Assembly (NCBI GenBank): GCA_021801355.1
Contig: JAJYYB010000010.1
Coordinates: forward strand, 1-64,000
Length of the DNA: 64,000 nucleotides
Origin: Microcaldota archaeon
GTDB taxonomy: Archaea; Micrarchaeota; Micrarchaeia; Micrarchaeales; Micrarchaeaceae
Direction: 5' to 3'
Shown one piece after another: positions 1 to 64,000 of the stretch. The notes beneath the pieces are model-generated. The model was not told the origin of the DNA, ran no database searches, and was given only the letters and a program-made list of their open reading frames with translations. Within the stretch, counting starts at the first letter, position 1. Each line of letters starts with the position of its first letter. The position numbers were made by a program, and so were the translations under genes.

Positions 1-1
1 C

Positions 2-811
2 GGACCCCTAGATTCATGGCTGGAGGGTTGCCCTGAGACACCGTGCTCGCTATCATCGACGCAGGCGCTATTCTGGGTCAACCTGCCCGGCGGCGAGTCA
101 GCGCCAAACACGGTAATCTACATGGTCTTCAATTCCCTCAGCACTGAATTCGACGGTTCTGTAGCTGGCGAGGCGCCGCAGCTGAGTCACTCTTACGCCC
201 AGTACGACAACGGCAATTCTGTATTCAGCTTCTACGATAATTTTAAGGGACCGATATTGGGTTCTGCATGGATCGCTTCAGGCACTTCGTATTCTGTCAG
301 CAATGGATTGAGTGTCACAGGCTTCTCCTCGACCTCGAATCCAGGGATAACTAGTGCTAGCGCCACTTACAGCCCTCCTATAATAATAGACGGGTATGGC
401 CAGGATGCTGGTACCGATGACGGCTATTATGTAGGTCTTTCCACCGGGACTCCAGGAGGCTCCACCCATGAACACGTTGGCTTTAGGGCCGGGGGTAGTA
501 GTACGCTTGTTGGCGAAGAGGATAATGGCGGATGTGGCGATGCGACCTCCGCTGTAACATCATCCACAACAAACGGCGTATGGACAACATTGGTAACCTC
601 TACATCAAGTTCTGCTTTCCAGCTAAATTACGGGACGGCGTATTCGACAGCAGGATGCGCGCCTGCATATCCTGGGTATGTCGTAGCTGTGATGGGCTTC
701 TCATCAGATCCAGAAACATTCGCCAACGCCAAGACGCTAACATGGATACGTGTAAGAGCTTACCCACCAAGCGGCGTGATGCCAAGTGCGGTACCTAGCG
801 GCGTTCAATAG
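2..811 (+). CDS. DUF2341/LamG-like surface protein, 5' end outside window
   Basis: The frame is open from base 2 and no start is visible before the first internal ATG at 122, so this is the C-terminal part of a longer protein. The segment FWVNLPGG..NTVIYMVF followed by DGSVAGE and FYDNFKGPILGSAW resembles the end of a DUF2341 domain, which is usually followed by a concanavalin/LamG-like beta-sandwich. The rest is rich in Ser, Thr and Gly, as in secreted archaeal surface proteins, with no membrane anchor in the visible part. It ends in a Pro-rich tail and converges with the KaiC-like gene to its right. Role is inferred to be cell-surface or adhesive. The LamG/DUF2341 call is by pattern only. 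Confidence 0.6.
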   Translation, partial: GPLDSWLEGCPETPCSLSSTQALFWVNLPGGESAPNTVIYMVFNSLSTEFDGSVAGEAPQLSHSYAQYDNGNSVFSFYDNFKGPILGSAWIASGTSYSVSNGLSVTGFSSTSNPGITSASATYSPPIIIDGYGQDAGTDDGYYVGLSTGTPGGSTHEHVGFRAGGSSTLVGEEDNGGCGDATSAVTSSTTNGVWTTLVTSTSSSAFQLNYGTAYSTAGCAPAYPGYVVAVMGFSSDPETFANAKTLTWIRVRAYPPSGVMPSAVPSGVQ

Positions 812-867
812 TATATATTTTCCTTCGCACCAATGCACTTTGCTAACATGCGAAATTGGGCTTAGGC

Positions 868-1584
868 TCACTTGAATATGTTTATCCCGTTCGGAGTTAT
901 CTCGTACGGGACAGGATTAGTCCTATGGTTAGTCCTCCTCATCTTAACTATTCTTATCATGTACTGGAAGCTCCCCTCCACGCTGCTCGTAGTCAGGGCT
1001 ATTATGCCGTCGAACATGAAAGTCCCGTAAAGCCCGCTTACGTGTGACGACTCTAGTGAGTTTGTCTCCATTGTCACAAGAGTGGTGACGCCCAACTGCT
1101 TGAAGTTCGCTATCATGAGGTTTATTGCACGAGTGAAAGCCCTGTCGTCCTCGTAAAGGGTCCTCAATGTGGTCAGCGAATCTATGACGACCAGCTTGGA
1201 GCCGTTCGATTGTATCTCCTTGTTCAGGTCCGCGAGCACGGCCTCGAACGCCTCCCTGCTTTTGATGCTAGTAATTATAGGCATGGCCATTATGTTCAGC
1301 TTCCTTGAGGTCACTAGCTCGTCTATGTCCTCAAAATATAGGAATGCGTTCTTAGCGTTGGATATGACGGCCTCTACGCTCTCTTCGAACGTTATGAAGG
1401 TGCCGGCTATGTCGACTTCGGCATTCCTGTAAAGTATCTCGAACGAGAGCAGTGTCTTGCCGGTGCCCGGATTACCTGAGATCAGGACCTGGCTCCTGCC
1501 AGGTATCCCGCCATAAAGCATGTCATCGAGGCCGTTCACTCCGGTAACAACGCGCTCTACGAAAAAACGCTGTTCGGTTGCCAT
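868..1584 (-). CDS. KaiC-like single-domain RecA-family ATPase
   Basis: This 238-aa protein is one KaiC/RadA-type ATPase domain. Walker A is GNPGTGKT (residues 37-44), the paired catalytic glutamates of KaiC-like proteins are at FEE (67-68), and Walker B is KLVVIDS (130-136). The N-terminal TGVNGLDDMLYGGIP is the usual KaiC-family opening. It has no second KaiC domain, so it is not a clock KaiC. Archaeal single-domain relatives include ArlH/FlaH and many putative signalling ATPases. It lies 15 nt downstream of a paralogue in the same direction, so the two are probably co-transcribed. A third paralogue lies at 51000. Substrate or partner cannot be read from the sequence. Confidence 0.88.
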   Translation of the reverse strand: MATEQRFFVERVVTGVNGLDDMLYGGIPGRSQVLISGNPGTGKTLLSFEILYRNAEVDIAGTFITFEESVEAVISNAKNAFLYFEDIDELVTSRKLNIMAMPIITSIKSREAFEAVLADLNKEIQSNGSKLVVIDSLTTLRTLYEDDRAFTRAINLMIANFKQLGVTTLVTMETNSLESSHVSGLYGTFMFDGIIALTTSSVEGSFQYMIRIVKMRRTNHRTNPVPYEITPNGINIFK

Positions 1585-1599
1585 TTGAAAACCAACTAA

Positions 1600-2340
1600 T
1601 CAGAGGACGTTGTCTACCGATATAAGTGGCGTTATCCCGTTGTTGCTTATCACATAAGGCACGGTCTTGAAGCTGTGCTTTGTGCCGCGCATCTTGAGCA
1701 CCTCGAGGCTGTGTATCCTGTTGCGCTCCTCAGGAGTGGAGTAAAGCGCTATTATGCCATCGTAGATGAAGAACTCGGGCTGGTACTTGAGGCTTTCCCT
1801 GCTTAGGGTCTGCACCTCGAGCGTGAGTATCGAAGTGACCTTGAGGTTTTTGAGCAGCGAGAGCAGGTTCAACGACAGCATCCTGTATATCAGTGAGTCA
1901 TTTACAAGCAGCTTGAATGTTGTGAGCGAATCTATCACTATGCGGGTTGCGCCGTGAGCCTTGATCGACTGTGCAATCTGGCCCGTGGCAGAGCTGAATA
2001 CGTAGTTCATCTCCCCGTCCTGACCGCGGCCGCCCCCTCGTATCGTGTCCTTTATGTCAGCGCCTTCGACTGAGAGCATGCCATTGCCGATTAGGGCATC
2101 TATGTCCTTGAAATCCGTAAACGCATCGCGGGCATTCTCAACTATCTGATCAGGATCCTCCTCAAGCGAGAAGAGTATTGACCTGTTGCCCGCTTTCGCG
2201 TTCTTGTATAGAAACTCGAACGCAGTCAGGGTCTTCCCAACGCCTGGGCTGCCTGCGAGGGCCACTTGGTTGCCCTCAGGGATACCATTGTTTAGCATCT
2301 TGTCAAGTATGCTTACCCCTGTGGTTACGCGCTGCCTCAT
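1600..2340 (-). CDS. KaiC-like single-domain RecA-family ATPase, first of tandem pair
   Basis: A 246-aa paralogue of the gene just downstream. Walker A is GSPGVGKT (30-37), the catalytic Glu pair is in SLEED (60-61), and Walker B is RIVIDSLTT. ATG at 2340 opens directly into MRQRVTTGVSILDKML, the family N-terminus. An AT-rich TATA-like stretch on the reverse strand near 2378-2390 could drive the pair. It diverges considerably from its neighbour, so the duplication is not recent. Pairs of such ATPases may form mixed hexamers, but that is inference. Function unknown beyond ATP binding and hydrolysis. Confidence 0.86.
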   Translation of the reverse strand: MRQRVTTGVSILDKMLNNGIPEGNQVALAGSPGVGKTLTAFEFLYKNAKAGNRSILFSLEEDPDQIVENARDAFTDFKDIDALIGNGMLSVEGADIKDTIRGGGRGQDGEMNYVFSSATGQIAQSIKAHGATRIVIDSLTTFKLLVNDSLIYRMLSLNLLSLLKNLKVTSILTLEVQTLSRESLKYQPEFFIYDGIIALYSTPEERNRIHSLEVLKMRGTKHSFKTVPYVISNNGITPLISVDNVL

Positions 2341-2554
2341 TACCGATGCACCTAAATCTGGAATCAGTACTGGATTGAGTATTAAATTGAAAGGCTAAAT
2401 ACCTTAGCTTATGACGGGCTTTTCTTATAGATACGAGGCTTGCCCGTATGAAGCGTGCACCAAAACGGCTCAAATATGGCGCTTCATTCGACTTTATGCT
2501 GTTCTAAAGAGCCGTGGCCTTCTGTAGCTGCATATTGTGCTGCATCTAGAAGCG

Positions 2555-2563
2555 TTTTAATAC
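2555..2563 (+). promoter_or_regulatory. TATA box for the MIP18-family gene
   Basis: TTTTAATAC lies about 45 nt upstream of ATG 2605. With normal archaeal spacing, transcription would begin near 2583. This argues against the longer frame that opens at 2455, because that start would precede the promoter. Confidence 0.5.
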
Positions 2564-2604
2564 CTGAAGAGCGTATTTTATTACTGGAATTGTTAGTGTT
2601 TGCA

Positions 2605-2898
2605 ATGGTACAGAAACAGGATGTGATAAACGCCCTGATGGGATGCACTGATCCTGAGCTCAACGCGAGCATAGTTGACCTCGGGCTCATATATGGCATA
2701 AGGATAGGCAACGGGAACGACGTTAAGCTAACCCTTACGATGACCTCACCGATGTGCCCTGTCACAAGCGTCATACTGGCTGATGCGCAGCTAAGGCTTG
2801 AGGCCATCAATGGGGTAGGGAAGGTCGAGGTCGATCTCGTCTGGGAGCCGATGTGGAGCCCTGAGATGATGACCGACGAGCTTAAGTACAGGGAATGA
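2605..2898 (+). CDS. MIP18/DUF59 family iron-sulfur assembly protein (SufT/PaaD-like)
   Basis: The 97-aa product carries the family signature: an N-terminal helix with CTDPELNASIVDLGLIY, then a beta-rich part ending in LTMTSPMCPVT, and a C-terminal VEVDLVWEPMW. The Cys in SPMCP is the conserved family cysteine. Members help mature Fe-S proteins as SufT-like factors. The frame is open back to 2455, but the homologous part begins at ATG 2605 and a TATA box sits between, so the shorter form is preferred. A stand-alone gene, followed by the NDK promoter. Confidence 0.88.
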   Translation: MVQKQDVINALMGCTDPELNASIVDLGLIYGIRIGNGNDVKLTLTMTSPMCPVTSVILADAQLRLEAINGVGKVEVDLVWEPMWSPEMMTDELKYRE

Positions 2899-2950
2899 TA
2901 CTCCATTGTTAAATAGGGATGCAGCGTTGATTGCGATCCGAAATAACGCC

Positions 2951-2960
2951 TTATAAAACT
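2951..2960 (+). promoter_or_regulatory. TATA box for ndk
   Basis: TTATAAAACT is a near-consensus archaeal TATA box about 50 nt upstream of the ATG at 3005. The expected transcription start is near 2980, leaving a short 5' leader of about 25 nt. Confidence 0.55.
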
Positions 2961-3004
2961 TATTATGCTTAATAATGTAAGGTTTGTTTTGAATGGTGAA
3001 TTGA

Positions 3005-3607
3005 ATGAGCGATGCTAAGGCTGGTGCGGCTGGGCCGCGCAGGGAAAGGACTCTTGTGCTTATAAAGCCGGATGGCGTTGAGAGGGCTATCATAGGCAAG
3101 ATTATAACCAAATTTGAGGATGCTGGACTGAAAGTAGTAGGGATGAAACTGCTCAAGGCTGACGAGGAAACCGTAGGCAAGCACTATGTGTATGATGAGA
3201 AGTGGCTTTTTAGCGTCGGAGAGAAGACCAAGAAGTCTATGAGGGAGAAGGGCGTGGAGATGAAGGAGACGGAGCTTGAGATAGGAAAGCGTGTGAGGAA
3301 CTTCCTGATGAAGGACCTGACAAGGTCTCCGATAGTCGCCCTGGTCCTTGAGGGCTATTACACGACAGAGGTCGCGAGGAAGATAGCAGGCGCGACGCAG
3401 CCAAAGACTGCGGAACCTTCAAGCATAAGGGGTATGTACGCCAGCGACAATTATGAGTTGGCGGACGCGCTAAAGAGGCCGGTAAGGAACGTAGTGCACG
3501 TATCTGAGAGCAAGGAGATAGCTGAGAAGGAGATAACGTTATGGTTCAAGGACTCTGAACTGCTGGACTACAGGCGCGCGGATGAGGGCGCATTGTTCGG
3601 AGCTTGA
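3005..3607 (+). CDS. ndk: Nucleoside diphosphate kinase with an insertion
   Basis: The enzyme transfers the gamma-phosphate between nucleoside triphosphates and diphosphates through a phosphohistidine. The N-terminus RTLVLIKPDGVER is the NDK nucleotide-binding start, and the active-site histidine is H165 in RNVVHVSES. At 200 aa it is longer than the usual 135-155. The extra length is a short N-terminal extension and a charged segment around residues 63-100 (KWLFSVGEKTKKS..). Long NDKs of this kind occur in some archaea. It has its own promoter and lies 21 nt upstream of a membrane-protein gene. Confidence 0.93.
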   Translation: MSDAKAGAAGPRRERTLVLIKPDGVERAIIGKIITKFEDAGLKVVGMKLLKADEETVGKHYVYDEKWLFSVGEKTKKSMREKGVEMKETELEIGKRVRNFLMKDLTRSPIVALVLEGYYTTEVARKIAGATQPKTAEPSSIRGMYASDNYELADALKRPVRNVVHVSESKEIAEKEITLWFKDSELLDYRRADEGALFGA

Positions 3608-3628
3608 GGTTCCGGGACGGTTTCGCAT

Positions 3629-4387
3629 TTGGATGATTTTATGGAGCTAGACATAGGCAGGGTATCGACCGACAGTTTCGGCACATTGATCAACAATAGG
3701 ACGGTAGCCATTTTTGTTATCATAGGTGTGGCGTTCGCTACGGCCCTTTCTGCCGTCCTTGCGACTGAATTGCAACCGCTGCTTATTGAAATTAGCTCCG
3801 GTACTCTTCCGAGCCTTACCGTACTTGAATCGTTCGCATCCCTCCTTGAGATAGGATTGACGGTGATTATAATCAGCTACCTGTTCGGCATTTTCATAGC
3901 CGGCGGGGTGATAAGCAGCGCTGATGCAGGATCGAAAGCCGATTTTGTCAGCGCAGCGAAGAACTCCTTGGAAAGGTTCTTTTACCTTATCGCAACATCG
4001 ATACTCTTCTCGATAATTTTCCTGATAGGGCTCGTATGCCTGATAATACCTGGGTTGTATCTTTACGTAAGGCTATGCCTGGCCTACCCTGAAACGGTCA
4101 TCAATAAAAAAGGGCCGATCGAAGCTCTGAAGAGCAGTTGGGCAGCGACGAAAGGGAATGAGCTGCAGATATTTGCAATCCTTGCAATAGTAGAGATAAT
4201 TGTATTCGTGATAGGTCTTATGGCCGGCGCACTGGCTTATGCAGGCGCCGCTGCGCAGATTGTAGGGATTTTCATATCGGGATTCTTCGGATACGCTTTG
4301 ATAATATCTGAAGTGCTCATATATGAGGCGCTCAAGCCGGTAAGCATGCCGGCCGAGAGCAAAGCCAAGCCGAAAGCAAAGAAGTGA
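3629..4387 (+). CDS. Multi-pass membrane protein, unknown function
   Basis: The 252-aa product has about six hydrophobic segments (roughly residues 25-48, 65-90, 110-140, 145-165, 180-205 and 210-235) and ends in a basic AKPKAKK tail. The stretch PGLYLYVRLCLAYPETVI..GPIEALKSSW is typical of a widespread family of prokaryotic membrane proteins of unknown role (DUF975/UPF0259-like). The frame opens with TTG at 3629, and ATG at 3641 is an alternative start. It sits 21 nt after ndk and 37 nt before the aIF5B gene, so all three may be one transcript. Confidence 0.7.
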   Translation: MDDFMELDIGRVSTDSFGTLINNRTVAIFVIIGVAFATALSAVLATELQPLLIEISSGTLPSLTVLESFASLLEIGLTVIIISYLFGIFIAGGVISSADAGSKADFVSAAKNSLERFFYLIATSILFSIIFLIGLVCLIIPGLYLYVRLCLAYPETVINKKGPIEALKSSWAATKGNELQIFAILAIVEIIVFVIGLMAGALAYAGAAAQIVGIFISGFFGYALIISEVLIYEALKPVSMPAESKAKPKAKK

Positions 4388-4424
4388 ACCCTGAAAAGGG
4401 CAGCAAATCCAGCGTGGTGTTCTT

Positions 4425-6179
4425 ATGATAAGGCAGCCTATAATTGTTGTCATGGGCCACGTGGACCACGGCAAGACAACGCTTCTGGATAAGATAAGGA
4501 ACACTGCGATAGCAGCGAAAGAAGCGGGGCAGATAACACAGCACATAGCAGCAAGCGAGGTGCCCATCGATGCGATAAACAAGATATGCGGGCCGGCGCT
4601 GAAGAATAGCTCGGCGAAAATAACTATACCTGGCTTGCTCTTTATAGACACGCCAGGACATGAGGCCTTCACGAACCTAAGAAGGCGTGGCGGGAACGTA
4701 GCCGACATAGCGATAGTGGTGGTCGACGTTTCGCAGGGCTTCGAGCCGCAGACTATAGAGGCCATAGAGATACTTAAGGAATACAAGACCCCGTTCGTGG
4801 TTGCAGCAAACAAGGTGGACCTGATTACAGGATGGCACAGCACGAAGTCAAGCAGTATAGTAGAATCGATAAAGCAGCAGGCGCAGTACGTTTCAGCGGA
4901 GCTGGACAACAGGATTTACAAGGTAGTCGGCTCGCTGAGCGAACTCGGATTCTCGAGTGAGAGGTTTGACAGGATAAAGGATTTCCAGAAGGAACTGGCC
5001 ATAGTCCCGATCAGCGCAAAGACTGGTGAGGGGATTGCAGAGCTCCTGATGGTCGTTACCGGGCTTGCGCAGAGGTTCCTGGAGATGGAGCTGAACATAG
5101 AGGTGAAGGGGCCCGGCAGGGGCAGCATACTTGAGAAACATGAGATCACCGGGCTCGGCACAACGATAGACGTGATACTTTACGACGGCACGCTGCACGT
5201 GAACGACAGCATAGCTTTCGCCACGCAGAACGGCATAGCCAGGGCGAAGGTGAAGGCGCTGCTGAAGCCGAAGCCGCTCCACGAGATACGCGAATCGACA
5301 AGCAATTTCCTTTACGTTGACGAGGTCAACGCTGCGAGCGGGGTAAAGATAAGCGGCACAGGGCTTGACGATGCAATGCCAGGATCGCTAGTCATACAGA
5401 CGACAGATCCGAACTATGAGAGCCAGATAGCACAGGAGATACAGGACGTTTTCATGGGAGACGGCAGCGGCGTGGTGCTGAAAGCCGATTCTATAGGTAG
5501 CATAGAGGCGATATCGAAACTGCTCAAGAGCGATGGGTTCAAGATCGCGAAGAAGGCGATAGGGGACGTAACTAAGCGCGACGTGATTGACATGTTCACG
5601 ATGAGCGCGGCCGACCCTACGAGCGCCGCGATACTCGCATTCAACGTCTCTATAGATGCAGATGCGCAGGAGGCATCGCAAGCAAGCAACGTAACTATAC
5701 TGCAGAACAACGTGATATACGGGCTCATAGACGATTACAAGAAGTTCGTGGAGCGCAGGCAGCACGACGTGAAGCAGAAGGTGGAGAGCGCCATAATGTT
5801 CCCGGGCATGGTCGAGGTCGTCCCTAACGCGTGCTTCAGGGCATCGCACCCTGCGATATTCGGGATAAGCGTGCTAAGCGGCAGGGTAAAGCCGGGATAT
5901 TTGATGATGAGCGACAACGGGATAGTCATAGGACGCATAAAAGAGATGCAGAACGATAAGGCCCCACTGGACTCGGCAAAGAAAGGAGATAGCGTAGCCG
6001 TATCAATGGACGAGCCTACTTTCGGCAGGCAGGTCAGGGACGGACAGATAATGTACACCAGGGTAACCGACAGCGACGAGAAGCTGCTGAAGGGCGAGTT
6101 CGCGAACCTGATAAGCGACGAGGAAAAGGACCTCCTGGCAAGAATAAACGAGATAAAAAAGAGCGCGAAACTTAAATAG
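4425..6179 (+). CDS. infB: Translation initiation factor aIF5B (IF-2 homologue)
   Basis: A GTPase that promotes ribosomal subunit joining and initiator tRNA placement. GTP-binding motifs are complete: GHVDHGKT (11-18), DTPGHE (75-80) and NKVD (129-132). They are followed by the EF-Tu-like domain II (KGPGRGSILEKHE), domain III and a C-terminal domain IV with TFGRQVRDGQ. At 584 aa it is full length for an archaeal aIF5B, which lacks the long N-terminal extension of eukaryotes. No intein is present. ATG 4425 begins directly at the family start MIRQPIIVVMG. Confidence 0.96.
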   Translation: MIRQPIIVVMGHVDHGKTTLLDKIRNTAIAAKEAGQITQHIAASEVPIDAINKICGPALKNSSAKITIPGLLFIDTPGHEAFTNLRRRGGNVADIAIVVVDVSQGFEPQTIEAIEILKEYKTPFVVAANKVDLITGWHSTKSSSIVESIKQQAQYVSAELDNRIYKVVGSLSELGFSSERFDRIKDFQKELAIVPISAKTGEGIAELLMVVTGLAQRFLEMELNIEVKGPGRGSILEKHEITGLGTTIDVILYDGTLHVNDSIAFATQNGIARAKVKALLKPKPLHEIRESTSNFLYVDEVNAASGVKISGTGLDDAMPGSLVIQTTDPNYESQIAQEIQDVFMGDGSGVVLKADSIGSIEAISKLLKSDGFKIAKKAIGDVTKRDVIDMFTMSAADPTSAAILAFNVSIDADAQEASQASNVTILQNNVIYGLIDDYKKFVERRQHDVKQKVESAIMFPGMVEVVPNACFRASHPAIFGISVLSGRVKPGYLMMSDNGIVIGRIKEMQNDKAPLDSAKKGDSVAVSMDEPTFGRQVRDGQIMYTRVTDSDEKLLKGEFANLISDEEKDLLARINEIKKSAKLK

Positions 6180-6287
6180 CAAGCTTTGCATGCGGAGTAC
6201 TTGTTTAGCTCATAACTGTATCCGCAGCTAACCCCTGCAACAGAAATTGATTTGGAATTTTGCGTCCAATCTTATTCAGCGACCAGA

Positions 6288-6433
6288 ATGGCACCAAAAT
6301 ACGATGAGTTGTTGGAAGCCGTTAATTCCCTGAAAAAGAGGACAGCGACCTGAAAACGATGCTAGGCGACCTCAGCGCAGAAAATAAGAATCTGAAGGTA
6401 GAACTCGAAAATGTAAGGAAGGAAAGGAGGTAA
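6288..6433 (+). pseudogene. Small coiled-coil ORF interrupted by a -1 frameshift
   Basis: ATG 6288 reads MAPKYDELLEAVNSLKK and then stops at 6351. The -1 frame continues as EDSDLKTML, AENKNLKVELENV and RKERR to TAA 6431. Joined, this is a 48-aa amphipathic, heptad-like, highly charged helix, and both halves look like one small protein. The frame change lies at G-AAA-AAG (6332-6338): one extra A in the run would restore one frame. It may be a pseudogene, a sequencing error, or a programmed -1 shift, since the site resembles dnaX-type slippery sequences. It is the only coding signal in the 6180-6558 gap. Confidence 0.45.
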
Positions 6434-6508
6434 TTCGCCTACCTTCCATATTTGGAGCGCAGTTCTGAATTGCATATGCACGGTATTTAAGCCTTCTTGG
6501 CATTATCC

Positions 6509-6518
6509 TTATTTAATA
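6509..6518 (+). promoter_or_regulatory. TATA box for SAM synthetase
   Basis: TTATTTAATA lies about 45 nt upstream of ATG 6559, in an AT-rich stretch after the small ORF. A weaker TATA-like GTATTTAAG sits at 6483. Confidence 0.45.
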
Positions 6519-6558
6519 TTTTCCGAGACGGCAGACGCATGAAAAATGTGGGATTTGA

Positions 6559-7770
6559 ATGGCAAAAACAGGCAAGAGCATATTTGTAGAGCAGGTAAAT
6601 GGCATACCTGTCAACGAGCAGGCCATAGAGTACGTAGAGCGGAAGGGAGTCGGCCATCCTGATTCTCTGATCGATGGGATCTGCGAGAAGGCTAGCATCG
6701 AGCTGAGCAAGTACTATCTGGATGAGATCGGAAGCGTACTCCACCACAACGTCGACAAAGGACTCGTAGTTGGTGGCTCCTCAACAGTAACTTTCGGCAA
6801 GGGCATTATAACAAGGCCCATAGAGATAATAATAGCAGGCAGGGCGACGGCGGAGTACGAAGGAAAGAAGATACCTGTCGATGAGATAGCGATCAGGGCT
6901 GCAAGGGACTACCTCAATGAGCACACCCGCTTCCTTGACATACAGAATGAAGTCGTGATAAACTCCAAGATACTGAGCGGATCGGCCGACCTGACGCAGA
7001 TATTCAAGAGGAACAGCGCCGCGCCCCTCGCGAATGATACATCTTTCGGCATAGGCTTCGCTCCGTTCAGCGAGACAGAGAACCTTGTGCTCGAGACGGA
7101 GCATTTCCTTAACGGCAAGGAGTACAAGGCCAGGCTGCCTTCGGTAGGGGAGGACATAAAGGTCATGGGGGTGAAAGAAGCAGACAGGATAACCCTCACA
7201 ATAGCGATAGCATTCGTGGCGAAGTACATAAGCGATATGGATGAATACGTAAGGATAAAGGAGACCGTATCAAATGACGTCAAGAACTTCGCCAAGAAGT
7301 TCACTAAAAAAGAGGTAGAGGTGCTGGTCGATACTGGTGATTCTCATGAAAGGATGGAGATTTATCTGACCAAGTCGGGCCTGAGCTGCGAGGCGGGAGA
7401 CGACGGGGAGGTTGGCAGAGGCAACAGGATAAACGGCCTCATAACGCCTTTCAGGCACATGTCGCTTGAAGCGGCAGCCGGAAAGAACCCCATAAACCAT
7501 GTCGGCAAGATATACAACGTGCTCGCAGAGGAGATAGCGCATGATGTAGTGAAGCTTTATCCGCAGATAAAGGAATGCAACATTTCAGTAGTGTCGCAGA
7601 TAGGAAGGAGCATTGCGGATCCCAAGAACTTGAGCATAAAGGTAATAATGGAAAATGGGGAGAAGATAGACCCCATACAGAGCAAGGTCTATGCGATAGC
7701 TGACGAGATGCTGGACAACATAAGGTTCCTTACGAACGAGATAATAGCCGGGAAGTACGGAATGTTCTGA
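6559..7770 (+). CDS. mat: Archaeal-type S-adenosylmethionine synthetase
   Basis: Makes S-adenosylmethionine from methionine and ATP. The 403-aa length and the motifs ERKGVGHPDSL near residue 30, HHNVDKGLVVGG, and the C-terminal GRGNRINGLITP..MSLEAAAGKNP are diagnostic of the archaeal MAT family, which is very divergent from bacterial MetK. The start MAKTGKSIFVEQ matches family starts. A monocistronic gene with its own TATA box. It converges with the DUF84 gene, 8 nt apart. Confidence 0.95.
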   Translation: MAKTGKSIFVEQVNGIPVNEQAIEYVERKGVGHPDSLIDGICEKASIELSKYYLDEIGSVLHHNVDKGLVVGGSSTVTFGKGIITRPIEIIIAGRATAEYEGKKIPVDEIAIRAARDYLNEHTRFLDIQNEVVINSKILSGSADLTQIFKRNSAAPLANDTSFGIGFAPFSETENLVLETEHFLNGKEYKARLPSVGEDIKVMGVKEADRITLTIAIAFVAKYISDMDEYVRIKETVSNDVKNFAKKFTKKEVEVLVDTGDSHERMEIYLTKSGLSCEAGDDGEVGRGNRINGLITPFRHMSLEAAAGKNPINHVGKIYNVLAEEIAHDVVKLYPQIKECNISVVSQIGRSIADPKNLSIKVIMENGEKIDPIQSKVYAIADEMLDNIRFLTNEIIAGKYGMF

Positions 7771-7778
7771 TGCATGGT

Positions 7779-8312
7779 TCATTTCTTGTACAGTTTCTTT
7801 GATATGAATGGGGCAAGGGCGAGCTTCGTGGCCTCCTTGAACTCCTCGGTCCTGTCGGTAAGCCCGTCAGTGAGCACGCTTATCGTGCCTACTGTGCGCC
7901 TTATCCTGTTCTCGCTGTCGCCCATCATCTCCTGCACTATTGGGCCAAGCTCATTGCCTGCATGCAACCTCCTGGCTATGTATTTTGGGAGCAGCGCCCT
8001 GCCGCTGGATCCGATTCCTACTGCGCCTTTTCTGTCTATTATTACCACCCAGCCACCAAGGAACATCCCGTAAGAATTCTGGTGCACTGCGCCCTCGAGA
8101 CCTATGCCATAAGCCGCGCCTTTGACTTCCATTAGCGCATTTTTGGCCCTGTTTGCAGCGCCCTTGATGCCTTCCTCGTCGCTCATCGGCTGTGGCCTCA
8201 CCCCGGAATCAACTTTTACAGGTACGAGTTCAACGCCCTTCCACACCTTCGGCAGCACCGACTTAACCGCGCGTATCTTTATTTTGCTGGTCGTGCCTAT
8301 CGCAATCTTCAT
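7779..8312 (-). CDS. DUF84 family non-canonical purine NTP phosphatase (YjjX-like)
   Basis: The 177-aa protein opens with MKIAIGTTSKIKIRAVKS, typical of inosine/xanthosine triphosphatases of the YjjX/DUF84 family. It also has the conserved SGVRPQPMSDEEGIKGAANRA and YGIGLEGAV segments. These enzymes remove damaged purine nucleotides (ITP, XTP) from the pool. It lies 11 nt downstream of the Hel308 gene on the same strand, so a shared transcript is likely, which would join nucleotide-pool cleaning to DNA repair. Confidence 0.88.
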   Translation of the reverse strand: MKIAIGTTSKIKIRAVKSVLPKVWKGVELVPVKVDSGVRPQPMSDEEGIKGAANRAKNALMEVKGAAYGIGLEGAVHQNSYGMFLGGWVVIIDRKGAVGIGSSGRALLPKYIARRLHAGNELGPIVQEMMGDSENRIRRTVGTISVLTDGLTDRTEEFKEATKLALAPFISKKLYKK

Positions 8313-8323
8313 TTCAAAACCAA

Positions 8324-10459
8324 TTACAGTTGTGCGAGCACCTTCGCGGCTATGTCCTTGCCTAGCAGGCGCTCCACAGAACCGGGCGCAGCCCTTACGT
8401 CAGCTACGGTCTTTATCCCGTTGTTGAAGAGCAGGCGCGCCCTGACCCTTCCGATCTGCTCGAGCCTTATCAGGTCAAGCAGCTCGTCCTTTATGCCGTA
8501 CCTCAGCCTCACTCTGGCGTTTATCAGCTCGTGCTGCGACACGCGCATCAGCTTAGCAAGCTCTATAGACGCATACATAAGCCAGTCGGCATTGAGAAGC
8601 TTGTTGTAAAGCAGTCCGGGAGTGGTCGAGTACTTCTTGATTATCATCGGCTCCTGTACCTCGTCCATCCACTCCTTAAGCATAAGGGCGGTGCTGAAGG
8701 CCTTCACCGGATCGTAATAGTAGTCGAGCGTCTCGTAGGAATTGCCGAGTATCTTGTCCTTGTTGAAGTGCATGTAAGCAGCGAACTCTTCCTCGGCTTC
8801 CCCGGTGGCCTTGACGTAAGGGCGCATCTCTATAGTGTTAGATATCATGTACAACGTTCCAATCGTGTCCTTGGCCTTGGAGAGAGAATCGGTGATCCAT
8901 TTTGCGGATAGCGGATCTATGTAGAGTTCGCTCACCCGCTTCCCTATCCTGGTGGCCTTGTAATGCATCTTCATAGAACCTGACTTGACCGTCTCGATGA
9001 GATTCCATTTCTCAAGGTCAAGAAGCACCTCGTCGATCACGTTCTTTATGTGCCTTGAGTTGCCGTATTGGAAGCTGTAGAAACTCTTGTCAATGAAGCC
9101 GTTTATGGACTTCTTGTCGTTAAGGAAATCCTCCGCTATGAACGCGAGTATGTGGCTCCTGAGCACCGGCGCGATGCCCAGCTTAGACTGCACCGGTTCC
9201 GGATCCGCGACTATGTAGCTCTCGTAAAGCTTCTGTATCCTGTCCTTCGAATTTGCTATGATGAGCGCCCTGCCCTCTGTATCGAAGCTGGGGCGGCCTG
9301 CCCTGCCGAAAAGCTGCAGCACCTCATTTATGCCGAGCATCTCGTTGGATCCCTCATCGAACCTGCTTATGTCCCTGACCAGGACGGTGTGCGCAGGGAG
9401 GTTGACGCCGTATCCGAGGGTTGTCGTCGAGCATATGACCTTCAGCATGTTGGACTTGAACGCATCCTCTATGTAGCCGCGCTGGGCGTTGAGAAGGCCA
9501 GAGTGGTGGAAGGCTATGCCCTTCTTTACCAGCAGGGAAAGCTTCTTGCACTGCTCTGTGGGCCTTTCTAGTACGTTGAGTACCTTATCGCCAAGTTCCT
9601 GGAGCCGCTGCCTCTCGCTTGGTAAAAGCATGCTTTCGACATGCTGCGAAAGCCTGGCTGCCCCGGCCTCGGCGTTCCTTTTGGTCGCATAGAAGATAAG
9701 CGCTTGCTTCCCCTGAAGCAGGGTATCCTCCGCCACCCTCACCTCGGGCAGGTCGCTCGTGCCCTTGAGCTCTGTCGCCTCGAAGCCATCGTACGAATCG
9801 GATGGATAATATGCATTCCCGTCATGCACTATGCCTTTCTTCAGCTCCACAGGCCTGTAGTCGCTGTGCACGAGATGGGCCTTCATCCATGAGGCTATTT
9901 CCTTGGCATTGCCTATGGTTGCGCTTAAAGCTATCATCTGGGCATCCGATATTGTTGATAGCTTTGTCATCAGCAGTTCAAGCGTAGGCCCCCTTGATGT
10001 GTCATCAAGCATGTGCACTTCGTCGAAAACTATGCATCCTATTGATGGGAACCAGTCTATGCCGTGCCTTATCAGGCTGTCGAACTTCTCGGTCGAGACG
10101 AAAATCATCTGGAATCCGGAGAGCCATGCGTCGCTTGAGTCTAGGTCCCCTATAGACATGGCAGTCTTTATGTATGGATATGCCTGCTTGAATCCATCGT
10201 ACTTCTCCTTCACGAGTGCGCGCATGGGCGCTATGTAAATGGCTTTCTTGCCCCTGGATATTATTGAGTTTGCGCATGCTATCTCGGCTACGAGCGTCTT
10301 GCCGCTTGCTGTCGGGGATGCTACGACTATATTGTCCGACGAAAGTAGCCCTGCCTTGATCGAGAGCTCTTGCGGCGGGGTCAGGGTCCTTATGCCGCGC
10401 TGCTCAAGGGACTCCAGTATCTCGCCTGGCATCCTGCCCTTGAGCGATGAGACTTCCAT
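8324..10459 (-). CDS. hel308: Ski2-like DNA helicase Hel308 (Hjm)
   Basis: An ATP-dependent 3'-5' helicase that acts on stalled forks and lagging-strand substrates. It has a Q-motif region (RTLTPPQ), Walker A SPTASGKT (48-55), DEVH box (146-149), an FGRAGRP motif VI, then winged-helix and ratchet domains. The C-terminal helix-hairpin-helix reads LEQIGRVRARLLFNNGI. At 711 aa it is complete. It lies upstream of, and probably with, the DUF84 gene. The 131 bp between its start and the LamG gene hold divergent promoters. Confidence 0.95.
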   Translation of the reverse strand: MEVSSLKGRMPGEILESLEQRGIRTLTPPQELSIKAGLLSSDNIVVASPTASGKTLVAEIACANSIISRGKKAIYIAPMRALVKEKYDGFKQAYPYIKTAMSIGDLDSSDAWLSGFQMIFVSTEKFDSLIRHGIDWFPSIGCIVFDEVHMLDDTSRGPTLELLMTKLSTISDAQMIALSATIGNAKEIASWMKAHLVHSDYRPVELKKGIVHDGNAYYPSDSYDGFEATELKGTSDLPEVRVAEDTLLQGKQALIFYATKRNAEAGAARLSQHVESMLLPSERQRLQELGDKVLNVLERPTEQCKKLSLLVKKGIAFHHSGLLNAQRGYIEDAFKSNMLKVICSTTTLGYGVNLPAHTVLVRDISRFDEGSNEMLGINEVLQLFGRAGRPSFDTEGRALIIANSKDRIQKLYESYIVADPEPVQSKLGIAPVLRSHILAFIAEDFLNDKKSINGFIDKSFYSFQYGNSRHIKNVIDEVLLDLEKWNLIETVKSGSMKMHYKATRIGKRVSELYIDPLSAKWITDSLSKAKDTIGTLYMISNTIEMRPYVKATGEAEEEFAAYMHFNKDKILGNSYETLDYYYDPVKAFSTALMLKEWMDEVQEPMIIKKYSTTPGLLYNKLLNADWLMYASIELAKLMRVSQHELINARVRLRYGIKDELLDLIRLEQIGRVRARLLFNNGIKTVADVRAAPGSVERLLGKDIAAKVLAQL

Positions 10460-10552
10460 GGCAGTAAATTGTGCTCTAATATATTTAATTATAGGCCGCC
10501 TATTTTGCCTCCCGGATTCCCGCCATTAATTGCGCCTTATTATCGGCTCCAC

Positions 10553-10567
10553 GTATAAAAATTTAAA
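10553..10567 (+). promoter_or_regulatory. TATA box for the LamG surface-protein operon
   Basis: TATAAAAATTTAAAC is the strongest promoter-like sequence before the surface block. Normal spacing puts the transcript start near 10582-10590, which favours ATG 10591 over the upstream GTG 10576. Confidence 0.55.
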
Positions 10568-10590
10568 CCCTTAGTGTGATTATTCTTAGT

Positions 10591-13185
10591 ATGTTTAACA
10601 GGCGTGGACCCAAGGCACAGATAGCGCTCGAGTTCATAATAGTGTATTCTTTCGTCCTTGTGCTATTCCTGATTGTGTTCGGCCTCATAATAAGCCAGAG
10701 GGCGCAGGGCATAACCCAGGAGGAGTACGGGTCGCTGCAGCTCATAGCGCAGAACATCGCCGGGTACGTGGACCAGGCTGCGAGCGCAGGCAACGGCTAC
10801 TCCGCCACTTTGCTACTCCCACCCTCTTCCGGTGCGCTCCCGTACAACATATCTATATCGACGACAGGAATAGTAATAGCCGCCACGCTTTTTAGCGGGC
10901 AACCAATCACTGCAGACGCTTACAGCATTGGCAGGAATCTCAACATACAAGGCACGCTGAACTCCAGCCTCAGCGGCAACGGTATATCAGTGTATTCGAT
11001 ACCGACAGCCTCGGGAGAGATAAGCTTCTACAATTCCAAGGGCGCCATATACATAGACAAACAGCCAGTATCTACTCTCAGCCTGCCGAGCTACATGGCC
11101 GTGAACGTGATAGGGGACCTTAATGCCGCATCGTTCGACGGTGTCAACAGCCATGCGTACGCTTCCAACTCTGTCAACCTGGGGCAGTCATCCACGATAT
11201 CCATGTGGATATACCCGTCAAACTCGCAGGTCGCAGCCTCGAGCAACATGATAAGCAAGGGAACGGGGCAGCCTTTCATAGAGCTATACGGCAATAACGC
11301 TGTGATAGCCGGCGTATCGGGCTCGAGCAACACTGTACCTGCATCGTTTACTCCGGCCTCATGGACCTACATCGCTGCATCATACGTGAACGGCAATATG
11401 ATAAACATTTATACGAACGGTAACTACATAACCAATGTCGTCGCGCCGCTTTCGATAAGCAATACAGTCAATATGATACAGTTGGGCATGGCATTCAACG
11501 GCTCAATAGCTGATGTCCAGCTCTACAATTCGGCGCTGTCAAATAGCGCAATAAGCTATCTTTACGGAGAGGGGCTTGGCGGCGCGCCGCTCAGCGCGAA
11601 TTCTATAGTAGCGTGGTGGCCGATGAACGGCAACGCCCAGGACTATTCAGGAAATGGCAATAACGCAGCGCCATACAACGTGAGCTTCACCAACGTTTTG
11701 CAGCTTGGCATAAAAATCAGGAGCGGACAGGGGACCAACTCGAGCGGAGACCTTTTCGGCACGGTGACCAGCAGCGGCTACGCCTACAGGCTCTCGCCGA
11801 ACGGCAAATCTTTGGCTGCCCATACCAACAGCACAGGAAGCAAGTCGGAATTCGTTACTGGAAATGCAATCGGAATAACAAACGTAACAATTAACGCCTA
11901 CAATTACAACTCTTCTGCCCTAGGAAATCTGGTTGGCTGGTGGCCGATGAATTCAGGCTACGGCAACGTTATATACGATCTGAGCGGTTCATACAACAAC
12001 GCAGCTTTCCAGGCAGGCTCGTGGAGCCCGTTGGCTGCCAACGCAACAGAACTCAATGCCGCATCGTTCAACGGCCGTAACAGCATAATAAGCGGTACAC
12101 TCTCCGTAGGCTCGAGCAACATAACTATATCGGCATGGATAAACGCGAGCGTATACGGTACATATCCACAGAACATAGCTTCCATATCGGCCTCGAACGC
12201 GAATACCGAGGCTATAGGGATAAACGGGATAGGCGGGAACGCGCTTCTGAGCATAAATGGCCAGACTGTGATATCGTCTGGCGCGCTGAACCCGAATGCG
12301 ATTTACATGGTCACAGGGATATGGAACGCGAATAATAGGACGGTGGCTTTATACATAAACGGATCGCTGGCAGGGAGCGCGACGAGCAACGCGCTTTCAA
12401 ACCTTACGGTAGCAGGCTTTAGCATAGGCGGCAATTACCTTGGCATAAACACCTTCAATGGGCTCATATCCAATGTGCAGATTTATGACTCTGCGCTCTC
12501 AGCTGCCCAGGTTTACTCTCTCTACAGGTCAGGATTGACTAATGCCCCATTGGCAGGTGCAGGGCTGTTCGGGTGGTGGCCGCTGGACAACGGCCAGACT
12601 GATTATGCCGATATCAAAGCGGTCCAAACCCAGGGCGGCATCTCATTCAGGCAGATAAGGTACTTGAACAACCAGAGCCGCGTGAACTTATACGTTCCGA
12701 GTTTCAACGGCATAAGCAATGCGATAACGGCAAGCGGATATTCTTCGCTCAGCCAAATGACAATGGCAGTATGGTTCTACTCATCGAATTACACCGGCAA
12801 GACGCAGCTGCTGCTGAACAGCACAACAGGATTGTGGAAGATGGGTTTCAATTCAGCAAACCAGCTTTACTTTGACCCAGGAACGACAGGTGGTGGCGTA
12901 ACGCTGCAAAATACTACAATAAAGCAGAATACCTGGTATCAAATGACGGTAACTGCGCAGACCGGAGGCGACTATACAGCTTACCTTGACGGCGTAAAGG
13001 TTGGTAGAGGGACAATGGGCAGCAGCATAGGGAACAGCGGGGAGATAGTTTTCGGGGCCGGCGGCTTTACCGGCCAGCTTGCAGATGCCCAGATATACGA
13101 CACTGCACTTAGCCTGCCGCAGGCGCAGCAGCTCTACCTGCAGGGGCTGCCCCTTTCCGAGAAATTGAATGTGTCATCGAGTTGA
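10591..13185 (+). CDS. Pilin-like LamG-repeat surface protein
   Basis: About 864 aa from ATG 10591. The N-terminus MFNRRGPKAQIALEFIIVY, then a hydrophobic helix, is an archaeal class III signal peptide: the prepilin-peptidase site is expected at A|Q, with the pilin Glu five residues on. The rest is extracellular, with three LamG/concanavalin-like modules at about residues 185-335, 490-645 and 700-850, each marked by SxxxxSxWxY and an LYxxGL end. WWPMNGN..DYSGNGNNA linkers repeat. It is very large for a pilin, so it could be a tip adhesin or sheath protein. First gene of a four-gene surface operon. Confidence 0.82.
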   Translation: MFNRRGPKAQIALEFIIVYSFVLVLFLIVFGLIISQRAQGITQEEYGSLQLIAQNIAGYVDQAASAGNGYSATLLLPPSSGALPYNISISTTGIVIAATLFSGQPITADAYSIGRNLNIQGTLNSSLSGNGISVYSIPTASGEISFYNSKGAIYIDKQPVSTLSLPSYMAVNVIGDLNAASFDGVNSHAYASNSVNLGQSSTISMWIYPSNSQVAASSNMISKGTGQPFIELYGNNAVIAGVSGSSNTVPASFTPASWTYIAASYVNGNMINIYTNGNYITNVVAPLSISNTVNMIQLGMAFNGSIADVQLYNSALSNSAISYLYGEGLGGAPLSANSIVAWWPMNGNAQDYSGNGNNAAPYNVSFTNVLQLGIKIRSGQGTNSSGDLFGTVTSSGYAYRLSPNGKSLAAHTNSTGSKSEFVTGNAIGITNVTINAYNYNSSALGNLVGWWPMNSGYGNVIYDLSGSYNNAAFQAGSWSPLAANATELNAASFNGRNSIISGTLSVGSSNITISAWINASVYGTYPQNIASISASNANTEAIGINGIGGNALLSINGQTVISSGALNPNAIYMVTGIWNANNRTVALYINGSLAGSATSNALSNLTVAGFSIGGNYLGINTFNGLISNVQIYDSALSAAQVYSLYRSGLTNAPLAGAGLFGWWPLDNGQTDYADIKAVQTQGGISFRQIRYLNNQSRVNLYVPSFNGISNAITASGYSSLSQMTMAVWFYSSNYTGKTQLLLNSTTGLWKMGFNSANQLYFDPGTTGGGVTLQNTTIKQNTWYQMTVTAQTGGDYTAYLDGVKVGRGTMGSSIGNSGEIVFGAGGFTGQLADAQIYDTALSLPQAQQLYLQGLPLSEKLNVSSS

Positions 13186-13189
13186 GATA

Positions 13190-13741
13190 ATGGCAAGAAC
13201 GATCAATTACAAAGGACAGTTCTGGAGTTTCGACATAATATTCGCCATAGTGATATTTGGAGTGGCGATCACCGTGCTGACTTATACGTGGTTCAACATA
13301 AGCACACAGCTCGCCATATCTTACGGAGGATCGGGTTCGCTACTTCAGCTTCAAGCGCAGGCGCTTTCTACCAACCTGCTCTCCACAGGGTCGCCGTCTG
13401 ACTGGCAGAGCCTTGTAGCGATAAACAATGTGTCGTCATGGAGTAGCGTCAGCATAGGCATCGCATCAGCACAGAAAAGCACGGCGATATCGCCGAGCAA
13501 GCTCTATGCATTCATAGACATGGCCAACACCAATTATTCCTCGACCAAGCAGCTCCTCGGTATCGGATACGACTATTACATAACTATAACAGGAGGGTCA
13601 TACAATATAACTATAGGACAGAACCCAAGCGCCCATCAGGCGCTCACGGTTTACGTGGTTACGTCAGGGTCGAGCATAGGCAGTACGCCAGTCATTGTAA
13701 GGACCATGCTTTGGACCAACAAGGCGCTGTCGATAGACTGA
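13190..13741 (+). CDS. Small pilin-like membrane-anchored protein
   Basis: From ATG 13190 the product is 183 aa with an N-terminal hydrophobic helix preceded by YKGQFWSFDIIFAIVIF, then a Ser/Thr/Asn-rich outer part. An in-frame ATG at 13169 overlaps the previous gene. The later start is preferred because it leaves a 4-nt gap like the spacing of the next two genes. The arrangement resembles minor pilins, though the cleavage site is less clear than in the gene before. No recognisable domain beyond the N-terminal helix. Confidence 0.68.
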   Translation: MARTINYKGQFWSFDIIFAIVIFGVAITVLTYTWFNISTQLAISYGGSGSLLQLQAQALSTNLLSTGSPSDWQSLVAINNVSSWSSVSIGIASAQKSTAISPSKLYAFIDMANTNYSSTKQLLGIGYDYYITITGGSYNITIGQNPSAHQALTVYVVTSGSSIGSTPVIVRTMLWTNKALSID

Positions 13742-13745
13742 TAAC

Positions 13746-15980
13746 ATGAGGAGCATTGAAAGACCGTCAAGCAAGGGCTTCCTGTTCAGCCTGGACGCCC
13801 TCTTCGCGCTAATAGTCGCAAGCGCGGCGATATCGATACTTCTCTATGCAGACTTTACCTCGACTGGCAGCTACGTCAGCCCTGCTTCCCAGACATCGTC
13901 GCTTTTAAACGAGCTTGCCACGATGAACGCAGGAGGCGCGGTTAGCATATATGCCTCTGATCTGGAAAACCAGGGCTTGGTAAATCAGGCGGCTTGGCCG
14001 CAGTTCGGAAATAATCAGGGCATGAATTCCAGCACGGCCTACGGTCCGAGCGGTTCGCAGGTGATGTTCACATTCACGTCTAATGAGGTACAGACGCCAC
14101 CTGTTGCGGCGCAGGGCCTTGTGGCATTCGGGGCTGGCGCAAGGCTTTACGCGCTGAACGCAAGCACTGGGAACGTGGTAATAAACATGTCCACGACAAC
14201 CGGGATAAATGCCACCCCGATAATATTCAACAATGAGATCCTATATGCCAATTCGAGCTGCGTCGACGCAGTAAGCACGACGACCAACAGCGTATCGCCA
14301 CCAAAATTTTGGGCATCGCCCATCTGCACCGGAAAGCCGATAAGGTATCCTCTGGCGATTGATGGCGCGTATCTCGGCTTCGCAGCGGGCAACGCGATAT
14401 ATCTGGCCAATCCCGAAACTGGGGCTATGCTGGCGAACACCGTGATGCCTGACATGAGCGCGGGATCGCCTGTTTACATGAATGGCGAGATACTAGATTC
14501 CGTGCGCAATTCTTCATGCCATAACGTACTTGTAGCGCTGGACTACAATGGCACGGCCATGGTGCAGCTTTGGAGCGACACGGTACCATCATGCTCTGCT
14601 ACTAACCCAATGCTCAGCACGCCGGTCAATTTCGGAAGCGACATAGCGGTCACCAACGCGACGTCATTCACAGTCTTCTCGCCTAACGGGGTGGTAGCAT
14701 ACCAGCCCGATACGATCGGCGGAGTAGCCGAAGGGGGCGTAGCAGTGAGCGGAGGCGGATCGCCTTATGCATATGTTGATACTGCCAACGCGATGTACAT
14801 ACTACATCTTTCTGGTAACGTCATCTCAAACCAAGCCGTAGCCAACGTGCTCAGCAACAGTTACAATGACACGCCGTCCCTAGCGCAGTCTACCGGAATC
14901 GTTTATATCCCGGCAGGGCCTTCGCTATACGCTTATTCGGCGGGAAGCGGCGCATACCAGTGGAAGGTCACGCTCCTGCCATCGCAGAACTACAGCCTGT
15001 ATGACGGGGCCGCAGTGGCATTCGGCAATCTCTACGTATCATTTGGGAAGACGCTGTATGCTTTGGGGACATACAAAGCACAACCGAGCCAAAGCATGCT
15101 TGATACGATTGCGAGCATGTACTTGAACGACTACGGAGGTCAGGCGAACCGGCTCATGGAGAAGATAAGCCCGTCATACCTTTACGGCATGCTGATAAAC
15201 GGCCGATATGCGCCTTCGCTCACAATGGCGGAGTTCAATTCTGCAAACAGCATTGTGGAGGTGCCGAATTCCAATTCTATAGAAGTTTCAGGCAAGAATA
15301 TAACTATAACAGGCTGGTTTTATGCCAGGAACTTCCATACGAATCCTGAATTGGATGGATTCATAGCAAGTAAATACGGCGAGTACGCGTTAGGCATAAA
15401 CGCCTCGTCCGCTAGCCTTGCGACCCCATGGGTTTCGATAAACGCAAGCGGGGTCAAGAATTACAGCGTAAGCTATCCGCTGTCTTATGGCACGTGGTAT
15501 TTTGAGGGCGTGTCTTTCAACGGAACGACGTTGAGCATGTATATAAACAGTAATCAGATAAAGAACATTCCTGTAAGCGGTACGCTCGGGACGACTTCTA
15601 TGCCACTTATAATAGGCTGCATGAATGCCGGAGGCTCATGCACGTCAAACACCGTATTGAATGGGAGCTTGGCCGGAGTACAGGTCTACGGGAGCGCGCT
15701 CAATTCGAGCCAGATGGAGACGCTTTACCAGGAGGGCGCCTTCGGAGCGCCTATAAGCGGCAAATCCGATGAGGCATGGTGGCAGCTTGATGGCAGCGCG
15801 AGTGATTACAGCGGCAATGGGGTAAACGGGGTCGCTTACAACATGAGCTACAACTCAACCAATTACGTGCCTTCCAGCCTACTGAACGCTTTCCAGATCA
15901 GCAAGGCGTCATCGCCAGTTTACATATCAACGCATGGAAAGTACAGCATATACAACATAAGCATAGCAGTATGGAAGTGA
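13746..15980 (+). CDS. Membrane-anchored PQQ-type beta-propeller plus LamG protein
   Basis: The 744-aa product has an N-terminal anchor (GFLFSLDALFALIVASAAIS). From about residue 85 to 440 it shows propeller-like repeats with blade motifs such as LVAFGAGARLYALNASTG and GNAIYLANPETG, as in PQQ/quinoprotein-like beta-propellers. A C-terminal LamG-like module (about 490-690) follows, with WWQLDGSASDYSGNG. No catalytic PQQ-dehydrogenase residues were recognised, so the propeller is probably structural or binding. It starts 4 nt after the previous stop and shares the SLDALFAL-type anchor with it. Confidence 0.76.
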   Translation: MRSIERPSSKGFLFSLDALFALIVASAAISILLYADFTSTGSYVSPASQTSSLLNELATMNAGGAVSIYASDLENQGLVNQAAWPQFGNNQGMNSSTAYGPSGSQVMFTFTSNEVQTPPVAAQGLVAFGAGARLYALNASTGNVVINMSTTTGINATPIIFNNEILYANSSCVDAVSTTTNSVSPPKFWASPICTGKPIRYPLAIDGAYLGFAAGNAIYLANPETGAMLANTVMPDMSAGSPVYMNGEILDSVRNSSCHNVLVALDYNGTAMVQLWSDTVPSCSATNPMLSTPVNFGSDIAVTNATSFTVFSPNGVVAYQPDTIGGVAEGGVAVSGGGSPYAYVDTANAMYILHLSGNVISNQAVANVLSNSYNDTPSLAQSTGIVYIPAGPSLYAYSAGSGAYQWKVTLLPSQNYSLYDGAAVAFGNLYVSFGKTLYALGTYKAQPSQSMLDTIASMYLNDYGGQANRLMEKISPSYLYGMLINGRYAPSLTMAEFNSANSIVEVPNSNSIEVSGKNITITGWFYARNFHTNPELDGFIASKYGEYALGINASSASLATPWVSINASGVKNYSVSYPLSYGTWYFEGVSFNGTTLSMYINSNQIKNIPVSGTLGTTSMPLIIGCMNAGGSCTSNTVLNGSLAGVQVYGSALNSSQMETLYQEGAFGAPISGKSDEAWWQLDGSASDYSGNGVNGVAYNMSYNSTNYVPSSLLNAFQISKASSPVYISTHGKYSIYNISIAVWK

Positions 15981-15984
15981 TTAT

Positions 15985-18612
15985 ATGGCAAGTACAAGCA
16001 AGGGTATACTGTTCACGCTCCTGACCATACTGTTATTCATACTCATGCTCGGCACTCTGATAACGTACGTCATACTGAATATAAACTCTGAGAATCTTGC
16101 CTCGAGCAGCGCTCTGGGCATAGGCACACAATCGGTAATAACGGCTGCATCTGGAAGCGCACATGACTTCCTGCAGGGAAGCCTTTCGGATGCGCTTCAC
16201 TCCCTGATAGCTTATGAAAGCACGCCGTCTCTGAGGCACGACCGCTTCGTGAACAATACGGCAGGCACGCTGGAAAGTATGATTTACAACGGAACCGCGT
16301 TTGGAATGAGGATACAGAACATGAGCGTAACGCTATCAAATTACACATCACAGATCGAAGGGCTTGCAGAGCAGCAGGACATACGGCTGACCATCGAGAA
16401 TGCGAGCGTAAGCGTTTTCCAGACGACACCGTACAGCATAAATGCAAGTTACACTGCGCTTGACGTGATAAACACTACTACTGGAATAATATACTACCCT
16501 GTAAACGCGACAGCGGGGGTGCAGCTGAACGGCACTGTGAGCCTCGCCAGCGCAGAGGAGGCCAATCCTACTGTAATGACGTTCAGCAATTATACCGCTA
16601 CCAATCTGGTCGGCGGCGTGCGGGCCAATAACGGAAGCCAGTCACCATTCATGTTCGTCTATGGTACGATGGTAGTCATACCGTCAGGTACGCCAACATG
16701 CAGTGCGGTGCCGCAGAAATTCAGGAACGGCGATTTCATACTCGCTGCTGCTAACAGCGTCGACATAAACCAGAGCATATGTGGCATGGGAGGGCTGGTC
16801 ACCGCAAGTTTAAACCAGACAGGCTTCCCGCCACTCGGGCCTTATCTAGCGTATGGTAACACAGGCATATTCAACTCTATATCGAACGGCACGGCGCTCC
16901 TGCTTGACGGGAACGCACTTGAGCTGCTTAACATATCAGCCGCACAGTACTACGGGGTGCAAAAAGGCGACTACTTTGCATCCAAATTCGTCCCGTCATA
17001 CCTTGACAGAGCGGATGGCCACCTCGCTGACAAGTCACCTTACGGGATTTTCTCGCTGGGCGGATTAAGCACTCTGGTGGCAAGCTTTGCGGACAACGGA
17101 AACATTATAGTAGCCAATTCTAATACGCTTAACCCAGGATCAAATACGATGAGCGCTTTCGCGTGGGTTTACTTAAACACTACAACATCTACTGCGAACA
17201 TAATACAGAAACCGGGAGCTTATGGCATCGGAATAGGCACTGGCGGTGCGCAAAAGTTCCAGCCGGTAGGTTCAGTCGGCTCTAACGGAATCTGCAATTC
17301 GCCGCCCTTCGTTCTCTCGCAGAATGCATGGCATTTCATCGGATTCACGTACAATGGCACATCCATAAACGATTATGTAGATGGCACAGCTTACTGCAGC
17401 GTGGCTCTCGAAGGCAACGTGCCATCCAATTCTAACAGCGTCATTATAGGAGGGTCATTGAATAGTTCTATAGCTGAAGTGCAGGTATACAATACAAGTT
17501 TGTCACCACAGCAAGTTGCGCGGCTCTATTCTTACGGGCTCAGCAGCATACCCATATCGGGAGCCGGCCTGCTTCTATGGATGCCGCTCAATGGCAACAG
17601 CAATGACTATAGTGGATTCAGCTACAACATCATAGCGACCAACACGATATACAGCAACCCTGTTGGTTATTTCGGAGACCCTGGGCTCGGTGAATTGCCT
17701 GGTTACGCGAGCACTTACGTGATACAGGGGCTGCTCAATTGCATGAACATACAGCAATGCAGCAATAGTACGTTGTCACACGTATACCTTGGAAATTCGC
17801 AGTCAGGGACTTCAAGCAATACGGTGGCTAACGAGGCCGCCGCCTTTGGGCTGGGCGTCGCTGGGCTACCGAACGCGCTAAGGCTGAATGGAACGGGCAA
17901 TGCTAACGCAGGGAACGGAGGGTATATGATACCGGATAACGGCTTCGCATTCATGGCCAACAGCGCAGGAGGCTTCACAATATCCTTATGGGTTTACCCG
18001 ATGAGCGGGAACGGCGTAATAGTAGATCAGGGCACCAGTCAGGTGATAGGTTCAGGGAACCACGAGTCCATAATAGAGCTGATAAATGGCAATGTTTGGA
18101 TGCGCGGTAGCGGAGGCAACTGTAGCGATATAGGGACGATACAGCTAGACCATTGGAGCAACATAATAATGACCGGAACGCTAGGTCAGGCATCTGGATT
18201 TTTTTATACGGGAATAATAAATGGCAACGTGATAGTGGCCCATAGAAGAGGCGCGCGTGGCACGACCGGATCGTCACCGCTATACGGTTTGGGGATGGCT
18301 GACCTGAACCACTGCAGCGGCGGTACAGGCGATTGGTTCAATGGCATGATGTCTGATTACCAGATTTACAACACCACGCTTACCACTGGACAGGCACAGC
18401 AGCTTTACGTTAATGGTACAGTTCCTGGTGAATCTAACTCTCTGGTTGCGAGCTGGGCGTTGTACGGCGGCCTGAACGGCCTTTTCAATGAGACGCCGGA
18501 GTCGCAGAATGGGAACACCGGCTATCTCTGGTATTTCAATGTAACAAGCGGAGTATGCACGAATTCGAACGTAATAGTAGGAGCATGCAGGGCCTCTTAC
18601 AGCCACCCATGA
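15985..18612 (+). CDS. Membrane-anchored double LamG surface protein
   Basis: The 875-aa product has an N-terminal hydrophobic helix (GILFTLLTILLFILMLGTLITYVI) and a long extracellular part. A Ser/Thr/Asn-rich region comes first. LamG-like modules follow at about residues 370-510 (SAFAWVYLNTTTSTAN) and 640-800 (GGFTISLWVYPMSGNG), joined by the LLLWMPLNGNSNDYSGF linker seen in its neighbours. Several Cys residues in the last third may form disulfides. Last gene of the surface operon, with spacings of 4 nt between genes. Probable partner of the pilin-like first gene. Confidence 0.78.
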   Translation: MASTSKGILFTLLTILLFILMLGTLITYVILNINSENLASSSALGIGTQSVITAASGSAHDFLQGSLSDALHSLIAYESTPSLRHDRFVNNTAGTLESMIYNGTAFGMRIQNMSVTLSNYTSQIEGLAEQQDIRLTIENASVSVFQTTPYSINASYTALDVINTTTGIIYYPVNATAGVQLNGTVSLASAEEANPTVMTFSNYTATNLVGGVRANNGSQSPFMFVYGTMVVIPSGTPTCSAVPQKFRNGDFILAAANSVDINQSICGMGGLVTASLNQTGFPPLGPYLAYGNTGIFNSISNGTALLLDGNALELLNISAAQYYGVQKGDYFASKFVPSYLDRADGHLADKSPYGIFSLGGLSTLVASFADNGNIIVANSNTLNPGSNTMSAFAWVYLNTTTSTANIIQKPGAYGIGIGTGGAQKFQPVGSVGSNGICNSPPFVLSQNAWHFIGFTYNGTSINDYVDGTAYCSVALEGNVPSNSNSVIIGGSLNSSIAEVQVYNTSLSPQQVARLYSYGLSSIPISGAGLLLWMPLNGNSNDYSGFSYNIIATNTIYSNPVGYFGDPGLGELPGYASTYVIQGLLNCMNIQQCSNSTLSHVYLGNSQSGTSSNTVANEAAAFGLGVAGLPNALRLNGTGNANAGNGGYMIPDNGFAFMANSAGGFTISLWVYPMSGNGVIVDQGTSQVIGSGNHESIIELINGNVWMRGSGGNCSDIGTIQLDHWSNIIMTGTLGQASGFFYTGIINGNVIVAHRRGARGTTGSSPLYGLGMADLNHCSGGTGDWFNGMMSDYQIYNTTLTTGQAQQLYVNGTVPGESNSLVASWALYGGLNGLFNETPESQNGNTGYLWYFNVTSGVCTNSNVIVGACRASYSHP

Positions 18613-18699
18613 ACGCAAATCAATGTGCCTAGCCGGCATGGCAATAATTAAAGCTGTATTTGCAGAAGATTATGCGTTGTGTTTCATTCGTGTGATGCC

Positions 18700-19476
18700 A
18701 TGATACTTGTAACTAACGATGACGGGATTTACAGCAAGGGAATAAAGATACTCTATGAAGCAGCGGTAGAGGTTTACGGAAAGAGCGAAGTTAATGTCGT
18801 GGCGCCAACCGGGCCGCGCAGTGCCAGCGGGATGAGCCTTACGTTCCACAAGCCGCTCAGGGCGGACAGGGTTGTCATGCCCGGGATAGACGGCTATGCA
18901 GTTTCAGGCACTCCTGCGGACTGCGTTTACATAGCCCATTACAAACTCTTCAAAGGGAAGAGGATAGACCTCATATTATCAGGGATAAACAAGGGCACGA
19001 ATGCAGGCATGGAAGCCATAGAGTCCTCCGGCACGGTATCAGCTGTGAAATTTGGTGCCGTATGTAGAATAAAAGGCATAGCCTTTTCGCTTGAGCTAGA
19101 TGAACATGCTAGGCCAAAGATGTTCACGAACACGAAGGCGCAAATAATCAAGCTGCTGACAGCGATAAAAAGGGATGGCATGCCTAAGAGCGCGGACATG
19201 CTCAACGTCAACATCCCGAACAGCGTAAACGGCAAGACGAAGGTCAGGCTATGCACGATAGAGGGCTCTCTTTTCAGCAAGTTCGTAGTGCGGAAGAGCG
19301 ACCCGCGCGGGGATTCCTACTATTGGCTATGGAGTTACAGGAAGAAGAAGCTCAACAGGGGCAGTGACTGTTACGCCATCTTTATTGAGAGGGCGATATC
19401 TGTAACACCACTCTCGCTCTCAGCACCAGCGGAGAAGCAGATGGATGAAGTCCGAAAGGTGCTGAAAGCTTATTAA
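18700..19476 (+). CDS. surE: 5'/3'-nucleotidase SurE
   Basis: A metal-dependent phosphatase that removes phosphate from nucleoside monophosphates. ATG 18700 gives MILVTNDDGIYSKGI, the canonical SurE start with the metal-binding Asp pair. The upstream in-frame start at 18679 only adds residues not seen in the family. Other motifs are GPRSASGMSLT, SGTPADCVYIA and SGINKGTNAG. At 258 aa it is full length. It stands alone between the surface operon and the convergent secretion operon. Confidence 0.94.
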   Translation: MILVTNDDGIYSKGIKILYEAAVEVYGKSEVNVVAPTGPRSASGMSLTFHKPLRADRVVMPGIDGYAVSGTPADCVYIAHYKLFKGKRIDLILSGINKGTNAGMEAIESSGTVSAVKFGAVCRIKGIAFSLELDEHARPKMFTNTKAQIIKLLTAIKRDGMPKSADMLNVNIPNSVNGKTKVRLCTIEGSLFSKFVVRKSDPRGDSYYWLWSYRKKKLNRGSDCYAIFIERAISVTPLSLSAPAEKQMDEVRKVLKAY

Positions 19477-19524
19477 GTTCCCCTTCTCCAAATCAGACTC
19501 TTTTGCAGTTAGCTTCGCAGCTGC

Positions 19525-20538
19525 TCATACGCCTGTGCCGCTGATCCCGGACAGGAAACCACCAACAAACGCCTGCACTATCACGAATATTACGAAGCCC
19601 ACTATCACGAAGAGCGGAACGTACCTTATGCCCTTCACTGCCGAACCGGAATTTATAGCTGAAACTATTATGCTAGCGAATGCCGTTATGATTATTATCG
19701 CCGCGATCGAGAAGTCGCTATATGCCTGGGGTGATATCTGCGGCGGACTCGGCTTGAGGAATGATACGCCTGTTGTCGGCAGGCCTGAAGGATTCGTCTG
19801 CAGTATGCCGCCCCATATCTTGTCTGTCACGACTATCATTTGGCTGGTCAACCCGTAAAGCGCAGGTGCGGCGATAAGTCCTGCAAACACTATGAATATG
19901 CTGTACATGAAAAGCTGGCCCGATACTTCCTTCTGTATGAGCTGCTGGTTCCTCATCTCCTTTGCCAGCTGCTCCAGCAGGTCTGCCATTGCCCCCCCGT
20001 ACCTGACGGCCTCGAGCATCATCCTTACTGCGTGCGTCAGTTGGTATGAGCGGTATTTTGCCGCGAGGCTCTTCAGCGAGCTCTCGAAGGTGTCACCGCT
20101 GAAGACTCTCCTGCTCATCTCCTTTATGTCATCAGCGAAGAAGCCGAACTCTGGCCTTGCGCCCAGCAACATCGCTCTTTCTAGTGCTATTCCGCTCCTC
20201 AGGTTTGCAGCTGCTATCTGGAAGTAATCCGGCAGCATTGCTTCCATTTTTGTCTTCCTGTCATCTATCTGGTACTCCATTATGGCGTAGATGCACACGA
20301 CGTACACCACTGCACCGAGTATCGCTACCAGTATCGAGAGCAGTATGAATGCGCCGAGGAGCTCGAGCAGGGTGAAGAATATTATCATGCATGCTATGGA
20401 GCCGAAGACCATAATGCCAATCAGCTTGTTCACTGACATCTTCATTCCGGACAGGTCAAGCTCCCGTGAAATGCCCCTTATCACGTTTCTTGGGACGAAC
20501 ATGTCGAACCTTATGTCTGAAAGCGCCATTTTGATCAC
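19525..20538 (-). CDS. tadC: T2SSF/TadC-like inner-membrane platform protein
   Basis: The 337-aa protein has a membrane helix pair near the N-terminus, a cytoplasmic four-helix domain typical of T2SSF (AAANLRSGIALERAM..FGFFADDIKEM), and three more hydrophobic helices toward the C-terminus. The order matches archaeal ArlJ/TadC platform proteins that anchor type IV filaments. It overlaps the upstream paralogue by 4 nt (translational coupling). Last gene of the five-gene machinery operon. Confidence 0.82.
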   Translation of the reverse strand: MIKMALSDIRFDMFVPRNVIRGISRELDLSGMKMSVNKLIGIMVFGSIACMIIFFTLLELLGAFILLSILVAILGAVVYVVCIYAIMEYQIDDRKTKMEAMLPDYFQIAAANLRSGIALERAMLLGARPEFGFFADDIKEMSRRVFSGDTFESSLKSLAAKYRSYQLTHAVRMMLEAVRYGGAMADLLEQLAKEMRNQQLIQKEVSGQLFMYSIFIVFAGLIAAPALYGLTSQMIVVTDKIWGGILQTNPSGLPTTGVSFLKPSPPQISPQAYSDFSIAAIIIITAFASIIVSAINSGSAVKGIRYVPLFVIVGFVIFVIVQAFVGGFLSGISGTGV

Positions 20539-21572
20539 ATGGAGAACGAAGGCCTGGAAGACCTTATCATCTCAAGGAATATCAGCTGTATGAAAGCTAT
20601 GAATACTATGATAAAGAAGAGCACAGTGTCATCTATTGTTATTATCGATATGAAAGTCGTGAGTATTATTGCTACTGCGACGAACATGCTTGGCAGTATG
20701 ACACCGAACAGCATGTAGAACATTGCTAGCGCATTGAGCCTCTGGCCGTACCTCCTAAGCGCGATTACGCGTTCCTGCGAGAGCTGGTCTATTATGCTCT
20801 GCAGCGCGGCTATCACATCCGCGCCTGCCTTTATGCTGACAGATGCCTGCAGCATGAGCCTCCTGAATGAAATGCTGCCTGACTCATCTATCTGCTGGTC
20901 TATCGCCTGCTCCAGCGGCGTGCCCAACTGCACACGCTCTACGATTCTTGCGAACTGCCTGCTGGCCTGCCCATAGCCGGTGCTCACTGACGCTATTGCA
21001 TTGAAAAGCGGCATTCCGGACCTTAATGATATTATCATGTCCCTTGCAGCGAATAGTATGTCACGCTCGACCATCTTGGCGGCGTTCTTGCTCTTCTGCG
21101 CTGGGAAGCTAAGGAACATGTTGAAGAATACCTGGAAGCATGCGAACCCTATCACGACTGCGAAGAGCAGGCTTTCTAATAGGGTGAGCCCGGCCTTGGA
21201 AAGAAGTATGAATAGGAAAACAGACATCATTGCTGCAATCATGAGCGATGTTATTAGCATTCTCTGGACGAACTCGTAGAGGCTTTCCTTGAAGCCCCCA
21301 ATCCTTAGCGACTGCTCAAGCCCCTTTCTCTTGAGCCCTATGCTCTGGACGTAAAGGCGCCACCTTGTCGGCTTTAAGTCTTCAGGAGCCTTTCTAGCGC
21401 CTTTCGCTGCGCCAGGTGTGCCTGGCTTGCCCATGTTGACATTGGATAGTATATTGACATTAGGCTGCTGCCGTCCCTTTAGGAAGCCGGTTACCTTACC
21501 TCCAGCCGACTGACCTGATGGCCTCTTAGCGGCCTGGGCAGTATCCTTTTTGTCCTTTTTGAAAAGTGCCAT
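20535..21572 (-). CDS. tadB: T2SSF/TadB-like inner-membrane platform protein
   Basis: A 345-aa paralogue of the next gene, with a basic Gly/Lys-rich N-terminal region (about 1-65), two membrane helices (about 105-155), a T2SSF core (MIISLRSGMPLFNAIASVS) and C-terminal helices near 280-335. Two tandem platform genes are typical of Tad-type systems, whereas archaella usually have one longer ArlJ. Only 1 nt separates it from the 242-aa protein gene upstream. Confidence 0.82.
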   Translation of the reverse strand: MALFKKDKKDTAQAAKRPSGQSAGGKVTGFLKGRQQPNVNILSNVNMGKPGTPGAAKGARKAPEDLKPTRWRLYVQSIGLKRKGLEQSLRIGGFKESLYEFVQRMLITSLMIAAMMSVFLFILLSKAGLTLLESLLFAVVIGFACFQVFFNMFLSFPAQKSKNAAKMVERDILFAARDMIISLRSGMPLFNAIASVSTGYGQASRQFARIVERVQLGTPLEQAIDQQIDESGSISFRRLMLQASVSIKAGADVIAALQSIIDQLSQERVIALRRYGQRLNALAMFYMLFGVILPSMFVAVAIILTTFISIITIDDTVLFFIIVFIAFIQLIFLEMIRSSRPSFSM

Positions 21573-21573
21573 A

Positions 21574-22302
21574 TCATTTACCGCCCTTGTTCAGCATAAC
21601 TATAGCCTCTGCTATCTTCTTGTCCCTCATGGCCAACAGCACCTTGTCTGCAGAGCCAGCCACCTTGCCGGATTTCTTCTGCTCTTTCCTCTCTGTCTCA
21701 GCGACCTGTTTAAGCCCATACACCTCCTCGACTATTATCTTGAAGTGCTCCTTGTCGAACGCCTTCTGCCGCAGGCCTTCTATTATGTGATCCAGCTCGT
21801 TAACCTGCTCCGAGAGCTGCAGACCAGGAAGCACAAGGTTGCTCACATCGATCTTCATCTTCGGCTGCCCGATGTTCTTTATCCTAGACAATTTGGATCC
21901 ATTCTCCTCGCTCTCGTCAGGCTTCTGCATGGCCTCCTGGAGGCCAGGATACTCCGCTATCGTAACTTGAGGGGTGGGTTGTTTGCCCTGTAGTGCCGAT
22001 TCGGTAGGCTGCTGCGCTCTTGCACTGAATGGCACCGCTGTGATCGGGCCATCCTTCTTCTCCTTTGCTGCCTCCTTCACGCTCCTCTTTGTCTCTACGT
22101 CATCTATAACCTTAAGCAGCTCGGCATATGATCTGGAAGTCGGCTTGGGTGCTACGGCGAATACTGAGGAGATGTTAACATATACTGTCTCAGGCCTGGT
22201 AACGCTCTTCTCGACATCATCAATTTTCTTTGCAATGCTAGCGTAAGTAACTCCTGGTTGCTGGGCTGAATTCTGCCTTGGCTGATCCGCCATCGTAATC
22301 AC
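21574..22302 (-). CDS. Uncharacterised cytoplasmic protein of the secretion operon
   Basis: A 242-aa hydrophilic protein of unknown family with no membrane helix or signal peptide. The N-terminal half has low-complexity segments repeating TYASIAKKIDDVE / SYAELLKVIDDVE, a short internal duplication. The C-terminal half is charged and helical (LQLSEQVNELDHIIEGL). GTG 22302 overlaps the ATPase stop, while ATG 22293 (MADQ) is the alternative start. Its fixed place between ATPase and platform genes suggests an adaptor in the filament motor. That is inference. Confidence 0.7.
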   Translation of the reverse strand: MITMADQPRQNSAQQPGVTYASIAKKIDDVEKSVTRPETVYVNISSVFAVAPKPTSRSYAELLKVIDDVETKRSVKEAAKEKKDGPITAVPFSARAQQPTESALQGKQPTPQVTIAEYPGLQEAMQKPDESEENGSKLSRIKNIGQPKMKIDVSNLVLPGLQLSEQVNELDHIIEGLRQKAFDKEHFKIIVEEVYGLKQVAETERKEQKKSGKVAGSADKVLLAMRDKKIAEAIVMLNKGGK

Positions 22303-23804
22303 TTTAATAGGCCCTTTGTGAATTCTACGTCGTTCTTGGCCATGTCGATTATCCTCTCGGGATTCCTGTAATAATTTGCAACTACGATACCTGCATCGTC
22401 GACATCGAATATCTTGCTCTTAGTCATCCATGACAGGATCTTATTCTTCTCCTTTATGTCATCGCCTATCTCCTTCCTGGTCATTCCTGTATAGAGCGAA
22501 AGCGTGTCCACCAAGTTGGTCATTTCGGATATTATGGAGAATGTGTCGTCCCTGCTGTTCCATTTGTACAGAACGTTGGCGTCCCCGGTCCTTAGCACCT
22601 CTGCCATCTCCAGGATCCTCCTTATGCCCCTGGTCCTGTGCCTGAAATTGACTATTATGCCGCCTATCCCGTTCATCATTATCTTCGGTATGTTTATAGG
22701 GGGGTTCGTCATCCTTATTATCGTGTCTTGCGCGTTGTCGGCGTGTATTGTACCGTAAACCGCGTGGCCGGTGTGTATGGCCTCGAAAAGCGTCTCCGCG
22801 TCCTTGCCGGTCCTCACCTCTCCGACCAGCATTATATCGGGCCTCTGCCTTAGAGCGTTTATCATCAGGTCGTAAAGCGTGACTCCGCCCTTGCCTTCTG
22901 GGTTGGGCTGCCTGGTTATCATCGGCACCCATTGCAGGAAAGCAGGCAGGGCGAGCTCCTTCGTCTCCTCGACGGTTATTATCCTCCTGTTCGCCTGGAA
23001 GAATATTCCTGCCGCGTTGAGGAAACTTGTCTTTCCGCTCGCGGTGCCTCCCGACATGAGAAGGCTGACCTCGCTCTGTATGCACAGCCATATGAGCGAA
23101 GCTATCTCCGGGCTTATAGTCTGGTTTTCTATCATCATCGGCATGGTCCACGGGTTCTTGGAAAACTTTCTTATGGTCAAAGTGTTGCCCACCTGCGAGA
23201 TCGGGAAAAGCGTGGCATTGACTCTCGAACCGTCTGGGAGCTCGGCATCCATGAGGGGCGTAAGGTTGCTTATCTGTTTGCCTACCCTCCTGCCTATGAA
23301 CGATGACTGCTCGTATATGCCCTCATCGGTCTCGGACTTTACGTTTGTCTTGCACCAGCCCAACTTCTTGTGGAAAACCCATGCTGGACCTCTCGAGCCG
23401 TTTACTGCTATCTCCTCGAGCTTGTCATCCGCTATCAGCGCTTCAAGATCACCTAGCAGAAGCATCATGTTTGTGATGTATGCGATGAGCGTAGATTTTG
23501 TGTCCGCACTCGTGCCGGGCAGGTACTTTTCTATTAGAAGAAGGCTGGCCTCCCTGTATCTGTCGTTTATCTTGTTTACATACTCCCTACTTCCAATCTG
23601 TGACGGATCGAAAGGCACCATCCCTGTAAGCTCGGCCCTGAGCGAGTTTAGTAGCAGCTTTGTAGCAAGCCCTATCCCGGGGAAGGTGACAGCGTAGAAA
23701 GGCACGAAGTCTGTAGTCTGGCTTATCTTTATCTGGACCTTCATGCCATGTACGTTAAGCTCGTACTGCTCCAGTATCTTTTCTTCCGCTTTGTCATCAG
23801 CCAT
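22299..23804 (-). CDS. tadA: Type II/IV secretion ATPase (TadA/ArlI/VirB11 family)
   Basis: The 501-aa hexameric ATPase powers assembly of type IV filaments. Walker A is GGTASGKT (252-259), followed by the Asp box, Walker B-type IMLVGEVRTGKDAET and the His box GHAVYGTIHADNA. The N-terminal domain includes DKLEEIAVNG and DAELPDGSRVNATL, usual for this family. It overlaps the next gene and starts 8 nt after the coiled-coil gene. No prepilin peptidase is encoded in this window, although the pilin-like proteins here would need one. Confidence 0.93.
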   Translation of the reverse strand: MADDKAEEKILEQYELNVHGMKVQIKISQTTDFVPFYAVTFPGIGLATKLLLNSLRAELTGMVPFDPSQIGSREYVNKINDRYREASLLLIEKYLPGTSADTKSTLIAYITNMMLLLGDLEALIADDKLEEIAVNGSRGPAWVFHKKLGWCKTNVKSETDEGIYEQSSFIGRRVGKQISNLTPLMDAELPDGSRVNATLFPISQVGNTLTIRKFSKNPWTMPMMIENQTISPEIASLIWLCIQSEVSLLMSGGTASGKTSFLNAAGIFFQANRRIITVEETKELALPAFLQWVPMITRQPNPEGKGGVTLYDLMINALRQRPDIMLVGEVRTGKDAETLFEAIHTGHAVYGTIHADNAQDTIIRMTNPPINIPKIMMNGIGGIIVNFRHRTRGIRRILEMAEVLRTGDANVLYKWNSRDDTFSIISEMTNLVDTLSLYTGMTRKEIGDDIKEKNKILSWMTKSKIFDVDDAGIVVANYYRNPERIIDMAKNDVEFTKGLLK

Positions 23805-23812
23805 CCTACCAA

Positions 23813-25969
23813 CTAGTGCTTGACCACACTATTGCCGGCTTCATGCCCTTTTTTCTTTGCATCATCGGGCTTAGGCTTCTTCTGCTCAGTGCCTGTTATA
23901 GTCATCAGTTTGACTGCAGAGTCGCCCACATTGCCTCTTATGCCAGCAATCTTAAGGTCCGTTGTAGCCGTCTTTGCCATTATGTCATTCAGTATCTCCA
24001 ACTGCCTTTCCATTGAGACGTTGGACGACCTCTTCAGCGAGGCCACCTGCTTCATCATCTGGTTCAGGTCAGCTCTTACCGCGGCAAGCTCGCCCTTCGT
24101 ATCTTGTATCCCAACCCTGACATCACTTATAGCACTCTGTATCTTCAGCGGCTCACCCATCTTGGCCTTTATGTCGTTCAGGGTTTCATAGATTGAGGAC
24201 GAGTCGGCCTTTATTAGCATCTCACCTTTCGTTATATCGTTTATTACCACATTGTATTTGTCATCGAATTTAGACTTCATCTCCGAGAGCGCACTTATTG
24301 CATTCTGCTGGTTCTTCCTGAACTCCTCGAGCTTGCGAGTGATGTCTTTGGTGGCACCTGCGCTCTTTGAGAGCTCCTTCATGCTGGCCCTTATCTCATC
24401 GTTGTAGACCCTGACCTGCTGATCCATCTGCTTCTTCACCTCATCCATCTGCTGGGCGATACCTTTCATCTGGGCAGTGAAGTTGGCCTTTATCTGGTTT
24501 AGGGAAGCCTCTTTGTCCTTGCTTACCTGATCCAACGACCTCCTTATGTCCTGCATTTTCTTTAGACCTTGATTTATCTGCGCAATCTTTTCCTGCACGC
24601 TGGATGCTGCACTTTCTGATGCGTAGGAATCAAGCTTGGATATTATGTCATTTAGCTTCTTGTTTGATTCATCGAATTGCTTATCCATGTTTGCACGCAA
24701 CTGCTCTGCCTTTTTGCTGTTCTCATCTATCGCCTTGTATGCGGCCTCTACGGCAGCCATATGCTGGCTTGCAGATTGGGGCAGCCCACTTTTTATCGTG
24801 TTCTCCATTTCAGATATCGAAGCTGCGAGTTTTGTGATCAACGGGCCGAATGAGTCCAGCTCTGCTTTCTGCTCCGCCAGCTGCGCGGATAACTTTGTCA
24901 TGTCTTCGGTTGCCTTCATCAGCTGGGTCTTCGTCTGGCTGAGCGACTGACCCATCTTTATAGGATCTGGCAACTGCGCTTTCGTCTCTTCCAGGCTGGC
25001 ATCCAACTTACTTGATTCTTCCTGCAGTCTTGCCTGTGCCCTCCTGAGCTCCTCGTTTACCTTCTCATACTCACGAGCGAATGCGTACCTCGCGTCTATA
25101 AGAGACTTCCTTATGCGTTCCTGCTCCTTCTTGAGACCTTCGACTTCCTTCGCAGTGGACCTGACAGCCGCGGCGTTCTCCGAAACTTGGCTGACGCCCG
25201 TCTTTATCTCATTGGAGTATGCCTTCATCTGGATTTCGATGTCCTTGGCAGCCTTGTCGACCTTCGCATTGAGGTCCCTGAGCTCGGCTTCCAAGCTCTG
25301 CCTCATCTCATGGAATGCAGCCTCCTTGTTCTTGTTTATCTCCTCTACCATGCCGCGTATCTCGTTTGCCTTGTTGGCGGATTCGCGCATCTTCGCTATG
25401 TTCTGGTCGGCGGCCTCGACCGGCTTCTGCGACATCATGTACTCGAGCTTTGGAATCATATCGCTTATTTTCTTGTTGAGATTCTCGAACTCCTCGAGCG
25501 TGCTTTTCCTCATGAGCTGCGCCCTGGAATTCTGGCTCTTTATCGTCTCGTAGGTCTTGGAAATCTCGTTTATGTTCTCCTTCACGCTTGGTGGCAGGCT
25601 TTTCATCAGCAACGTTTCCATGTTAGCGGTCGTGATGGAAAGCTTTTCTAGCATGCTCGCAAATTTCTCCAGCTCGGCTTCCTGGCGGCCAAGTTCGCGC
25701 TCTAGCTGCGCCTCGCTCACGGCGACCTTATTTGAGAGCAGCGTGGTATGGTCTGTGGTGATGGCAATCGGCTCTATGAACATCCTGCCCGTAACATATG
25801 TTATCCTAACGAGGCCGTTATCCTCAAGTATCTTGGCCCATTTCTCAACCACTCTCGGATCAGCGGCGAGAGAAGTTGAAAGCGCAGTTAGCTCTGACCT
25901 GCCGGTTTGCTTGATAATGTTCATTAGGGAATCTATTGTAGTAACGGCCGCTCCATTGTTTTCTGCCAT
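23813..25969 (-). CDS. Long coiled-coil protein with N-terminal winged helix
   Basis: A 718-aa protein and first gene of the secretion operon. Residues about 10-65 (TIDSLMNIIKQTGRSELTAL..) read as a winged helix-turn-helix. Nearly all the rest, to about residue 690, is predicted coiled coil rich in Glu, Lys, Gln and Ser, with internal similarity between two halves (NIAKMRESANKANEIRGMVEE against KIAQINQGLKKMQDIRRSL). No membrane segment. It may be a cytoplasmic scaffold below the motor, or link surface-structure expression to DNA. No function is known to me. Confidence 0.74.
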   Translation of the reverse strand: MAENNGAAVTTIDSLMNIIKQTGRSELTALSTSLAADPRVVEKWAKILEDNGLVRITYVTGRMFIEPIAITTDHTTLLSNKVAVSEAQLERELGRQEAELEKFASMLEKLSITTANMETLLMKSLPPSVKENINEISKTYETIKSQNSRAQLMRKSTLEEFENLNKKISDMIPKLEYMMSQKPVEAADQNIAKMRESANKANEIRGMVEEINKNKEAAFHEMRQSLEAELRDLNAKVDKAAKDIEIQMKAYSNEIKTGVSQVSENAAAVRSTAKEVEGLKKEQERIRKSLIDARYAFAREYEKVNEELRRAQARLQEESSKLDASLEETKAQLPDPIKMGQSLSQTKTQLMKATEDMTKLSAQLAEQKAELDSFGPLITKLAASISEMENTIKSGLPQSASQHMAAVEAAYKAIDENSKKAEQLRANMDKQFDESNKKLNDIISKLDSYASESAASSVQEKIAQINQGLKKMQDIRRSLDQVSKDKEASLNQIKANFTAQMKGIAQQMDEVKKQMDQQVRVYNDEIRASMKELSKSAGATKDITRKLEEFRKNQQNAISALSEMKSKFDDKYNVVINDITKGEMLIKADSSSIYETLNDIKAKMGEPLKIQSAISDVRVGIQDTKGELAAVRADLNQMMKQVASLKRSSNVSMERQLEILNDIMAKTATTDLKIAGIRGNVGDSAVKLMTITGTEQKKPKPDDAKKKGHEAGNSVVKH

Positions 25970-26041
25970 ATGTCATCAACGCACGGTTGTGCAAATCACC
26001 GACTAGCTGTAAGGCTGATGCTACTCCTGGCTACTGTCAGC

Positions 26042-26052
26042 ACATTTTATAC
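26042..26052 (-). promoter_or_regulatory. TATA-like box for the secretion operon
   Basis: On the reverse strand an AT-rich AGTATAAAATG lies about 75 nt upstream of the coiled-coil gene start at 25969, in an otherwise unremarkable intergenic stretch. Confidence 0.35.
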
Positions 26053-26126
26053 TTGATAATAAACACATAAATACCTATTGCAGATGTTTACGACGGACGA
26101 AGAGTATCAGTTTGGCGTTTTCTTAG

Positions 26127-26876
26127 CTATAGGATTCCGCGGTAGAACATCGAGAAAAGTAGCGCTATGAAAAACACGTAGATCAGGTCGAAAAGCGGTA
26201 TTATCTGCGGTATTATGCCTGTCAGTAAAAGCAGGCCGATTATGGCTGCAAGCATGACTATGTAAACCGGCGCGTTCCATGCGAGGACCTTGCTGCCGTC
26301 AAGCGGCGTTATGGGCAGCATGTTGAAGAACGCGAGCCACAGGCTTATGAATACCGTGAAAGCTATCAGCAAATTGATATAACTAGATGGAGACGAAAGC
26401 TGGATTGCTATTGAGGTGAAAGCAGAATGCGGATTCAAGATGTAGAATATCGCAAGGAACACTGCGAACACAGCGAAGTTGGTGAGCGGCCCTGCCAGCG
26501 ACACTATGCCGTTCTCCTTCCTTGAGAAGCTATTTGTATAGATCATCGTAGCGCCCGGTATACCAAGGAGGAATCCTACGGCTCCTGTAGCAAGGGTTAT
26601 TATGAGACCGTTGTATGAAGTCCTGAAGCCAGCTATGGCGCCGTAATATTGGGCTACGAATTTGTGCATCAGCTCGTGCAGTATGAAAGACAGGCTGACT
26701 GCTACAACTGCTATTGGAATGAAAAGCACGAATTTCGATAGGAATGCGCCTGGATTTGATATTAGACCAAAAATACCATCTGAAAGGACCAGCGAAAATG
26801 CTATTATCAGAGCGGCGTCTGCGATTATTATGTCTTTTATCTCCTGGTTGAAGTGCGTGTTTTCCCTCATTGGCAT
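26127..26876 (-). CDS. Site-2 protease family (M50) membrane metalloprotease
   Basis: The 249-aa protein has about six transmembrane segments. The zinc-binding HELMH is at residues 67-71 inside the second hydrophobic region. The third ligand motif LDGSKVLAW is at about residue 197, preceded by FFNMLPITP, as in the S2P/M50B group. Such enzymes cut transmembrane regulators or signal-peptide remnants. ATG 26876 gives MPMREN. ATG 26870 is also possible. No PDZ or CBS domain. Confidence 0.88.
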   Translation of the reverse strand: MPMRENTHFNQEIKDIIIADAALIIAFSLVLSDGIFGLISNPGAFLSKFVLFIPIAVVAVSLSFILHELMHKFVAQYYGAIAGFRTSYNGLIITLATGAVGFLLGIPGATMIYTNSFSRKENGIVSLAGPLTNFAVFAVFLAIFYILNPHSAFTSIAIQLSSPSSYINLLIAFTVFISLWLAFFNMLPITPLDGSKVLAWNAPVYIVMLAAIIGLLLLTGIIPQIIPLFDLIYVFFIALLFSMFYRGIL

Positions 26877-27019
26877 ACCATGTTATTTGAAGTAAGATAA
26901 TAAAAGGGTGACGCATCGTTACGGCATGGCATTAGATTGGCGGGAATTGGATAGGTATGGATCAAGGGCATTTACGAATGCAACGTTCGCAGCGCGTGAG
27001 GCGATTTAGAATAAGAGTC

Positions 27020-27033
27020 TTTAAAGATTTAAG
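27020..27033 (+). promoter_or_regulatory. TATA box for tRNA-Gln
   Basis: TTTAAAGATTTAAG is centred about 25 nt before the first base of the tRNA, the normal spacing for an archaeal tRNA promoter. Confidence 0.55.
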
Positions 27034-27050
27034 TAGCAAATAGGTAGCGT

Positions 27051-27123
27051 AGCTCCATCGTCTAGTGGTCAAGGACAGCGGCCTCTGGAGCCGCAAACTC
27101 CAGTTCGAATCTGGGTGGAGCTA
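27051..27123 (+). tRNA. tRNA-Gln (anticodon CTG)
   Basis: The 73-nt cloverleaf is complete: a perfect 7-bp acceptor stem AGCTCCA/TGGAGCT, D arm GTC..GAC, anticodon stem GCGGC/GCCGC around loop CTCTGGA (anticodon CTG, 27084-27086), T arm TCCAG-TTCGAAT-CTGGG, and discriminator A. CCA is not encoded. The 3' part from 27066 is repeated at 31298-31358, so the gene is the attachment site of an integrated element. The functional copy remains whole at the left end. Confidence 0.93.
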
Positions 27124-27126
27124 TTA
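27066..27126 (+). repeat. attL: left 61-nt direct repeat (inside tRNA-Gln)
   Basis: Covers the tRNA from the D loop through the discriminator plus TTA. It differs from the right copy at one base (A at 27077, G at 31309). After integration into a tRNA 3' end, this copy completes the functional tRNA. Confidence 0.9.
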
Positions 27127-27239
27127 GCGATTTTCGACGTCAGTGCGAAAGTTCGAATCCGCTCGGCAACGGCAATGCCTCAATCCTGCCATGGTTCGAA
27201 CCGGAGAGAAAATCCGAACTAGCAGAAGTAAAGCAAAAG

Positions 27240-28013
27240 TTGGAGGCCTTGCTGCCCAGGCTTGGCAAGACCGACATAAAGATGCTGCGTTCCATAATCT
27301 ACCAGCATTGGCAGAAGCGATTCAGGAAGAGCCAACCGCCAAAGTATGGTAGCCTGGACAAAGGATTTACAGAACAAGAGTTGCAGGCGTTCTTCGCTGC
27401 AATAGACAACGAAAAGTTTGGCCTGTTGTTTGGTTATCAAGCACGGCTTGGGCTAAGGATAGGCGAAGCCGTAAGGATCAACATAAAGGACATAAACTTC
27501 GAATCAAGGGAACCGCTGATCCAGACTGAGAAGGCGAGCACTCTTGATACCCTGATTATACCGCTGCCGCTCTTCAGGCAGACAGTAGCCTTCATAAAGG
27601 CGTATCCGAGCCAGATAGAGAAGGCAGGCGGCTACCTATTCTTCAAGGAACCGAACGCGCGCAAGCGGCCGGAGCAGTATCTGGATGCCAACTACGCCAG
27701 GAACATGTTCTGCAGCTACATAAGGAAGGCCGGGCTGGACATGGTGTATGCGGAGAGCGATGAACCTGCGGGCAAACAGGGCAGGAAGCTTCACAGGCTG
27801 ACAACGCACAGCTTGAGGCACTACGCGATAACGAGCTTTGCGAAGCAAACGAACGGTAACGTGGTGCTCACGAGCAGGTTCGCGCGGCATGCAGACTCAA
27901 GCAACACCATGATATACATAAGCACTGACAAGCAGGAGCTCTACAAGGAAATAGACAACGCCTTCTCTTTGAACGAAGCACAAAGGCTTAAGGTGGTAAT
28001 AAGTGGTAGATGA
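27240..28013 (+). CDS. Tyrosine recombinase, C-terminal part of a split integrase
   Basis: The 257 aa from TTG 27240 contain the catalytic domain. The first Arg is in GLRIGEAVRI, then HSLRHYAITSF supplies the His-x-x-Arg pair, and the Tyr nucleophile is probably in NTMIYISTDK. The frame is open upstream through the whole att repeat with a protein-like ILPWFEPERKSELAEVKQ segment, so the true domain begins before 27240. The missing N-terminus is encoded at 31220-31369. It faces away from the tRNA, next to attL. Expression in the integrated state would rely on internal starts. Confidence 0.87.
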   Translation: MEALLPRLGKTDIKMLRSIIYQHWQKRFRKSQPPKYGSLDKGFTEQELQAFFAAIDNEKFGLLFGYQARLGLRIGEAVRINIKDINFESREPLIQTEKASTLDTLIIPLPLFRQTVAFIKAYPSQIEKAGGYLFFKEPNARKRPEQYLDANYARNMFCSYIRKAGLDMVYAESDEPAGKQGRKLHRLTTHSLRHYAITSFAKQTNGNVVLTSRFARHADSSNTMIYISTDKQELYKEIDNAFSLNEAQRLKVVISGR

Positions 28014-28025
28014 TTCGTTCCTTAT

Positions 28026-28333
28026 TCAGTACTTGAAGCGCCTTTCATACTCCTTGTGCGGGAACCATTCAAGCAGTATGGCTATTATTTCCACTTCGCT
28101 GCCACTTATGGAATAAACCAGCCTCCAGGCATTTGGCAGATTGTACTTCCAGAGGTTGTTTTTCCGTACTTCTGCTTGTAGATTTTTGGGATAAGACGTT
28201 TTGGTATCGTTATACCGCACTCGGGATTAGCTTTCAGGTCATCGGTGGCCCTGTCAAGGAACTTGTAAAGCATAGGATTTTCATCCCTTACCCTGAAGTA
28301 GGCTTTCTGTAGCTTCTCGTCCGCGAAGACCAC
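28026..28333 (-). pseudogene. RelE/ParE-type toxin interrupted by a frameshift
   Basis: The first part (GTG 28333, MVFADEKLQKAYFRVRDENP..IPKIYKQKYGK) and the second part (NNLWKYNLPNAWRLVYSISG..LLEWFPHKEYERRF) together give one RelE-fold mRNA interferase of about 100 aa. They are in different frames, joined at a run of five A (reverse strand, GGAAAAACAAC, near 28153-28158). One more A would restore the frame. The frame upstream of 28333 stays open into the antitoxin gene, so the start is uncertain. It may be a dead toxin, a phase-variable one or an assembly error. It converges with the integrase gene. Confidence 0.72.
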
Positions 28334-28353
28334 GCTAACTGTCCTGTTGCCGG

Positions 28354-28617
28354 CTATTTCAACACCAATCTGCTATTGCTGTACTTCTTTACCAGCTCCG
28401 GGTTCCATATCCAGATTATCTTTCCGTCCTTCTGAATTATCTTACCTGATTCCTCCAAGTAATCGATTATAACATTGAATGTCTGATACATGACCTTCTT
28501 TTTCAATGACAGCCATAGCTGCCTCTTTGACGGGTATTCCTTGGCTTCCTTTACGGCTTCCTCCACCATAAGCACTGTATCCAGCCTCGGATAGTGGATC
28601 ATCTGTTGCGTCTGCAT
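28354..28617 (-). CDS. Small winged-helix protein, probable antitoxin
   Basis: From ATG 28617 the 87-aa product reads MQTQQMIHYPRLDTVLMVEE, followed by YPSKRQLWLSLKKKVMYQTF and IIDYLEESGKI..IWIWNP, a compact winged-helix pattern found in archaea beside RelE-like toxins. The frame is open to 28809, but a TATA box at 28638-28648 and the domain start favour 28617 with a leaderless mRNA. The toxin follows immediately on the same strand. Antitoxin role is inferred from position. Confidence 0.7.
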   Translation of the reverse strand: MQTQQMIHYPRLDTVLMVEEAVKEAKEYPSKRQLWLSLKKKVMYQTFNVIIDYLEESGKIIQKDGKIIWIWNPELVKKYSNSRLVLK

Positions 28618-28637
28618 GGTATTATATAAACGTATAT

Positions 28638-28648
28638 AATATATAAAT
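28638..28648 (-). promoter_or_regulatory. TATA box for the toxin-antitoxin pair
   Basis: On the reverse strand a run of alternating TA (ATTTATATATT) lies 21-31 nt before ATG 28617. This spacing implies a leaderless transcript. Overlapping TATATAA repeats at 28622-28645 may also be an operator. Confidence 0.5.
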
Positions 28649-28729
28649 CTATCTATACGATTAGATCCGATCTTCTTCACCGCTTCCATGCCTTTCCAGA
28701 CCATTCTGCCGAAGCTTTCTAGCGAAGAA

Positions 28730-28872
28730 CTTGGAACAGGCAGCGGGCTTGGAACAACAAGACCAAATCGTCCCAAGTTCCGCTTCGACGGAAGTTCAAA
28801 AATGCTCAATTTTTGTCGTCGAACTTCCCGCCATTATGAAATAGCCTATTTGTACCAAGAAAACGTTCCAAG
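28730..28872. other. Iteron-like repeats and cruciform, candidate origin of the element
   Basis: CTTGGAACA occurs at 28730-28738 and 28748-28756, and the inverse GTTCCAAG at 28865-28872. Between them is a nested hairpin: GGAAGTT (28790-28796) pairs with AACTTCC (28822-28828), and CAAAAAT (28797-28803) pairs with ATTTTTG (28809-28815) around loop GCTCA. No convincing gene overlaps it. Repeats plus an AT-rich hairpin in a gene-free gap could be a replication origin, but no Rep gene was seen. Confidence 0.35.
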
Positions 28873-29084
28873 CCGCCACGCACCGCCCCTAAGCCACCTT
28901 TGGTGGTGCTCGGCGGGCTGCGGGCGGCTGCTTGCTAAGCTAGAAGGCTGGCTTGGGTGGGGGCAAGCCAGCCGCCAGGATAGGTTCCTTCAAGGCTCAT
29001 GGGGCCGACTGCTTGGGTTGCCAAGCTTAAGCTGGTTGCGGCGACCCCACATAAGATGAGCGGAGCGAGACTTATGTGCTGGGT
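28871..29084. ncRNA. GC-rich, strongly folded segment, candidate structured RNA
   Basis: A gene-free, GC-rich block inside an AT-rich element with at least five stems: AGCCGCC/GGCGGCT (28871-28877 with 28923-28929), CCGCC/GGCGG (28883-28887 with 28912-28916), CCACC-TTT-GGTGG (28894-28906), GGCTGGCTTG/CAAGCCAGCC (28946-28955 with 28964-28973) and GCTTGG-gttg-CCAAGC (29011-29026). A further CACATAAG/CTTATGTG pair lies at 29048-29078. The first three nest in one arm. I could not match it to SRP RNA, RNase P RNA or a tRNA. Strand is unclear. Confidence 0.45.
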
Positions 29085-29186
29085 TAAGGACCTAATAATA
29101 TCAAAAAAGTTAATTATTAGTTAGCTACGTATCTATCGAGTAAGTAGAGACGTAACAATAGGCAAAACATCTACGGTAGATTGTTT

Positions 29187-29861
29187 ATGCGAAACAAAAT
29201 AGTTGCCACAATCGTTATTCTGGGCCTCGTATCTTTAATCATGGCATTGAGCCATAATGTAACCTCATCATCAATCACTCCGCTGATACATATTGCTGTG
29301 CTTACGAGCAATGATTCAACTTCTAGTGATAACTTTACTCTTTCAATCGCGGTTAGTACTACACCCGCTAGTAACAGTATAGACGTATATGCGATGCTTT
29401 TTTATAACGGCACTAAACCGTACATATTGAATAAGACCATAGCTAATGGGCCAATTGCTTTTGGATGCGGACCGTCTGAGTTGTTATATGGCGTTTCAAT
29501 CTATCGAGGATATTACACAGCGAACAACATATCTGGAGCAAGCGCACTTGAGATATCTGAGCCAGAAATATACAACTGCCCTGCAGGGTTTGGCGTAAGT
29601 AACGCGATATTTTTACCCCAAAGTTACAACGCTGTTTATGCGGTTAATGCAGGTAATCCCACCATAAATAGAAATATAACTGTAAGCCAAATAATAACCA
29701 GTAGCAACATAAGTGGATACTGGGTTGTACCAAAAGGCACTCCTGCCTGTGATGTCCCTAACGCATCCTGTAGCTTCTTTACATTTGAGCCAGGTGTTTA
29801 TACCGTTATAGTAACGGATTTTATAAGGCAGAAAGTTTTGGTGTACTTCGAAGTTAACTGA
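29187..29861 (+). CDS. Secreted or membrane-anchored protein with one copy of an unknown domain
   Basis: From ATG 29187 the product is 224 aa (TTG 29181 is also in frame). An N-terminal hydrophobic helix (NKIVATIVILGLVSLIMAL) is followed by a beta-rich, Asn/Ser/Thr-rich outer domain with several N-glycosylation-like sites and four Cys. The marks GVSIYRGYYTANNIS, SGYWVV and FEPGVYTVIVTDF recur twice in the next gene. No known family recognised. It lies in the integrated element, 9 nt before its two-domain paralogue, and its AT-rich codon use differs from chromosomal genes. Confidence 0.75.
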   Translation: MRNKIVATIVILGLVSLIMALSHNVTSSSITPLIHIAVLTSNDSTSSDNFTLSIAVSTTPASNSIDVYAMLFYNGTKPYILNKTIANGPIAFGCGPSELLYGVSIYRGYYTANNISGASALEISEPEIYNCPAGFGVSNAIFLPQSYNAVYAVNAGNPTINRNITVSQIITSSNISGYWVVPKGTPACDVPNASCSFFTFEPGVYTVIVTDFIRQKVLVYFEVN

Positions 29862-29870
29862 TTGGTCTCA

Positions 29871-31148
29871 ATGCAAAACAAAATAGTAGCCGTAATCGTT
29901 GTTCTTGGTATAATATGCTTAATTGCAGCAATCAACTATACCATCAACACTAAAACACAGATAATTACATCAAGAAATACAATCAACGGGCTAAATTTGA
30001 CACTCACAATCAATAGCACAATGATACCGCAAAATGGCAATATTTCGATAGACCTAAAACTTGTGAACACGCTTGATTCGTACAACAATGTAACGGCAGA
30101 AAACGATTGGCTTGATGTCAAAGGTCTGTATGGATTGCCATCAGTCTGTGCATCTATCGACTTCCCCATAGAACTCTCTTTATTCAAAGGTTATTATACA
30201 CAGGTGAATATTAGCTCTGCAAATCCGTTGCTCACCCCCACGTGGACTACAAAGCCATTTTCTATGCCTACCTGTCCTATACCTGTTTTTCACAAGTTAT
30301 CCGGCTATAGGTTTAATCCTCTGAGTGACAAGGCAACAATTTTTGGCACTTCCTATAGTCCCATAGTACAAAGCAATACTATATCAGCGTTATCCTCTAA
30401 TGTACCGATTGCATACAATATCGATGCTGTAGGCTATTGGATTAATTCTAGTATATTCGGTGTGACCGCACAAAATTTTACAACAGGTACATACACGCTT
30501 GTTGGCGCAGATGAATGGAACCAGACTGCAATAGTACACTTCAATGTAACCGGCGCCATAGCAATCCAATCAAGCAATAGTTCTGTTTATAACGACTTTA
30601 ATTTGTCTATGAATGTTAATACCACGTCTGCTGCTCCAATAGCTATCGCTAAACTCTTTTATAATGGAAGTAAAGGATACGCGATGAACACATCAAAAAC
30701 AGAGGGCAATTTTTATACTTACGTAGGTTATGCCAGCCCTGACACGCTTAACTGCAATGGCTATCCATATAGCACATTGGGTATCAGGCTGTATTCTGGA
30801 TACTATAATCAGAGTACTATAACTTCGGCCAGCCCACTAGGTCTATACAATGACACCATGCTTTATCTGCCGTGTGTGGTTATGATTAGGACATTAGGGC
30901 ATGTCGGGCTATTCAATCCTAAAAGTTATAACGTAACACTAACTCAAGTAGCACCTAATTACACAAATCAGAGTTCTAATTCGCAGCAGAAGCTTGCTTT
31001 AAATCTTACTGGCTACTGGAGTACCATAAGAAACAACTATACATTTCACACTCTACAGCCAGGTACTTATACTGCAGAAGCTGTAGACATATTCAATCAA
31101 ACTGCAATAGCCCACTTCATCGTACGGTATCCTCCTCCAGGCACGTAG
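29871..31148 (+). CDS. Secreted or membrane-anchored protein with two copies of the same domain
   Basis: From ATG 29871 (TTG 29862 alternative) the 425-aa product begins MQNKIVAVIVVLGIICLIAA, nearly the same anchor as the previous gene. Two tandem domains follow (about 30-225 and 230-420). Each has an ELSLFKGYYTQVNISSANPL / GIRLYSGYYNQSTITSASPL motif, a GYW motif, and an end like TGTYTLVGADEWNQTAIVHF / PGTYTAEAVDIFNQTAIAHF. Many N-x-S/T sites. Possibly a surface or virion-like protein of the element. Function unknown. Confidence 0.75.
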   Translation: MQNKIVAVIVVLGIICLIAAINYTINTKTQIITSRNTINGLNLTLTINSTMIPQNGNISIDLKLVNTLDSYNNVTAENDWLDVKGLYGLPSVCASIDFPIELSLFKGYYTQVNISSANPLLTPTWTTKPFSMPTCPIPVFHKLSGYRFNPLSDKATIFGTSYSPIVQSNTISALSSNVPIAYNIDAVGYWINSSIFGVTAQNFTTGTYTLVGADEWNQTAIVHFNVTGAIAIQSSNSSVYNDFNLSMNVNTTSAAPIAIAKLFYNGSKGYAMNTSKTEGNFYTYVGYASPDTLNCNGYPYSTLGIRLYSGYYNQSTITSASPLGLYNDTMLYLPCVVMIRTLGHVGLFNPKSYNVTLTQVAPNYTNQSSNSQQKLALNLTGYWSTIRNNYTFHTLQPGTYTAEAVDIFNQTAIAHFIVRYPPPGT

Positions 31149-31157
31149 GTTAACTAT

Positions 31158-31186
31158 CAGTTCGAATTTAGCTAGGATTCGAACTG
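31158..31186. repeat. Inverted repeat copying the att core
   Basis: CAGTTCGAAT and its exact complement ATTCGAACTG are separated by 9 nt. The arm is identical to ten bases of the tRNA T arm within both att repeats. It lies about 110 nt from attR and 10 nt after the preceding stop codon, so an integrase arm-binding site or a terminator are both possible. Confidence 0.6.
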
Positions 31187-31193
31187 TATGCGC

Positions 31194-31203
31194 TTAAATA
31201 TAC
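31194..31203 (+). promoter_or_regulatory. TATA box for the N-terminal integrase fragment
   Basis: TTAAATATAC is centred about 22-26 nt before ATG 31220, the spacing of a leaderless archaeal promoter. In the circular element it would drive the whole integrase. Confidence 0.55.
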
Positions 31204-31219
31204 TATTTGTGATAAGCTA

Positions 31220-31369
31220 ATGTTCGATTCCGAGCTTTTGTTGCTTGGGGTTTTATTTTTTAGAAGTGAGAAAATGAAGCTAGAAACGAGAGAAACTTGG
31301 TCAAGGACGGCGGCCTCTGGAGCCGCAAACTCCAGTTCGAATCTGGGTGGAGCTATTAATTCCAAGTAA
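31220..31369 (+). CDS. Integrase N-terminal fragment, int(N)
   Basis: ATG 31220 opens a 49-codon frame: MFDSELLLLGVLFFRSEKMK, then through the att copy (WSRTAASGAANSSSNLGGAI), ending NSK at 31369 just past the repeat. Joined at the att core it is in phase with the catalytic part at attL, giving one protein of about 341 aa. This is the SSV-type arrangement, where integration cuts the integrase gene. Supporting points are the promoter with leaderless spacing, the shared frame across the att repeat and the correct order. Confidence 0.7.
   Translation: MFDSELLLLGVLFFRSEKMKLETRETWSRTAASGAANSSSNLGGAINSK
31298..31358 (+). repeat. attR: right 61-nt direct repeat (tRNA-Gln 3' remnant)
   Basis: It holds the D loop to discriminator part of tRNA-Gln but lacks the 5' acceptor strand and D-stem start, so it is not a tRNA gene. 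It is identical to 27066-27126 except for G at 31309. It marks the right boundary of the element. Confidence 0.9.
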
Positions 31370-31460
31370 ACGGCACTAGAAGTATCTGATTGCTTACCTT
31401 TGGTTTTGTGCGCCCACTTATTTTTTAAGCTTCAAACCATTTTGATACGGATATAAGCAA

Positions 31461-31470
31461 TTTAAATACT
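31461..31470 (+). promoter_or_regulatory. TATA box for the Ntn-hydrolase gene
   Basis: TTTAAATACT is centred about 39 nt before ATG 31505, outside the element's right boundary. It leaves a short leader of about 12-15 nt. Confidence 0.5.
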
Positions 31471-31504
31471 TAATGCGGGTTTATTATACTGAATAGATGG
31501 TAGA

Positions 31505-32401
31505 ATGGCTGTGAGACGATTTGGGACTGTTATAGCCCTGATTTTTTATAATGGAGGTGTCCTGGTAGTTGCTGACAGCAGGACCACAATGATACGCACA
31601 TACTCGCCCGATGGTATACACACTAAAGTCGACATAAGGTACGACGATACTGCCAACAAGATAAAGATGTCCAAGGACAAGGACGTGATAGTCGCGATGG
31701 CTGGCGATGCGGCAGTTGATACGAAAGCATCTAAGGCAGTGGCCGATGCGGAGGCTGATCTTAAGAAGCAGAGCGTAGCAGGCAACAAGTCCGTGGAAGG
31801 AGCGGTGAACAGGGTCATAAGCGGGATGGCCGGATATGGACAGGCTCTGCTGCTCATAGCGTTCAGAGGCAACGATGGCAAGATATATACGAAGACTGCA
31901 GATGTTGCACCGCCCGGGCTCGTTAGCAACGGCGCTTCGACGAAGCTTAAGGACATAAACAAGAGCTTGGCGAGGGGAACTGATAACACAGTGCCAGTCT
32001 ATCTCGACAGCCTAATAGCAAAGTACAGCCCTGATGACAAAAAAAGGGACCTTGCTGACGCGATGGCTCTCGCTTTCATGCTGGAATCCAAATACATGAA
32101 GTATCAGGTCGAGATTTATGGCAAGAAGGCCATAGTCGTAGGAGGGCCGATAAAGATGCACGCCATAGACAACGACAGGAACAAGGATACCGACGTAGTG
32201 GTAGACAAGAACGAGAGGAAGCAGATTGAAGGCATGACTTACAAGCAGCTAAGGGACTACTTCGCTGACAGGCTAAAGAACCAGAAGAAGAACGTCGACA
32301 TGCTGCGCATCGAGCCAGAGGACTCCCTAGCAACAGACAAGATAATCCAGATAACAAAGGAGATGGACAGGCAGAAGGGGCCTTGGAAGCTGCAGTGGTA
32401 A
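31505..32401 (+). CDS. Proteasome-like Ntn-hydrolase with a long C-terminal extension
   Basis: 298 aa. After a 7-residue leader (MAVRRFG) comes T8, and TVIALIFYNGGVLVVADSRT aligns with proteasome beta-subunit starts. Taking T8 as Thr1 puts an Asp exactly at position 17. The Lys33 counterpart is probably K52 in NKIKMS, after a loop about 12 residues longer than usual. VAMAGDAAVD follows as in the family. The last 80 residues are a charged extension not found in standard subunits. Probably an unusual self-processing peptidase or Anbu/HslV-like relative. Activity is not proven by sequence. Confidence 0.66.
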   Translation: MAVRRFGTVIALIFYNGGVLVVADSRTTMIRTYSPDGIHTKVDIRYDDTANKIKMSKDKDVIVAMAGDAAVDTKASKAVADAEADLKKQSVAGNKSVEGAVNRVISGMAGYGQALLLIAFRGNDGKIYTKTADVAPPGLVSNGASTKLKDINKSLARGTDNTVPVYLDSLIAKYSPDDKKRDLADAMALAFMLESKYMKYQVEIYGKKAIVVGGPIKMHAIDNDRNKDTDVVVDKNERKQIEGMTYKQLRDYFADRLKNQKKNVDMLRIEPEDSLATDKIIQITKEMDRQKGPWKLQW

Positions 32402-32412
32402 GCCGGTTTCAA

Positions 32413-32434
32413 TATTTTCTATTTTTAATTTTTG
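32413..32434 (+). terminator. T-rich transcription terminator
   Basis: Three T runs (ATTTTCTATTTTTAATTTTTG) directly follow the stop codon at 32401. This is the usual form of an archaeal intrinsic terminator. Confidence 0.45.
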
Positions 32435-32538
32435 TTGCCTTCGTAGCAGCCGCAGTGAAAGCCGGCCGCAATTTTTGCCCGCTTACCATAAACCTTTAAA
32501 TTCAGCAATTGCGATATCCTCCTGAAACTTCTGGTGTA

Positions 32539-32967
32539 ATGATGGCGGCAAAATCTACCCTAAAGGACCATGTCATAGTGTGCGGGTACGGCATAGTCGG
32601 CCAGAGAGTGGTCGAAACCTTAGTCGAGAATGGAGTCCCTTTCATAGTGATAGAACTCGACAGCCAGAAGGTCGATAACGTGAAGAAGCGCGGATACGAG
32701 GCGCTGCAGGGGGACGCGACTAAGGAGAGGATGCTCAAAGACGCCGGCATAAAGTCTGCAAAGGCCGTTGCCATAGTCATGGACAACGATGCAAAGAACC
32801 TCTTCGCCGTCCTTGCGGCGAAGGACCTGAACGAGGGAATCTTCATAGCCACAAGGGCGAATGATGACGCAGTAAGGGAGAAGCTGGTCGAGGCCGGTGC
32901 GGACTACATAGTCATGCCGCAGAAGGCAGCGAGCGAGGAAATCACCGAAGAGATAATCAAGTCATAG
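32539..32967 (+). CDS. TrkA-N (RCK) NAD-binding domain protein
   Basis: From ATG 32539 the product is 142 aa, a lone Rossmann-type TrkA-N domain: DHVIVCGYGIVGQRVVE has the dinucleotide-binding glycines, and IVIELDSQK the acidic strand end. No TrkA-C domain and no membrane segment. Such domains bind NAD(H) or nucleotides and gate potassium channels. The frame opens at 32509, but the domain and a TATA-like CTTTAAATTC at 32494 favour 32539. Its stop overlaps the start of the next gene, so the three TrkA-N genes form one operon. Confidence 0.87.
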   Translation: MMAAKSTLKDHVIVCGYGIVGQRVVETLVENGVPFIVIELDSQKVDNVKKRGYEALQGDATKERMLKDAGIKSAKAVAIVMDNDAKNLFAVLAAKDLNEGIFIATRANDDAVREKLVEAGADYIVMPQKAASEEITEEIIKS

Positions 32968-33749
32968 TGATAGATTTGGTTTCTATACCGAAGCTTAGCG
33001 AGGAAGGTATAGCAGACAACGCGTTAGTATGGCTTGTGACCGCCACAGTGATTTTCGCAGCCGTATCGCTATATGCAATATTCTCGATATCGGACAACGC
33101 TTACCTAGCCGGCTACTACACGCTTTCAACCCTCTTGGATTCTTCTGGGGTGAACCTGGGACTGCTGACCAGCATAGCCGCCGAATCGTCTTACAATTTC
33201 TACCTTATAGTAGCGATATCAGTACTGGACGGCATAACCAAGATGGCGATAATCGGCTTCGTCATTGCCGCTTTCATAGATTTCATAACCAAGGTCGACA
33301 TACGGACAAGGATGCTGGTGTTCACAAGGAAGCGCCTGGCAAAGAACCATGTCATAGTGTGCGGTTATTCGACGTTGGCAGAGAAGCTGTGCAACGAGCT
33401 GAAGGCTAAGGGAGCAACATTCGTGATAGTCGAAAAGGACCCGCTCAAGGCCGACACTCTCACCGACTTGGGCTATTTCGTCGTAGACGGCGACTTCACC
33501 AAGGCAGAGACTCTTGACAAGGCCTCGGTGAAGAGCGCGAAGGCTGTGATTTTCTCTTCCAAAAACGATTTTGAGAACCTTCTGGGCGTGATAACGACCA
33601 GATACATCAACGAGAACGTTAACATAATATCCAGGGCAAGGGACGAGGATAACGTCTCCAGGATGCACAAGGCAGGTGCAAGCCTGTGCGTGATACCTGA
33701 GGCGTTGGCCGGATTAGAGATAGGGGCTTCTATAGTATCAAATATGTGA
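32967..33749 (+). CDS. Membrane protein with TrkA-N domain
   Basis: 260 aa: two hydrophobic segments (about 22-42 and 82-108), then a TrkA-N domain from residue 125 (KNHVIVCGYSTLAEKL). The layout resembles a two-helix potassium channel fused to a regulatory domain. Between the helices it has YTLSTLLDSSGVNLG rather than the TVGYG selectivity filter, so ordinary potassium conduction is doubtful. It overlaps the gene before and touches the one after. It may form a hetero-oligomer with both. Confidence 0.82.
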   Translation: MIDLVSIPKLSEEGIADNALVWLVTATVIFAAVSLYAIFSISDNAYLAGYYTLSTLLDSSGVNLGLLTSIAAESSYNFYLIVAISVLDGITKMAIIGFVIAAFIDFITKVDIRTRMLVFTRKRLAKNHVIVCGYSTLAEKLCNELKAKGATFVIVEKDPLKADTLTDLGYFVVDGDFTKAETLDKASVKSAKAVIFSSKNDFENLLGVITTRYINENVNIISRARDEDNVSRMHKAGASLCVIPEALAGLEIGASIVSNM

Positions 33750-34487
33750 GTGATGGGCATGATAAAGAGGACTTGGTACACCATACTTTACATCGTAATC
33801 GCGCTATTTACAGCATCACTTGGGATGACGCTATATTCCGGCGTGGACCTGCAGAGCGCTCTCATATGGAACGTGCTATCTTCGCTCAACATCTTCTATG
33901 CTAGCGTGATCCTTCCGTTCAACAGCGAAACGAACCCTTTGGTTTTCATTTCGAGCATACTTGATGGTGCGGTGTTCGCACTTCTTACGGTGCTTCTAGC
34001 AAGCTGGTTCTTCAGCTTCATAAGGAGCATAAACGTAAGGGGCATGATAGTGCTGTCCAAGATAAAGAAGCTGAAAAAGCATGTGATAGTCGTGCCTTTC
34101 AGCAATCTTGCACAGGACTTAATGGATGACTTCGGCGAGGCAGGGATAACGCCCGTGGCGATAACGGACAACGATGACACCGCAAGGGAGCTGTACAAGC
34201 GCAATGGACTGGTAGTTGTAGGAGACCCGCGTGACGAGGAGACATTCTACGCAGCCAACATAGCGTATGCGGATTTCGTAGTTGCTTGCAGCGAGGACAT
34301 CACAGAAAACGCCCTTATAGTGATAACCGCGAAGGCGGCCAACAAGGACATAAGGGTCATATCCAAGGTGAAGAACCACCAGGAAGCCGCTAAGATAAGC
34401 AAGGCTGGCGCCTATATGATGGTGATGCCCGAAGCGACGGCAGGAGAAGACATAGGTTTGAAGATATCAGAATGGTTGAAGGGATAA
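33750..34487 (+). CDS. Membrane protein with divergent TrkA-N domain
   Basis: 245 aa from GTG 33750 (ATG 33753 and 33759 are alternatives). Two hydrophobic segments (about 10-30 and 68-90) surround NVLSSLNIFYASVILPFN, again with no TVGYG filter. The C-terminal part (KKHVIVVPFSNLAQDLMDD) matches the TrkA-N fold, but the glycine-rich nucleotide loop is lost (VPFSNL instead of CGYGxxG), so it may not bind NAD. It starts directly after the previous stop codon. Third gene of the TrkA-N operon. Confidence 0.8.
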   Translation: MMGMIKRTWYTILYIVIALFTASLGMTLYSGVDLQSALIWNVLSSLNIFYASVILPFNSETNPLVFISSILDGAVFALLTVLLASWFFSFIRSINVRGMIVLSKIKKLKKHVIVVPFSNLAQDLMDDFGEAGITPVAITDNDDTARELYKRNGLVVVGDPRDEETFYAANIAYADFVVACSEDITENALIVITAKAANKDIRVISKVKNHQEAAKISKAGAYMMVMPEATAGEDIGLKISEWLKG

Positions 34488-34490
34488 TGC

Positions 34491-36365
34491 TCACTTCCCA
34501 TTCCCCTTATTTGACTGCTCCCTTCGCTGATCCTGAGCAGCCTGGTTTGCTTTGTCTGCAGCCTCCTTTTGCTGGTTATTGAGCTTTTGCTCGAATGCCT
34601 TGGCCGAAGCGTTTTGCGAAGCGGACGCACGCGCCTGCCCTGATAAGTCCATTAATGGGAATAGAGGTATGTTATTCGGGTTTGATGTATTCGGATTCTG
34701 GTCGTGACTACGTATCCTCTCCATCGCGTTCTTCAGGTCGAAATTCTTGGAGTAGTAGTCCCTTATACTCACCATCGTGTCGCTGTAGCGGTCATCCATA
34801 AGCTTAGTGTTTGGATTGAAGTGTTCCTGCATGTAAACACTGGTATTCAGCTCGAGAGCTTCGTACGCCTTTGGCATCTGGGCCTTGAATGCCTCAGCAG
34901 TGCCTCCCTTAGCTATGAAGTCGTTGAATGTTTTCTTAAGATAGTCGATGTTGCCCTGGTCTGAATTTGCAGCAAAGTTAGCTGCGGGGTTTCTATCGGC
35001 TGCGCTGCCCGACCTAGTTGCCTGCGCGTCAAACCACGCTATCTTCGCCATTGCTACTACGTTCTCTTTGCTGAAGAAGTCTCTCCCCATAGCCATGGTC
35101 TGGTCCAGTGCCTCCTTCGAGAACGTATAGGCCTTTACCTCCTTCGCGGTTTCCTTCATCTGATCTATGGCTTTCTTCGAGTTGTCCGGGAAATTGCTCA
35201 CCTTGCCCATTGTGTCCCTGACTCTTTCCGCGAATGATGCGCCCTGAGCATTGCTGGAAGTAATCTTGCCAGTGCTCGCGGTATTCATCTGGTCGCCGAT
35301 TTTTGTTAGGCCTTCGGCTAACTTGCTTTGCGCATAGTAGTTCAGCATCACGCCAGACAAAAATGCCAGGGGGGTTCTGGGCGCTATATTTTTGGAGGTC
35401 TCAGTGCTCATACCAACTTGCGCCTTGTTTATAAGGTAGTCTGCAGCCCTTATATCGCTGTTCGCCTTCGACCTTGTGGCATTTATTTTGTCTTGCAGAT
35501 TCCTTATGTCATCATTCAGCTTCTTGGTTTCGGTGGCGGATAGATCTTTACCCTGTTTAAGCTCTATCTGTTTCTTGCCAATCTCCGCTTCGAGCTTGGA
35601 CACATCCCTGTGCGCCATGCCGAGAACCGTCTGCTTGTCAATCATCAGGTTCTTGATCTGTTCACCATACTTCAGTATACCTGCGCGGGAAGCAGGATAG
35701 ACCTTGTAGGCGCTTGACTGCGTCTTTGCGTCGACCGACTTTAGATCGTTCTTTAGGGACTTGTTCACATTGCGCTTCCACATGGCTGGCCTGTACCATG
35801 CCCCCCTCTCAATCCCATAGGCCTTGAGGTTGAGCTCGAAAACTTTTTGCTCCTTCTTTGCTGATACCGATTTTATCTTGTCCCATTGCTCCTTGCTGTA
35901 AGGGTTGCCCTTCAGCCCATTTTTGGATGCGAGAGGCGATATATTCCTTGCTGTCCTTTCGCCCATTATGCGCATCGTGGCCATCCTTATCACGCCGACT
36001 TTTGCCTTGTTTGATTGCGCGAAGTATTCTGGATGCATGCCTTTTATTACGCCCTTCGTAGAGTTGATCTGCCGCATCTGGTTAATTTTACGTGGCGCGT
36101 TTTGACCGATGTTGGAAATAGTGCCTCCGTAGCGTTTCCTGGCTGCATTGTTATACTTGAGCCTGTTGGCAGCCGCACCGCCACGGCCCTGGGTGAAGCC
36201 TGCGCCCATGCCTATCATCGCGCCGACTCCGAAAAGCGCGAACAGGTCTGTGCCCCTTGAGAGGCCCGCCGCCGCGGCTATCAGTATCAGTATGATTATG
36301 ACCGGCACCAGTGCGTTCAACGCGCCTAGACTAAGCAGTACTGGAATCAGCATGCTTACCACCAT
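34491..36365 (-). CDS. Large membrane-anchored protein of unknown function
   Basis: 624 aa. Two hydrophobic helices at the N-terminus (about 3-33 and 40-58) are followed by a Gly-rich GFTQGRGGAAANR and a long basic, helical, mostly cytoplasmic-looking region. Coiled-coil character is clear around residues 240-320 (KLEAEIGKKQIELKQ, LNDDIRNLQDKIN). The C-terminus is Gln/Asn/Ala/Lys-rich and disordered. No known domain recognised. It converges with the TrkA-N operon with a 3-nt gap. The promoter is divergent from the ABC permease gene. Confidence 0.68.
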   Translation of the reverse strand: MVVSMLIPVLLSLGALNALVPVIIILILIAAAAGLSRGTDLFALFGVGAMIGMGAGFTQGRGGAAANRLKYNNAARKRYGGTISNIGQNAPRKINQMRQINSTKGVIKGMHPEYFAQSNKAKVGVIRMATMRIMGERTARNISPLASKNGLKGNPYSKEQWDKIKSVSAKKEQKVFELNLKAYGIERGAWYRPAMWKRNVNKSLKNDLKSVDAKTQSSAYKVYPASRAGILKYGEQIKNLMIDKQTVLGMAHRDVSKLEAEIGKKQIELKQGKDLSATETKKLNDDIRNLQDKINATRSKANSDIRAADYLINKAQVGMSTETSKNIAPRTPLAFLSGVMLNYYAQSKLAEGLTKIGDQMNTASTGKITSSNAQGASFAERVRDTMGKVSNFPDNSKKAIDQMKETAKEVKAYTFSKEALDQTMAMGRDFFSKENVVAMAKIAWFDAQATRSGSAADRNPAANFAANSDQGNIDYLKKTFNDFIAKGGTAEAFKAQMPKAYEALELNTSVYMQEHFNPNTKLMDDRYSDTMVSIRDYYSKNFDLKNAMERIRSHDQNPNTSNPNNIPLFPLMDLSGQARASASQNASAKAFEQKLNNQQKEAADKANQAAQDQRREQSNKGNGK

Positions 36366-36441
36366 TCACCCTTAATATAATAGCTTTTTCAAGGTATATA
36401 ATAACTTCTTACATATCAAGATTTTGCTTATCTTGGAAAGG

Positions 36442-36450
36442 AATATATTA
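36442..36450 (+). promoter_or_regulatory. TATA box for the ABC transporter operon
   Basis: AATATATTA ends about 22 nt before ATG 36472, which fits a leaderless mRNA. Confidence 0.5.
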
Positions 36451-36471
36451 GTCCTCTGAGCATTACCGTGC

Positions 36472-38094
36472 ATGGCAGGCCTGATAAGCCTTGTAGCAGG
36501 ACTGGTGCTGGACACCGGGGTCTCCTGGCTGAGGATGTTCGTAGCGCTTTTCCTCTCTGTTATATTCAGCCTTGCCATAGGCATATATGCGGCGCGCAGG
36601 CGGACCGCGGAGCGCATAATACTGCCTGTGCTTGACGTACTCCAGACACTGCCGATACTTACGTTCTTCCCTTTGGCCATAGCCGTATTCGTTTTTGTGC
36701 TGCCCGGATTCATAGGCATAAACGCGGCGGTGGTCTTCCTGATATTCACGAGCATGACATGGAACATCGCCTTCGCCGTATACGAGGCGGTGAAATCATT
36801 GCCAAACGAATTCATAGAGCTTGCCAGGCTTTACAACATGGGGCCCTTTGATCAGTTAAGGAAGATATTCGTACCTGCAGCGATGCCGAGGGTCGTGGAG
36901 CAGTCAGTCCTTTCCTGGTCTATAGGCTTATTTTACCTGGTGACTAGCGAGATATTCTCAACTGGGAACGCTAATTATTCAGTCACTTACGGCATAGGGG
37001 TTGCGCTGACCAAACTGGCCGCCGCCGGCAACTTCGTCGATTATGGCATAGGCATAGCGATATTCGTACTCTTCGTCATAGCCACGAGGTTCCTATTCTT
37101 CGCGCCGTTGGAGAGGCGCTTCACTAAGTACAGCGAATCTGGAGCGCAGCGCAGGCCGAGGACGTTGGGGAGGTCACGCCTTTTGAAGGCGCTGTGGGAA
37201 GGGGGAACAAAGGTGAGGACGGCATTCAGGAGGATAGATGTAGATAAGGAAACATCTCAAAAGAAAAACCTTAAGAGGGGCAGCAGCCTGCTCGTAAGCG
37301 CCCAGGCTGAGTCGCTAAGACCCGGGACTAAGCGAGGCGCCCCCGCGCGTGTGATAACCGCGATGATAGTAGTAGCCGCACTGGTGCTGCTCTATTATTC
37401 AGGTCTGCTGAATTACGCGTTGCTGCAGGACGAGTATCTTACCCTCATAAACCTTGGAGCCACGTTCGCTAGGGTTTGGTTCGCTTTCGCTATAATAATG
37501 GTTATAGCGGTGCCGGTTAGCGTATACCTGGTTTTCAAGAGCAGGCACGAGCACACTTACCTGCTAGCATTCCAGATATTCGCATCGATACCTGCAACCA
37601 TACTGCTGCCGGTAATAGTTGCCTCTTTCAGCGGGACGCCAGACCACAGCGAGGTGGTCGCATTCATAGTTTTCTTCCTTAGCGGCATATGGTACATAAT
37701 CTTCAGCGTGATAGCGAGCGCGAGGACGCTGCCGCAGACCATCTTCGAGGTGAAGAAGGTGTTCGGGGTGAAGGGCGCAAGTGCATGGAGGAACATTTAC
37801 ATAAAGGCCCTTATCCCAGGCATAGTAACTGGCAGCGTGACGGCCATAGCTGCTGAGTGGAACGCGAGCATAGTGGCCGAGTATTTTACTACATCAGGCA
37901 TAAGCAGCGGGTCAAACACGGTGGTATTGAGCTCCGTCCATACCGGCATAGGCCTGCTGCTTGACAGCGCCCTGAACAGCGGAAACTTCACCATAATGAT
38001 ACTCGCACTGGTAAACCTTACGGCGATGATATTAATCATAAATACCTTCGTTTGGAAAAGGTTCTACAGGAATCTCGCGAAGATATACGGTTAG
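36472..38094 (+). CDS. ABC transporter permease, two fused SsuC/TauC-like domains
   Basis: 540 aa containing two complete binding-protein-dependent permease domains. Each has the cytoplasmic loop that contacts the ATPase: EFIELARLYNMGPFDQLRKIFVP (first half) and FEVKKVFGVKGASAWRNIYI (second half). About eleven hydrophobic segments, with a charged linker around residues 220-295. This matches the nitrate/sulfonate/taurine class, but fusion of two permeases is less common. The ATPase follows 3 nt later. No substrate-binding protein gene is nearby, so the substrate cannot be told. Confidence 0.9.
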   Translation: MAGLISLVAGLVLDTGVSWLRMFVALFLSVIFSLAIGIYAARRRTAERIILPVLDVLQTLPILTFFPLAIAVFVFVLPGFIGINAAVVFLIFTSMTWNIAFAVYEAVKSLPNEFIELARLYNMGPFDQLRKIFVPAAMPRVVEQSVLSWSIGLFYLVTSEIFSTGNANYSVTYGIGVALTKLAAAGNFVDYGIGIAIFVLFVIATRFLFFAPLERRFTKYSESGAQRRPRTLGRSRLLKALWEGGTKVRTAFRRIDVDKETSQKKNLKRGSSLLVSAQAESLRPGTKRGAPARVITAMIVVAALVLLYYSGLLNYALLQDEYLTLINLGATFARVWFAFAIIMVIAVPVSVYLVFKSRHEHTYLLAFQIFASIPATILLPVIVASFSGTPDHSEVVAFIVFFLSGIWYIIFSVIASARTLPQTIFEVKKVFGVKGASAWRNIYIKALIPGIVTGSVTAIAAEWNASIVAEYFTTSGISSGSNTVVLSSVHTGIGLLLDSALNSGNFTIMILALVNLTAMILIINTFVWKRFYRNLAKIYG

Positions 38095-38097
38095 CTT

Positions 38098-38871
38098 ATG
38101 GACAGAACCGAAAACGTTGTAGAGCTGCAGAACGTGAGCTTCGCATTCACCAACGTGAGCAGCGGCGAGTACGAGAGCATGATAATAGGAGGCGTCTCTT
38201 TCGCGGCCAAGGATGGCGAATTCATATCTATAATAGGGCCTAGCGGATGCGGCAAGAGCACTCTCCTTAGGATAATAGCCGGGCTGATAGCGCCCAGAAG
38301 CGGCAAGGTGTTTTACTACGGAAAGGATGTCAATGGCCCTACTGACGGGATATCGTTTGTATTCCAGGACTTCGCGCTGCTACCTTGGCTCACCAACATA
38401 GAGAATGTCAAGCTCGGGCTGTCGTCTTCTGGAATGGAGGAGGATAAGCAGGATAAGAGGGCAAAGGAGCTCCTTGATGAGTTCGGGCTGTCCGGATTCG
38501 AGAGAGCCTATCCGAACTCCCTCAGCGGGGGGATGAAGCAGAGGGTAGGCATAGCAAGGGCGATAGCCTCACAGCCTAAGCTGCTGCTCATGGACGAGCC
38601 TTTCAGCGCCCTCGACGCGCTCACGGCCAACTCGCTCAGGGCTGACGTCATGTATATGCTTAGGGACAAGGACATATCAGTAAGCTCCGTAGTATTGGTT
38701 ACGCACAATGTGGATGAGGCGGTGGAGCTGTCGAACAGGATAGTTGTGCTTTCAGGCAGGCCGTCCAGGATAAAGGAAATAGTAAAGGTGGATCTGCCTT
38801 ATCCGAGGGACAAGAGGTCTAACGAGTTCATGGCATTGACGGACAGGATCTACAACCTGCTTACAAAATAG
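38098..38871 (+). CDS. ABC transporter ATPase, NitT/TauT type
   Basis: 257 aa with Walker A GPSGCGKST, Q-loop VFQDFALLPW, signature LSGGMKQR, Walker B LLLMDEPFSALD and the H-loop VTHNVDEAVEL. The DFALLPWLTNIENV segment is typical of the nitrate/sulfonate/taurine group. It lacks the extra C-terminal AAA-associated domain that many archaeal members carry. A gene for such a domain lies immediately downstream on the opposite strand. Confidence 0.94.
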   Translation: MDRTENVVELQNVSFAFTNVSSGEYESMIIGGVSFAAKDGEFISIIGPSGCGKSTLLRIIAGLIAPRSGKVFYYGKDVNGPTDGISFVFQDFALLPWLTNIENVKLGLSSSGMEEDKQDKRAKELLDEFGLSGFERAYPNSLSGGMKQRVGIARAIASQPKLLLMDEPFSALDALTANSLRADVMYMLRDKDISVSSVVLVTHNVDEAVELSNRIVVLSGRPSRIKEIVKVDLPYPRDKRSNEFMALTDRIYNLLTK

Positions 38872-38878
38872 CGAGGTT

Positions 38879-39355
38879 TCACTTGAGCGTCCAGGCATCT
38901 TCGTCTTCCTTGTACTCAAGCAAATTCGTCCTTACGGCCCATTTGAGCAGCATCGACTTGAGGAGCACCTTGTTCATCTTGAAGTCGCCGTGCAGCATTA
39001 TGCCGTTGGCGAGCAGGGCGTGCGTGAGCTCGTCGGTTGAGGCCGTGCCGTTAGAATTAGCGAGCATTTCGAGCGAGGACTTGAATGGCTCTATGCCCTT
39101 TATCTTTTTGGACAGTATCTCCAGGAAGTTGTGCATGTCCATCCTCTTGCCTTCAGGAGTAAGCTTTATTTCGCCTTCATCTACATTGACAAGGCCGAGC
39201 ATCTTGGACGCCTCGATCAACGGAAGCAGGTTGTCAACGTTCTGCTCGGACTCATCGGCAAGCTTAGATACCTCGATTGAACCGCCGTTCTCCTTGATCA
39301 GTATCATCATGCCCCTAAGCAGGCTTATTCCTGCATTTGGCGGGAAGAGTTTCAT
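38879..39355 (-). CDS. Stand-alone AAA-associated C-terminal domain protein
   Basis: 158 aa from ATG 39355 (MKLFPPNAGISLLRGMM). Two winged-helix-like halves and the DMHNFLEILSKKIKGIEPF and VLLKSMLLKWAVRTNLLEY segments resemble the AAA-associated C-terminal domain that archaea fuse to NitT/TauT-type ABC ATPases. Here it is separate and convergent with that ATPase, so it likely regulates the transporter in trans. The frame extends to 39382, but a TATA-like TTAAAAAC at 39386-39394 on the reverse strand supports the shorter, leaderless form. Confidence 0.74.
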   Translation of the reverse strand: MKLFPPNAGISLLRGMMILIKENGGSIEVSKLADESEQNVDNLLPLIEASKMLGLVNVDEGEIKLTPEGKRMDMHNFLEILSKKIKGIEPFKSSLEMLANSNGTASTDELTHALLANGIMLHGDFKMNKVLLKSMLLKWAVRTNLLEYKEDEDAWTLK

Positions 39356-39452
39356 TTTAAGACAGATTAGTATTGAGTGCAACAGTTTTTAAGTTTATAG
39401 TTGGGGGTGCTCGGTCAGAGGCTATTGGAAATTCTACTGTAAGAAACGTTTT

Positions 39453-39953
39453 ATGAAACACATAATCTCTGTAGATACCGACAACCAAGGAATAATTGTC
39501 TCTTATGACAGACGGTCGCATATCAGCGATAACAAAATTCTGAAACCTGTTGCTAGGAAGTCGAAGAAAGTTGTAGATCTAGGAAACGTCACAGTGGATA
39601 AAGGGTTCGATTCAGAAGAGAACCATGAGTGCATAAACGATGCCAAGGGGGCTATACAGTAATACCTCCAAGAAATGAAGATCTCCCTGTTCGGAGAACA
39701 AAAGGCAAGTATAGAAAGAAAATGCGATGTCATTTCCCAAAGAAGATATACGATTAGAGACCCAAAGTAGAGACGGTAAACTCTGTGGAAAAGAGAAGAG
39801 AAAGTTTGGAGATGAATTAATGAGTAAACTCCTGAAAATGCAAAGAAGAGAGATGAAAGTTATTGATATAGTGTATAACATACACCGATACTTGAGTTAT
39901 TCAGTATCAGTGTTCGTAGGATTTCTACAAAGCCCTGCTTTGAAAAGTCTTTA
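39453..39953 (+). pseudogene. Decayed DDE transposase (IS5/IS4-like) remnant
   Basis: An open piece (39453-39662) reads SVDTDNQGIIVSYDRRSHIS and KGFDSEENHECI, the latter typical of IS transposases around the second catalytic Asp. The frame then shifts to IPPRNEDLPV..RTKGKYRKKM and later to KRKFGDELMSKL-like text and VIDIVYNIHRYL, the usual C-terminus of this group, with stop codons between. The 5' half is missing. It lies between the AAA-associated gene and the glycine-rich pilin gene. Terminal repeats were not found. Confidence 0.72.
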
Positions 39954-39990
39954 ATATGCGATATCTATGGCAGCGGGCTTGATGCAGACT

Positions 39991-41625
39991 TTATACAGCA
40001 TGCAAATACACTGAACCTGCCGATCCGGGCGAGCCGGAACCATTACTGGCACTGCCACCATTGCCACTACCTCCGCTGCCATCTACACCACTTCCGCCGT
40101 TGCCATAGGTGCCGCTGCCGCCACTATCCGTGTATCCGCCTGCGCCTCCCCCTCCTCCGCAATCGCCTCCGGATCCACCATAGTATCCACCTGAACCGTA
40201 GCCGCCGCAATTTCCGCCGTTCGCTGTTATAGCTCCGTGCGACAAAATTGAAACGTATGCTATGAACACCGTGCCCCCGTTGCCGCCTGTACCGCCGCCT
40301 CCTCCTCCGCCACTAGAACATCCTTCAGTAAAACACCCCGGGCCGTCGTTTCCGCCTCCCCCTCCTCCTCCGTTGCCGCCGTTTGCATCTATTGTTCCGG
40401 TATTGTTCAGATAATAGGTGTAAATCTCTACTATGCCGCCTCCGTTGCCGCCTCTGCCTCCTCCCCCGCCGCCCGAACCGTCAGTGCCAGTAGTGCTGGG
40501 GCCACCGCCGCAATCGCCGCATGTCACCGTAGCGCCTCCTCCCCCTCCTCCTCCGTTGCCGCCGTAGCCGCCGCTCAGAGACTGACTATACAGATACGAT
40601 GTCCTTGTGCGTCCTGGCGAGCCGCTACTGCCGCTGCCTCCGCCGCCTCCTGATTCGCCCGGGCTGCCTCCACTGCCTCCCGAGCCGCTCGCGTATGTAT
40701 CGTTTATCGTACCTGCATTGTTCAGGTAGCTGCCTGCCGAAATCCAGTGACCATTCTCGTCAATCACGACGCCGCGCTGCACTGTTATGTTGAACGTGGC
40801 ATTCACGTCGCCATTTAGCTGTCCTCCGCAAACGGATGAGAAACTGCTATTGTAAATTATAGTTCCGTCCCATACGCCATTGCATTTGTTGTAATATACC
40901 TGTATCTGTATGGATGTAGTGGATGATGAGGAGGACGTACTTGTTGAAGTGGATGTCGAAGTACTAGTGGATGTGCTTGTCGAGGTAGATGATGACGTTG
41001 ATGTAGTAGAGGTGGAAGTGGTCGATGGCTGGATAGAGGTGGTTGTCTGGGGGCTCGCACCATTAAAGAAATTATCACCGCTCTCCTGCGCAGTTACAGT
41101 AGCAATCTTAGCATAGCCTGTTGGCGACTGACATCCTGGAACAGTGCAGTAACCCAGCCATATGTATCCGGTGAACGGGGACCCGACTGGAATGTTCGAT
41201 GTAGGTATGTCACCCGCATTCGAATATGGGGATGATACGAAATAGAATGTGGTAGGGCTGCTCGAAGGCAGTTGGCCCAGGTTTAGCATGTTGGTGCTAT
41301 AAGCGGTCTGTGATGAAAAATTCTGCGGGAGCCCCGCTGCGCTTATGCTTTCTGCCACAGATGCGACGAAGACCCATGCGTCGTAATAGTCCTGCCCGGA
41401 GTTCTGGCTTATTGTAGCGATTATGCCATTTGAGGCGTAGATCGGATTTGCGCAGCTGAAACTGGGCTGCGCCACGCAGACATTCGGCACACCGGATCCT
41501 CCGTTGAATATGCCAAGCGCGGAAAGGACTGCAACTGCTATGGCGATTATCAGTATCGCCCATCCATAGGTCATCAGGTATTCCATCGCGGACTGGGCTT
41601 TTGATGAGCCTGTTCTGCTAGCCAT
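39991..41625 (-). CDS. Pilin-like glycine-rich surface protein
   Basis: 544 aa. The class III signal peptide is clear: SSKAQSAMEYLMTYGWAI, then a hydrophobic helix, with processing expected at A|Q. Residues about 45-190 form a globular domain with several Cys. A Ser/Thr linker (about 195-235, ST repeats) follows. From about 290 the protein is up to half glycine, with GTIDANGGNGGGGGG-like repeats and scattered Cys, ending at 544. The glycine-rich part may form a beta-solenoid or disordered shield. It is flanked by two decayed transposases, a sign of an accessory locus. Confidence 0.8.
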   Translation of the reverse strand: MASRTGSSKAQSAMEYLMTYGWAILIIAIAVAVLSALGIFNGGSGVPNVCVAQPSFSCANPIYASNGIIATISQNSGQDYYDAWVFVASVAESISAAGLPQNFSSQTAYSTNMLNLGQLPSSSPTTFYFVSSPYSNAGDIPTSNIPVGSPFTGYIWLGYCTVPGCQSPTGYAKIATVTAQESGDNFFNGASPQTTTSIQPSTTSTSTTSTSSSTSTSTSTSTSTSTSTSTSSSSSTTSIQIQVYYNKCNGVWDGTIIYNSSFSSVCGGQLNGDVNATFNITVQRGVVIDENGHWISAGSYLNNAGTINDTYASGSGGSGGSPGESGGGGGSGSSGSPGRTRTSYLYSQSLSGGYGGNGGGGGGGATVTCGDCGGGPSTTGTDGSGGGGGGRGGNGGGIVEIYTYYLNNTGTIDANGGNGGGGGGGNDGPGCFTEGCSSGGGGGGGTGGNGGTVFIAYVSILSHGAITANGGNCGGYGSGGYYGGSGGDCGGGGGAGGYTDSGGSGTYGNGGSGVDGSGGSGNGGSASNGSGSPGSAGSVYLHAV

Positions 41626-41742
41626 ATAATCACGCCATCACGACTGCCTGACTGCCTTAATATAGCCTTTATATCGAAATAATAGCTTAATAACTTAACT
41701 CCGCCACATTCCCAAGTATGAAGTAACCTATTTTAAGCGCTC

Positions 41743-41786
41743 GTGGCGATGTTTTCATCGATAACATGAAAACATTACGACGCCAC
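41743..41786. repeat. Nested inverted repeat before the IS1634-like transposase
   Basis: GTTTTCAT (41751-41758) pairs with ATGAAAAC (41766-41773), enclosed by GTGGCG (41743-41748) and CGCCAC (41781-41786). It lies at the 5' edge of the transposase frame. It could be an IS end structure or a hairpin limiting read-through into the transposase. Confidence 0.5.
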
Positions 41787-43145
41787 TGGGCGGCATATGT
41801 GTAGTAGACAAGGCAGAAAAGGATTTCGGTCTGATATCCAAAGTGTTTGGAGGGATATTATCAGCAGTTGATGTTGGCAGAGTAAAAGTACTACTCAACA
41901 ACCGCTTGACGTATGCGACGTCAGTTAGGCAGATCCCAAATACAATATCCAAAGAAACGTGCACCCTTCTCGGTGCGACGCACGTATCAGAAAGGGCATT
42001 GGGTCGCACTGTCGCGAAGGTCGGACATGCCGCAACGCTAATCATAGAAAACTACCAAGATCTGATAAAAGATGACAATCGTGTAGACGGTAACCAGAAT
42101 ATTGACTGGTCGTCAGTATTCTTTGAGGGGAAGAAGGCAGCGATGGCTGAATACGGTTATTCGAGAGACAAACGGCCGGACAAGAAGCGGATAACGTTTG
42201 GTATATCAACGGGAATTAATGGCGTACCATCAGCGTTGACCATACAGAATGGCAATGTCAAGGACAAGAAACACTTCAACGAGACGTATAGAATGGTGAA
42301 AAGGATTAGTGATAGAGGCGCACTTTTCATATTCAATGCAGGGGCGAACACCGGAACAAACAAAGAGAGGATACTTGACGACGGCTTCAATTACCTTACT
42401 TTGAAACCAAAAACCCAATGTGTTTATAAAAGGTACATATCACAGTTCAAAACCTCGGCGAAGGTGCAATCCAAAATAGGTAAGAAGGTGTACACTGAGG
42501 CGAAGATTTTCGATGGCATTGAGTACCAGTATGTCCATTTTTCAAAACGACTTCTAGAAGATCAACTGTTTAAGAAACAGCGGAAATTCGAGATGGAGCT
42601 GGAGAAAGGCAATGAACTCATGAAAAAGGCGGCGAAGAAAAAGGCCGTGAACAGATACCCTTCCGAGAAAGGATGGATAGAGCTTTATCCGGAACTGCAG
42701 CGAACGCTGAAATGGATAGAGAATCCGTACATAACCGGCATCGAAGGGTTCTTCATACTGGAAAGTTCCGTTGATGCCGAACCTGAAGCGATGCTCAGGA
42801 TATACAAACAGCGCGATGCAGCAGAAAAATTTGTTAGGAATCTCAAGGAGGGGGGTGGAACTACGGCCGATTAGGCACTGGACGAAATACGCGATAATAG
42901 GCGCGATAGTGATTGCGTTCCTCGCGGAATCCATTATAAATCTGACACTGCTTTCCTGTAAAAATCCTCTCGTCAAGAACGTAAAACTCATCAAAAAATT
43001 CCTGACAAATCTGACACCTACATCCATTTATCCCGAAGGCAGGTTCAAATTTCAGGTCGTGAGCAACATTTCTGCTCAAATGCACGCGATTTTCAGGGAT
43101 TTTCTGGGAAAATACCGTACGGAGGACCTGAATTTGCGCTGGTAA
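41765..43145 (+). pseudogene. Inactive IS1634-like DDE transposase
   Basis: The open frame from about 41765 (LGGICVVDKAEKDFGL) to 42874, plus a C-terminal part in another frame to 43145 (ELRPIRHWTKYAI), make one transposase of about 460 aa. The DWSSVFFEGKKAAMAEYGYS segment holds the first catalytic Asp and RDAAEKFVRNLKEG the Glu. The expected second Asp is Asn (LFIFNAGANTG). The frame breaks at a six-G run (42847-42856), where one G fewer restores it. Two independent defects indicate a dead element. Confidence 0.8.
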
Positions 43146-43267
43146 ACCCGATTTGGCGAACTGATTTACGCAATGAGATTAGAGGAACGAATGTCATTTG
43201 GCGAGGTTAGGTTCCATGACAACATGGCTTTTCCACTCCCCAAGGTCTATTGCAATTTCCATGTTCG

Positions 43268-43321
43268 CACCTGTTTACACATCACGCCGCAACATTATCT
43301 GACTTGTTGCGGCGTCAGGTG
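43268..43321. repeat. Perfect long hairpin downstream of the transposase remnant
   Basis: CGCCGCAAC (43285-43293) pairs with GTTGCGGCG (43306-43314), and an outer CACCTG (43268-43273) with CAGGTG (43316-43321). It lies in the 261-bp gap between the transposase and carS. The rest of this gap shows no gene. It may be an IS terminus, a terminator between convergent genes, or a small structured RNA. Confidence 0.5.
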
Positions 43322-43406
43322 CTAGGAGGAGAAATCAATGATGACGGTCTAAAGGATGTGGGATTTCCCGCTCACTCTGTTAATTTACTTACATGATGTT
43401 TTGTCT

Positions 43407-43931
43407 TTACCACGGGACCCTCTTCAGCTTGAGCCTGTAAGCCCCGATGTTGGTAAGCACATGGAGCGCGCCTGTCAAAATTGTTATGAAAAGCAGACCG
43501 GCGATGCCTAATCCGATAAGTTCTGCACTGTTGGCCGCGTAGGCAAAGAGCATGGCGAAGAAGAAGAATCCGTACTGGTCCAACATTGGGGCGCTTGAGC
43601 CGGACTTAACACCAAACCTTCTCTTGATAAAACTGCCGAATAGGTCGCCGAACATCGCACCTAACGACATCGCGATCGCTATTGGTATCATGTAGCCGAA
43701 TCCGAAAAGCAGGTATTCTATTGGCCCTATGAGTGATCCGCCGACAAGTCCTGCAAAGAGTCCGCGTATGGTCTTGTTCTGCCCGAAAATCCTCCTTCCG
43801 TCAAGCGTTTTGCCGAAGTCCAACGGCGCGCCTCCACCCAACAGGACAGGAAGGGCGTTGGCTGTGTAAGCCGGGAAAATGTAGATTATCGGATATATTA
43901 TTATAGAATATAAAGCGGCAAGCAAGTCCAT
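43407..43931 (-). CDS. carS: CDP-archaeol synthase
   Basis: Forms CDP-archaeol from CTP and digeranylgeranylglyceryl phosphate, a step in archaeal membrane lipid synthesis. From ATG 43931 it is 174 aa with about five transmembrane helices. The family signature is complete: ANALPVLLGGGAPLDFGKTL, DGRRIFGQNKTIRGLFAG and GAMFGDLFGSFIKRR. The frame is open to 44078 inside alaS, but only 43931 gives the family N-terminus MDLLAALYSIIIYPIIYI. It lies 11 nt after alaS on the same strand, so it is probably co-transcribed. Confidence 0.93.
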   Translation of the reverse strand: MDLLAALYSIIIYPIIYIFPAYTANALPVLLGGGAPLDFGKTLDGRRIFGQNKTIRGLFAGLVGGSLIGPIEYLLFGFGYMIPIAIAMSLGAMFGDLFGSFIKRRFGVKSGSSAPMLDQYGFFFFAMLFAYAANSAELIGLGIAGLLFITILTGALHVLTNIGAYRLKLKRVPW

Positions 43932-43942
43932 TGAACTACCGG

Positions 43943-46642
43943 CTATTTCTTTGGAGAGATACGGCCCTCTGCTATGCGCGCAGAACCACCGCCGATGAAC
44001 TCCGAACCCGGGAACTTCTTCTGCACTGTTTCCTTGGCGAAAGCGAGGGCGCCTTCGGAGTCGGCGCTCGATACGCATACTGCGTAGTTCGAGCCGTTGT
44101 ATAGCATCACTAACTGACCGTTTTTAGCATCGGCGACTTTTGTCGCGATTTCCCTTAGGGTCTGCCTGTCGTAATCAAGTTCCTCTATTATCCTGCTGCC
44201 CTCCTTGAGCAGGTCTGCGGCGATGTACCCGCTGAGTACGTCGCTGAGTTTCGCCTGCCTCTTCCTGTATTCCTGCAGCTCCTTTATCTGCGACGTTATG
44301 CTCTCGGTTACCTTGTCCCGATCAACTCCAGCTGTGCCTGCAAGCGAGGCTATGCTCCTGTCGAGGCTTTTCATGTACTCTACTGCCGCGGGCCCTGCCA
44401 CATACTCGAGCCTGTTTATGCCATCGTGTATCCTTGACGATGCTATGACCTTTATCAGTCCTATCATGGACTCGCAGCCGACCAGGTGCAGGCCACCGCA
44501 GGCTTCGGCATCGATCAGGTTGCCATCGGTGTCGTATATCTCTACGATCCTGAGCTCCTTTGATGGTACGCCGTGCCCCTGATAGATAGAGAAACTGAAC
44601 TTTGACTCGGCGTCGCTTCTTGGAAGATATTCTATCTTGACCTTCATGCCGTGCACTATGTAGCCGTTGGCCGTGTCCTCAAGCTCCTGAACCTGCTCGT
44701 CGGTAAGCTTGTCGTAGTGCGCTATGTCTATGTGCGCCTTGCCATAGCTCTTCTTCGCCCCCTCCTGCCATGCGTGCGGGCCCAGGACTTTTCTCGCGGC
44801 GGCGCTCATTAGATGGGTAGCGGTATGGTGGGCCATAAGCCTTATCCTCCTATCGGTATCGACAGAACACTTTACATTAGAGCCTTCCTTGAAATCAGGC
44901 TTGCCGTCGAACATATGGACTATCACGCCGTCTACGCTCTGCACGTCCGTCACGTCCACGTTGCCAAGCTTACCATGGTCCGCCTCCTGGCCGCCGCTCT
45001 CCGCATAGAACGGTGTCCTGTCTAGTATGACCATGCCGCCCTTCAGGCGCAGGACCTTCGCCTCAGCATTAACGTTCTCGGTCTTTGAAGTATAGAAGAG
45101 CTTCTCGGTCTTAGGCATGTCAGCAGTCTGTATCTCGTCCCTTAGCTTGGACGGCCTCTTCTTCTCCGCTATATCGCCCTTTATTATCCTCTCGTATATG
45201 TTTTCCGGAAGCTCTACCTTCACTCCTTTATCAGCAGCTATCGTCTTTATCAGCTCCGGGGTTATGCCGTTGCTCTCGTAAAGGGTTGCCAGCCTGTTTG
45301 AGTCTATCTTCTCCCCCTTGCTTATGATCGAGTCTACTATCCTGCCTGAATTCTCCTTGCTCCTGGAGTACCTCCTGATCTCAGTGTCTATAACTTTTGC
45401 GAACTCTCCGTTGGCGATGCATTCACGCAGCTGCGGGTAAAGTTCATGGAGCTCTTCCGCATGGAGCTCTGCCACGTCAAGCAGCCCGATGCCGAGCTTG
45501 TATCTGTCTATAAAATCCAGAGACCTCCTAAGCACTATCCTGAGGTTGTAGCCTCCGCCGACATTTGAGGGCAGCGACCCGTCGGATATCCCGAACAGCA
45601 GCGTCCTTACGTGGTCGAGCACCGCATAGAATGCCTGCGTCGGCTTTATCTTGTTCTCGTAATCGGAAAGCGTTATGCCAGCGGCCTTTAGCAGCTGCTG
45701 CTCCTTCTCCCTTACATTCTTCACTTCGTCTATATCGAGCGCCCCCGAGACCTTCGCGAATTTCTTGAATAGTGCAGGCTCGAGTTCTACCCCGAGCTTG
45801 GGCTTCAGCTTCTTTATCGTGCTCGCGAATACTGCGTCGTATGCGGCCTCGTAGCCCGTATAGTACCACAGCAGCCTGCTGTCCAGCCCCCAGCCGACAT
45901 CCACGACCTTGCCGTCAAGCTCCCTTATATTGTCGTTGACGTACTCGAATTGCGTGAACACGCTGTTGACGAGCTCAAGCCCGTTGGCGAAGCTTTCGAG
46001 CGAGGGACCGAACTCTGAGAAATCAGGCATGGCCCAGACGTCCTCGTTGTATATCAGGTCCTCCTTCTTGACGCCTATTATCTTCGTTAGCATCTCGTAG
46101 TTGAGCTCTATGGTGCGGTCCTTCCAGTACCCCTCCTTAGGGTAATTGAATGAGTGCTGGCCGGCCATCATGAAGGAAGTGAAGTGCCTGCCGGTCACTC
46201 CTACGTTGTCTATGTCGCCGAACCTTAGGCATATCTGCGGCACTACCAGCGGGTTGGCACCGTACTCGAAGCTCATCTTCCCGTTCTCTATCCTCTGGAA
46301 GTCCTGTATGCTGGCTATGGTGAAGTACAGGTCCTGCCTCCACCTACTCACTACGGGATAGCTCTTTATCTCCGCATGCCCGTTCCGCTTGAAGAAATCA
46401 GAGAACTTCTTCCAAAACTCTACGTATCCTATCGCGTTAGGCTTCTCCTTGAAGAAAGCGTACTCTGTGTGCGAACTGTCCTCGCATACGTCCCTCTCCT
46501 TTATGCTCCAGAAGTTCTTTCCGCATATCCTGCACGTGTGCCTCGTGAAGCCCTCATTCTGGAAGAGCTCCACCTTGTAATACTCCTCAGCTTTCTTGGA
46601 GAAGTCCTCCCTTAGCTTCTGCTTGCTGAGCATAAACATCAT
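43943..46642 (-). CDS. alaS: Alanyl-tRNA synthetase, archaeal type
   Basis: 899 aa. It begins with the archaeal N-terminal zinc-ribbon part (TCRICGKNFWSIKERDVCEDSSH), then the class II catalytic core (VVSRWRQDLYFTIASIQDF and the motif 2/3 regions). The editing domain has HHTATHLM and the Cys/His pair CGGLHLVG, and a C-terminal oligomerisation domain ends in FIGGGSARIAEGRI. Full length for archaea. ATG 46642 opens MMFMLSKQKLREDF; ATG 46639 or 46633 could also be used. It abuts the Exo V-like gene. Confidence 0.96.
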   Translation of the reverse strand: MMFMLSKQKLREDFSKKAEEYYKVELFQNEGFTRHTCRICGKNFWSIKERDVCEDSSHTEYAFFKEKPNAIGYVEFWKKFSDFFKRNGHAEIKSYPVVSRWRQDLYFTIASIQDFQRIENGKMSFEYGANPLVVPQICLRFGDIDNVGVTGRHFTSFMMAGQHSFNYPKEGYWKDRTIELNYEMLTKIIGVKKEDLIYNEDVWAMPDFSEFGPSLESFANGLELVNSVFTQFEYVNDNIRELDGKVVDVGWGLDSRLLWYYTGYEAAYDAVFASTIKKLKPKLGVELEPALFKKFAKVSGALDIDEVKNVREKEQQLLKAAGITLSDYENKIKPTQAFYAVLDHVRTLLFGISDGSLPSNVGGGYNLRIVLRRSLDFIDRYKLGIGLLDVAELHAEELHELYPQLRECIANGEFAKVIDTEIRRYSRSKENSGRIVDSIISKGEKIDSNRLATLYESNGITPELIKTIAADKGVKVELPENIYERIIKGDIAEKKRPSKLRDEIQTADMPKTEKLFYTSKTENVNAEAKVLRLKGGMVILDRTPFYAESGGQEADHGKLGNVDVTDVQSVDGVIVHMFDGKPDFKEGSNVKCSVDTDRRIRLMAHHTATHLMSAAARKVLGPHAWQEGAKKSYGKAHIDIAHYDKLTDEQVQELEDTANGYIVHGMKVKIEYLPRSDAESKFSFSIYQGHGVPSKELRIVEIYDTDGNLIDAEACGGLHLVGCESMIGLIKVIASSRIHDGINRLEYVAGPAAVEYMKSLDRSIASLAGTAGVDRDKVTESITSQIKELQEYRKRQAKLSDVLSGYIAADLLKEGSRIIEELDYDRQTLREIATKVADAKNGQLVMLYNGSNYAVCVSSADSEGALAFAKETVQKKFPGSEFIGGGSARIAEGRISPKK

Positions 46643-47536
46643 CTATAGCTTGGACTGCGACCACCACACCTTGCATTCCTTGCCGAAAAAGACGCACCAG
46701 TTGCACTTGTACTTTTCGGCTTCCGGGACAGGCTGCGCTTCGCGGTCGCCTCTCCAATACTTCATTATGTACTTTATTATCTCCTGCGTCTCGGATTCAT
46801 CGTATTTGAACTTATAAAGATTTATCTGCTTGTCAGTGTGCTGGTTTGTGTAGCGTATGCATAGCGTCTCGCTTATCTTGTCTATTCGCACAGCAGTCCT
46901 GAAGAGCGCATCGGCCATCGCACCTATGTTCTGCATTGGCTTCTCTATCCCTGTTGTGTCCAGCTGCCTTATGAATTCCGGAGACAGCTTCAGAGTGCCT
47001 ACCCCGTACGAGCGCTTGAAGTTATCCGCGGTGTAAGCGCCGCTGCGTATGTCCTCCAGCAGGCGCTTGTAGATTAGGACCTGCACCCTGTGCGTCAAGA
47101 GCTGGGCCTCCATCGGCATTGAGTCGGTGCTGCGCGTCTTGTCCTCCACTATCACGGTCTCGCCGTCCTTTCTGTCAAGTTCATCCAGCTTTCCCACCAC
47201 CCTGAAGCCGCCGAGAGAGCCGTATATCTGTATCTCCCTTGTCTTGCCCTGCCTGGCCAGCGCCTCAAAAGCCTTGTAGCTGGAGTAGAGGTTCTTGAAC
47301 AGCGAGTCCGGGTAACTCTTCGGCTGCAACGTTATCTGCTCGTTCACCACGTTCTCCATGTGCTCGTGCATGGCCCTGCCTTCCCTTATCTCCTTCGTTA
47401 TCCTCGCCCCGTGGACGTGATTCAGTTCCATCTGTTTCTCGCACCAATATTGGGCAGCGATATCGGTTACGCTTATGTTGCTCCTGTGTATTCTTTCAAG
47501 TGCATTCAAAAAATCAGCCCGCCTACTTGTCGTCAT
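46643..47536 (-). CDS. Exonuclease V-like PD-(D/E)xK nuclease with Fe-S cluster
   Basis: 297 aa. The nuclease core is visible as GKLDELDRKDGETVIVEDKTRS (the Asp and the Glu-x-Lys). Four cysteines placed as in EXO5/Cas4-type proteins are C32 (YWCEKQ) and C278, C281 and C288 (KCNWCVFFGKEC), expected to hold a [4Fe-4S] cluster. These are single-strand DNA exonucleases for repair and recombination. No cas1/cas2 or CRISPR array is nearby, so a Cas4 role is not supported. It lies directly before alaS. Confidence 0.88.
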   Translation of the reverse strand: MTTSRRADFLNALERIHRSNISVTDIAAQYWCEKQMELNHVHGARITKEIREGRAMHEHMENVVNEQITLQPKSYPDSLFKNLYSSYKAFEALARQGKTREIQIYGSLGGFRVVGKLDELDRKDGETVIVEDKTRSTDSMPMEAQLLTHRVQVLIYKRLLEDIRSGAYTADNFKRSYGVGTLKLSPEFIRQLDTTGIEKPMQNIGAMADALFRTAVRIDKISETLCIRYTNQHTDKQINLYKFKYDESETQEIIKYIMKYWRGDREAQPVPEAEKYKCNWCVFFGKECKVWWSQSKL

Positions 47537-47591
47537 AGCCGTTAGGCTCAGTGATCATCTCGCTCATCACAATGGTTTACTGGCTCCAAAC

Positions 47592-47604
47592 TATAAATAT
47601 ATAT
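47592..47604 (+). promoter_or_regulatory. TATA box for the alpha/beta hydrolase gene
   Basis: TATAAATATATAT is a near-perfect TATA stretch. Transcription would begin near 47622, before both TTG 47636 and ATG 47663. Confidence 0.5.
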
Positions 47605-47662
47605 CATTTATTCTGCAAATCTCATTTGGACTGACTTGCAGTCCCTGACTTTTGCTGCTGCG

Positions 47663-48409
47663 ATGCGCATGGACTACAACAACGATTTTGAGGACCTTAA
47701 CGTAGGCACGTCTTTGGGCAGCATACACCTAAAACACCATAGTGGGAGCAAGCAGAAACTCCTTTTCCTGCACGGCTTCGGGATAAACTCTAGGGCTTGG
47801 GGCAAACTAATGAATGTGATGCCTGACGACCTTGACATCTACCTGATGGACCTGCTGGGACATGGGAGCTCGGACGCGCCTATGATTGAGTACACAGTTG
47901 ATAAGCAGACGCAGGCGCTCAAGGAGGTGGTGGAAAGATTAATGCTGCAGGAATGCTACATAATAGCGCACTCTTACTCAGGATGGGCTGCGCTGCTTTA
48001 TGCGATTGAAGGTCGTCCTGCAAAGGGCTTCGTACTGGAAGACGTAGCAGGGGTGGAGGACCACGTCAATCGTATCTCAAACCCGGATGTCTGGAAGGAG
48101 TTCAACGACTTCATGTTCAGGAGCGCAATGAAGTACGCTGGTAACAAGGAATACGTGATGCGTAGCATACTGGACACCCAGCTGAAGAACAGGGTGCTCG
48201 CGCCCGATGACCTGGCGAAGATAGACAGGCCCACACTGATAATATGGGGCAGTGACGACAGGATGATACAGCCGGCCAGCGCGTACACACTTAGGGACTC
48301 TATAAAGGGAAGCCTGTTGGAAGTCGTGCAGGGCGCGGGCCATGAGCCGCATTATACGAAACCGGATGTGGTCAAAACAGCATTGCTTAAATTTATTGCG
48401 TATGTATAA
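47663..48409 (+). CDS. Alpha/beta-fold hydrolase
   Basis: 248 aa from ATG 47663 (TTG 47636 also in frame). The fold is marked by LLFLHGFGINSRAWGKL (oxyanion region) and the DLLGHGSSDAP strand-loop. The nucleophile Ser lies in IIAHSYSGWAALL, the acid in IIWGSDDRMI and the His in GAGHEPHY. It resembles the broad esterase/haloperoxidase-like group. The exact substrate cannot be told. It stands alone with its own TATA box, between divergent Exo V and the flavin reductase. Confidence 0.9.
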   Translation: MRMDYNNDFEDLNVGTSLGSIHLKHHSGSKQKLLFLHGFGINSRAWGKLMNVMPDDLDIYLMDLLGHGSSDAPMIEYTVDKQTQALKEVVERLMLQECYIIAHSYSGWAALLYAIEGRPAKGFVLEDVAGVEDHVNRISNPDVWKEFNDFMFRSAMKYAGNKEYVMRSILDTQLKNRVLAPDDLAKIDRPTLIIWGSDDRMIQPASAYTLRDSIKGSLLEVVQGAGHEPHYTKPDVVKTALLKFIAYV

Positions 48410-48489
48410 CATTAAGCGCGGCTGCCGGTGCCTGTTAATTGCATATCAGTTATTGAGGTGCTTGACTGTGGCCAGTTTTTATGATTTAG

Positions 48490-49227
48490 GTGTATTATTT
48501 GGCCGATGCGAATTTGGTTAAGAAAAAGTACATAGTATCGGAATTGGTTGATGAGACCCCGGAGGTACTGCTCATAAAGTTCAGACCTGAAGATGGCAAC
48601 CCGATAAAATTTGATCCGGGCATGTTCTTCATGATATCAGGGATAGAAGCCAGCACCGGAAAGGTACTTGTTTCAAGGGCTTTCTCTATAGCCTCGGAGC
48701 CATCTTCGGAGGAGATGGAATACTATATAGTGAAGCAGCACGGCGACCACAAGACACACTTCATGGACTCGAAGCTAGGCGACGCTTATCTGATAAGCGG
48801 TCCGCACGGGCAGTTCAAGTTCATACCATCTGTCAACAAGAAGGTCGTTTTTATAGCAGGGGGCACGGGACTTGCGCCTTTCATGTCAATGCTCAGGCAC
48901 ATAAAGAAGCTAAAGACTGGCAATGACGTAGTGCTTCTTTACAGCGTGAAGTATCCGACTGAGATAATAAGGAAGGAAGAACTCTTTGGATACAAGGATT
49001 CAATCGGCGCCAAGATAGTAGTGACCGTTACCAGGGCCGCCGAGAACGATGGATGGAACGGCGAATCAAAGCGCATAGATTCCGATATGATAAAGAAATA
49101 CGCAGAGGACTACATGGATAGGGTTTTCTACATCTGCGGTCCGCTGCCTTTCGTAAACTCTATGAAGGAGGCGATAAAGGCGCTTGGCGTTAGCGACAGC
49201 AATGTTTGGGCAGACGTCTGGGGCTGA
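48490..49227 (+). CDS. FAD-dependent ferredoxin-NAD(P) reductase family protein
   Basis: 245 aa. The flavin-binding motif is RAFSIASEP (near residue 66), the NAD(P) part begins IAGGTGLAPFMSML, and the C-terminal FYICGPLPFV completes the ferredoxin reductase fold. There is no C-terminal Cys-rich iron-sulfur segment as in PyrK, so it is closer to stand-alone reductases or hydrogenase gamma subunits without the cluster. The start is GTG 48490. Electron partner unknown. Confidence 0.86.
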   Translation: MYYLADANLVKKKYIVSELVDETPEVLLIKFRPEDGNPIKFDPGMFFMISGIEASTGKVLVSRAFSIASEPSSEEMEYYIVKQHGDHKTHFMDSKLGDAYLISGPHGQFKFIPSVNKKVVFIAGGTGLAPFMSMLRHIKKLKTGNDVVLLYSVKYPTEIIRKEELFGYKDSIGAKIVVTVTRAAENDGWNGESKRIDSDMIKKYAEDYMDRVFYICGPLPFVNSMKEAIKALGVSDSNVWADVWG

Positions 49228-49231
49228 AATA

Positions 49232-49924
49232 TTATATCTTGTTCAGCCTTGCGTATATCTCTTCTACATCAAGTTTGGTGGTCAGCAACGGAAGCTTTTC
49301 TATCTGGGCTATCTTTACTGCGAGCTTGTCGACGTTGGTGACGTTATGCATCACTATAAGCTTGGGCTTGATCGGCGCTACCCTTATAACGACCATGGGC
49401 GACCTTCCAGTCGATACGCGCTCGAAGATGAATGCACGATCCGTAGTCGTGCCGAACAGTTTCGGGTATTCGGATGGTGACATCTCCAATATGACCCTAA
49501 GGCTGTCAAGCCTAGTGTAACCGAATAGCTTTATCGAGTCGAGATAGCCCGGATTGGCGACCACCTTGCCTTCTATTATTCTGTTGAAGTCGGCGCCGCC
49601 TATAGGCGCCCCGAAATCGTGTATCGTGTAGAACGGCTCCTCCTTTGGCTTCTGCTGCGATATTTTCGCAAGGCTCTGGACTACCGCGCCACCTCTGCTC
49701 TCGTCTATTATGAATATGGCATCGACGAACCTCTTTATGACGCCTACGCCAGGGCTCAGCCTCCTGTTGCTCTCATAGTCGCTTATTGTTGAATTTGATA
49801 TCTTGATGTACTTGGCAAGCTCGGTCTGGGATACTCCGAAAAGTTCGCGCCACTTCTTCATTACGCTTCCCGGGGTGTCTGACAGCGTTATCTCGCCGGC
49901 TATCCTGTCCTTGAGCTCGTTCAT
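49232..49924 (-). CDS. Archaeal XRE-type HTH transcriptional regulator (COG1709-like)
   Basis: 230 aa. Residues about 20-65 form an XRE helix-turn-helix (WRELFGVSQTELAKYIKISNSTISDYE). A long C-terminal domain follows, with TIHDFGAPIGGADFNRIIEGK and LFGYTRLDSLRVILEMSP. This architecture is typical of archaeal regulators of the COG1709 type, whose signals are mostly unknown. It lies 4 nt after the membrane protein gene on the same strand and may regulate that pair. Confidence 0.86.
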   Translation of the reverse strand: MNELKDRIAGEITLSDTPGSVMKKWRELFGVSQTELAKYIKISNSTISDYESNRRLSPGVGVIKRFVDAIFIIDESRGGAVVQSLAKISQQKPKEEPFYTIHDFGAPIGGADFNRIIEGKVVANPGYLDSIKLFGYTRLDSLRVILEMSPSEYPKLFGTTTDRAFIFERVSTGRSPMVVIRVAPIKPKLIVMHNVTNVDKLAVKIAQIEKLPLLTTKLDVEEIYARLNKI

Positions 49925-49928
49925 TTTG

Positions 49929-50816
49929 TCACTTTTCTTTCCTCTTTGCTGCCTTCCTGCCCTTGCTGCCCCTCCTGCTTTTCTTGCCTACGTTCCTGTA
50001 AAGTTCATCTATGTACATTTCCTGTTCGGACTTCTCGCCCGGCTTCCCGGAAGATGAACCGTCTTTCTTGTCGCGTGGAGTGTAAATCAATCCCACTATA
50101 GTTATTATTAGACCGATTATAAATATACCTCCAGATGTGAGGTACCAACTGTTAAACGCTGACTGGCTCTGGTTCAATGCGTTTTGTATGCCAATTATAG
50201 CGGGATTCGATTCGAGCGCGTTTTCCGTGGTAGGGCCCAGATACGCCACGATGCCCGTGGCGGTATTTGATGTAGAGGAAACGACACCCTCATTGTTGTC
50301 TACTACTATGTAGTAGTGGCCCCCCTTTGACATGTTGATGTAGGGATACTCGTATATGGGTGCGGAATAGTTCGAGCTCGGATGCGGGGTTGTGCTTGCA
50401 TTTGCCGTATTGTTCGACTCAGTATATGTGATGTTTTTGGTTATGTCGCCGAATATTAGGAGAGCACCATGGCCCTCTAGCGAGATCGCATCGGAAATGC
50501 CGCTGCCTGATGCATTAAGCGCTAATGAGTTCCATGAATCAAACGCCGATTCGTTGAAAAGGTATGCGTTGACCTTACCCGATATGACAGCTGTGCTCAG
50601 CGTGAAAACCGAACGTCCCGTTATATTCGAGGAGTTTAGCTCGAACACCATGAAATTGCCTGATTTTAATGAGAAGTTCTGTATGTTTGCTATCATGCGT
50701 ATGTCCCCGAACTCAGAGCTGTTGAAGTTGCTGGCTATCTGGTTCCCGACTATAAAGCTCGCTGCTATGGAAAGTATTATTATGAGCAGACCTAAGTACA
50801 CCAGCTTCTTCATCAT
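49929..50816 (-). CDS. Membrane protein with extracellular domain, unknown function
   Basis: From ATG 50816 (MMKKLVYLGLLIIILSIAAS) the product is 295 aa. An N-terminal anchor or signal is followed by an Asn/Ser-rich outer region (about 25-225) with many N-x-S/T sites, then a second transmembrane helix (TSGGIFIIGLIITIVGLIY, about 230-250) and a basic cytoplasmic tail ending GSKGRKAAKRKEK. The frame opens at 50948, but the signal starts at 50816 and a TATA box (TTTATATACA) lies on the reverse strand at about 50867-50876. No known domain. Confidence 0.7.
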   Translation of the reverse strand: MMKKLVYLGLLIIILSIAASFIVGNQIASNFNSSEFGDIRMIANIQNFSLKSGNFMVFELNSSNITGRSVFTLSTAVISGKVNAYLFNESAFDSWNSLALNASGSGISDAISLEGHGALLIFGDITKNITYTESNNTANASTTPHPSSNYSAPIYEYPYINMSKGGHYYIVVDNNEGVVSSTSNTATGIVAYLGPTTENALESNPAIIGIQNALNQSQSAFNSWYLTSGGIFIIGLIITIVGLIYTPRDKKDGSSSGKPGEKSEQEMYIDELYRNVGKKSRRGSKGRKAAKRKEK

Positions 50817-50999
50817 CGGATCAGTATGACGTCTAAGTGAGTCGGATAATCTTAGGGCTCTACATGTATATAAAACGATGGCATCGAGAATCTGGCTCAT
50901 CACGGCGTAAATACGCGCATTGCTTCCATGCCGGCTAATGGTATGCAAAAGGTATTAAAATAAGCTTACAGACAATATTAACGGTAAAATGGTGGCGAT

Positions 51000-51725
51000 A
51001 TGGCTGAATTAGAGAAAATTCCTACAGGTATAGAAGGGCTTGACAACATGCTTTACGGAGGCCTCCCGAAGAACAATCAGATGCTGATTGCAGGTGGTCC
51101 GGGAGCGGGAAAGACGCTGTTGACCTTCGAGATACTTTACAGAAATGCGAAGAAGGGCATACCCAGCGTATTCATACCGCTTGAGGAGGACACGCCGATG
51201 GTGTTGAGGAACGTGAAGGAGGCTTTCCCAAATTTCACTGACCTTGATGAACTCGTGAAGAGCAACATTATAGAGATAGACGGCGGCGGACCTGCGCTCA
51301 AGGTCAAGGAGGTCACGGACTCGGAGCTGTATTCGTTCGGCAACATAGTCTCTGAGATAGAGAACTTGGTCAGGATGAACAACGCGCAGCTGGTCATCGT
51401 GGACTCTGTTTCGATGCTAAAGCTGGTGCTCGGCGATTCGTCGCTCTACAGGAAGTCTATGATGGGCCTTATATCAACGCTCAGGCGCCTGAACGTGACA
51501 TCGATATTCACAAGCGAATTGACTTCTACGGAAAGGCAGAGCCTGACTTTCAGCCCTGAATTCTTCATGTTCGACGGCGTAATGAACATGTATCAGATAG
51601 GGGAGAAGGACAGGAGGACGCTGGCCGTCGAGGTGGTCAAGATGAGGGGCTCCAACCATAGCTGGGCGCTCGCGCCTTACGAGATAACGCCTGGAGGTTT
51701 CAAGATATACACGATAGAGCAATGA
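51000..51725 (+). CDS. KaiC-like single-domain RecA-family ATPase (third paralogue)
   Basis: 241 aa, closely built like the two proteins at 868-2340: IPTGIEGLDNMLYGGLP, Walker A GGPGAGKT (32-39), catalytic Glu pair in PLEED (62-63), Walker B QLVIVDS, and the C-terminal VVKMRGSNHSWALAPYEITP. The next gene begins 4 nt later, so the ATPase and the Cys-rich membrane protein are likely co-expressed. It might act as a cytoplasmic motor or sensor for it. That is inference from order only. Confidence 0.87.
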   Translation: MAELEKIPTGIEGLDNMLYGGLPKNNQMLIAGGPGAGKTLLTFEILYRNAKKGIPSVFIPLEEDTPMVLRNVKEAFPNFTDLDELVKSNIIEIDGGGPALKVKEVTDSELYSFGNIVSEIENLVRMNNAQLVIVDSVSMLKLVLGDSSLYRKSMMGLISTLRRLNVTSIFTSELTSTERQSLTFSPEFFMFDGVMNMYQIGEKDRRTLAVEVVKMRGSNHSWALAPYEITPGGFKIYTIEQ

Positions 51726-51729
51726 TTAG

Positions 51730-52848
51730 ATGTTCTTAAGGTTCAGGAAGGACAACACTGGAGCTTCAAAAATGAAGGGCGCGAAAGAACCTATCCTTAG
51801 CGAAAAGCAGCGCAGGAGGCTGTCGCTGTACATCGTAGGGCTGCTCCTCTTAGTGGCCATAGTGCTTATAGCGCTGCCCAGAGGCGCGGGCGGGCTCTCG
51901 GCATGCGAGGGGATAATACTAACGGCGCAGAAGGACGCATGCATAAGCGCTCTTGCAAGCAGCACGGATAACTTGTCGATTTGCAGTTACCTTGCCCAGC
52001 AGGGCTCCCAAAACTGTGTGCTAAACATCGCGGTACAGCAAGGCAATATCTCTACGTGCAGCCTTCTTGAATCGACGCCACAGGCGCATTACGCATGCGT
52101 ATCGAACATCAGCTTCGCCGATAAGAATCCTGCCTACTGCGCGCTTCTTTCAGGCAGCCAGCGTGATGATTGCGCATACGGGCTAGCAAAGCTCGTAAAC
52201 TTCACCGAGAGCGCCGCATGCACGCAGATATCGAATTCATCGATCATGAGGATATGCCTTTCCCTATATTACTACAAGAACGCGCTAGACCATAGAAACC
52301 AGTCTTCGTGCGGCATGCTGCTCAACAACGCCAATGGCTCGCTCCTTACGGACATAATCGATGAATCCGGGGGCAACCAGTCGCTCAGCTCGATTTTTGA
52401 TTATGCTTCGGAGAACATCACGCCCAGGGACTATTGCTACAACCAGCTCGCCATAGAGGAAAGGAACCAATCGGTTTGCAGCTTTAATGCAGGCGCCGCG
52501 CAGACGATATGCCAGGAGGCGGTAAGCGCAGAGGAGAGGCTTAATACTACCAACAACCAGCTTAACTGCACCAAGCTTTCGCTTGAAGGCGGGAATCTCA
52601 CGAATAGCTCAGTAAAGGGCAACGCGACAGCGAACCTGACCAGATACTTCAGCAAGATAAACCTTTTTGCGTGCACGCTGACTGAATCATTTAGGGAGAG
52701 GAATATAACATTGTGCAAGACCCTGGCAAACAGCACGCAGTACAACTCCTGCGTGTGGGACTTCATAAAGACGCTGAACGCTACTAACGACTGCGGCTAC
52801 CTGACTAATGCAACGCTCCAGTCTTACTGCGCCTCCGGGTATGCTTAA
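51730..52848 (+). CDS. Membrane-anchored Cys-rich repeat protein
   Basis: 372 aa. A basic cytoplasmic start (about 1-30), one transmembrane helix (LSLYIVGLLLLVAIVLIAL), then an outer region of about 320 residues with roughly two dozen Cys. Short repeats have the form C(S/A)xL..x(Q/S)xxC: for example NLSICSYLAQQGSQNC, NISTCSLLESTPQAHYAC and NPAYCALLSGSQRDDC. The pattern suggests a disulfide-linked helical repeat array. N-x-S/T sites are frequent. No known family recognised. Its end overlaps the DHH gene start by 8 nt. Confidence 0.74.
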   Translation: MFLRFRKDNTGASKMKGAKEPILSEKQRRRLSLYIVGLLLLVAIVLIALPRGAGGLSACEGIILTAQKDACISALASSTDNLSICSYLAQQGSQNCVLNIAVQQGNISTCSLLESTPQAHYACVSNISFADKNPAYCALLSGSQRDDCAYGLAKLVNFTESAACTQISNSSIMRICLSLYYYKNALDHRNQSSCGMLLNNANGSLLTDIIDESGGNQSLSSIFDYASENITPRDYCYNQLAIEERNQSVCSFNAGAAQTICQEAVSAEERLNTTNNQLNCTKLSLEGGNLTNSSVKGNATANLTRYFSKINLFACTLTESFRERNITLCKTLANSTQYNSCVWDFIKTLNATNDCGYLTNATLQSYCASGYA

Positions 52849-54304
52849 GGCTATGGTGGATTCGATGGCATCTTTCAGTGGCATCGTATCCTGCATAAGG
52901 ACTATGCCTAACCAGGTGGACAACGTTTACTCGGCAGTGGGCGATAAGGCGGTAAACTTCAGAAGCGGCACGGTACTTTCCCTCAATGACAGGGTTGAGT
53001 TTGATATAGATCCTAACGGTTCCGCCAGTGCTCCTCCAATGGCGCAAAATGTTTCGGTAATCGGAAAGGCAGACAAGCAAGGAATTGATGCTGCCGTGAT
53101 CGCTTTGTCCGAATCCGTAGATTTGAGGGACAACTTTTCAGCAGTGGATGAACTGCTGGCAAAACACCGTGAAATCCTTGCATGCGCAAAAAACATGGAG
53201 GGCGCATTGGTTGACTGCGCCAGGGCGCTTACTATGGCATTCATATCTGGTGCGCCAATAACGGTAAGGTTCCATAACGACGGGGACGGCTCAACAGGCG
53301 CGATGGCGCTTTACCTGGCTCTTGGCAAGCTCCAGGAGAGGATATCATTTGGGGGCAGGAACATAACATGGAAGATGCACAGGGGCATATCATATGACGA
53401 ACAATCGTCATTTGAGGACCTTATGCATTTCAGCCAGTATGAAAGCTCGGGCAGGCCGATTGTAGTTATAATAGACTTCGGCACATCCCCAGAGAGCGAG
53501 AAATCAATAAATCAGGTAAAGGACAAGGAGAAGGCCCAGCTCGTATGGCTTGACCATCATCCGCCCTATGAGGGGTTCCCGCAGGATATGATAGGCTTCT
53601 ACATCAACCCATGGAATTTTGGGGGGAACAGCGACTTCACCGCCGGAGCATTGGCATGCGTGTTCGCTACAGTGATAAATAGATGCGATGCCGCTGCGCT
53701 TGTGGAAGCGTCACTGGTCAGCGACTACAGCGCATACGCAGATTACGATGACAAGCAAGCGCAGGAAACCGCCCTCGTACTTGACCTGCTTACGAGCGGG
53801 AGCAGGTCGCACAGCATGGCGAGCCCCACGCCGAAGACCTTCCTGGACGTGCTAGGCAACAAGAAGCTTTACAGCGACACGATGTTCCATGCCAGGAACC
53901 TGCTCGACGAGGCGCTTGAGATAGCGCTACAGAGAGCAAAACGCTACAAAAATACCTTTGGGATAGGCATATACGTTCTTGATTTTGGTTATATAGCGGA
54001 ACTTGGGAACGGCTATCCGCTTCCCGGTAGGTTCAGCTCGAGGCTACAGGGAAAGTTGGAGGGGATCAACGGCGGCAAGACGCTCACGATAGTGCATTAT
54101 GGCAACTACATATCTATAAGGGAAAGCGACGACATCGTACCGAAGATAAAGGTGCTGGACTTGGTAAACGAGCTGAAAGCTTCATCAGAATATGTAGAAT
54201 CGGGCGGAGGGCATAACGAAGCGGCCAGCATGAGGGTGCCTAGGCAGCACACAAAGCAGGTGCTGAAATTGCTGTTAAGCAACCTGGGCGCGAATCCGGA
54301 CTGA
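52841..54304 (+). CDS. DHH/DHHA1 family phosphoesterase
   Basis: 487 aa from ATG 52841 (ATG 52853 is an alternative). Motifs are in family order: RFHNDGDGSTGAM (metal-binding DxD), VVIIDFGTSPES, the DHH triad in WLDHHPPYEG, SDYSAYADYDD, and a C-terminal DHHA1 domain with VESGGGHNEAASM. An N-terminal region of about 120 residues precedes the core and may bind nucleic acid. Archaeal members include RecJ-like and oligoribonuclease-like enzymes. It converges with rfcL. Confidence 0.88.
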   Translation: MLKAMVDSMASFSGIVSCIRTMPNQVDNVYSAVGDKAVNFRSGTVLSLNDRVEFDIDPNGSASAPPMAQNVSVIGKADKQGIDAAVIALSESVDLRDNFSAVDELLAKHREILACAKNMEGALVDCARALTMAFISGAPITVRFHNDGDGSTGAMALYLALGKLQERISFGGRNITWKMHRGISYDEQSSFEDLMHFSQYESSGRPIVVIIDFGTSPESEKSINQVKDKEKAQLVWLDHHPPYEGFPQDMIGFYINPWNFGGNSDFTAGALACVFATVINRCDAAALVEASLVSDYSAYADYDDKQAQETALVLDLLTSGSRSHSMASPTPKTFLDVLGNKKLYSDTMFHARNLLDEALEIALQRAKRYKNTFGIGIYVLDFGYIAELGNGYPLPGRFSSRLQGKLEGINGGKTLTIVHYGNYISIRESDDIVPKIKVLDLVNELKASSEYVESGGGHNEAASMRVPRQHTKQVLKLLLSNLGANPD

Positions 54305-54317
54305 GCGCGCGTAGGCT

Positions 54318-55550
54318 TCAGGCCGGCTTCTCAAGCCACTTTATCTCCTTCTCTGAAAGATTGTACCTTGATTCGAAGAAATTGACCACTGCAGCGTCCT
54401 CGCCGTTTTTCTCTGCCGCCCTGACCATTGCTGAGAAAAGCGGCAGATGCTCCTTCGTTATAACCGATACGCTCTCGTGTATGCCGCGCTGCATCTTAAT
54501 TGCTATCTGCCTGTCCATACCCCTGCGCTCCTTTGACACGCTAAGCTCCTTTATTATCCTCGGGAAGGCGTATTTCCTGGCCGTGTTAGGGTAATTGCGC
54601 TTGGCCAGCGCGACGCCGCTCGACATGAGCAGGTTGGCGTACCTCCAATAGCCGTAATTCTGCGACCTTGTCGCCCTTGAGAGGAAAATGGTCGAACGTG
54701 CAAGCGCATCGAATGCTGATGAGTTGTCCTTTACATACGTGTACCTTTTAGGTATATTCTCCTCCATCCAGTTGACCATCATCTCAGGCTGGACATCGTC
54801 AGAAAGCGCTGATCTCGCGCTCTGCGATGCGTATATTGTGTAGGTGGAGAAGATCTTGTCTAATGTGCTGAAGATATCTGCATCGCGGTCGCGCAGGCCT
54901 ATTATATCTGCCGCTTCATCGTTGCTACCTGCAAGCGCGAAGGCATCGATGAAGGCGCTGCGGACATCGCCGCTCGAACGCTTCACTATGGCGTCTATCA
55001 CGTTCTTCGTCAAACCGAGCTTTTCGCGATCTGAAAGCCCTGACAACGATACTCTAAGGACGTCGTCCGGCACCTTTGCGAACCTAACATCATCAACCAA
55101 GCCCCTCAGAAATGATATGTTGCGGTCCCACTTGTCGTTTGCTATAAGCAGCATCGGGCTCTTCGACTCGTGTATCAGTTTCGTAATCGCAGCGTTAGCG
55201 CCCTTGTCGAAGCGAGGGGCAAGCTCGTCTATCTCATCCAGTATTATCACATTGCGCCTGCCGAAAAGCGTCCGCGAATTGGACGGTGCGACAAGGACCT
55301 TCTCTATTGTTTCCTTGTCCCTGTAATCGCTTGCGCTCAGCTCCACTATATTCCACTTGAATTCTGCAGCCAAGGCATGGGCTGATGCGGTCTTGCCGGT
55401 GCCGGAAGGTCCGTAAATCAGCATAGGGCGGCGCTTCGCCCCGGCCTCTATGTCACTTGCGAACTTCCTTAGTTCGCTTACCGCATGGTCGTTGCCTACT
55501 ATTTCGTTAAGCGATGCGACATCTGTCACGTACTGGTTGGTTGGCGGCAT
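54318..55550 (-). CDS. rfcL: Replication factor C large subunit
   Basis: 410 aa. An AAA+ clamp-loader subunit: Walker A GPSGTGKT (47-54), Walker B with VIILDEIDELAP, a sensor-1 LLIANDKWD, and SSGDVRSAFIDAF near the sensor-2 region, followed by the RFC collar (YGYWRYANLLMSSGVAL). It lacks the serine-arginine-cysteine motif of small subunits, and VGNDHAVSELRKF is typical of RFC-L. No clear PCNA-binding box at the C-terminus (ends IKWLEKPA). The small subunit is not in this window. Confidence 0.93.
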   Translation of the reverse strand: MPPTNQYVTDVASLNEIVGNDHAVSELRKFASDIEAGAKRRPMLIYGPSGTGKTASAHALAAEFKWNIVELSASDYRDKETIEKVLVAPSNSRTLFGRRNVIILDEIDELAPRFDKGANAAITKLIHESKSPMLLIANDKWDRNISFLRGLVDDVRFAKVPDDVLRVSLSGLSDREKLGLTKNVIDAIVKRSSGDVRSAFIDAFALAGSNDEAADIIGLRDRDADIFSTLDKIFSTYTIYASQSARSALSDDVQPEMMVNWMEENIPKRYTYVKDNSSAFDALARSTIFLSRATRSQNYGYWRYANLLMSSGVALAKRNYPNTARKYAFPRIIKELSVSKERRGMDRQIAIKMQRGIHESVSVITKEHLPLFSAMVRAAEKNGEDAAVVNFFESRYNLSEKEIKWLEKPA

Positions 55551-55627
55551 GCGGCATCACCTGATCATGTGCGATTATAAAACTGGTAAGCAATTTCTAC
55601 GCGAGCTATCAACTGTTAAACGAGAAA

Positions 55628-55640
55628 GTATTTAAGTATT
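55628..55640 (+). promoter_or_regulatory. TATA box for the prenyltransferase operon
   Basis: GTATTTAAGTATT lies about 90 nt before ATG 55724, in the gap after divergent rfcL. Normal spacing puts the transcript start near 55660, leaving a leader of about 60 nt. Confidence 0.4.
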
Positions 55641-55723
55641 GCATGGGTATAGTATAGAGACGTTTTATTGGGTGCTATGCACTCTTAGCGGCTTTCTAAA
55701 ATGCCACTTTTTTAGGTAATTGT

Positions 55724-56431
55724 ATGATTCAGTTAGAGTATGTACCACAGCATGTAGCGCTGATACCTGATGGCAACAGGAGATGGTCAAGGAGCCACAA
55801 GTTCAAGCTCTACAGCAGCTACAGCTTGGGCATAGAGAAGTTCATAAACTTCAGCATCTGGGCGAAGAGCTTTGGGGTCAAGACCCTGACGGTGTGGGCG
55901 CTCTCTACAGAGAACATAAGCAACAGGAGCAGGGGCGAGCTTTCGATACTCTATAGGCTCTACACCAGGATGGCCAATGACAAGAAGATATTTGATACGC
56001 TTAAGAGGAACGGCGCGCGCATAATAGTGATAGGCAACCTTTCAAAAGTGCCGAAGCCGGTCCGGACGGCGCTATACGGCCTCGAGAGGAGGACGAAGAC
56101 CTTCAAGGAGCTTTCGATAAACATACTCATAGGCTATGGCGGTAGGGACGATATAATACACGCAGTAAAGAGGATAATTTCAGATAGGAGGATGAAGATA
56201 AGGAACATCAATGAGAACCTTATAAGGGCTTACCTTAGGACCGCTGCCCTCCCTGATGCTGACCTCATAATAAGGACATCGGGCGAGACGAGGCTTTCTG
56301 GCTTCCTGCCATGGCAGTCCGGCTATTCCGAGCTCTATTTCGCTAACAAGTACTGGCCGGATTTCGGGAAGAAGGACTTGGAGAGGGCCTTAAAGTACTT
56401 TTCAACCAGGCAACGCAGGTTCGGCAAATAA
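55724..56431 (+). CDS. uppS: Cis-prenyltransferase (undecaprenyl/dehydrodolichyl diphosphate synthase family)
   Basis: 235 aa. Builds long polyprenyl diphosphates, the lipid carriers of glycans. Motif I HVALIPDGNRRWSR includes the catalytic Asp16. TVWALSTENISNRSRGEL and DLIIRTSGETRLSGFLPWQSGYSEL are the other conserved blocks. Slightly short but complete. First gene of a three-gene run with DUF2070 and a dolichol kinase-like protein, 10 nt apart, which points to lipid-linked sugar transfer. Confidence 0.94.
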   Translation: MIQLEYVPQHVALIPDGNRRWSRSHKFKLYSSYSLGIEKFINFSIWAKSFGVKTLTVWALSTENISNRSRGELSILYRLYTRMANDKKIFDTLKRNGARIIVIGNLSKVPKPVRTALYGLERRTKTFKELSINILIGYGGRDDIIHAVKRIISDRRMKIRNINENLIRAYLRTAALPDADLIIRTSGETRLSGFLPWQSGYSELYFANKYWPDFGKKDLERALKYFSTRQRRFGK

Positions 56432-56441
56432 CGTGTTTTAG

Positions 56442-58292
56442 ATGCCAAAGCCGCCGGACAATGGTAGCTCATCCTTCATATCCAACAGCAGCATCTTCAA
56501 GAAGAACATGCCGAGCACAGCGGTTCTTTTCACGGTAACGCTCTTCATAAGCGTAATATTCGGCATTGCCTCGGTGGCGCTCGTGAACTATCCGGAGCTT
56601 GCCACCAACACGAACCAGATAATAGTGGACGGCATGCTGGCAGGCATAATAGCAATAACGCTGCCTACAGTGCTTACTACGATATTCATAAAGGCGCTCA
56701 GGAGGGCGGTCGAGCTGAACTACCTGTTCTTCGTATCGCTCTTCGGTGCCGTGGTCTACTCCCTGTTCCTTGTGATAGGAAGCGCGACAACTATAGAGGC
56801 CCCTCTCTATGGCATAGCCGGAATAATAGTGCTGGTAGGGGACGCAAGCACGGTGGCATGGTGGCTCTTCGTCAATAAGGTAATGTTCGGGCGTGGCAAG
56901 GGCGGGGTGCTTACGGCCCTCGCGCAGCCTACGCTTAACATACTCACTTACATACCCGTGAGCAGCTTCCTTTTCGTGGTCTCAAAATCCATACAGCTGC
57001 TCTTCCTGAAGCTCTACATAGGCATCTTCATATTCATCATGGTCACCTACTGCATACTTTACATGTTCGACAAGCCTATGGAGCGCAATCTCGGATTCCC
57101 TGCGATAGAAGCTTTCTCGAAGATGTTCCAGGGGTGGATTTTCGACACGAACATTGCATCGCCTTTCGGGCCTAAATTCGGCAGCGCCGCCGATATAGAG
57201 GTGGGCACCCTGGTGCTTAAGGATACCAAAGGCAAACTCAAGTCGATTTTCTTCCTGCCGATGGTGCACTACGGCCCGGCAGGGGCGATAGGCGGCAGCA
57301 ACTTCCCTTATCTCATGGAGAGAAGGATAAACGAGAAATACCGCGCCAACGCATTCATTATGCATGCAAGCGTGAACGAGGATTTCAACCCGGTCTCTGC
57401 AAGGCAGATAACGCAGTTGAACTCTGCGTTAGACATTTGCATCGCAAAGGCGAGGAAGCTTGGCGGCGGCACCAGATATTTCGAATCGAGAGCAAACAAC
57501 GCCACCATAAAGAAGATTGATATAGGGGATCTGGGCATCGTCACCTTTACTAGGGCGCCATACATAACCGAGGATATATCGCCAGACTCGGCGCTGCTGT
57601 TCAACGAGCTGCTGAAGGGCGTGAACAGGAAGCTGATGCTCGTTGACGCGCACAACTCAAGGATTGAGAAAGCGGACGAGGACGAGCTCGCCGGCGTGGC
57701 CTTCAACTCAAGCTACATGAAGGACTATGTGAACGCGATAAAGAGGCTCAAAAAGCCAATCCAAAGCGGGAGATGCCTGGTGTTCGGCTCCAGCAGCGTG
57801 GAGGCTTACTACCAGCTTGGAGCGCCCGAAGACCTAGGGCACGGAAAAATGAACGTAGGGATATTCGAGATAAACAGGTCTAGGTACTGCATCATACTTT
57901 TCAATGCGAACAACATGCTTCCATCCTTCAGGAAGCGGATATTGGAGCATCTCCGAGCGAAGTACGGTCTCAACGCGGAAGTATACACCACAGATACGCA
58001 TGAGGTGAATTCGTTGCGCAACAATGCGAGCAACGTGCTAGGCAGGCACGCAAGCTATGCGAAACTCATAGAGCTGGTCGATGAGGGCGTAGAGAACGCG
58101 CTCAAGGACCTGGGGCCTGTAAACGCTTTCTATGCATCTACGACAATGAAGAATTTCATGATATGGGGTAGGAACGTGCGCGAGAGGATGTTCCAAGTGG
58201 TAAACTCTGTGATGGCGCTTGCGAGGATACTCGTGCCTGCTGCGCTGGTCGGCGGATTCGTAGTTGCAGCATGGATAATATCTATAGTCTGA
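56442..58292 (+). CDS. DUF2070 archaeal membrane protein
   Basis: 616 aa. The N-terminal third has about six transmembrane helices (about 25-215). The soluble C-terminal two-thirds contains FFLPMVHYGPAGAIGGSNFP, HASVNEDFNPVSARQI and LVDAHNS, characteristic of the archaea-only DUF2070. A final hydrophobic helix (about 590-612) ends the protein. Biochemical role is unknown. Here it sits between a cis-prenyltransferase and a dolichol kinase-like gene and abuts the latter, which suggests a role in polyprenol-phosphate handling. Confidence 0.9.
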   Translation: MPKPPDNGSSSFISNSSIFKKNMPSTAVLFTVTLFISVIFGIASVALVNYPELATNTNQIIVDGMLAGIIAITLPTVLTTIFIKALRRAVELNYLFFVSLFGAVVYSLFLVIGSATTIEAPLYGIAGIIVLVGDASTVAWWLFVNKVMFGRGKGGVLTALAQPTLNILTYIPVSSFLFVVSKSIQLLFLKLYIGIFIFIMVTYCILYMFDKPMERNLGFPAIEAFSKMFQGWIFDTNIASPFGPKFGSAADIEVGTLVLKDTKGKLKSIFFLPMVHYGPAGAIGGSNFPYLMERRINEKYRANAFIMHASVNEDFNPVSARQITQLNSALDICIAKARKLGGGTRYFESRANNATIKKIDIGDLGIVTFTRAPYITEDISPDSALLFNELLKGVNRKLMLVDAHNSRIEKADEDELAGVAFNSSYMKDYVNAIKRLKKPIQSGRCLVFGSSSVEAYYQLGAPEDLGHGKMNVGIFEINRSRYCIILFNANNMLPSFRKRILEHLRAKYGLNAEVYTTDTHEVNSLRNNASNVLGRHASYAKLIELVDEGVENALKDLGPVNAFYASTTMKNFMIWGRNVRERMFQVVNSVMALARILVPAALVGGFVVAAWIISIV

Positions 58293-59315
58293 ATGGCATT
58301 TCTTATGGGGCTTCTAAGCGTTGATTATGCAGTTTTCGGGTCTTTCCTCCTTTTGAGCATTGCGGCGAGCGCGCTGTTCATAATCGGCTCTGCGCATGAC
58401 AGAAGGTCAAGAATGTTGCTTTCTGTGCCCTTTGTGGCCTCTGCGCTGATAGCCATGGCAGCTTACCTGCACGCATATGGCCCATCGCAGCCCGGCCTCA
58501 CATTAAGCCTTATTTCCGCGTCGATATTCTTCACGCTCGCGGCGTTATGCTATGTAAAGAAGCCCAAGACCTTCTACATGTCGATGCTTGAGGGAATCTT
58601 GGTGGTACTGTGCTCTGCAACCGCATTCGGCCTGCATTCGATGGCCATGATAGCTGCGCTGGCGATAGGAGGGCTACTAGGCATCGTATGGAACGACAAG
58701 GAGTTCCACATCCGCCGCTCATGGCGCAAGTTCGAGCCCGATAGGAACAAGAAGCACCTCGAGATCAAGCGCGACATATTCCAGATACTCATAGGCGCAG
58801 TGGTCATACTTGCGATCCTTGCTTTGGGCGGCTACGCAAGGCCGGTTGTGTTCTCGCTAGTGGTTCTGGGGCTCGTTTACAGCAACCTCATAAGCACAAA
58901 CCCCCGCGCGCCGTTCGGCGGGTTCCTGGCATCGATGGAGCGGAGCAGCACCACATTCGGAATAGGCGCTTTTTACCTTGCTATGGGCGTATCTTTGATA
59001 CTCGGCTTGGTAACGAGCATGCCGCTCGTCCTGCTCAGCCTGGCTGCGCTTTTCTTCGGGGATTCGGCCGCTACTATAGTAGGCGTGCTTTTCGGCAGCA
59101 TAAAGCTGCCGTACAACAGATCCAAGTCGGTGCAGGGGCTTTTCGGCTATTTTGCCGTTGTGGCCCTCTTCGGCTATCCGATAGTGGGCGCTTATTCCAT
59201 TGTGGCAGGCCTGGCTTTCGCAGTCGTGGAGAGCTTGAGAGTCCCGATAGACGACAATATAGCCGTGGCGATTTTTACCGTCGTAATTTCGATAATCTCG
59301 GCTTCCGTTTTTTAG
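58293..59315 (+). CDS. Dolichol kinase-like CTP:polyprenol kinase family protein
   Basis: 340 aa with about ten hydrophobic segments. The C-terminal third carries the SEC59/DGK1/VTE5 pattern: LFFGDSAATIVGVLFG, LPYNRSKSVQGLFGYF and VVESLRVPIDDNIAV. Family members phosphorylate dolichol or phytol with CTP. ATG 58293 follows the DUF2070 stop directly. With uppS upstream this gives a path from polyprenyl diphosphate to a phosphorylated carrier. The N-terminal half is not recognisable. Confidence 0.8.
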   Translation: MAFLMGLLSVDYAVFGSFLLLSIAASALFIIGSAHDRRSRMLLSVPFVASALIAMAAYLHAYGPSQPGLTLSLISASIFFTLAALCYVKKPKTFYMSMLEGILVVLCSATAFGLHSMAMIAALAIGGLLGIVWNDKEFHIRRSWRKFEPDRNKKHLEIKRDIFQILIGAVVILAILALGGYARPVVFSLVVLGLVYSNLISTNPRAPFGGFLASMERSSTTFGIGAFYLAMGVSLILGLVTSMPLVLLSLAALFFGDSAATIVGVLFGSIKLPYNRSKSVQGLFGYFAVVALFGYPIVGAYSIVAGLAFAVVESLRVPIDDNIAVAIFTVVISIISASVF

Positions 59316-59335
59316 TGGGAAAATCTTGCGACGAC

Positions 59336-59350
59336 AATTTTTCATTTTTT
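59336..59350 (+). terminator. T-rich terminator after the polyprenol operon
   Basis: AATTTTTCATTTTTT lies 20 nt after the stop at 59315 and before the histone gene promoter. This is the form of archaeal oligo-T terminators. Confidence 0.4.
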
Positions 59351-59389
59351 ATGAATGCCACTATTCAAGACTTTGCACGTTTATTTAAA

Positions 59390-59399
59390 GACTTTCCTT
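59390..59399 (+). promoter_or_regulatory. TATA box for the histone-fold gene
   Basis: TTTATTTAAA is placed so that transcription begins near 59418-59422. It lies inside the longer open frame that starts at ATG 59355, so it argues for the GTG start at 59427. Confidence 0.5.
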
Positions 59400-59426
59400 T
59401 GCAAAGGATTTGTAGGGTTTGACCTG

Positions 59427-59747
59427 GTGCTTCGATTGGCTAAACAAAGGGGCTTCAGCCTCTATGATATAGAGCAGTTCATCCGCGAGGCGGGCGCCGA
59501 GAAGGTGAACGAGAAAGCGGTCTTAAGCCTTGAAATGGAGCTTGAGGACACTGTGAACGGGCTGATCAACGATGCATCGATGTACGCCAACTACGCCGGC
59601 AGGAAGCGCCTGATAACTCTTCCTGACATAGAGCTGGCCAAGGGGCACAGCAAGCACGCTAAGCTTTACATACTTAAGAGCAAGCAGCACAAAAATAAGG
59701 TAGTCAAAAGGAGGATCTATGCCGTAGGCAAGGCAGCCTCAAAGTAG
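59427..59747 (+). CDS. Archaeal histone-fold protein
   Basis: 106 aa from GTG 59427 (open frame from ATG 59355, 130 aa). The histone fold covers about residues 10-75: FIREAGAEKVNEKAVLSLEMELEDTV is helix 1 to helix 2, and NYAGRKRLITLPDIELAKG is the loop 2-helix 3 part with the DNA-binding RK. A basic tail of about 30 residues (KSKQHKNKVVKRRIY) follows. Most archaeal histones lack such a tail. Packages DNA as dimers or larger stacks. The end overlaps the convergent transferase gene by 9 bp. Confidence 0.86.
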   Translation: MLRLAKQRGFSLYDIEQFIREAGAEKVNEKAVLSLEMELEDTVNGLINDASMYANYAGRKRLITLPDIELAKGHSKHAKLYILKSKQHKNKVVKRRIYAVGKAASK

Positions 59748-60782
59748 CGCCATCGACTTCAGGGCGAACGCAAGCGCCACAAATAGTAATTCTACTATCC
59801 ACATGTAAAGTGATACCTCCCATTCTGTGCACCTCTTCAGGTTCATTATTATATGGGTCCAGCTATAGATCTTCTTGCCGTACGGCGGTTCGAACGTGCC
59901 GTCGGACCTTAGCTTTCCGAGATCGGTGACCTTGAACCTCCTCCTCGCGTGGAGTATGAACTCTATTATCCAAGGCATGAATACTATCAGGCCGAAAGAC
60001 TCCATGCTGCCCACTATCATGGCAACGACCAGGCCGGTTCCTACGCCATAACTGAAGCTGTCGCCCGGCGTTATCTTTGATGGGTACAGGTTGAATACCA
60101 GGAATGCCATTATCGCTGCGGCGAGTATGCTCGTTATAAGTGCCCCGACATAAGAGCCGTAGATTATGCTGTAGAGCAGCATCCCCAGGCTGGCTATCAG
60201 GCCTGTCCCACCGGCTATGCCATCAAAGCCGCCGAGCAGATTGAACGCATTTGATGCGAAAACAACGGCCAGTGGTATTATTATAAGAGGGTAGAAGATG
60301 CCGAAATTCACCGCCCCTACGAAAGGTATGGCGACTACTTTGACGCCTGCGTTTATCGCCATTAGAGGCACTGCGCCCACTAGCGTGAGCAAGGGCTTCT
60401 GCCACTGCTTAAGGCCCTTCCTTGTGTCCATCATGTCAGTGGTTTTTACCATCGATTTCTTCACGTTCACATCATCAAGAAACCCTACGAAAGCGACCAG
60501 TAGGACTGACAAAAGGGTCGCGAATAGGTACTCGAGCGATACGAACGACGTGTATATGTGGAAACTTGAGCCGAATATGTAGGTAAGCACCCCGATCGTG
60601 AAGCCGAATACCACGGCTAGGCCCCCACTGCTTGGTATTGTCGGCTTGGATTTCTTGTTGTGGTCGGGCGACGTTATGCCGGACTCGAACATGTATGATT
60701 TTAAGAACATCAGGGCTATTATTGAGAAGACAAATCCGGCTATGCATGGTACAAGTATGGTAAGGTATGTGTGGTAAGCCAT
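59739..60782 (-). CDS. GlcNAc-1-phosphate transferase-like membrane enzyme (MraY/Alg7 family)
   Basis: 347 aa with about ten transmembrane helices. It transfers sugar-1-phosphate from a UDP-sugar to a polyprenyl phosphate, the first step of lipid-linked glycan assembly. Key sites: KPTIPSSGGLAVV, FVGFLDDVN (metal-binding Asp pair), FNLLGGFDGIAGGTG, TPGDSFSYGVG, and a cytoplasmic HARRRFKVTDLGKL near the C-terminus. The long insertion at FEPPYGKKIYSWTH matches eukaryotic/archaeal Alg7-type rather than MraY. It acts downstream of the UppS/dolichol kinase products. Confidence 0.9.
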   Translation of the reverse strand: MAYHTYLTILVPCIAGFVFSIIALMFLKSYMFESGITSPDHNKKSKPTIPSSGGLAVVFGFTIGVLTYIFGSSFHIYTSFVSLEYLFATLLSVLLVAFVGFLDDVNVKKSMVKTTDMMDTRKGLKQWQKPLLTLVGAVPLMAINAGVKVVAIPFVGAVNFGIFYPLIIIPLAVVFASNAFNLLGGFDGIAGGTGLIASLGMLLYSIIYGSYVGALITSILAAAIMAFLVFNLYPSKITPGDSFSYGVGTGLVVAMIVGSMESFGLIVFMPWIIEFILHARRRFKVTDLGKLRSDGTFEPPYGKKIYSWTHIIMNLKRCTEWEVSLYMWIVELLFVALAFALKSMALL

Positions 60783-60859
60783 GATAAATACCTCAAATGG
60801 TAGTTTTTAATTAATATAAGCTATTATATTTATCCATATTATTTCCTTTTCATCTAGGC

Positions 60860-60933
60860 GCCCTTGTAGTATAACTTGGATAGAACGTGAGCTTGCGGAG
60901 CTTGTGATCCGGGTTCAAATCCCGGCAAGGGCG
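60860..60933 (+). tRNA. tRNA-Arg (anticodon GCG)
   Basis: 74 nt: acceptor GCCCTTG/CAAGGGC (7 bp), anticodon arm TGAGC-TTGCGGA-GCTTG (anticodon GCG, 60895-60897, with two wobble pairs), T arm CCGGG-TTCAAAT-CCCGG, discriminator G, CCA not encoded. The D stem is weak: only G10-C25 and T11-A24 pair normally, with an A-A mismatch at 12-23. An AT-rich ATTATATTTAT about 30 nt upstream is its likely promoter. No intron. Confidence 0.85.
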
Positions 60934-61003
60934 ATCCACAATTTTCCTGTAGGAAAATGTGTGAATTTAAAAGAATCTTGTGAACGGTAGGTAATTGGTG
61001 TCT

Positions 61004-61432
61004 ATGGCAACTGCAAACGAAGCGGACAAGAAGCAAAAAGGTCTGACTAAAGAAGAGATAAACGCGATGGAGGAGTACCTTAAAGAGAAAAACTTGAAGG
61101 CCAATAGCGAAGGGGCCGTACTCGCCGCTATTGCTAAGATGAAGGAACCAGACCGCTCAATGGCAAAACGTATACATTCCATTGTCAAGGCCAGCGCGCC
61201 TGATCTTTCTCCCAGAACTTGGTATGGTATGCCGGCGTATGCAAAGGGCGACAAGGTCATCTGCTTCTTCCAGGCCGCAGGCAAGTTCAAGGCGAGGTAC
61301 GGGACCCTAGGTTTCAGCGACAATGCCAATTTGGATCAGGGCAACATGTGGCCTGCCTCTTATGCCGTCATGAAGTTGACCCCAGAGGAAGAGAAAAGGA
61401 TAGCGGATCTAGTGAAGAGGGCGGTGAGCTAA
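61004..61432 (+). CDS. DUF1801 (YdhG-like) family protein
   Basis: 142 aa from ATG 61004 (TTG 60995 is also in frame). A Lys/Glu-rich N-terminal half ([20 protein letters not shown]) precedes a DUF1801-type fold marked by [31 protein letters not shown] and the end [17 protein letters not shown]. Family members include YdhG/frataxin-fold iron-binding-like proteins of unclear role. It lies 70 nt after tRNA-Arg and just before a second, truncated relative. Confidence 0.8.
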
Positions 61433-61476
61433 GGCGGATGCAAGCGCAGAGACAGGCAACGTAATCGAAAAATCAT

Positions 61477-61668
61477 GTGGCAGGAAGGGCAAACACTACT
61501 TTCCCAAAAGTAGCCAAAATAAAAGACTCGAAGAAGCTCTTTAATGCGCGCCTAGACGACAAAACAGTACGCGCTATCAGCTTTTACGAGACAGGCATTA
61601 TAGATGGTGCAGCGCTCAAGGCGCTGATCCTCGAAGCCGTGAAGCCGAATGCATCAAAAAGCAAATAA
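61477..61668 (+). CDS. Short DUF1801-related protein or fragment
   Basis: 63 aa from GTG 61477. DSKKLFNARLDDKTVRAISFYE and DGAALKALILEAVKPN resemble the C-terminal part of DUF1801 proteins, without the core that precedes it in the neighbour. No in-frame start exists upstream because of a stop at 61462. It may be a degraded duplicate of a longer gene or a genuinely small protein. The Lys-rich C-terminus is short. Confidence 0.5.
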   Translation: MAGRANTTFPKVAKIKDSKKLFNARLDDKTVRAISFYETGIIDGAALKALILEAVKPNASKSK

Positions 61669-61687
61669 TGTGGTATCAAGAATTTAT

Positions 61688-62608
61688 TCAGACGATGGAG
61701 CTCTTTGGCTGTGATGACCAAATCGAACCTATTGCCGAGTATATCAGCTTTGCTGCGAGGTAGTTTGGAGCTATAAGTCCAGGTATAGGACTCAATTCGG
61801 TAAAGTCTATGCCCAGCACGTCCTTAGCCATCATAGAGCCCCTGAGTATATCCTTAAGCTTGGAGTATGTAAGGCCGTTAGGCTCAGGAGTGCCAACGCT
61901 AGGCATCTCGCTAGGATCAAGGACGTCGAGATCGACCGTTATGTAAATGTCCTTAAGCGTGTTGACCCTTATCGCATTTATTATGTCCTGCGTGCTCATG
62001 TTTTGCATGTCTTTCATGTAGAGAATGGAGTCTGGGTATTTCTTTGCGCTCTGTTCGTCTATGCTCCTTACGCCAACGCTGTAGCAGCTATCGGCAAGCT
62101 CCCTCGCCCTTGCAGCGACGCAGGCATGGCAGTATTTTGTGCCGAAAAGCTCATCTCTGGAATCTGAGTGCGCATCGAAATGGATCACCGTGAATTTTTT
62201 GTTGCGCGAAGCGAGAGCTTTTATCGAACCCAACGCAACTGTGTGCTCCCCGCCAATCAGGAGAGGCAGTTTACCATCATCCAGGACTAGGCCGACCTCC
62301 TTCTCGATGCGTTCTACGGTCTTCTCTGGGGAAGAGAAGTCTGGCGCGAGCTCTTCGGTGGTGTATATCCCTGCCTTGCTTATGTCGCCGTTAAACTCCT
62401 CGCTATAGAGCTCCATGTTCCTGCTCGCCTCTATTATGGCGCGCGGACCGTCCCGTGCACCTGATTTGTATGTCACGGTCGAATCGTAAGGTATCGGTAT
62501 CGCAACAACTTTGGATGTTTTGTAGTTTTGTTCCTCGAGGCCGAAAAGGTTGTATGGTGGTGTGGTATTCAGAATTTTCATTATAGCACCTATGGTTTGC
62601 GTTTGCAT
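61688..62608 (-). CDS. speB: Agmatinase/arginase family ureohydrolase (SpeB-like)
   Basis: 306 aa. Cleaves guanidino compounds such as agmatine to putrescine and urea with two Mn ions. Metal ligands are in LIGGEHTVALG, VIHFDAHSDSR and VDLDVLDPSEMP, and the GTPEPNGLTY loop follows. Complete for the family. ATG 62608 (MQTQTIGAIMKIL) may be preceded in function by ATG 62581 (MKILNTTPPYN). Polyamine supply is the likely role, but substrate specificity is not certain from sequence. Confidence 0.92.
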   Translation of the reverse strand: MQTQTIGAIMKILNTTPPYNLFGLEEQNYKTSKVVAIPIPYDSTVTYKSGARDGPRAIIEASRNMELYSEEFNGDISKAGIYTTEELAPDFSSPEKTVERIEKEVGLVLDDGKLPLLIGGEHTVALGSIKALASRNKKFTVIHFDAHSDSRDELFGTKYCHACVAARARELADSCYSVGVRSIDEQSAKKYPDSILYMKDMQNMSTQDIINAIRVNTLKDIYITVDLDVLDPSEMPSVGTPEPNGLTYSKLKDILRGSMMAKDVLGIDFTELSPIPGLIAPNYLAAKLIYSAIGSIWSSQPKSSIV

Positions 62609-62722
62609 TTGCTTCTTATTGAGATACAGATAGCAAGGTTAAAAAAACTGCTTTTAATTATGTATATGCCAGTATAGGCTCTCCATTTTTAATTTTATAT
62701 TGCATATTCCTAGGGTGGGATA

Positions 62723-62998
62723 ATGTCCAATCAAATAAGATGCGCGCATATTCTGGTGAAGAATGAGGCTACAGCACAGGAAGTGTTAGCTAAGCTCAAG
62801 ACCGGGGAAAGCTTCGCCAAGCTTGCAGAGCAGTACTCCTTGGATGGCACCAGGAAACGGGGCGGCGATTTGGGCTTCTTCGGAAGAGGTATGATGGTCA
62901 AATCGTTCGAGGAGGCGGCTTTCAAGCTCAATAAAGGGGACATTTCTGGCGTAGTAAAATCTGAATTTGGATACCATATAATAAAAAGGCTGGAATGA
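62723..62998 (+). CDS. Parvulin-type peptidyl-prolyl isomerase
   Basis: 91 aa, a single PpiC domain without a signal peptide. The fold is complete: [52 protein letters not shown] and [12 protein letters not shown]. It catalyses cis-trans turns at proline peptide bonds in the cytoplasm. The start [11 protein letters not shown] is usual for archaeal/bacterial small parvulins. It ends 1 nt before the convergent glycosyltransferase. Confidence 0.95.
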
Positions 62999-62999
62999 A

Positions 63000-64000
63000 T
63001 CATTCCAGGCCGAGCTTTCTGAATATTCTGCCATAGAACTCATTCGTTCTGGCGGCCGAGAACAGCTTAAGGTTCTCTTTGTGCTTTATGTACTTACTTT
63101 TATCGCTGCTCTTTAGTATTTCTATCACCTTGTCTGGCAGTTCCACCTCGGCATCGACCACGCACATGTCTCGTACCTCTTTTGGTATCGGAGAGTAGTC
63201 CGGCAGCACTACCGGCGTGCCCAGGGCTATGCTTTCAAGCGTTATTATGCTCAGCCCTTCGCGCTCTGACATCATAAGGAATAGGCCAGAATCGACTATA
63301 TCTTCGTACAGCTTTGATTTCTTATCGTAGTTATAGAACGGCTTCAGCTTAACGTTTTTCTCTATGCCCATGCGTCTTATCATCTGTCTTATATTGGCTT
63401 CCTCGGGGCCATCGCCTATTATCGTTGCCGTCACATCAGGCATTTTAGAAGCCACCTTGTTTACTATCTTGAGGAATTCATCTATCCTTTTATCCTTTAT
63501 CAGCCTTCCGGAGAACACAATCCCGTGCTTCCTATATTTAGTGGGGCTCCTTTTGATTTTGCTTAGGGCTTCATTGTCTAGCACAGGCGCGAATACGCCG
63601 CCAATCCTGTGCTCACCGATACCTAGTGCCCTCAGCTTATTCTCGACCTCGTAGGACGAGTTTATTGTATACATATCAGCAGAGCCGAAGAAGTACTGGA
63701 CAAAAGCAAACGCAAGCGCGCTTAGGCGCTTGCCCAAATATGCATCCCAGTATTTCTTATCCCATATTTCGGCCACGTCTATGATGAGCTTGCATCCGGT
63801 CAATTTACAGTACAGCTTGACTACTGGCAGGTGCAGATACGGAAAGGCGTTTGCCTCTACCACATCGAATTTATATCCGAAAATCTTTAGCATGTTAATC
63901 GAAAATATGAGCGCGTGACGTATTGATCTCCTGCCATGTGAAAACAGGCGCTCGTAAGAGATTTTGTGGTACGTGTGATAGTTTATGTTTTTATAAGTAA
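63000..64000 (-). CDS. Glycosyltransferase family 1/4-like, 5' end outside window
   Basis: The frame is open from the right edge through to the stop at 63000. An in-frame ATG at 63893 is internal, because the upstream text (NYHTYHKISYERLFSHGRRS) is coherent with GT-B transferase N-terminal folds. The C-terminal domain has VFSGRLIKDKRIDEFLKIV, ATIIGDGPEEANIRQMI and the donor-binding SEREGLSIITLESIALGTPVV with its Glu-x7-Glu pattern. It adds a sugar from a nucleotide donor to glycans or lipid carriers. Acceptor unknown. A neighbour of the lipid-carrier genes to the left. Confidence 0.88.
   Translation of the reverse strand, partial: TYKNINYHTYHKISYERLFSHGRRSIRHALIFSINMLKIFGYKFDVVEANAFPYLHLPVVKLYCKLTGCKLIIDVAEIWDKKYWDAYLGKRLSALAFAFVQYFFGSADMYTINSSYEVENKLRALGIGEHRIGGVFAPVLDNEALSKIKRSPTKYRKHGIVFSGRLIKDKRIDEFLKIVNKVASKMPDVTATIIGDGPEEANIRQMIRRMGIEKNVKLKPFYNYDKKSKLYEDIVDSGLFLMMSEREGLSIITLESIALGTPVVLPDYSPIPKEVRDMCVVDAEVELPDKVIEILKSSDKSKYIKHKENLKLFSAARTNEFYGRIFRKLGLE

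Follow-up and report, generated by a model that had tools for sequence, protein, structure and literature searches.

Four pilin-like proteins, three with LamG or propeller modules, beside a Tad-like motor in a Micrarchaeales archaeon: probable tip adhesins of a type IV pilus

What would an archaeon with a small genome do with several very large pilin-like proteins encoded next to a pilus motor? The window (the whole 64,000-nucleotide stretch analysed here, from a genome, G000, of 1.07 Mb in 21 contigs and 96% complete) carries four genes at 10591-18612 (+), each with a class III (prepilin) N-terminus, and, facing them at 25969-19525 (-), a five-gene operon that includes a T2SSE ATPase and two T2SSF platform proteins. 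A sequence-only reading of this DNA had pointed out the two blocks and proposed filaments or tips made of giant LamG proteins, perhaps for contact with a host cell. Its description of four genes with pilin-type or pilin-like N-termini beside a five-gene motor was borne out by the open reading frames, their leaders and the Pfam matches. We propose that the locus probably codes for an Epd/Tad-type archaeal type IV pilus, in which the quartet would supply minor pilins at the tip that carry LamG and propeller adhesins, and the quartet system is most likely an elaborate form of a known sticky appendage, not a new machine. The status of the organism as an episymbiont rests on its relatives; the window carries no sign of it.

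Layout of the locus

The genes considered here are listed below, with a slash marking the predicted cleavage site.

10591..13185 (+): gene 1, 864 aa; class III pilin moiety at about 1-165 (KA/QIALEF, Glu at +5), followed by three LamG modules
13190..13741 (+): gene 2, 183 aa, with the ORF opening at 13169; minor-pilin-like (KG/QFWSFD, Asp at +6), no module
13746..15980 (+): gene 3, 744 aa; pilin-like N-terminus (KG/FLFSLD, Asp at +6), propeller-like insert at about 90-440, LamG at 501-656, conserved C-terminus
15985..18612 (+): gene 4, 875 aa; pilin-like moiety at about 1-175 (KG/ILFTLL, no acidic residue before +17), surface region with two LamG matches; candidate cap
18679..19476 (+): SurE nucleotidase, between the blocks
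19525..20538 (-): TadC-like platform protein, T2SSF (41/41 loci)
20535..21572 (-): TadB-like platform protein, T2SSF (41/41 loci)
21574..22302 (-): 242-aa conserved protein of the motor operon (39/41 loci)
22299..23804 (-): assembly ATPase, T2SSE
23813..25969 (-): winged-helix and coiled-coil protein, first gene of the motor operon (39/41 loci)
26127..26876 (-): M50 family membrane peptidase, often adjoining the motor (22/41 loci); membership uncertain
39991..41625 (-): class III pilin-like gene, 544 aa (KA before QSAMEYLMTYGW), one of about 34 scattered in the genome

The SurE gene, which lies between the blocks in 2 of the 41 loci and only within the window's genus, is probably not part of the pilus system.

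Prepilin-type signal sequences

Each quartet ORF (864, 183/190, 744 and 875 aa) opens with a short charged leader, followed by a single hydrophobic segment. Cleavage in archaea needs G, A or S at -1 and a charged residue at -2, and EppA substrates carry Q at +1 and E at +5 (reviewed in PMC4371748). Nearly all quartet orthologues have K or R at the predicted -2 position, and G or A stands at -1 in 31 of 35 orthologues of gene 2, 33 of 35 of gene 3 and 37 of 38 of gene 4. For gene 1, this position is G, A or S in 28/39 and Leu in 8/39, and the latter sequences, like the four gene 2 orthologues (of 35) with Leu, do not fit the G/A/S rule. All 39 gene 1 orthologues have Q at +1 and an acidic residue at +5, and in genes 2 and 3 the first acidic residue is an Asp at +6 (35/35 for each); the acidic residue was built into the search pattern for genes 1-3, so that these counts measure fit to the pattern and not an unbiased frequency. 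The pattern fitted all sequences of genes 1 and 2, and all of gene 3 except one. Gene 2 mostly fails a strict FlaFind-like pattern at +2. No acidic residue precedes +17 in any of the 38 gene 4 orthologues.

A single N-terminal hydrophobic segment would also suit ordinary anchored surface proteins whose position by the motor is incidental, and LamG and propeller modules are common on surface proteins. The fixed prepilin-type motifs argue against this explanation. Lipid anchoring was rejected as an account of the N-termini: genes 1, 3 and 4 have no cysteine within the first 60 residues, gene 1 has none at all, and the one in gene 2 precedes the hydrophobic segment and lies upstream of the likely start, so that no lipobox cysteine was found. 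The possibility raised in the sequence-only reading that these are lipid-anchored proteins is thus not supported for genes 1, 3 and 4.

Conservation across relatives

To follow the two blocks, 146 genomes of the phylum were searched with the ATPase, gene 2 and the N-terminal region of gene 4 as queries; the order is taken as families f1 and f2 (76 genomes). Gene 2 was present in 64 of the 76, and the orthologous ATPase was missing from one of those 64, an 83%-complete draft; surface genes without a motor, the finding that would have told against a link, are therefore not the pattern seen. Both blocks share a contig in 45 genomes; in 43 of these they lie 3.2-11.2 kb from each other and are always convergent, and the exceptions are separated by 46 kb (G015) and 329 kb (G016). 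This co-occurrence across relatives, a check proposed in the sequence-only reading, goes beyond chance and is hard to reconcile with an incidental position of the quartet. The motor can occur without a recognisable quartet, since gene 2 went undetected in 9 of 71 motor genomes, including all three members of one genus.

Product sizes are rather constant across 41 loci: gene 1 mostly encodes 880-1150 aa, gene 2 about 175-210, gene 3 about 600-790 and gene 4 about 840-1180, though shorter and longer versions also occur. In several relatives, a class III pilin gene separates gene 4 from the motor.

Most of the more distant relatives sampled (L080-L086 and L089-L090) have the motor and no quartet within 20 kb, and at five of these loci (L081, L082, L084, L085 and L086) one small class III pilin (GQAAMEYLMTYGWALLV or close to it) adjoins TadC in place of the quartet.

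Adhesive modules and pilin-only homologues

Laminin_G_3 (Pfam, cut-off 27.6 bits) matched genes 1, 3 and 4 at 157, 54 and 79 bits and was found in 39/39, 34/36 and 37/38 of their orthologues, respectively. The propeller of gene 3 reached 22 bits in the window, below the cut-off; a PQQ-type propeller was found in 25 of 36 gene 3 orthologues (best 1.5e-18) and is absent from some. Three of the 38 gene 4 orthologues contain DUF2341, and one contains Kelch. No Pfam match was obtained for gene 2, and a profile search against the PDB gave no convincing match, so that this protein has no detectable solved relative. The earlier assignment of LamG or propeller modules to the quartet as a whole accordingly holds for genes 1, 3 and 4 (LamG in all three, with the propeller in gene 3) and fails for gene 2.

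Outside the order, the four genes keep their order and can encode small pilin-like proteins. At L088 the quartet (133/178/134/272 aa) lies directly upstream of the ATPase and platform genes on the same strand, and at L072 a quartet of 186/213/172/690 aa is convergent with the motor, its 186-aa gene 1 homologue lacking modules. The window's own family includes one quartet of 893/177/168/277 aa (L075). Gene 4 is split at L071: one gene there encodes a protein of 215 aa that aligns with positions 1-174 of the gene 4 profile (E 1e-22), and the product of the following gene, a separate secreted protein (1121 aa), aligns with positions 233-368 (E 1e-17). The gene 3 homologue carries a strong propeller at L071 and a VWA domain at L087. 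Because small homologues exist outside the order and gene 4 is split at L071, the giants are, as judged from these comparisons, modular minor pilins, that is, pilins fused with exchangeable adhesive parts; the hallmark of such proteins, a pilin moiety fused to LamG, PQQ or VWA modules with pilin-only homologues alongside, is present. The grafting of LamG most likely predates the split between f1 and f2, since both families have it. With small pilin-like homologues beside the motor in distant relatives, in addition to the synteny, the motifs, the missing lipobox and the cysteine-free gene 1, we find it hardly credible that the quartet consists of surface adhesins unlinked to the motor.

A shared origin of the C-termini of genes 2 and 3 was not supported (hhalign probability 0.6%). 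Matches to the NCBIfam model 'TafC' were set aside, being far below the cut-off and on the LamG part, and no paper on a pilus TafC was found in the literature.

Motor and prepilin peptidase

The motor, described as Tad-like in the sequence-only reading, was confirmed in its ATPase and two platform proteins by Pfam (T2SSE, E 9e-33; T2SSF, E 2e-15 and 3e-15), and the combination of one ATPase with two platform proteins recurs at 41 of 41 loci. The TadC-like protein had no match in a profile search against the PDB. The genome holds one T2SSF pair. A search for the prepilin peptidase, also suggested beforehand, returned a single Peptidase_A24 gene (PF01478, over the cut-off) at 16492-16827 of contig C11, a different contig from the motor; no EppA peptidase is encoded in the locus, the only Peptidase_A24 match being the one on that other contig, and no MinD/FleN-like match was found among the locus proteins scanned. 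Class III signals, a prepilin peptidase in the genome, and an ATPase with platform proteins, three genetic hallmarks of a type IV filament, are present.

The ATPase also bears on the question of what the motor builds. Its nearest solved relatives are archaeal GspE (2oap), FlaI and CpaF. The product might, as in the Sulfolobus Bas system, be a short structure at the cell surface, or a piston for secretion, that binds polymers close to the membrane and makes no long pilus. Such a system would be marked by class III signals on large ligand-binding proteins (PMC2910488), and the ATPase does match the BasE model (2e-35). The FlaI model fits far better (8e-75), however, and abundant class III pilins with Q at +1 and E at +5 suit a pilus. 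We therefore regard a bindosome or pseudopilus of this type as unlikely.

The genome also encodes a second, lone T2SSE ATPase (438 aa) with no platform genes nearby, at L002, 1330-2646, and a similar ATPase lies beside the relocated quartet at L075.

Class III genes elsewhere in the genome

The Pfam model Class_IIIsignal is too short to detect class III genes in six frames, and a custom profile (A7) of class III pilin N-termini was used for the genome count. It returned about 34 further class III genes, scattered over many contigs of the 1.07-Mb genome, most of them with KA, RA, KG or RG before Q at +1 and an acidic residue at +5. By size, seven encode 170-193 aa, 21 encode 323-945 aa, and six encode <100 aa, these last being mostly cut by contig ends. 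Over 108 genomes of the order the class III count ranges from 4 to 53 (median 12). A scan of 27 class III proteins found DUF2341 in five, Flg_new_2 repeats in three, pentapeptide repeats in one and LamG in one, and no substrate-binding domain.

Stand-alone major pilins serve in Methanococcus and Haloferax (PMC4858521, PMC4371748), and the seven small class III pilins are for that reason natural candidates for the shaft. A shaft polymerised from the giant LamG proteins, together with other giant class III proteins, would draw on the canonical class III signal of gene 1, constant in its orthologues as given above, and on the presence in the genome of at least 20 other class III proteins of 323-945 aa. 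Pilins of ordinary size are encoded in the same genome, however, gene 4 is without the acidic residue expected to pair with a subunit above it, and the quartet consists of four distinct subunits in a constant combination, not of copies of a single one. The filaments of giant LamG proteins imagined in the sequence-only reading are thus not supported, given the ordinary-size class III pilins elsewhere and the minor-pilin hallmarks of the quartet, and we judge them very unlikely.

Class III genes are cut by contig ends at L106, L118, L119, L121 and L127 and at the ends of L105 and L115, and pairs of them are 85-99% identical at the nucleotide level along 160-1000 bases that start close to the N-terminus. 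Recent duplication or recombination, plus assembly breakage, is the likely background of these pairs. A more speculative proposal, to which we give rather little weight, is that one motor with a stock of about 34 class III proteins, mostly giant and several with near-identical N-termini, lets the archaeon change the adhesive surface of its pilus by swapping or recombining subunits, perhaps tracking its partner cells.

Structure prediction

AlphaFold was run with alignments of three sequences and gave weak models for gene 2 (pLDDT 45) and for the N-terminal region of gene 4 (pLDDT 39). In both low-confidence models a long helix at the N-terminus leads into antiparallel strands, as in a pilin. 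Foldseek searches of these weak models against the PDB returned no pilin and nothing at E ≤ 0.001. Because the pLDDT is low and Foldseek gave no match, we place no weight on the predicted folds.

Proposed mechanism and comparison with known systems

Under the type IV pilus reading that we prefer, the five-gene operon would be the motor, made up of the ATPase, a pair of platform proteins and two accessory proteins in the cytoplasm. The four prepilins would be inserted by Sec, and their motifs suggest that a single peptidase encoded elsewhere cuts each of them just before the hydrophobic helix. The four helices would then bundle at the membrane; the resulting complex would initiate the filament and remain at its tip, and the motor would push this complex out by adding shaft pilins, presumably the stand-alone class III pilins encoded elsewhere. 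The LamG, propeller and other modules on genes 1, 3 and 4 would in this way be exposed at the tip as adhesins. Gene 4 is the likely cap by analogy with the bacterial HIJK complex, since it alone in the quartet lacks an acidic residue near the N-terminus, as does the K subunit.

In the bacterial four-minor-pilin tip complex (T4aP/T2SS), K has no Glu5 and sits on top (PMC9934059). The quartet resembles it in having four different co-encoded minor pilins, of which gene 4, like K, is bulky and lacks the N-terminal acidic residue; the likeness is one of set and motif, not of detected homology in sequence or structure to any of H, I, J and K. Modular pilins with PF13385 are established in bacteria (PMC8179133). 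Streptococcus sanguinis PilB and PilC likewise combine a pilin moiety with an adhesive module and have a proposed tip location (PMC8179133, PMC9934059); PilC carries a concanavalin A-like lectin and PilB a VWA module, and PF13385 is among the common modules. That system is a bacterial T4aP with two modular pilins (PilC, 52.8 kDa), unlike the three of 744-875 aa here, and its ligand binding has been shown by experiment. Myxococcus Kil (Tad) pili are likewise built by a Tad-type motor and carry minor pilins at the tip whose variable domains are exposed for contact with cells, but they have three-subunit tips, four paralogous sets and a demonstrated killing function (PMC12075869).

According to Makarova et al., archaeal clade 1 pili combine a pair of TadC proteins with several minor pilins and with large DUF2341 adhesins. 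The present locus shares with clade 1/Epd pili (PMC4858521, PMC4371748) one ATPase, two TadC-type platform proteins, linked minor pilins, scattered major pilins and large DUF2341 proteins, the last in the few gene 4 orthologues noted above. Epd/Tad-type loci often, though not invariably, include an EppA peptidase and a MinD/FleN gene. The present one differs in that its peptidase is encoded outside the locus, that no MinD/FleN gene was recognised within it, and that the adhesive modules are fused to pilins here, whereas there they are on separate proteins.

The closest published case is Mia14 ('Ca. Mancarchaeum acidiphilum'), of the same lineage, for which the parts of the account consulted here report a single FlaK-like peptidase, LamG proteins associated with the pilus loci, and a pair of pilus systems, one of them assigned to the Epd/Tad (clade 1) group (PMC5498576). 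Mia14 almost certainly carries the same motor and quartet, although in this genome (G010) genes 3 and 4 appear as a single 1220-aa ORF, unlike in the window. Its eight-gene locus MIA14_0170-0177 may, going by gene number, be the present one. The same parts of that account do not describe a four-gene minor-pilin set, order-wide conservation, module grafting or class III expansion (PMC5498576). With Mia14 pilus loci, clade 1 pili and bacterial PF13385 modular pilins published, the kind of system is already known. The term 'unusual' applied earlier is therefore only partly right, given the reports on PF13385 pilins in bacteria (PMC8179133, PMC9934059) and on LamG at Mia14 pilus loci (PMC5498576). 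The portions of the literature on such pili that we consulted contain no account of the fixed four-gene set, of its synteny throughout the order, of the pattern of acidic residues or of the split homologue.

These results narrow the question of how DPANN archaea attach to other cells to a conserved set of four proteins with clear predictions on which proteins are processed, which one is the cap and which modules bind. The predictions are testable because Mia14 has been grown in co-culture. The results also suggest that modular tip pilins, studied mainly in bacteria so far, are a fixed trait of a whole archaeal order.

Neighbouring genes

A helicase gene at 8324-10459 (-) adjoins gene 1, and a similar protein ('LKGRLPxEIxESL...TPPQ') flanks gene 1 in several relatives. 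Two KaiC/RAD55-like ATPase genes lie at 871-2340 (-), some 8 kb away from the quartet; a role in pilus regulation has been proposed for KaiC-type proteins (PMC9563170). On the other side of the motor, the stretch at 27050-31148 looks like an integrated element: after a tRNA-Gln come an integrase gene of phage type (27240-28013) and, in tandem, a pair of genes of lower GC (29181-29861 and 29862-31148) that encode related secreted proteins.
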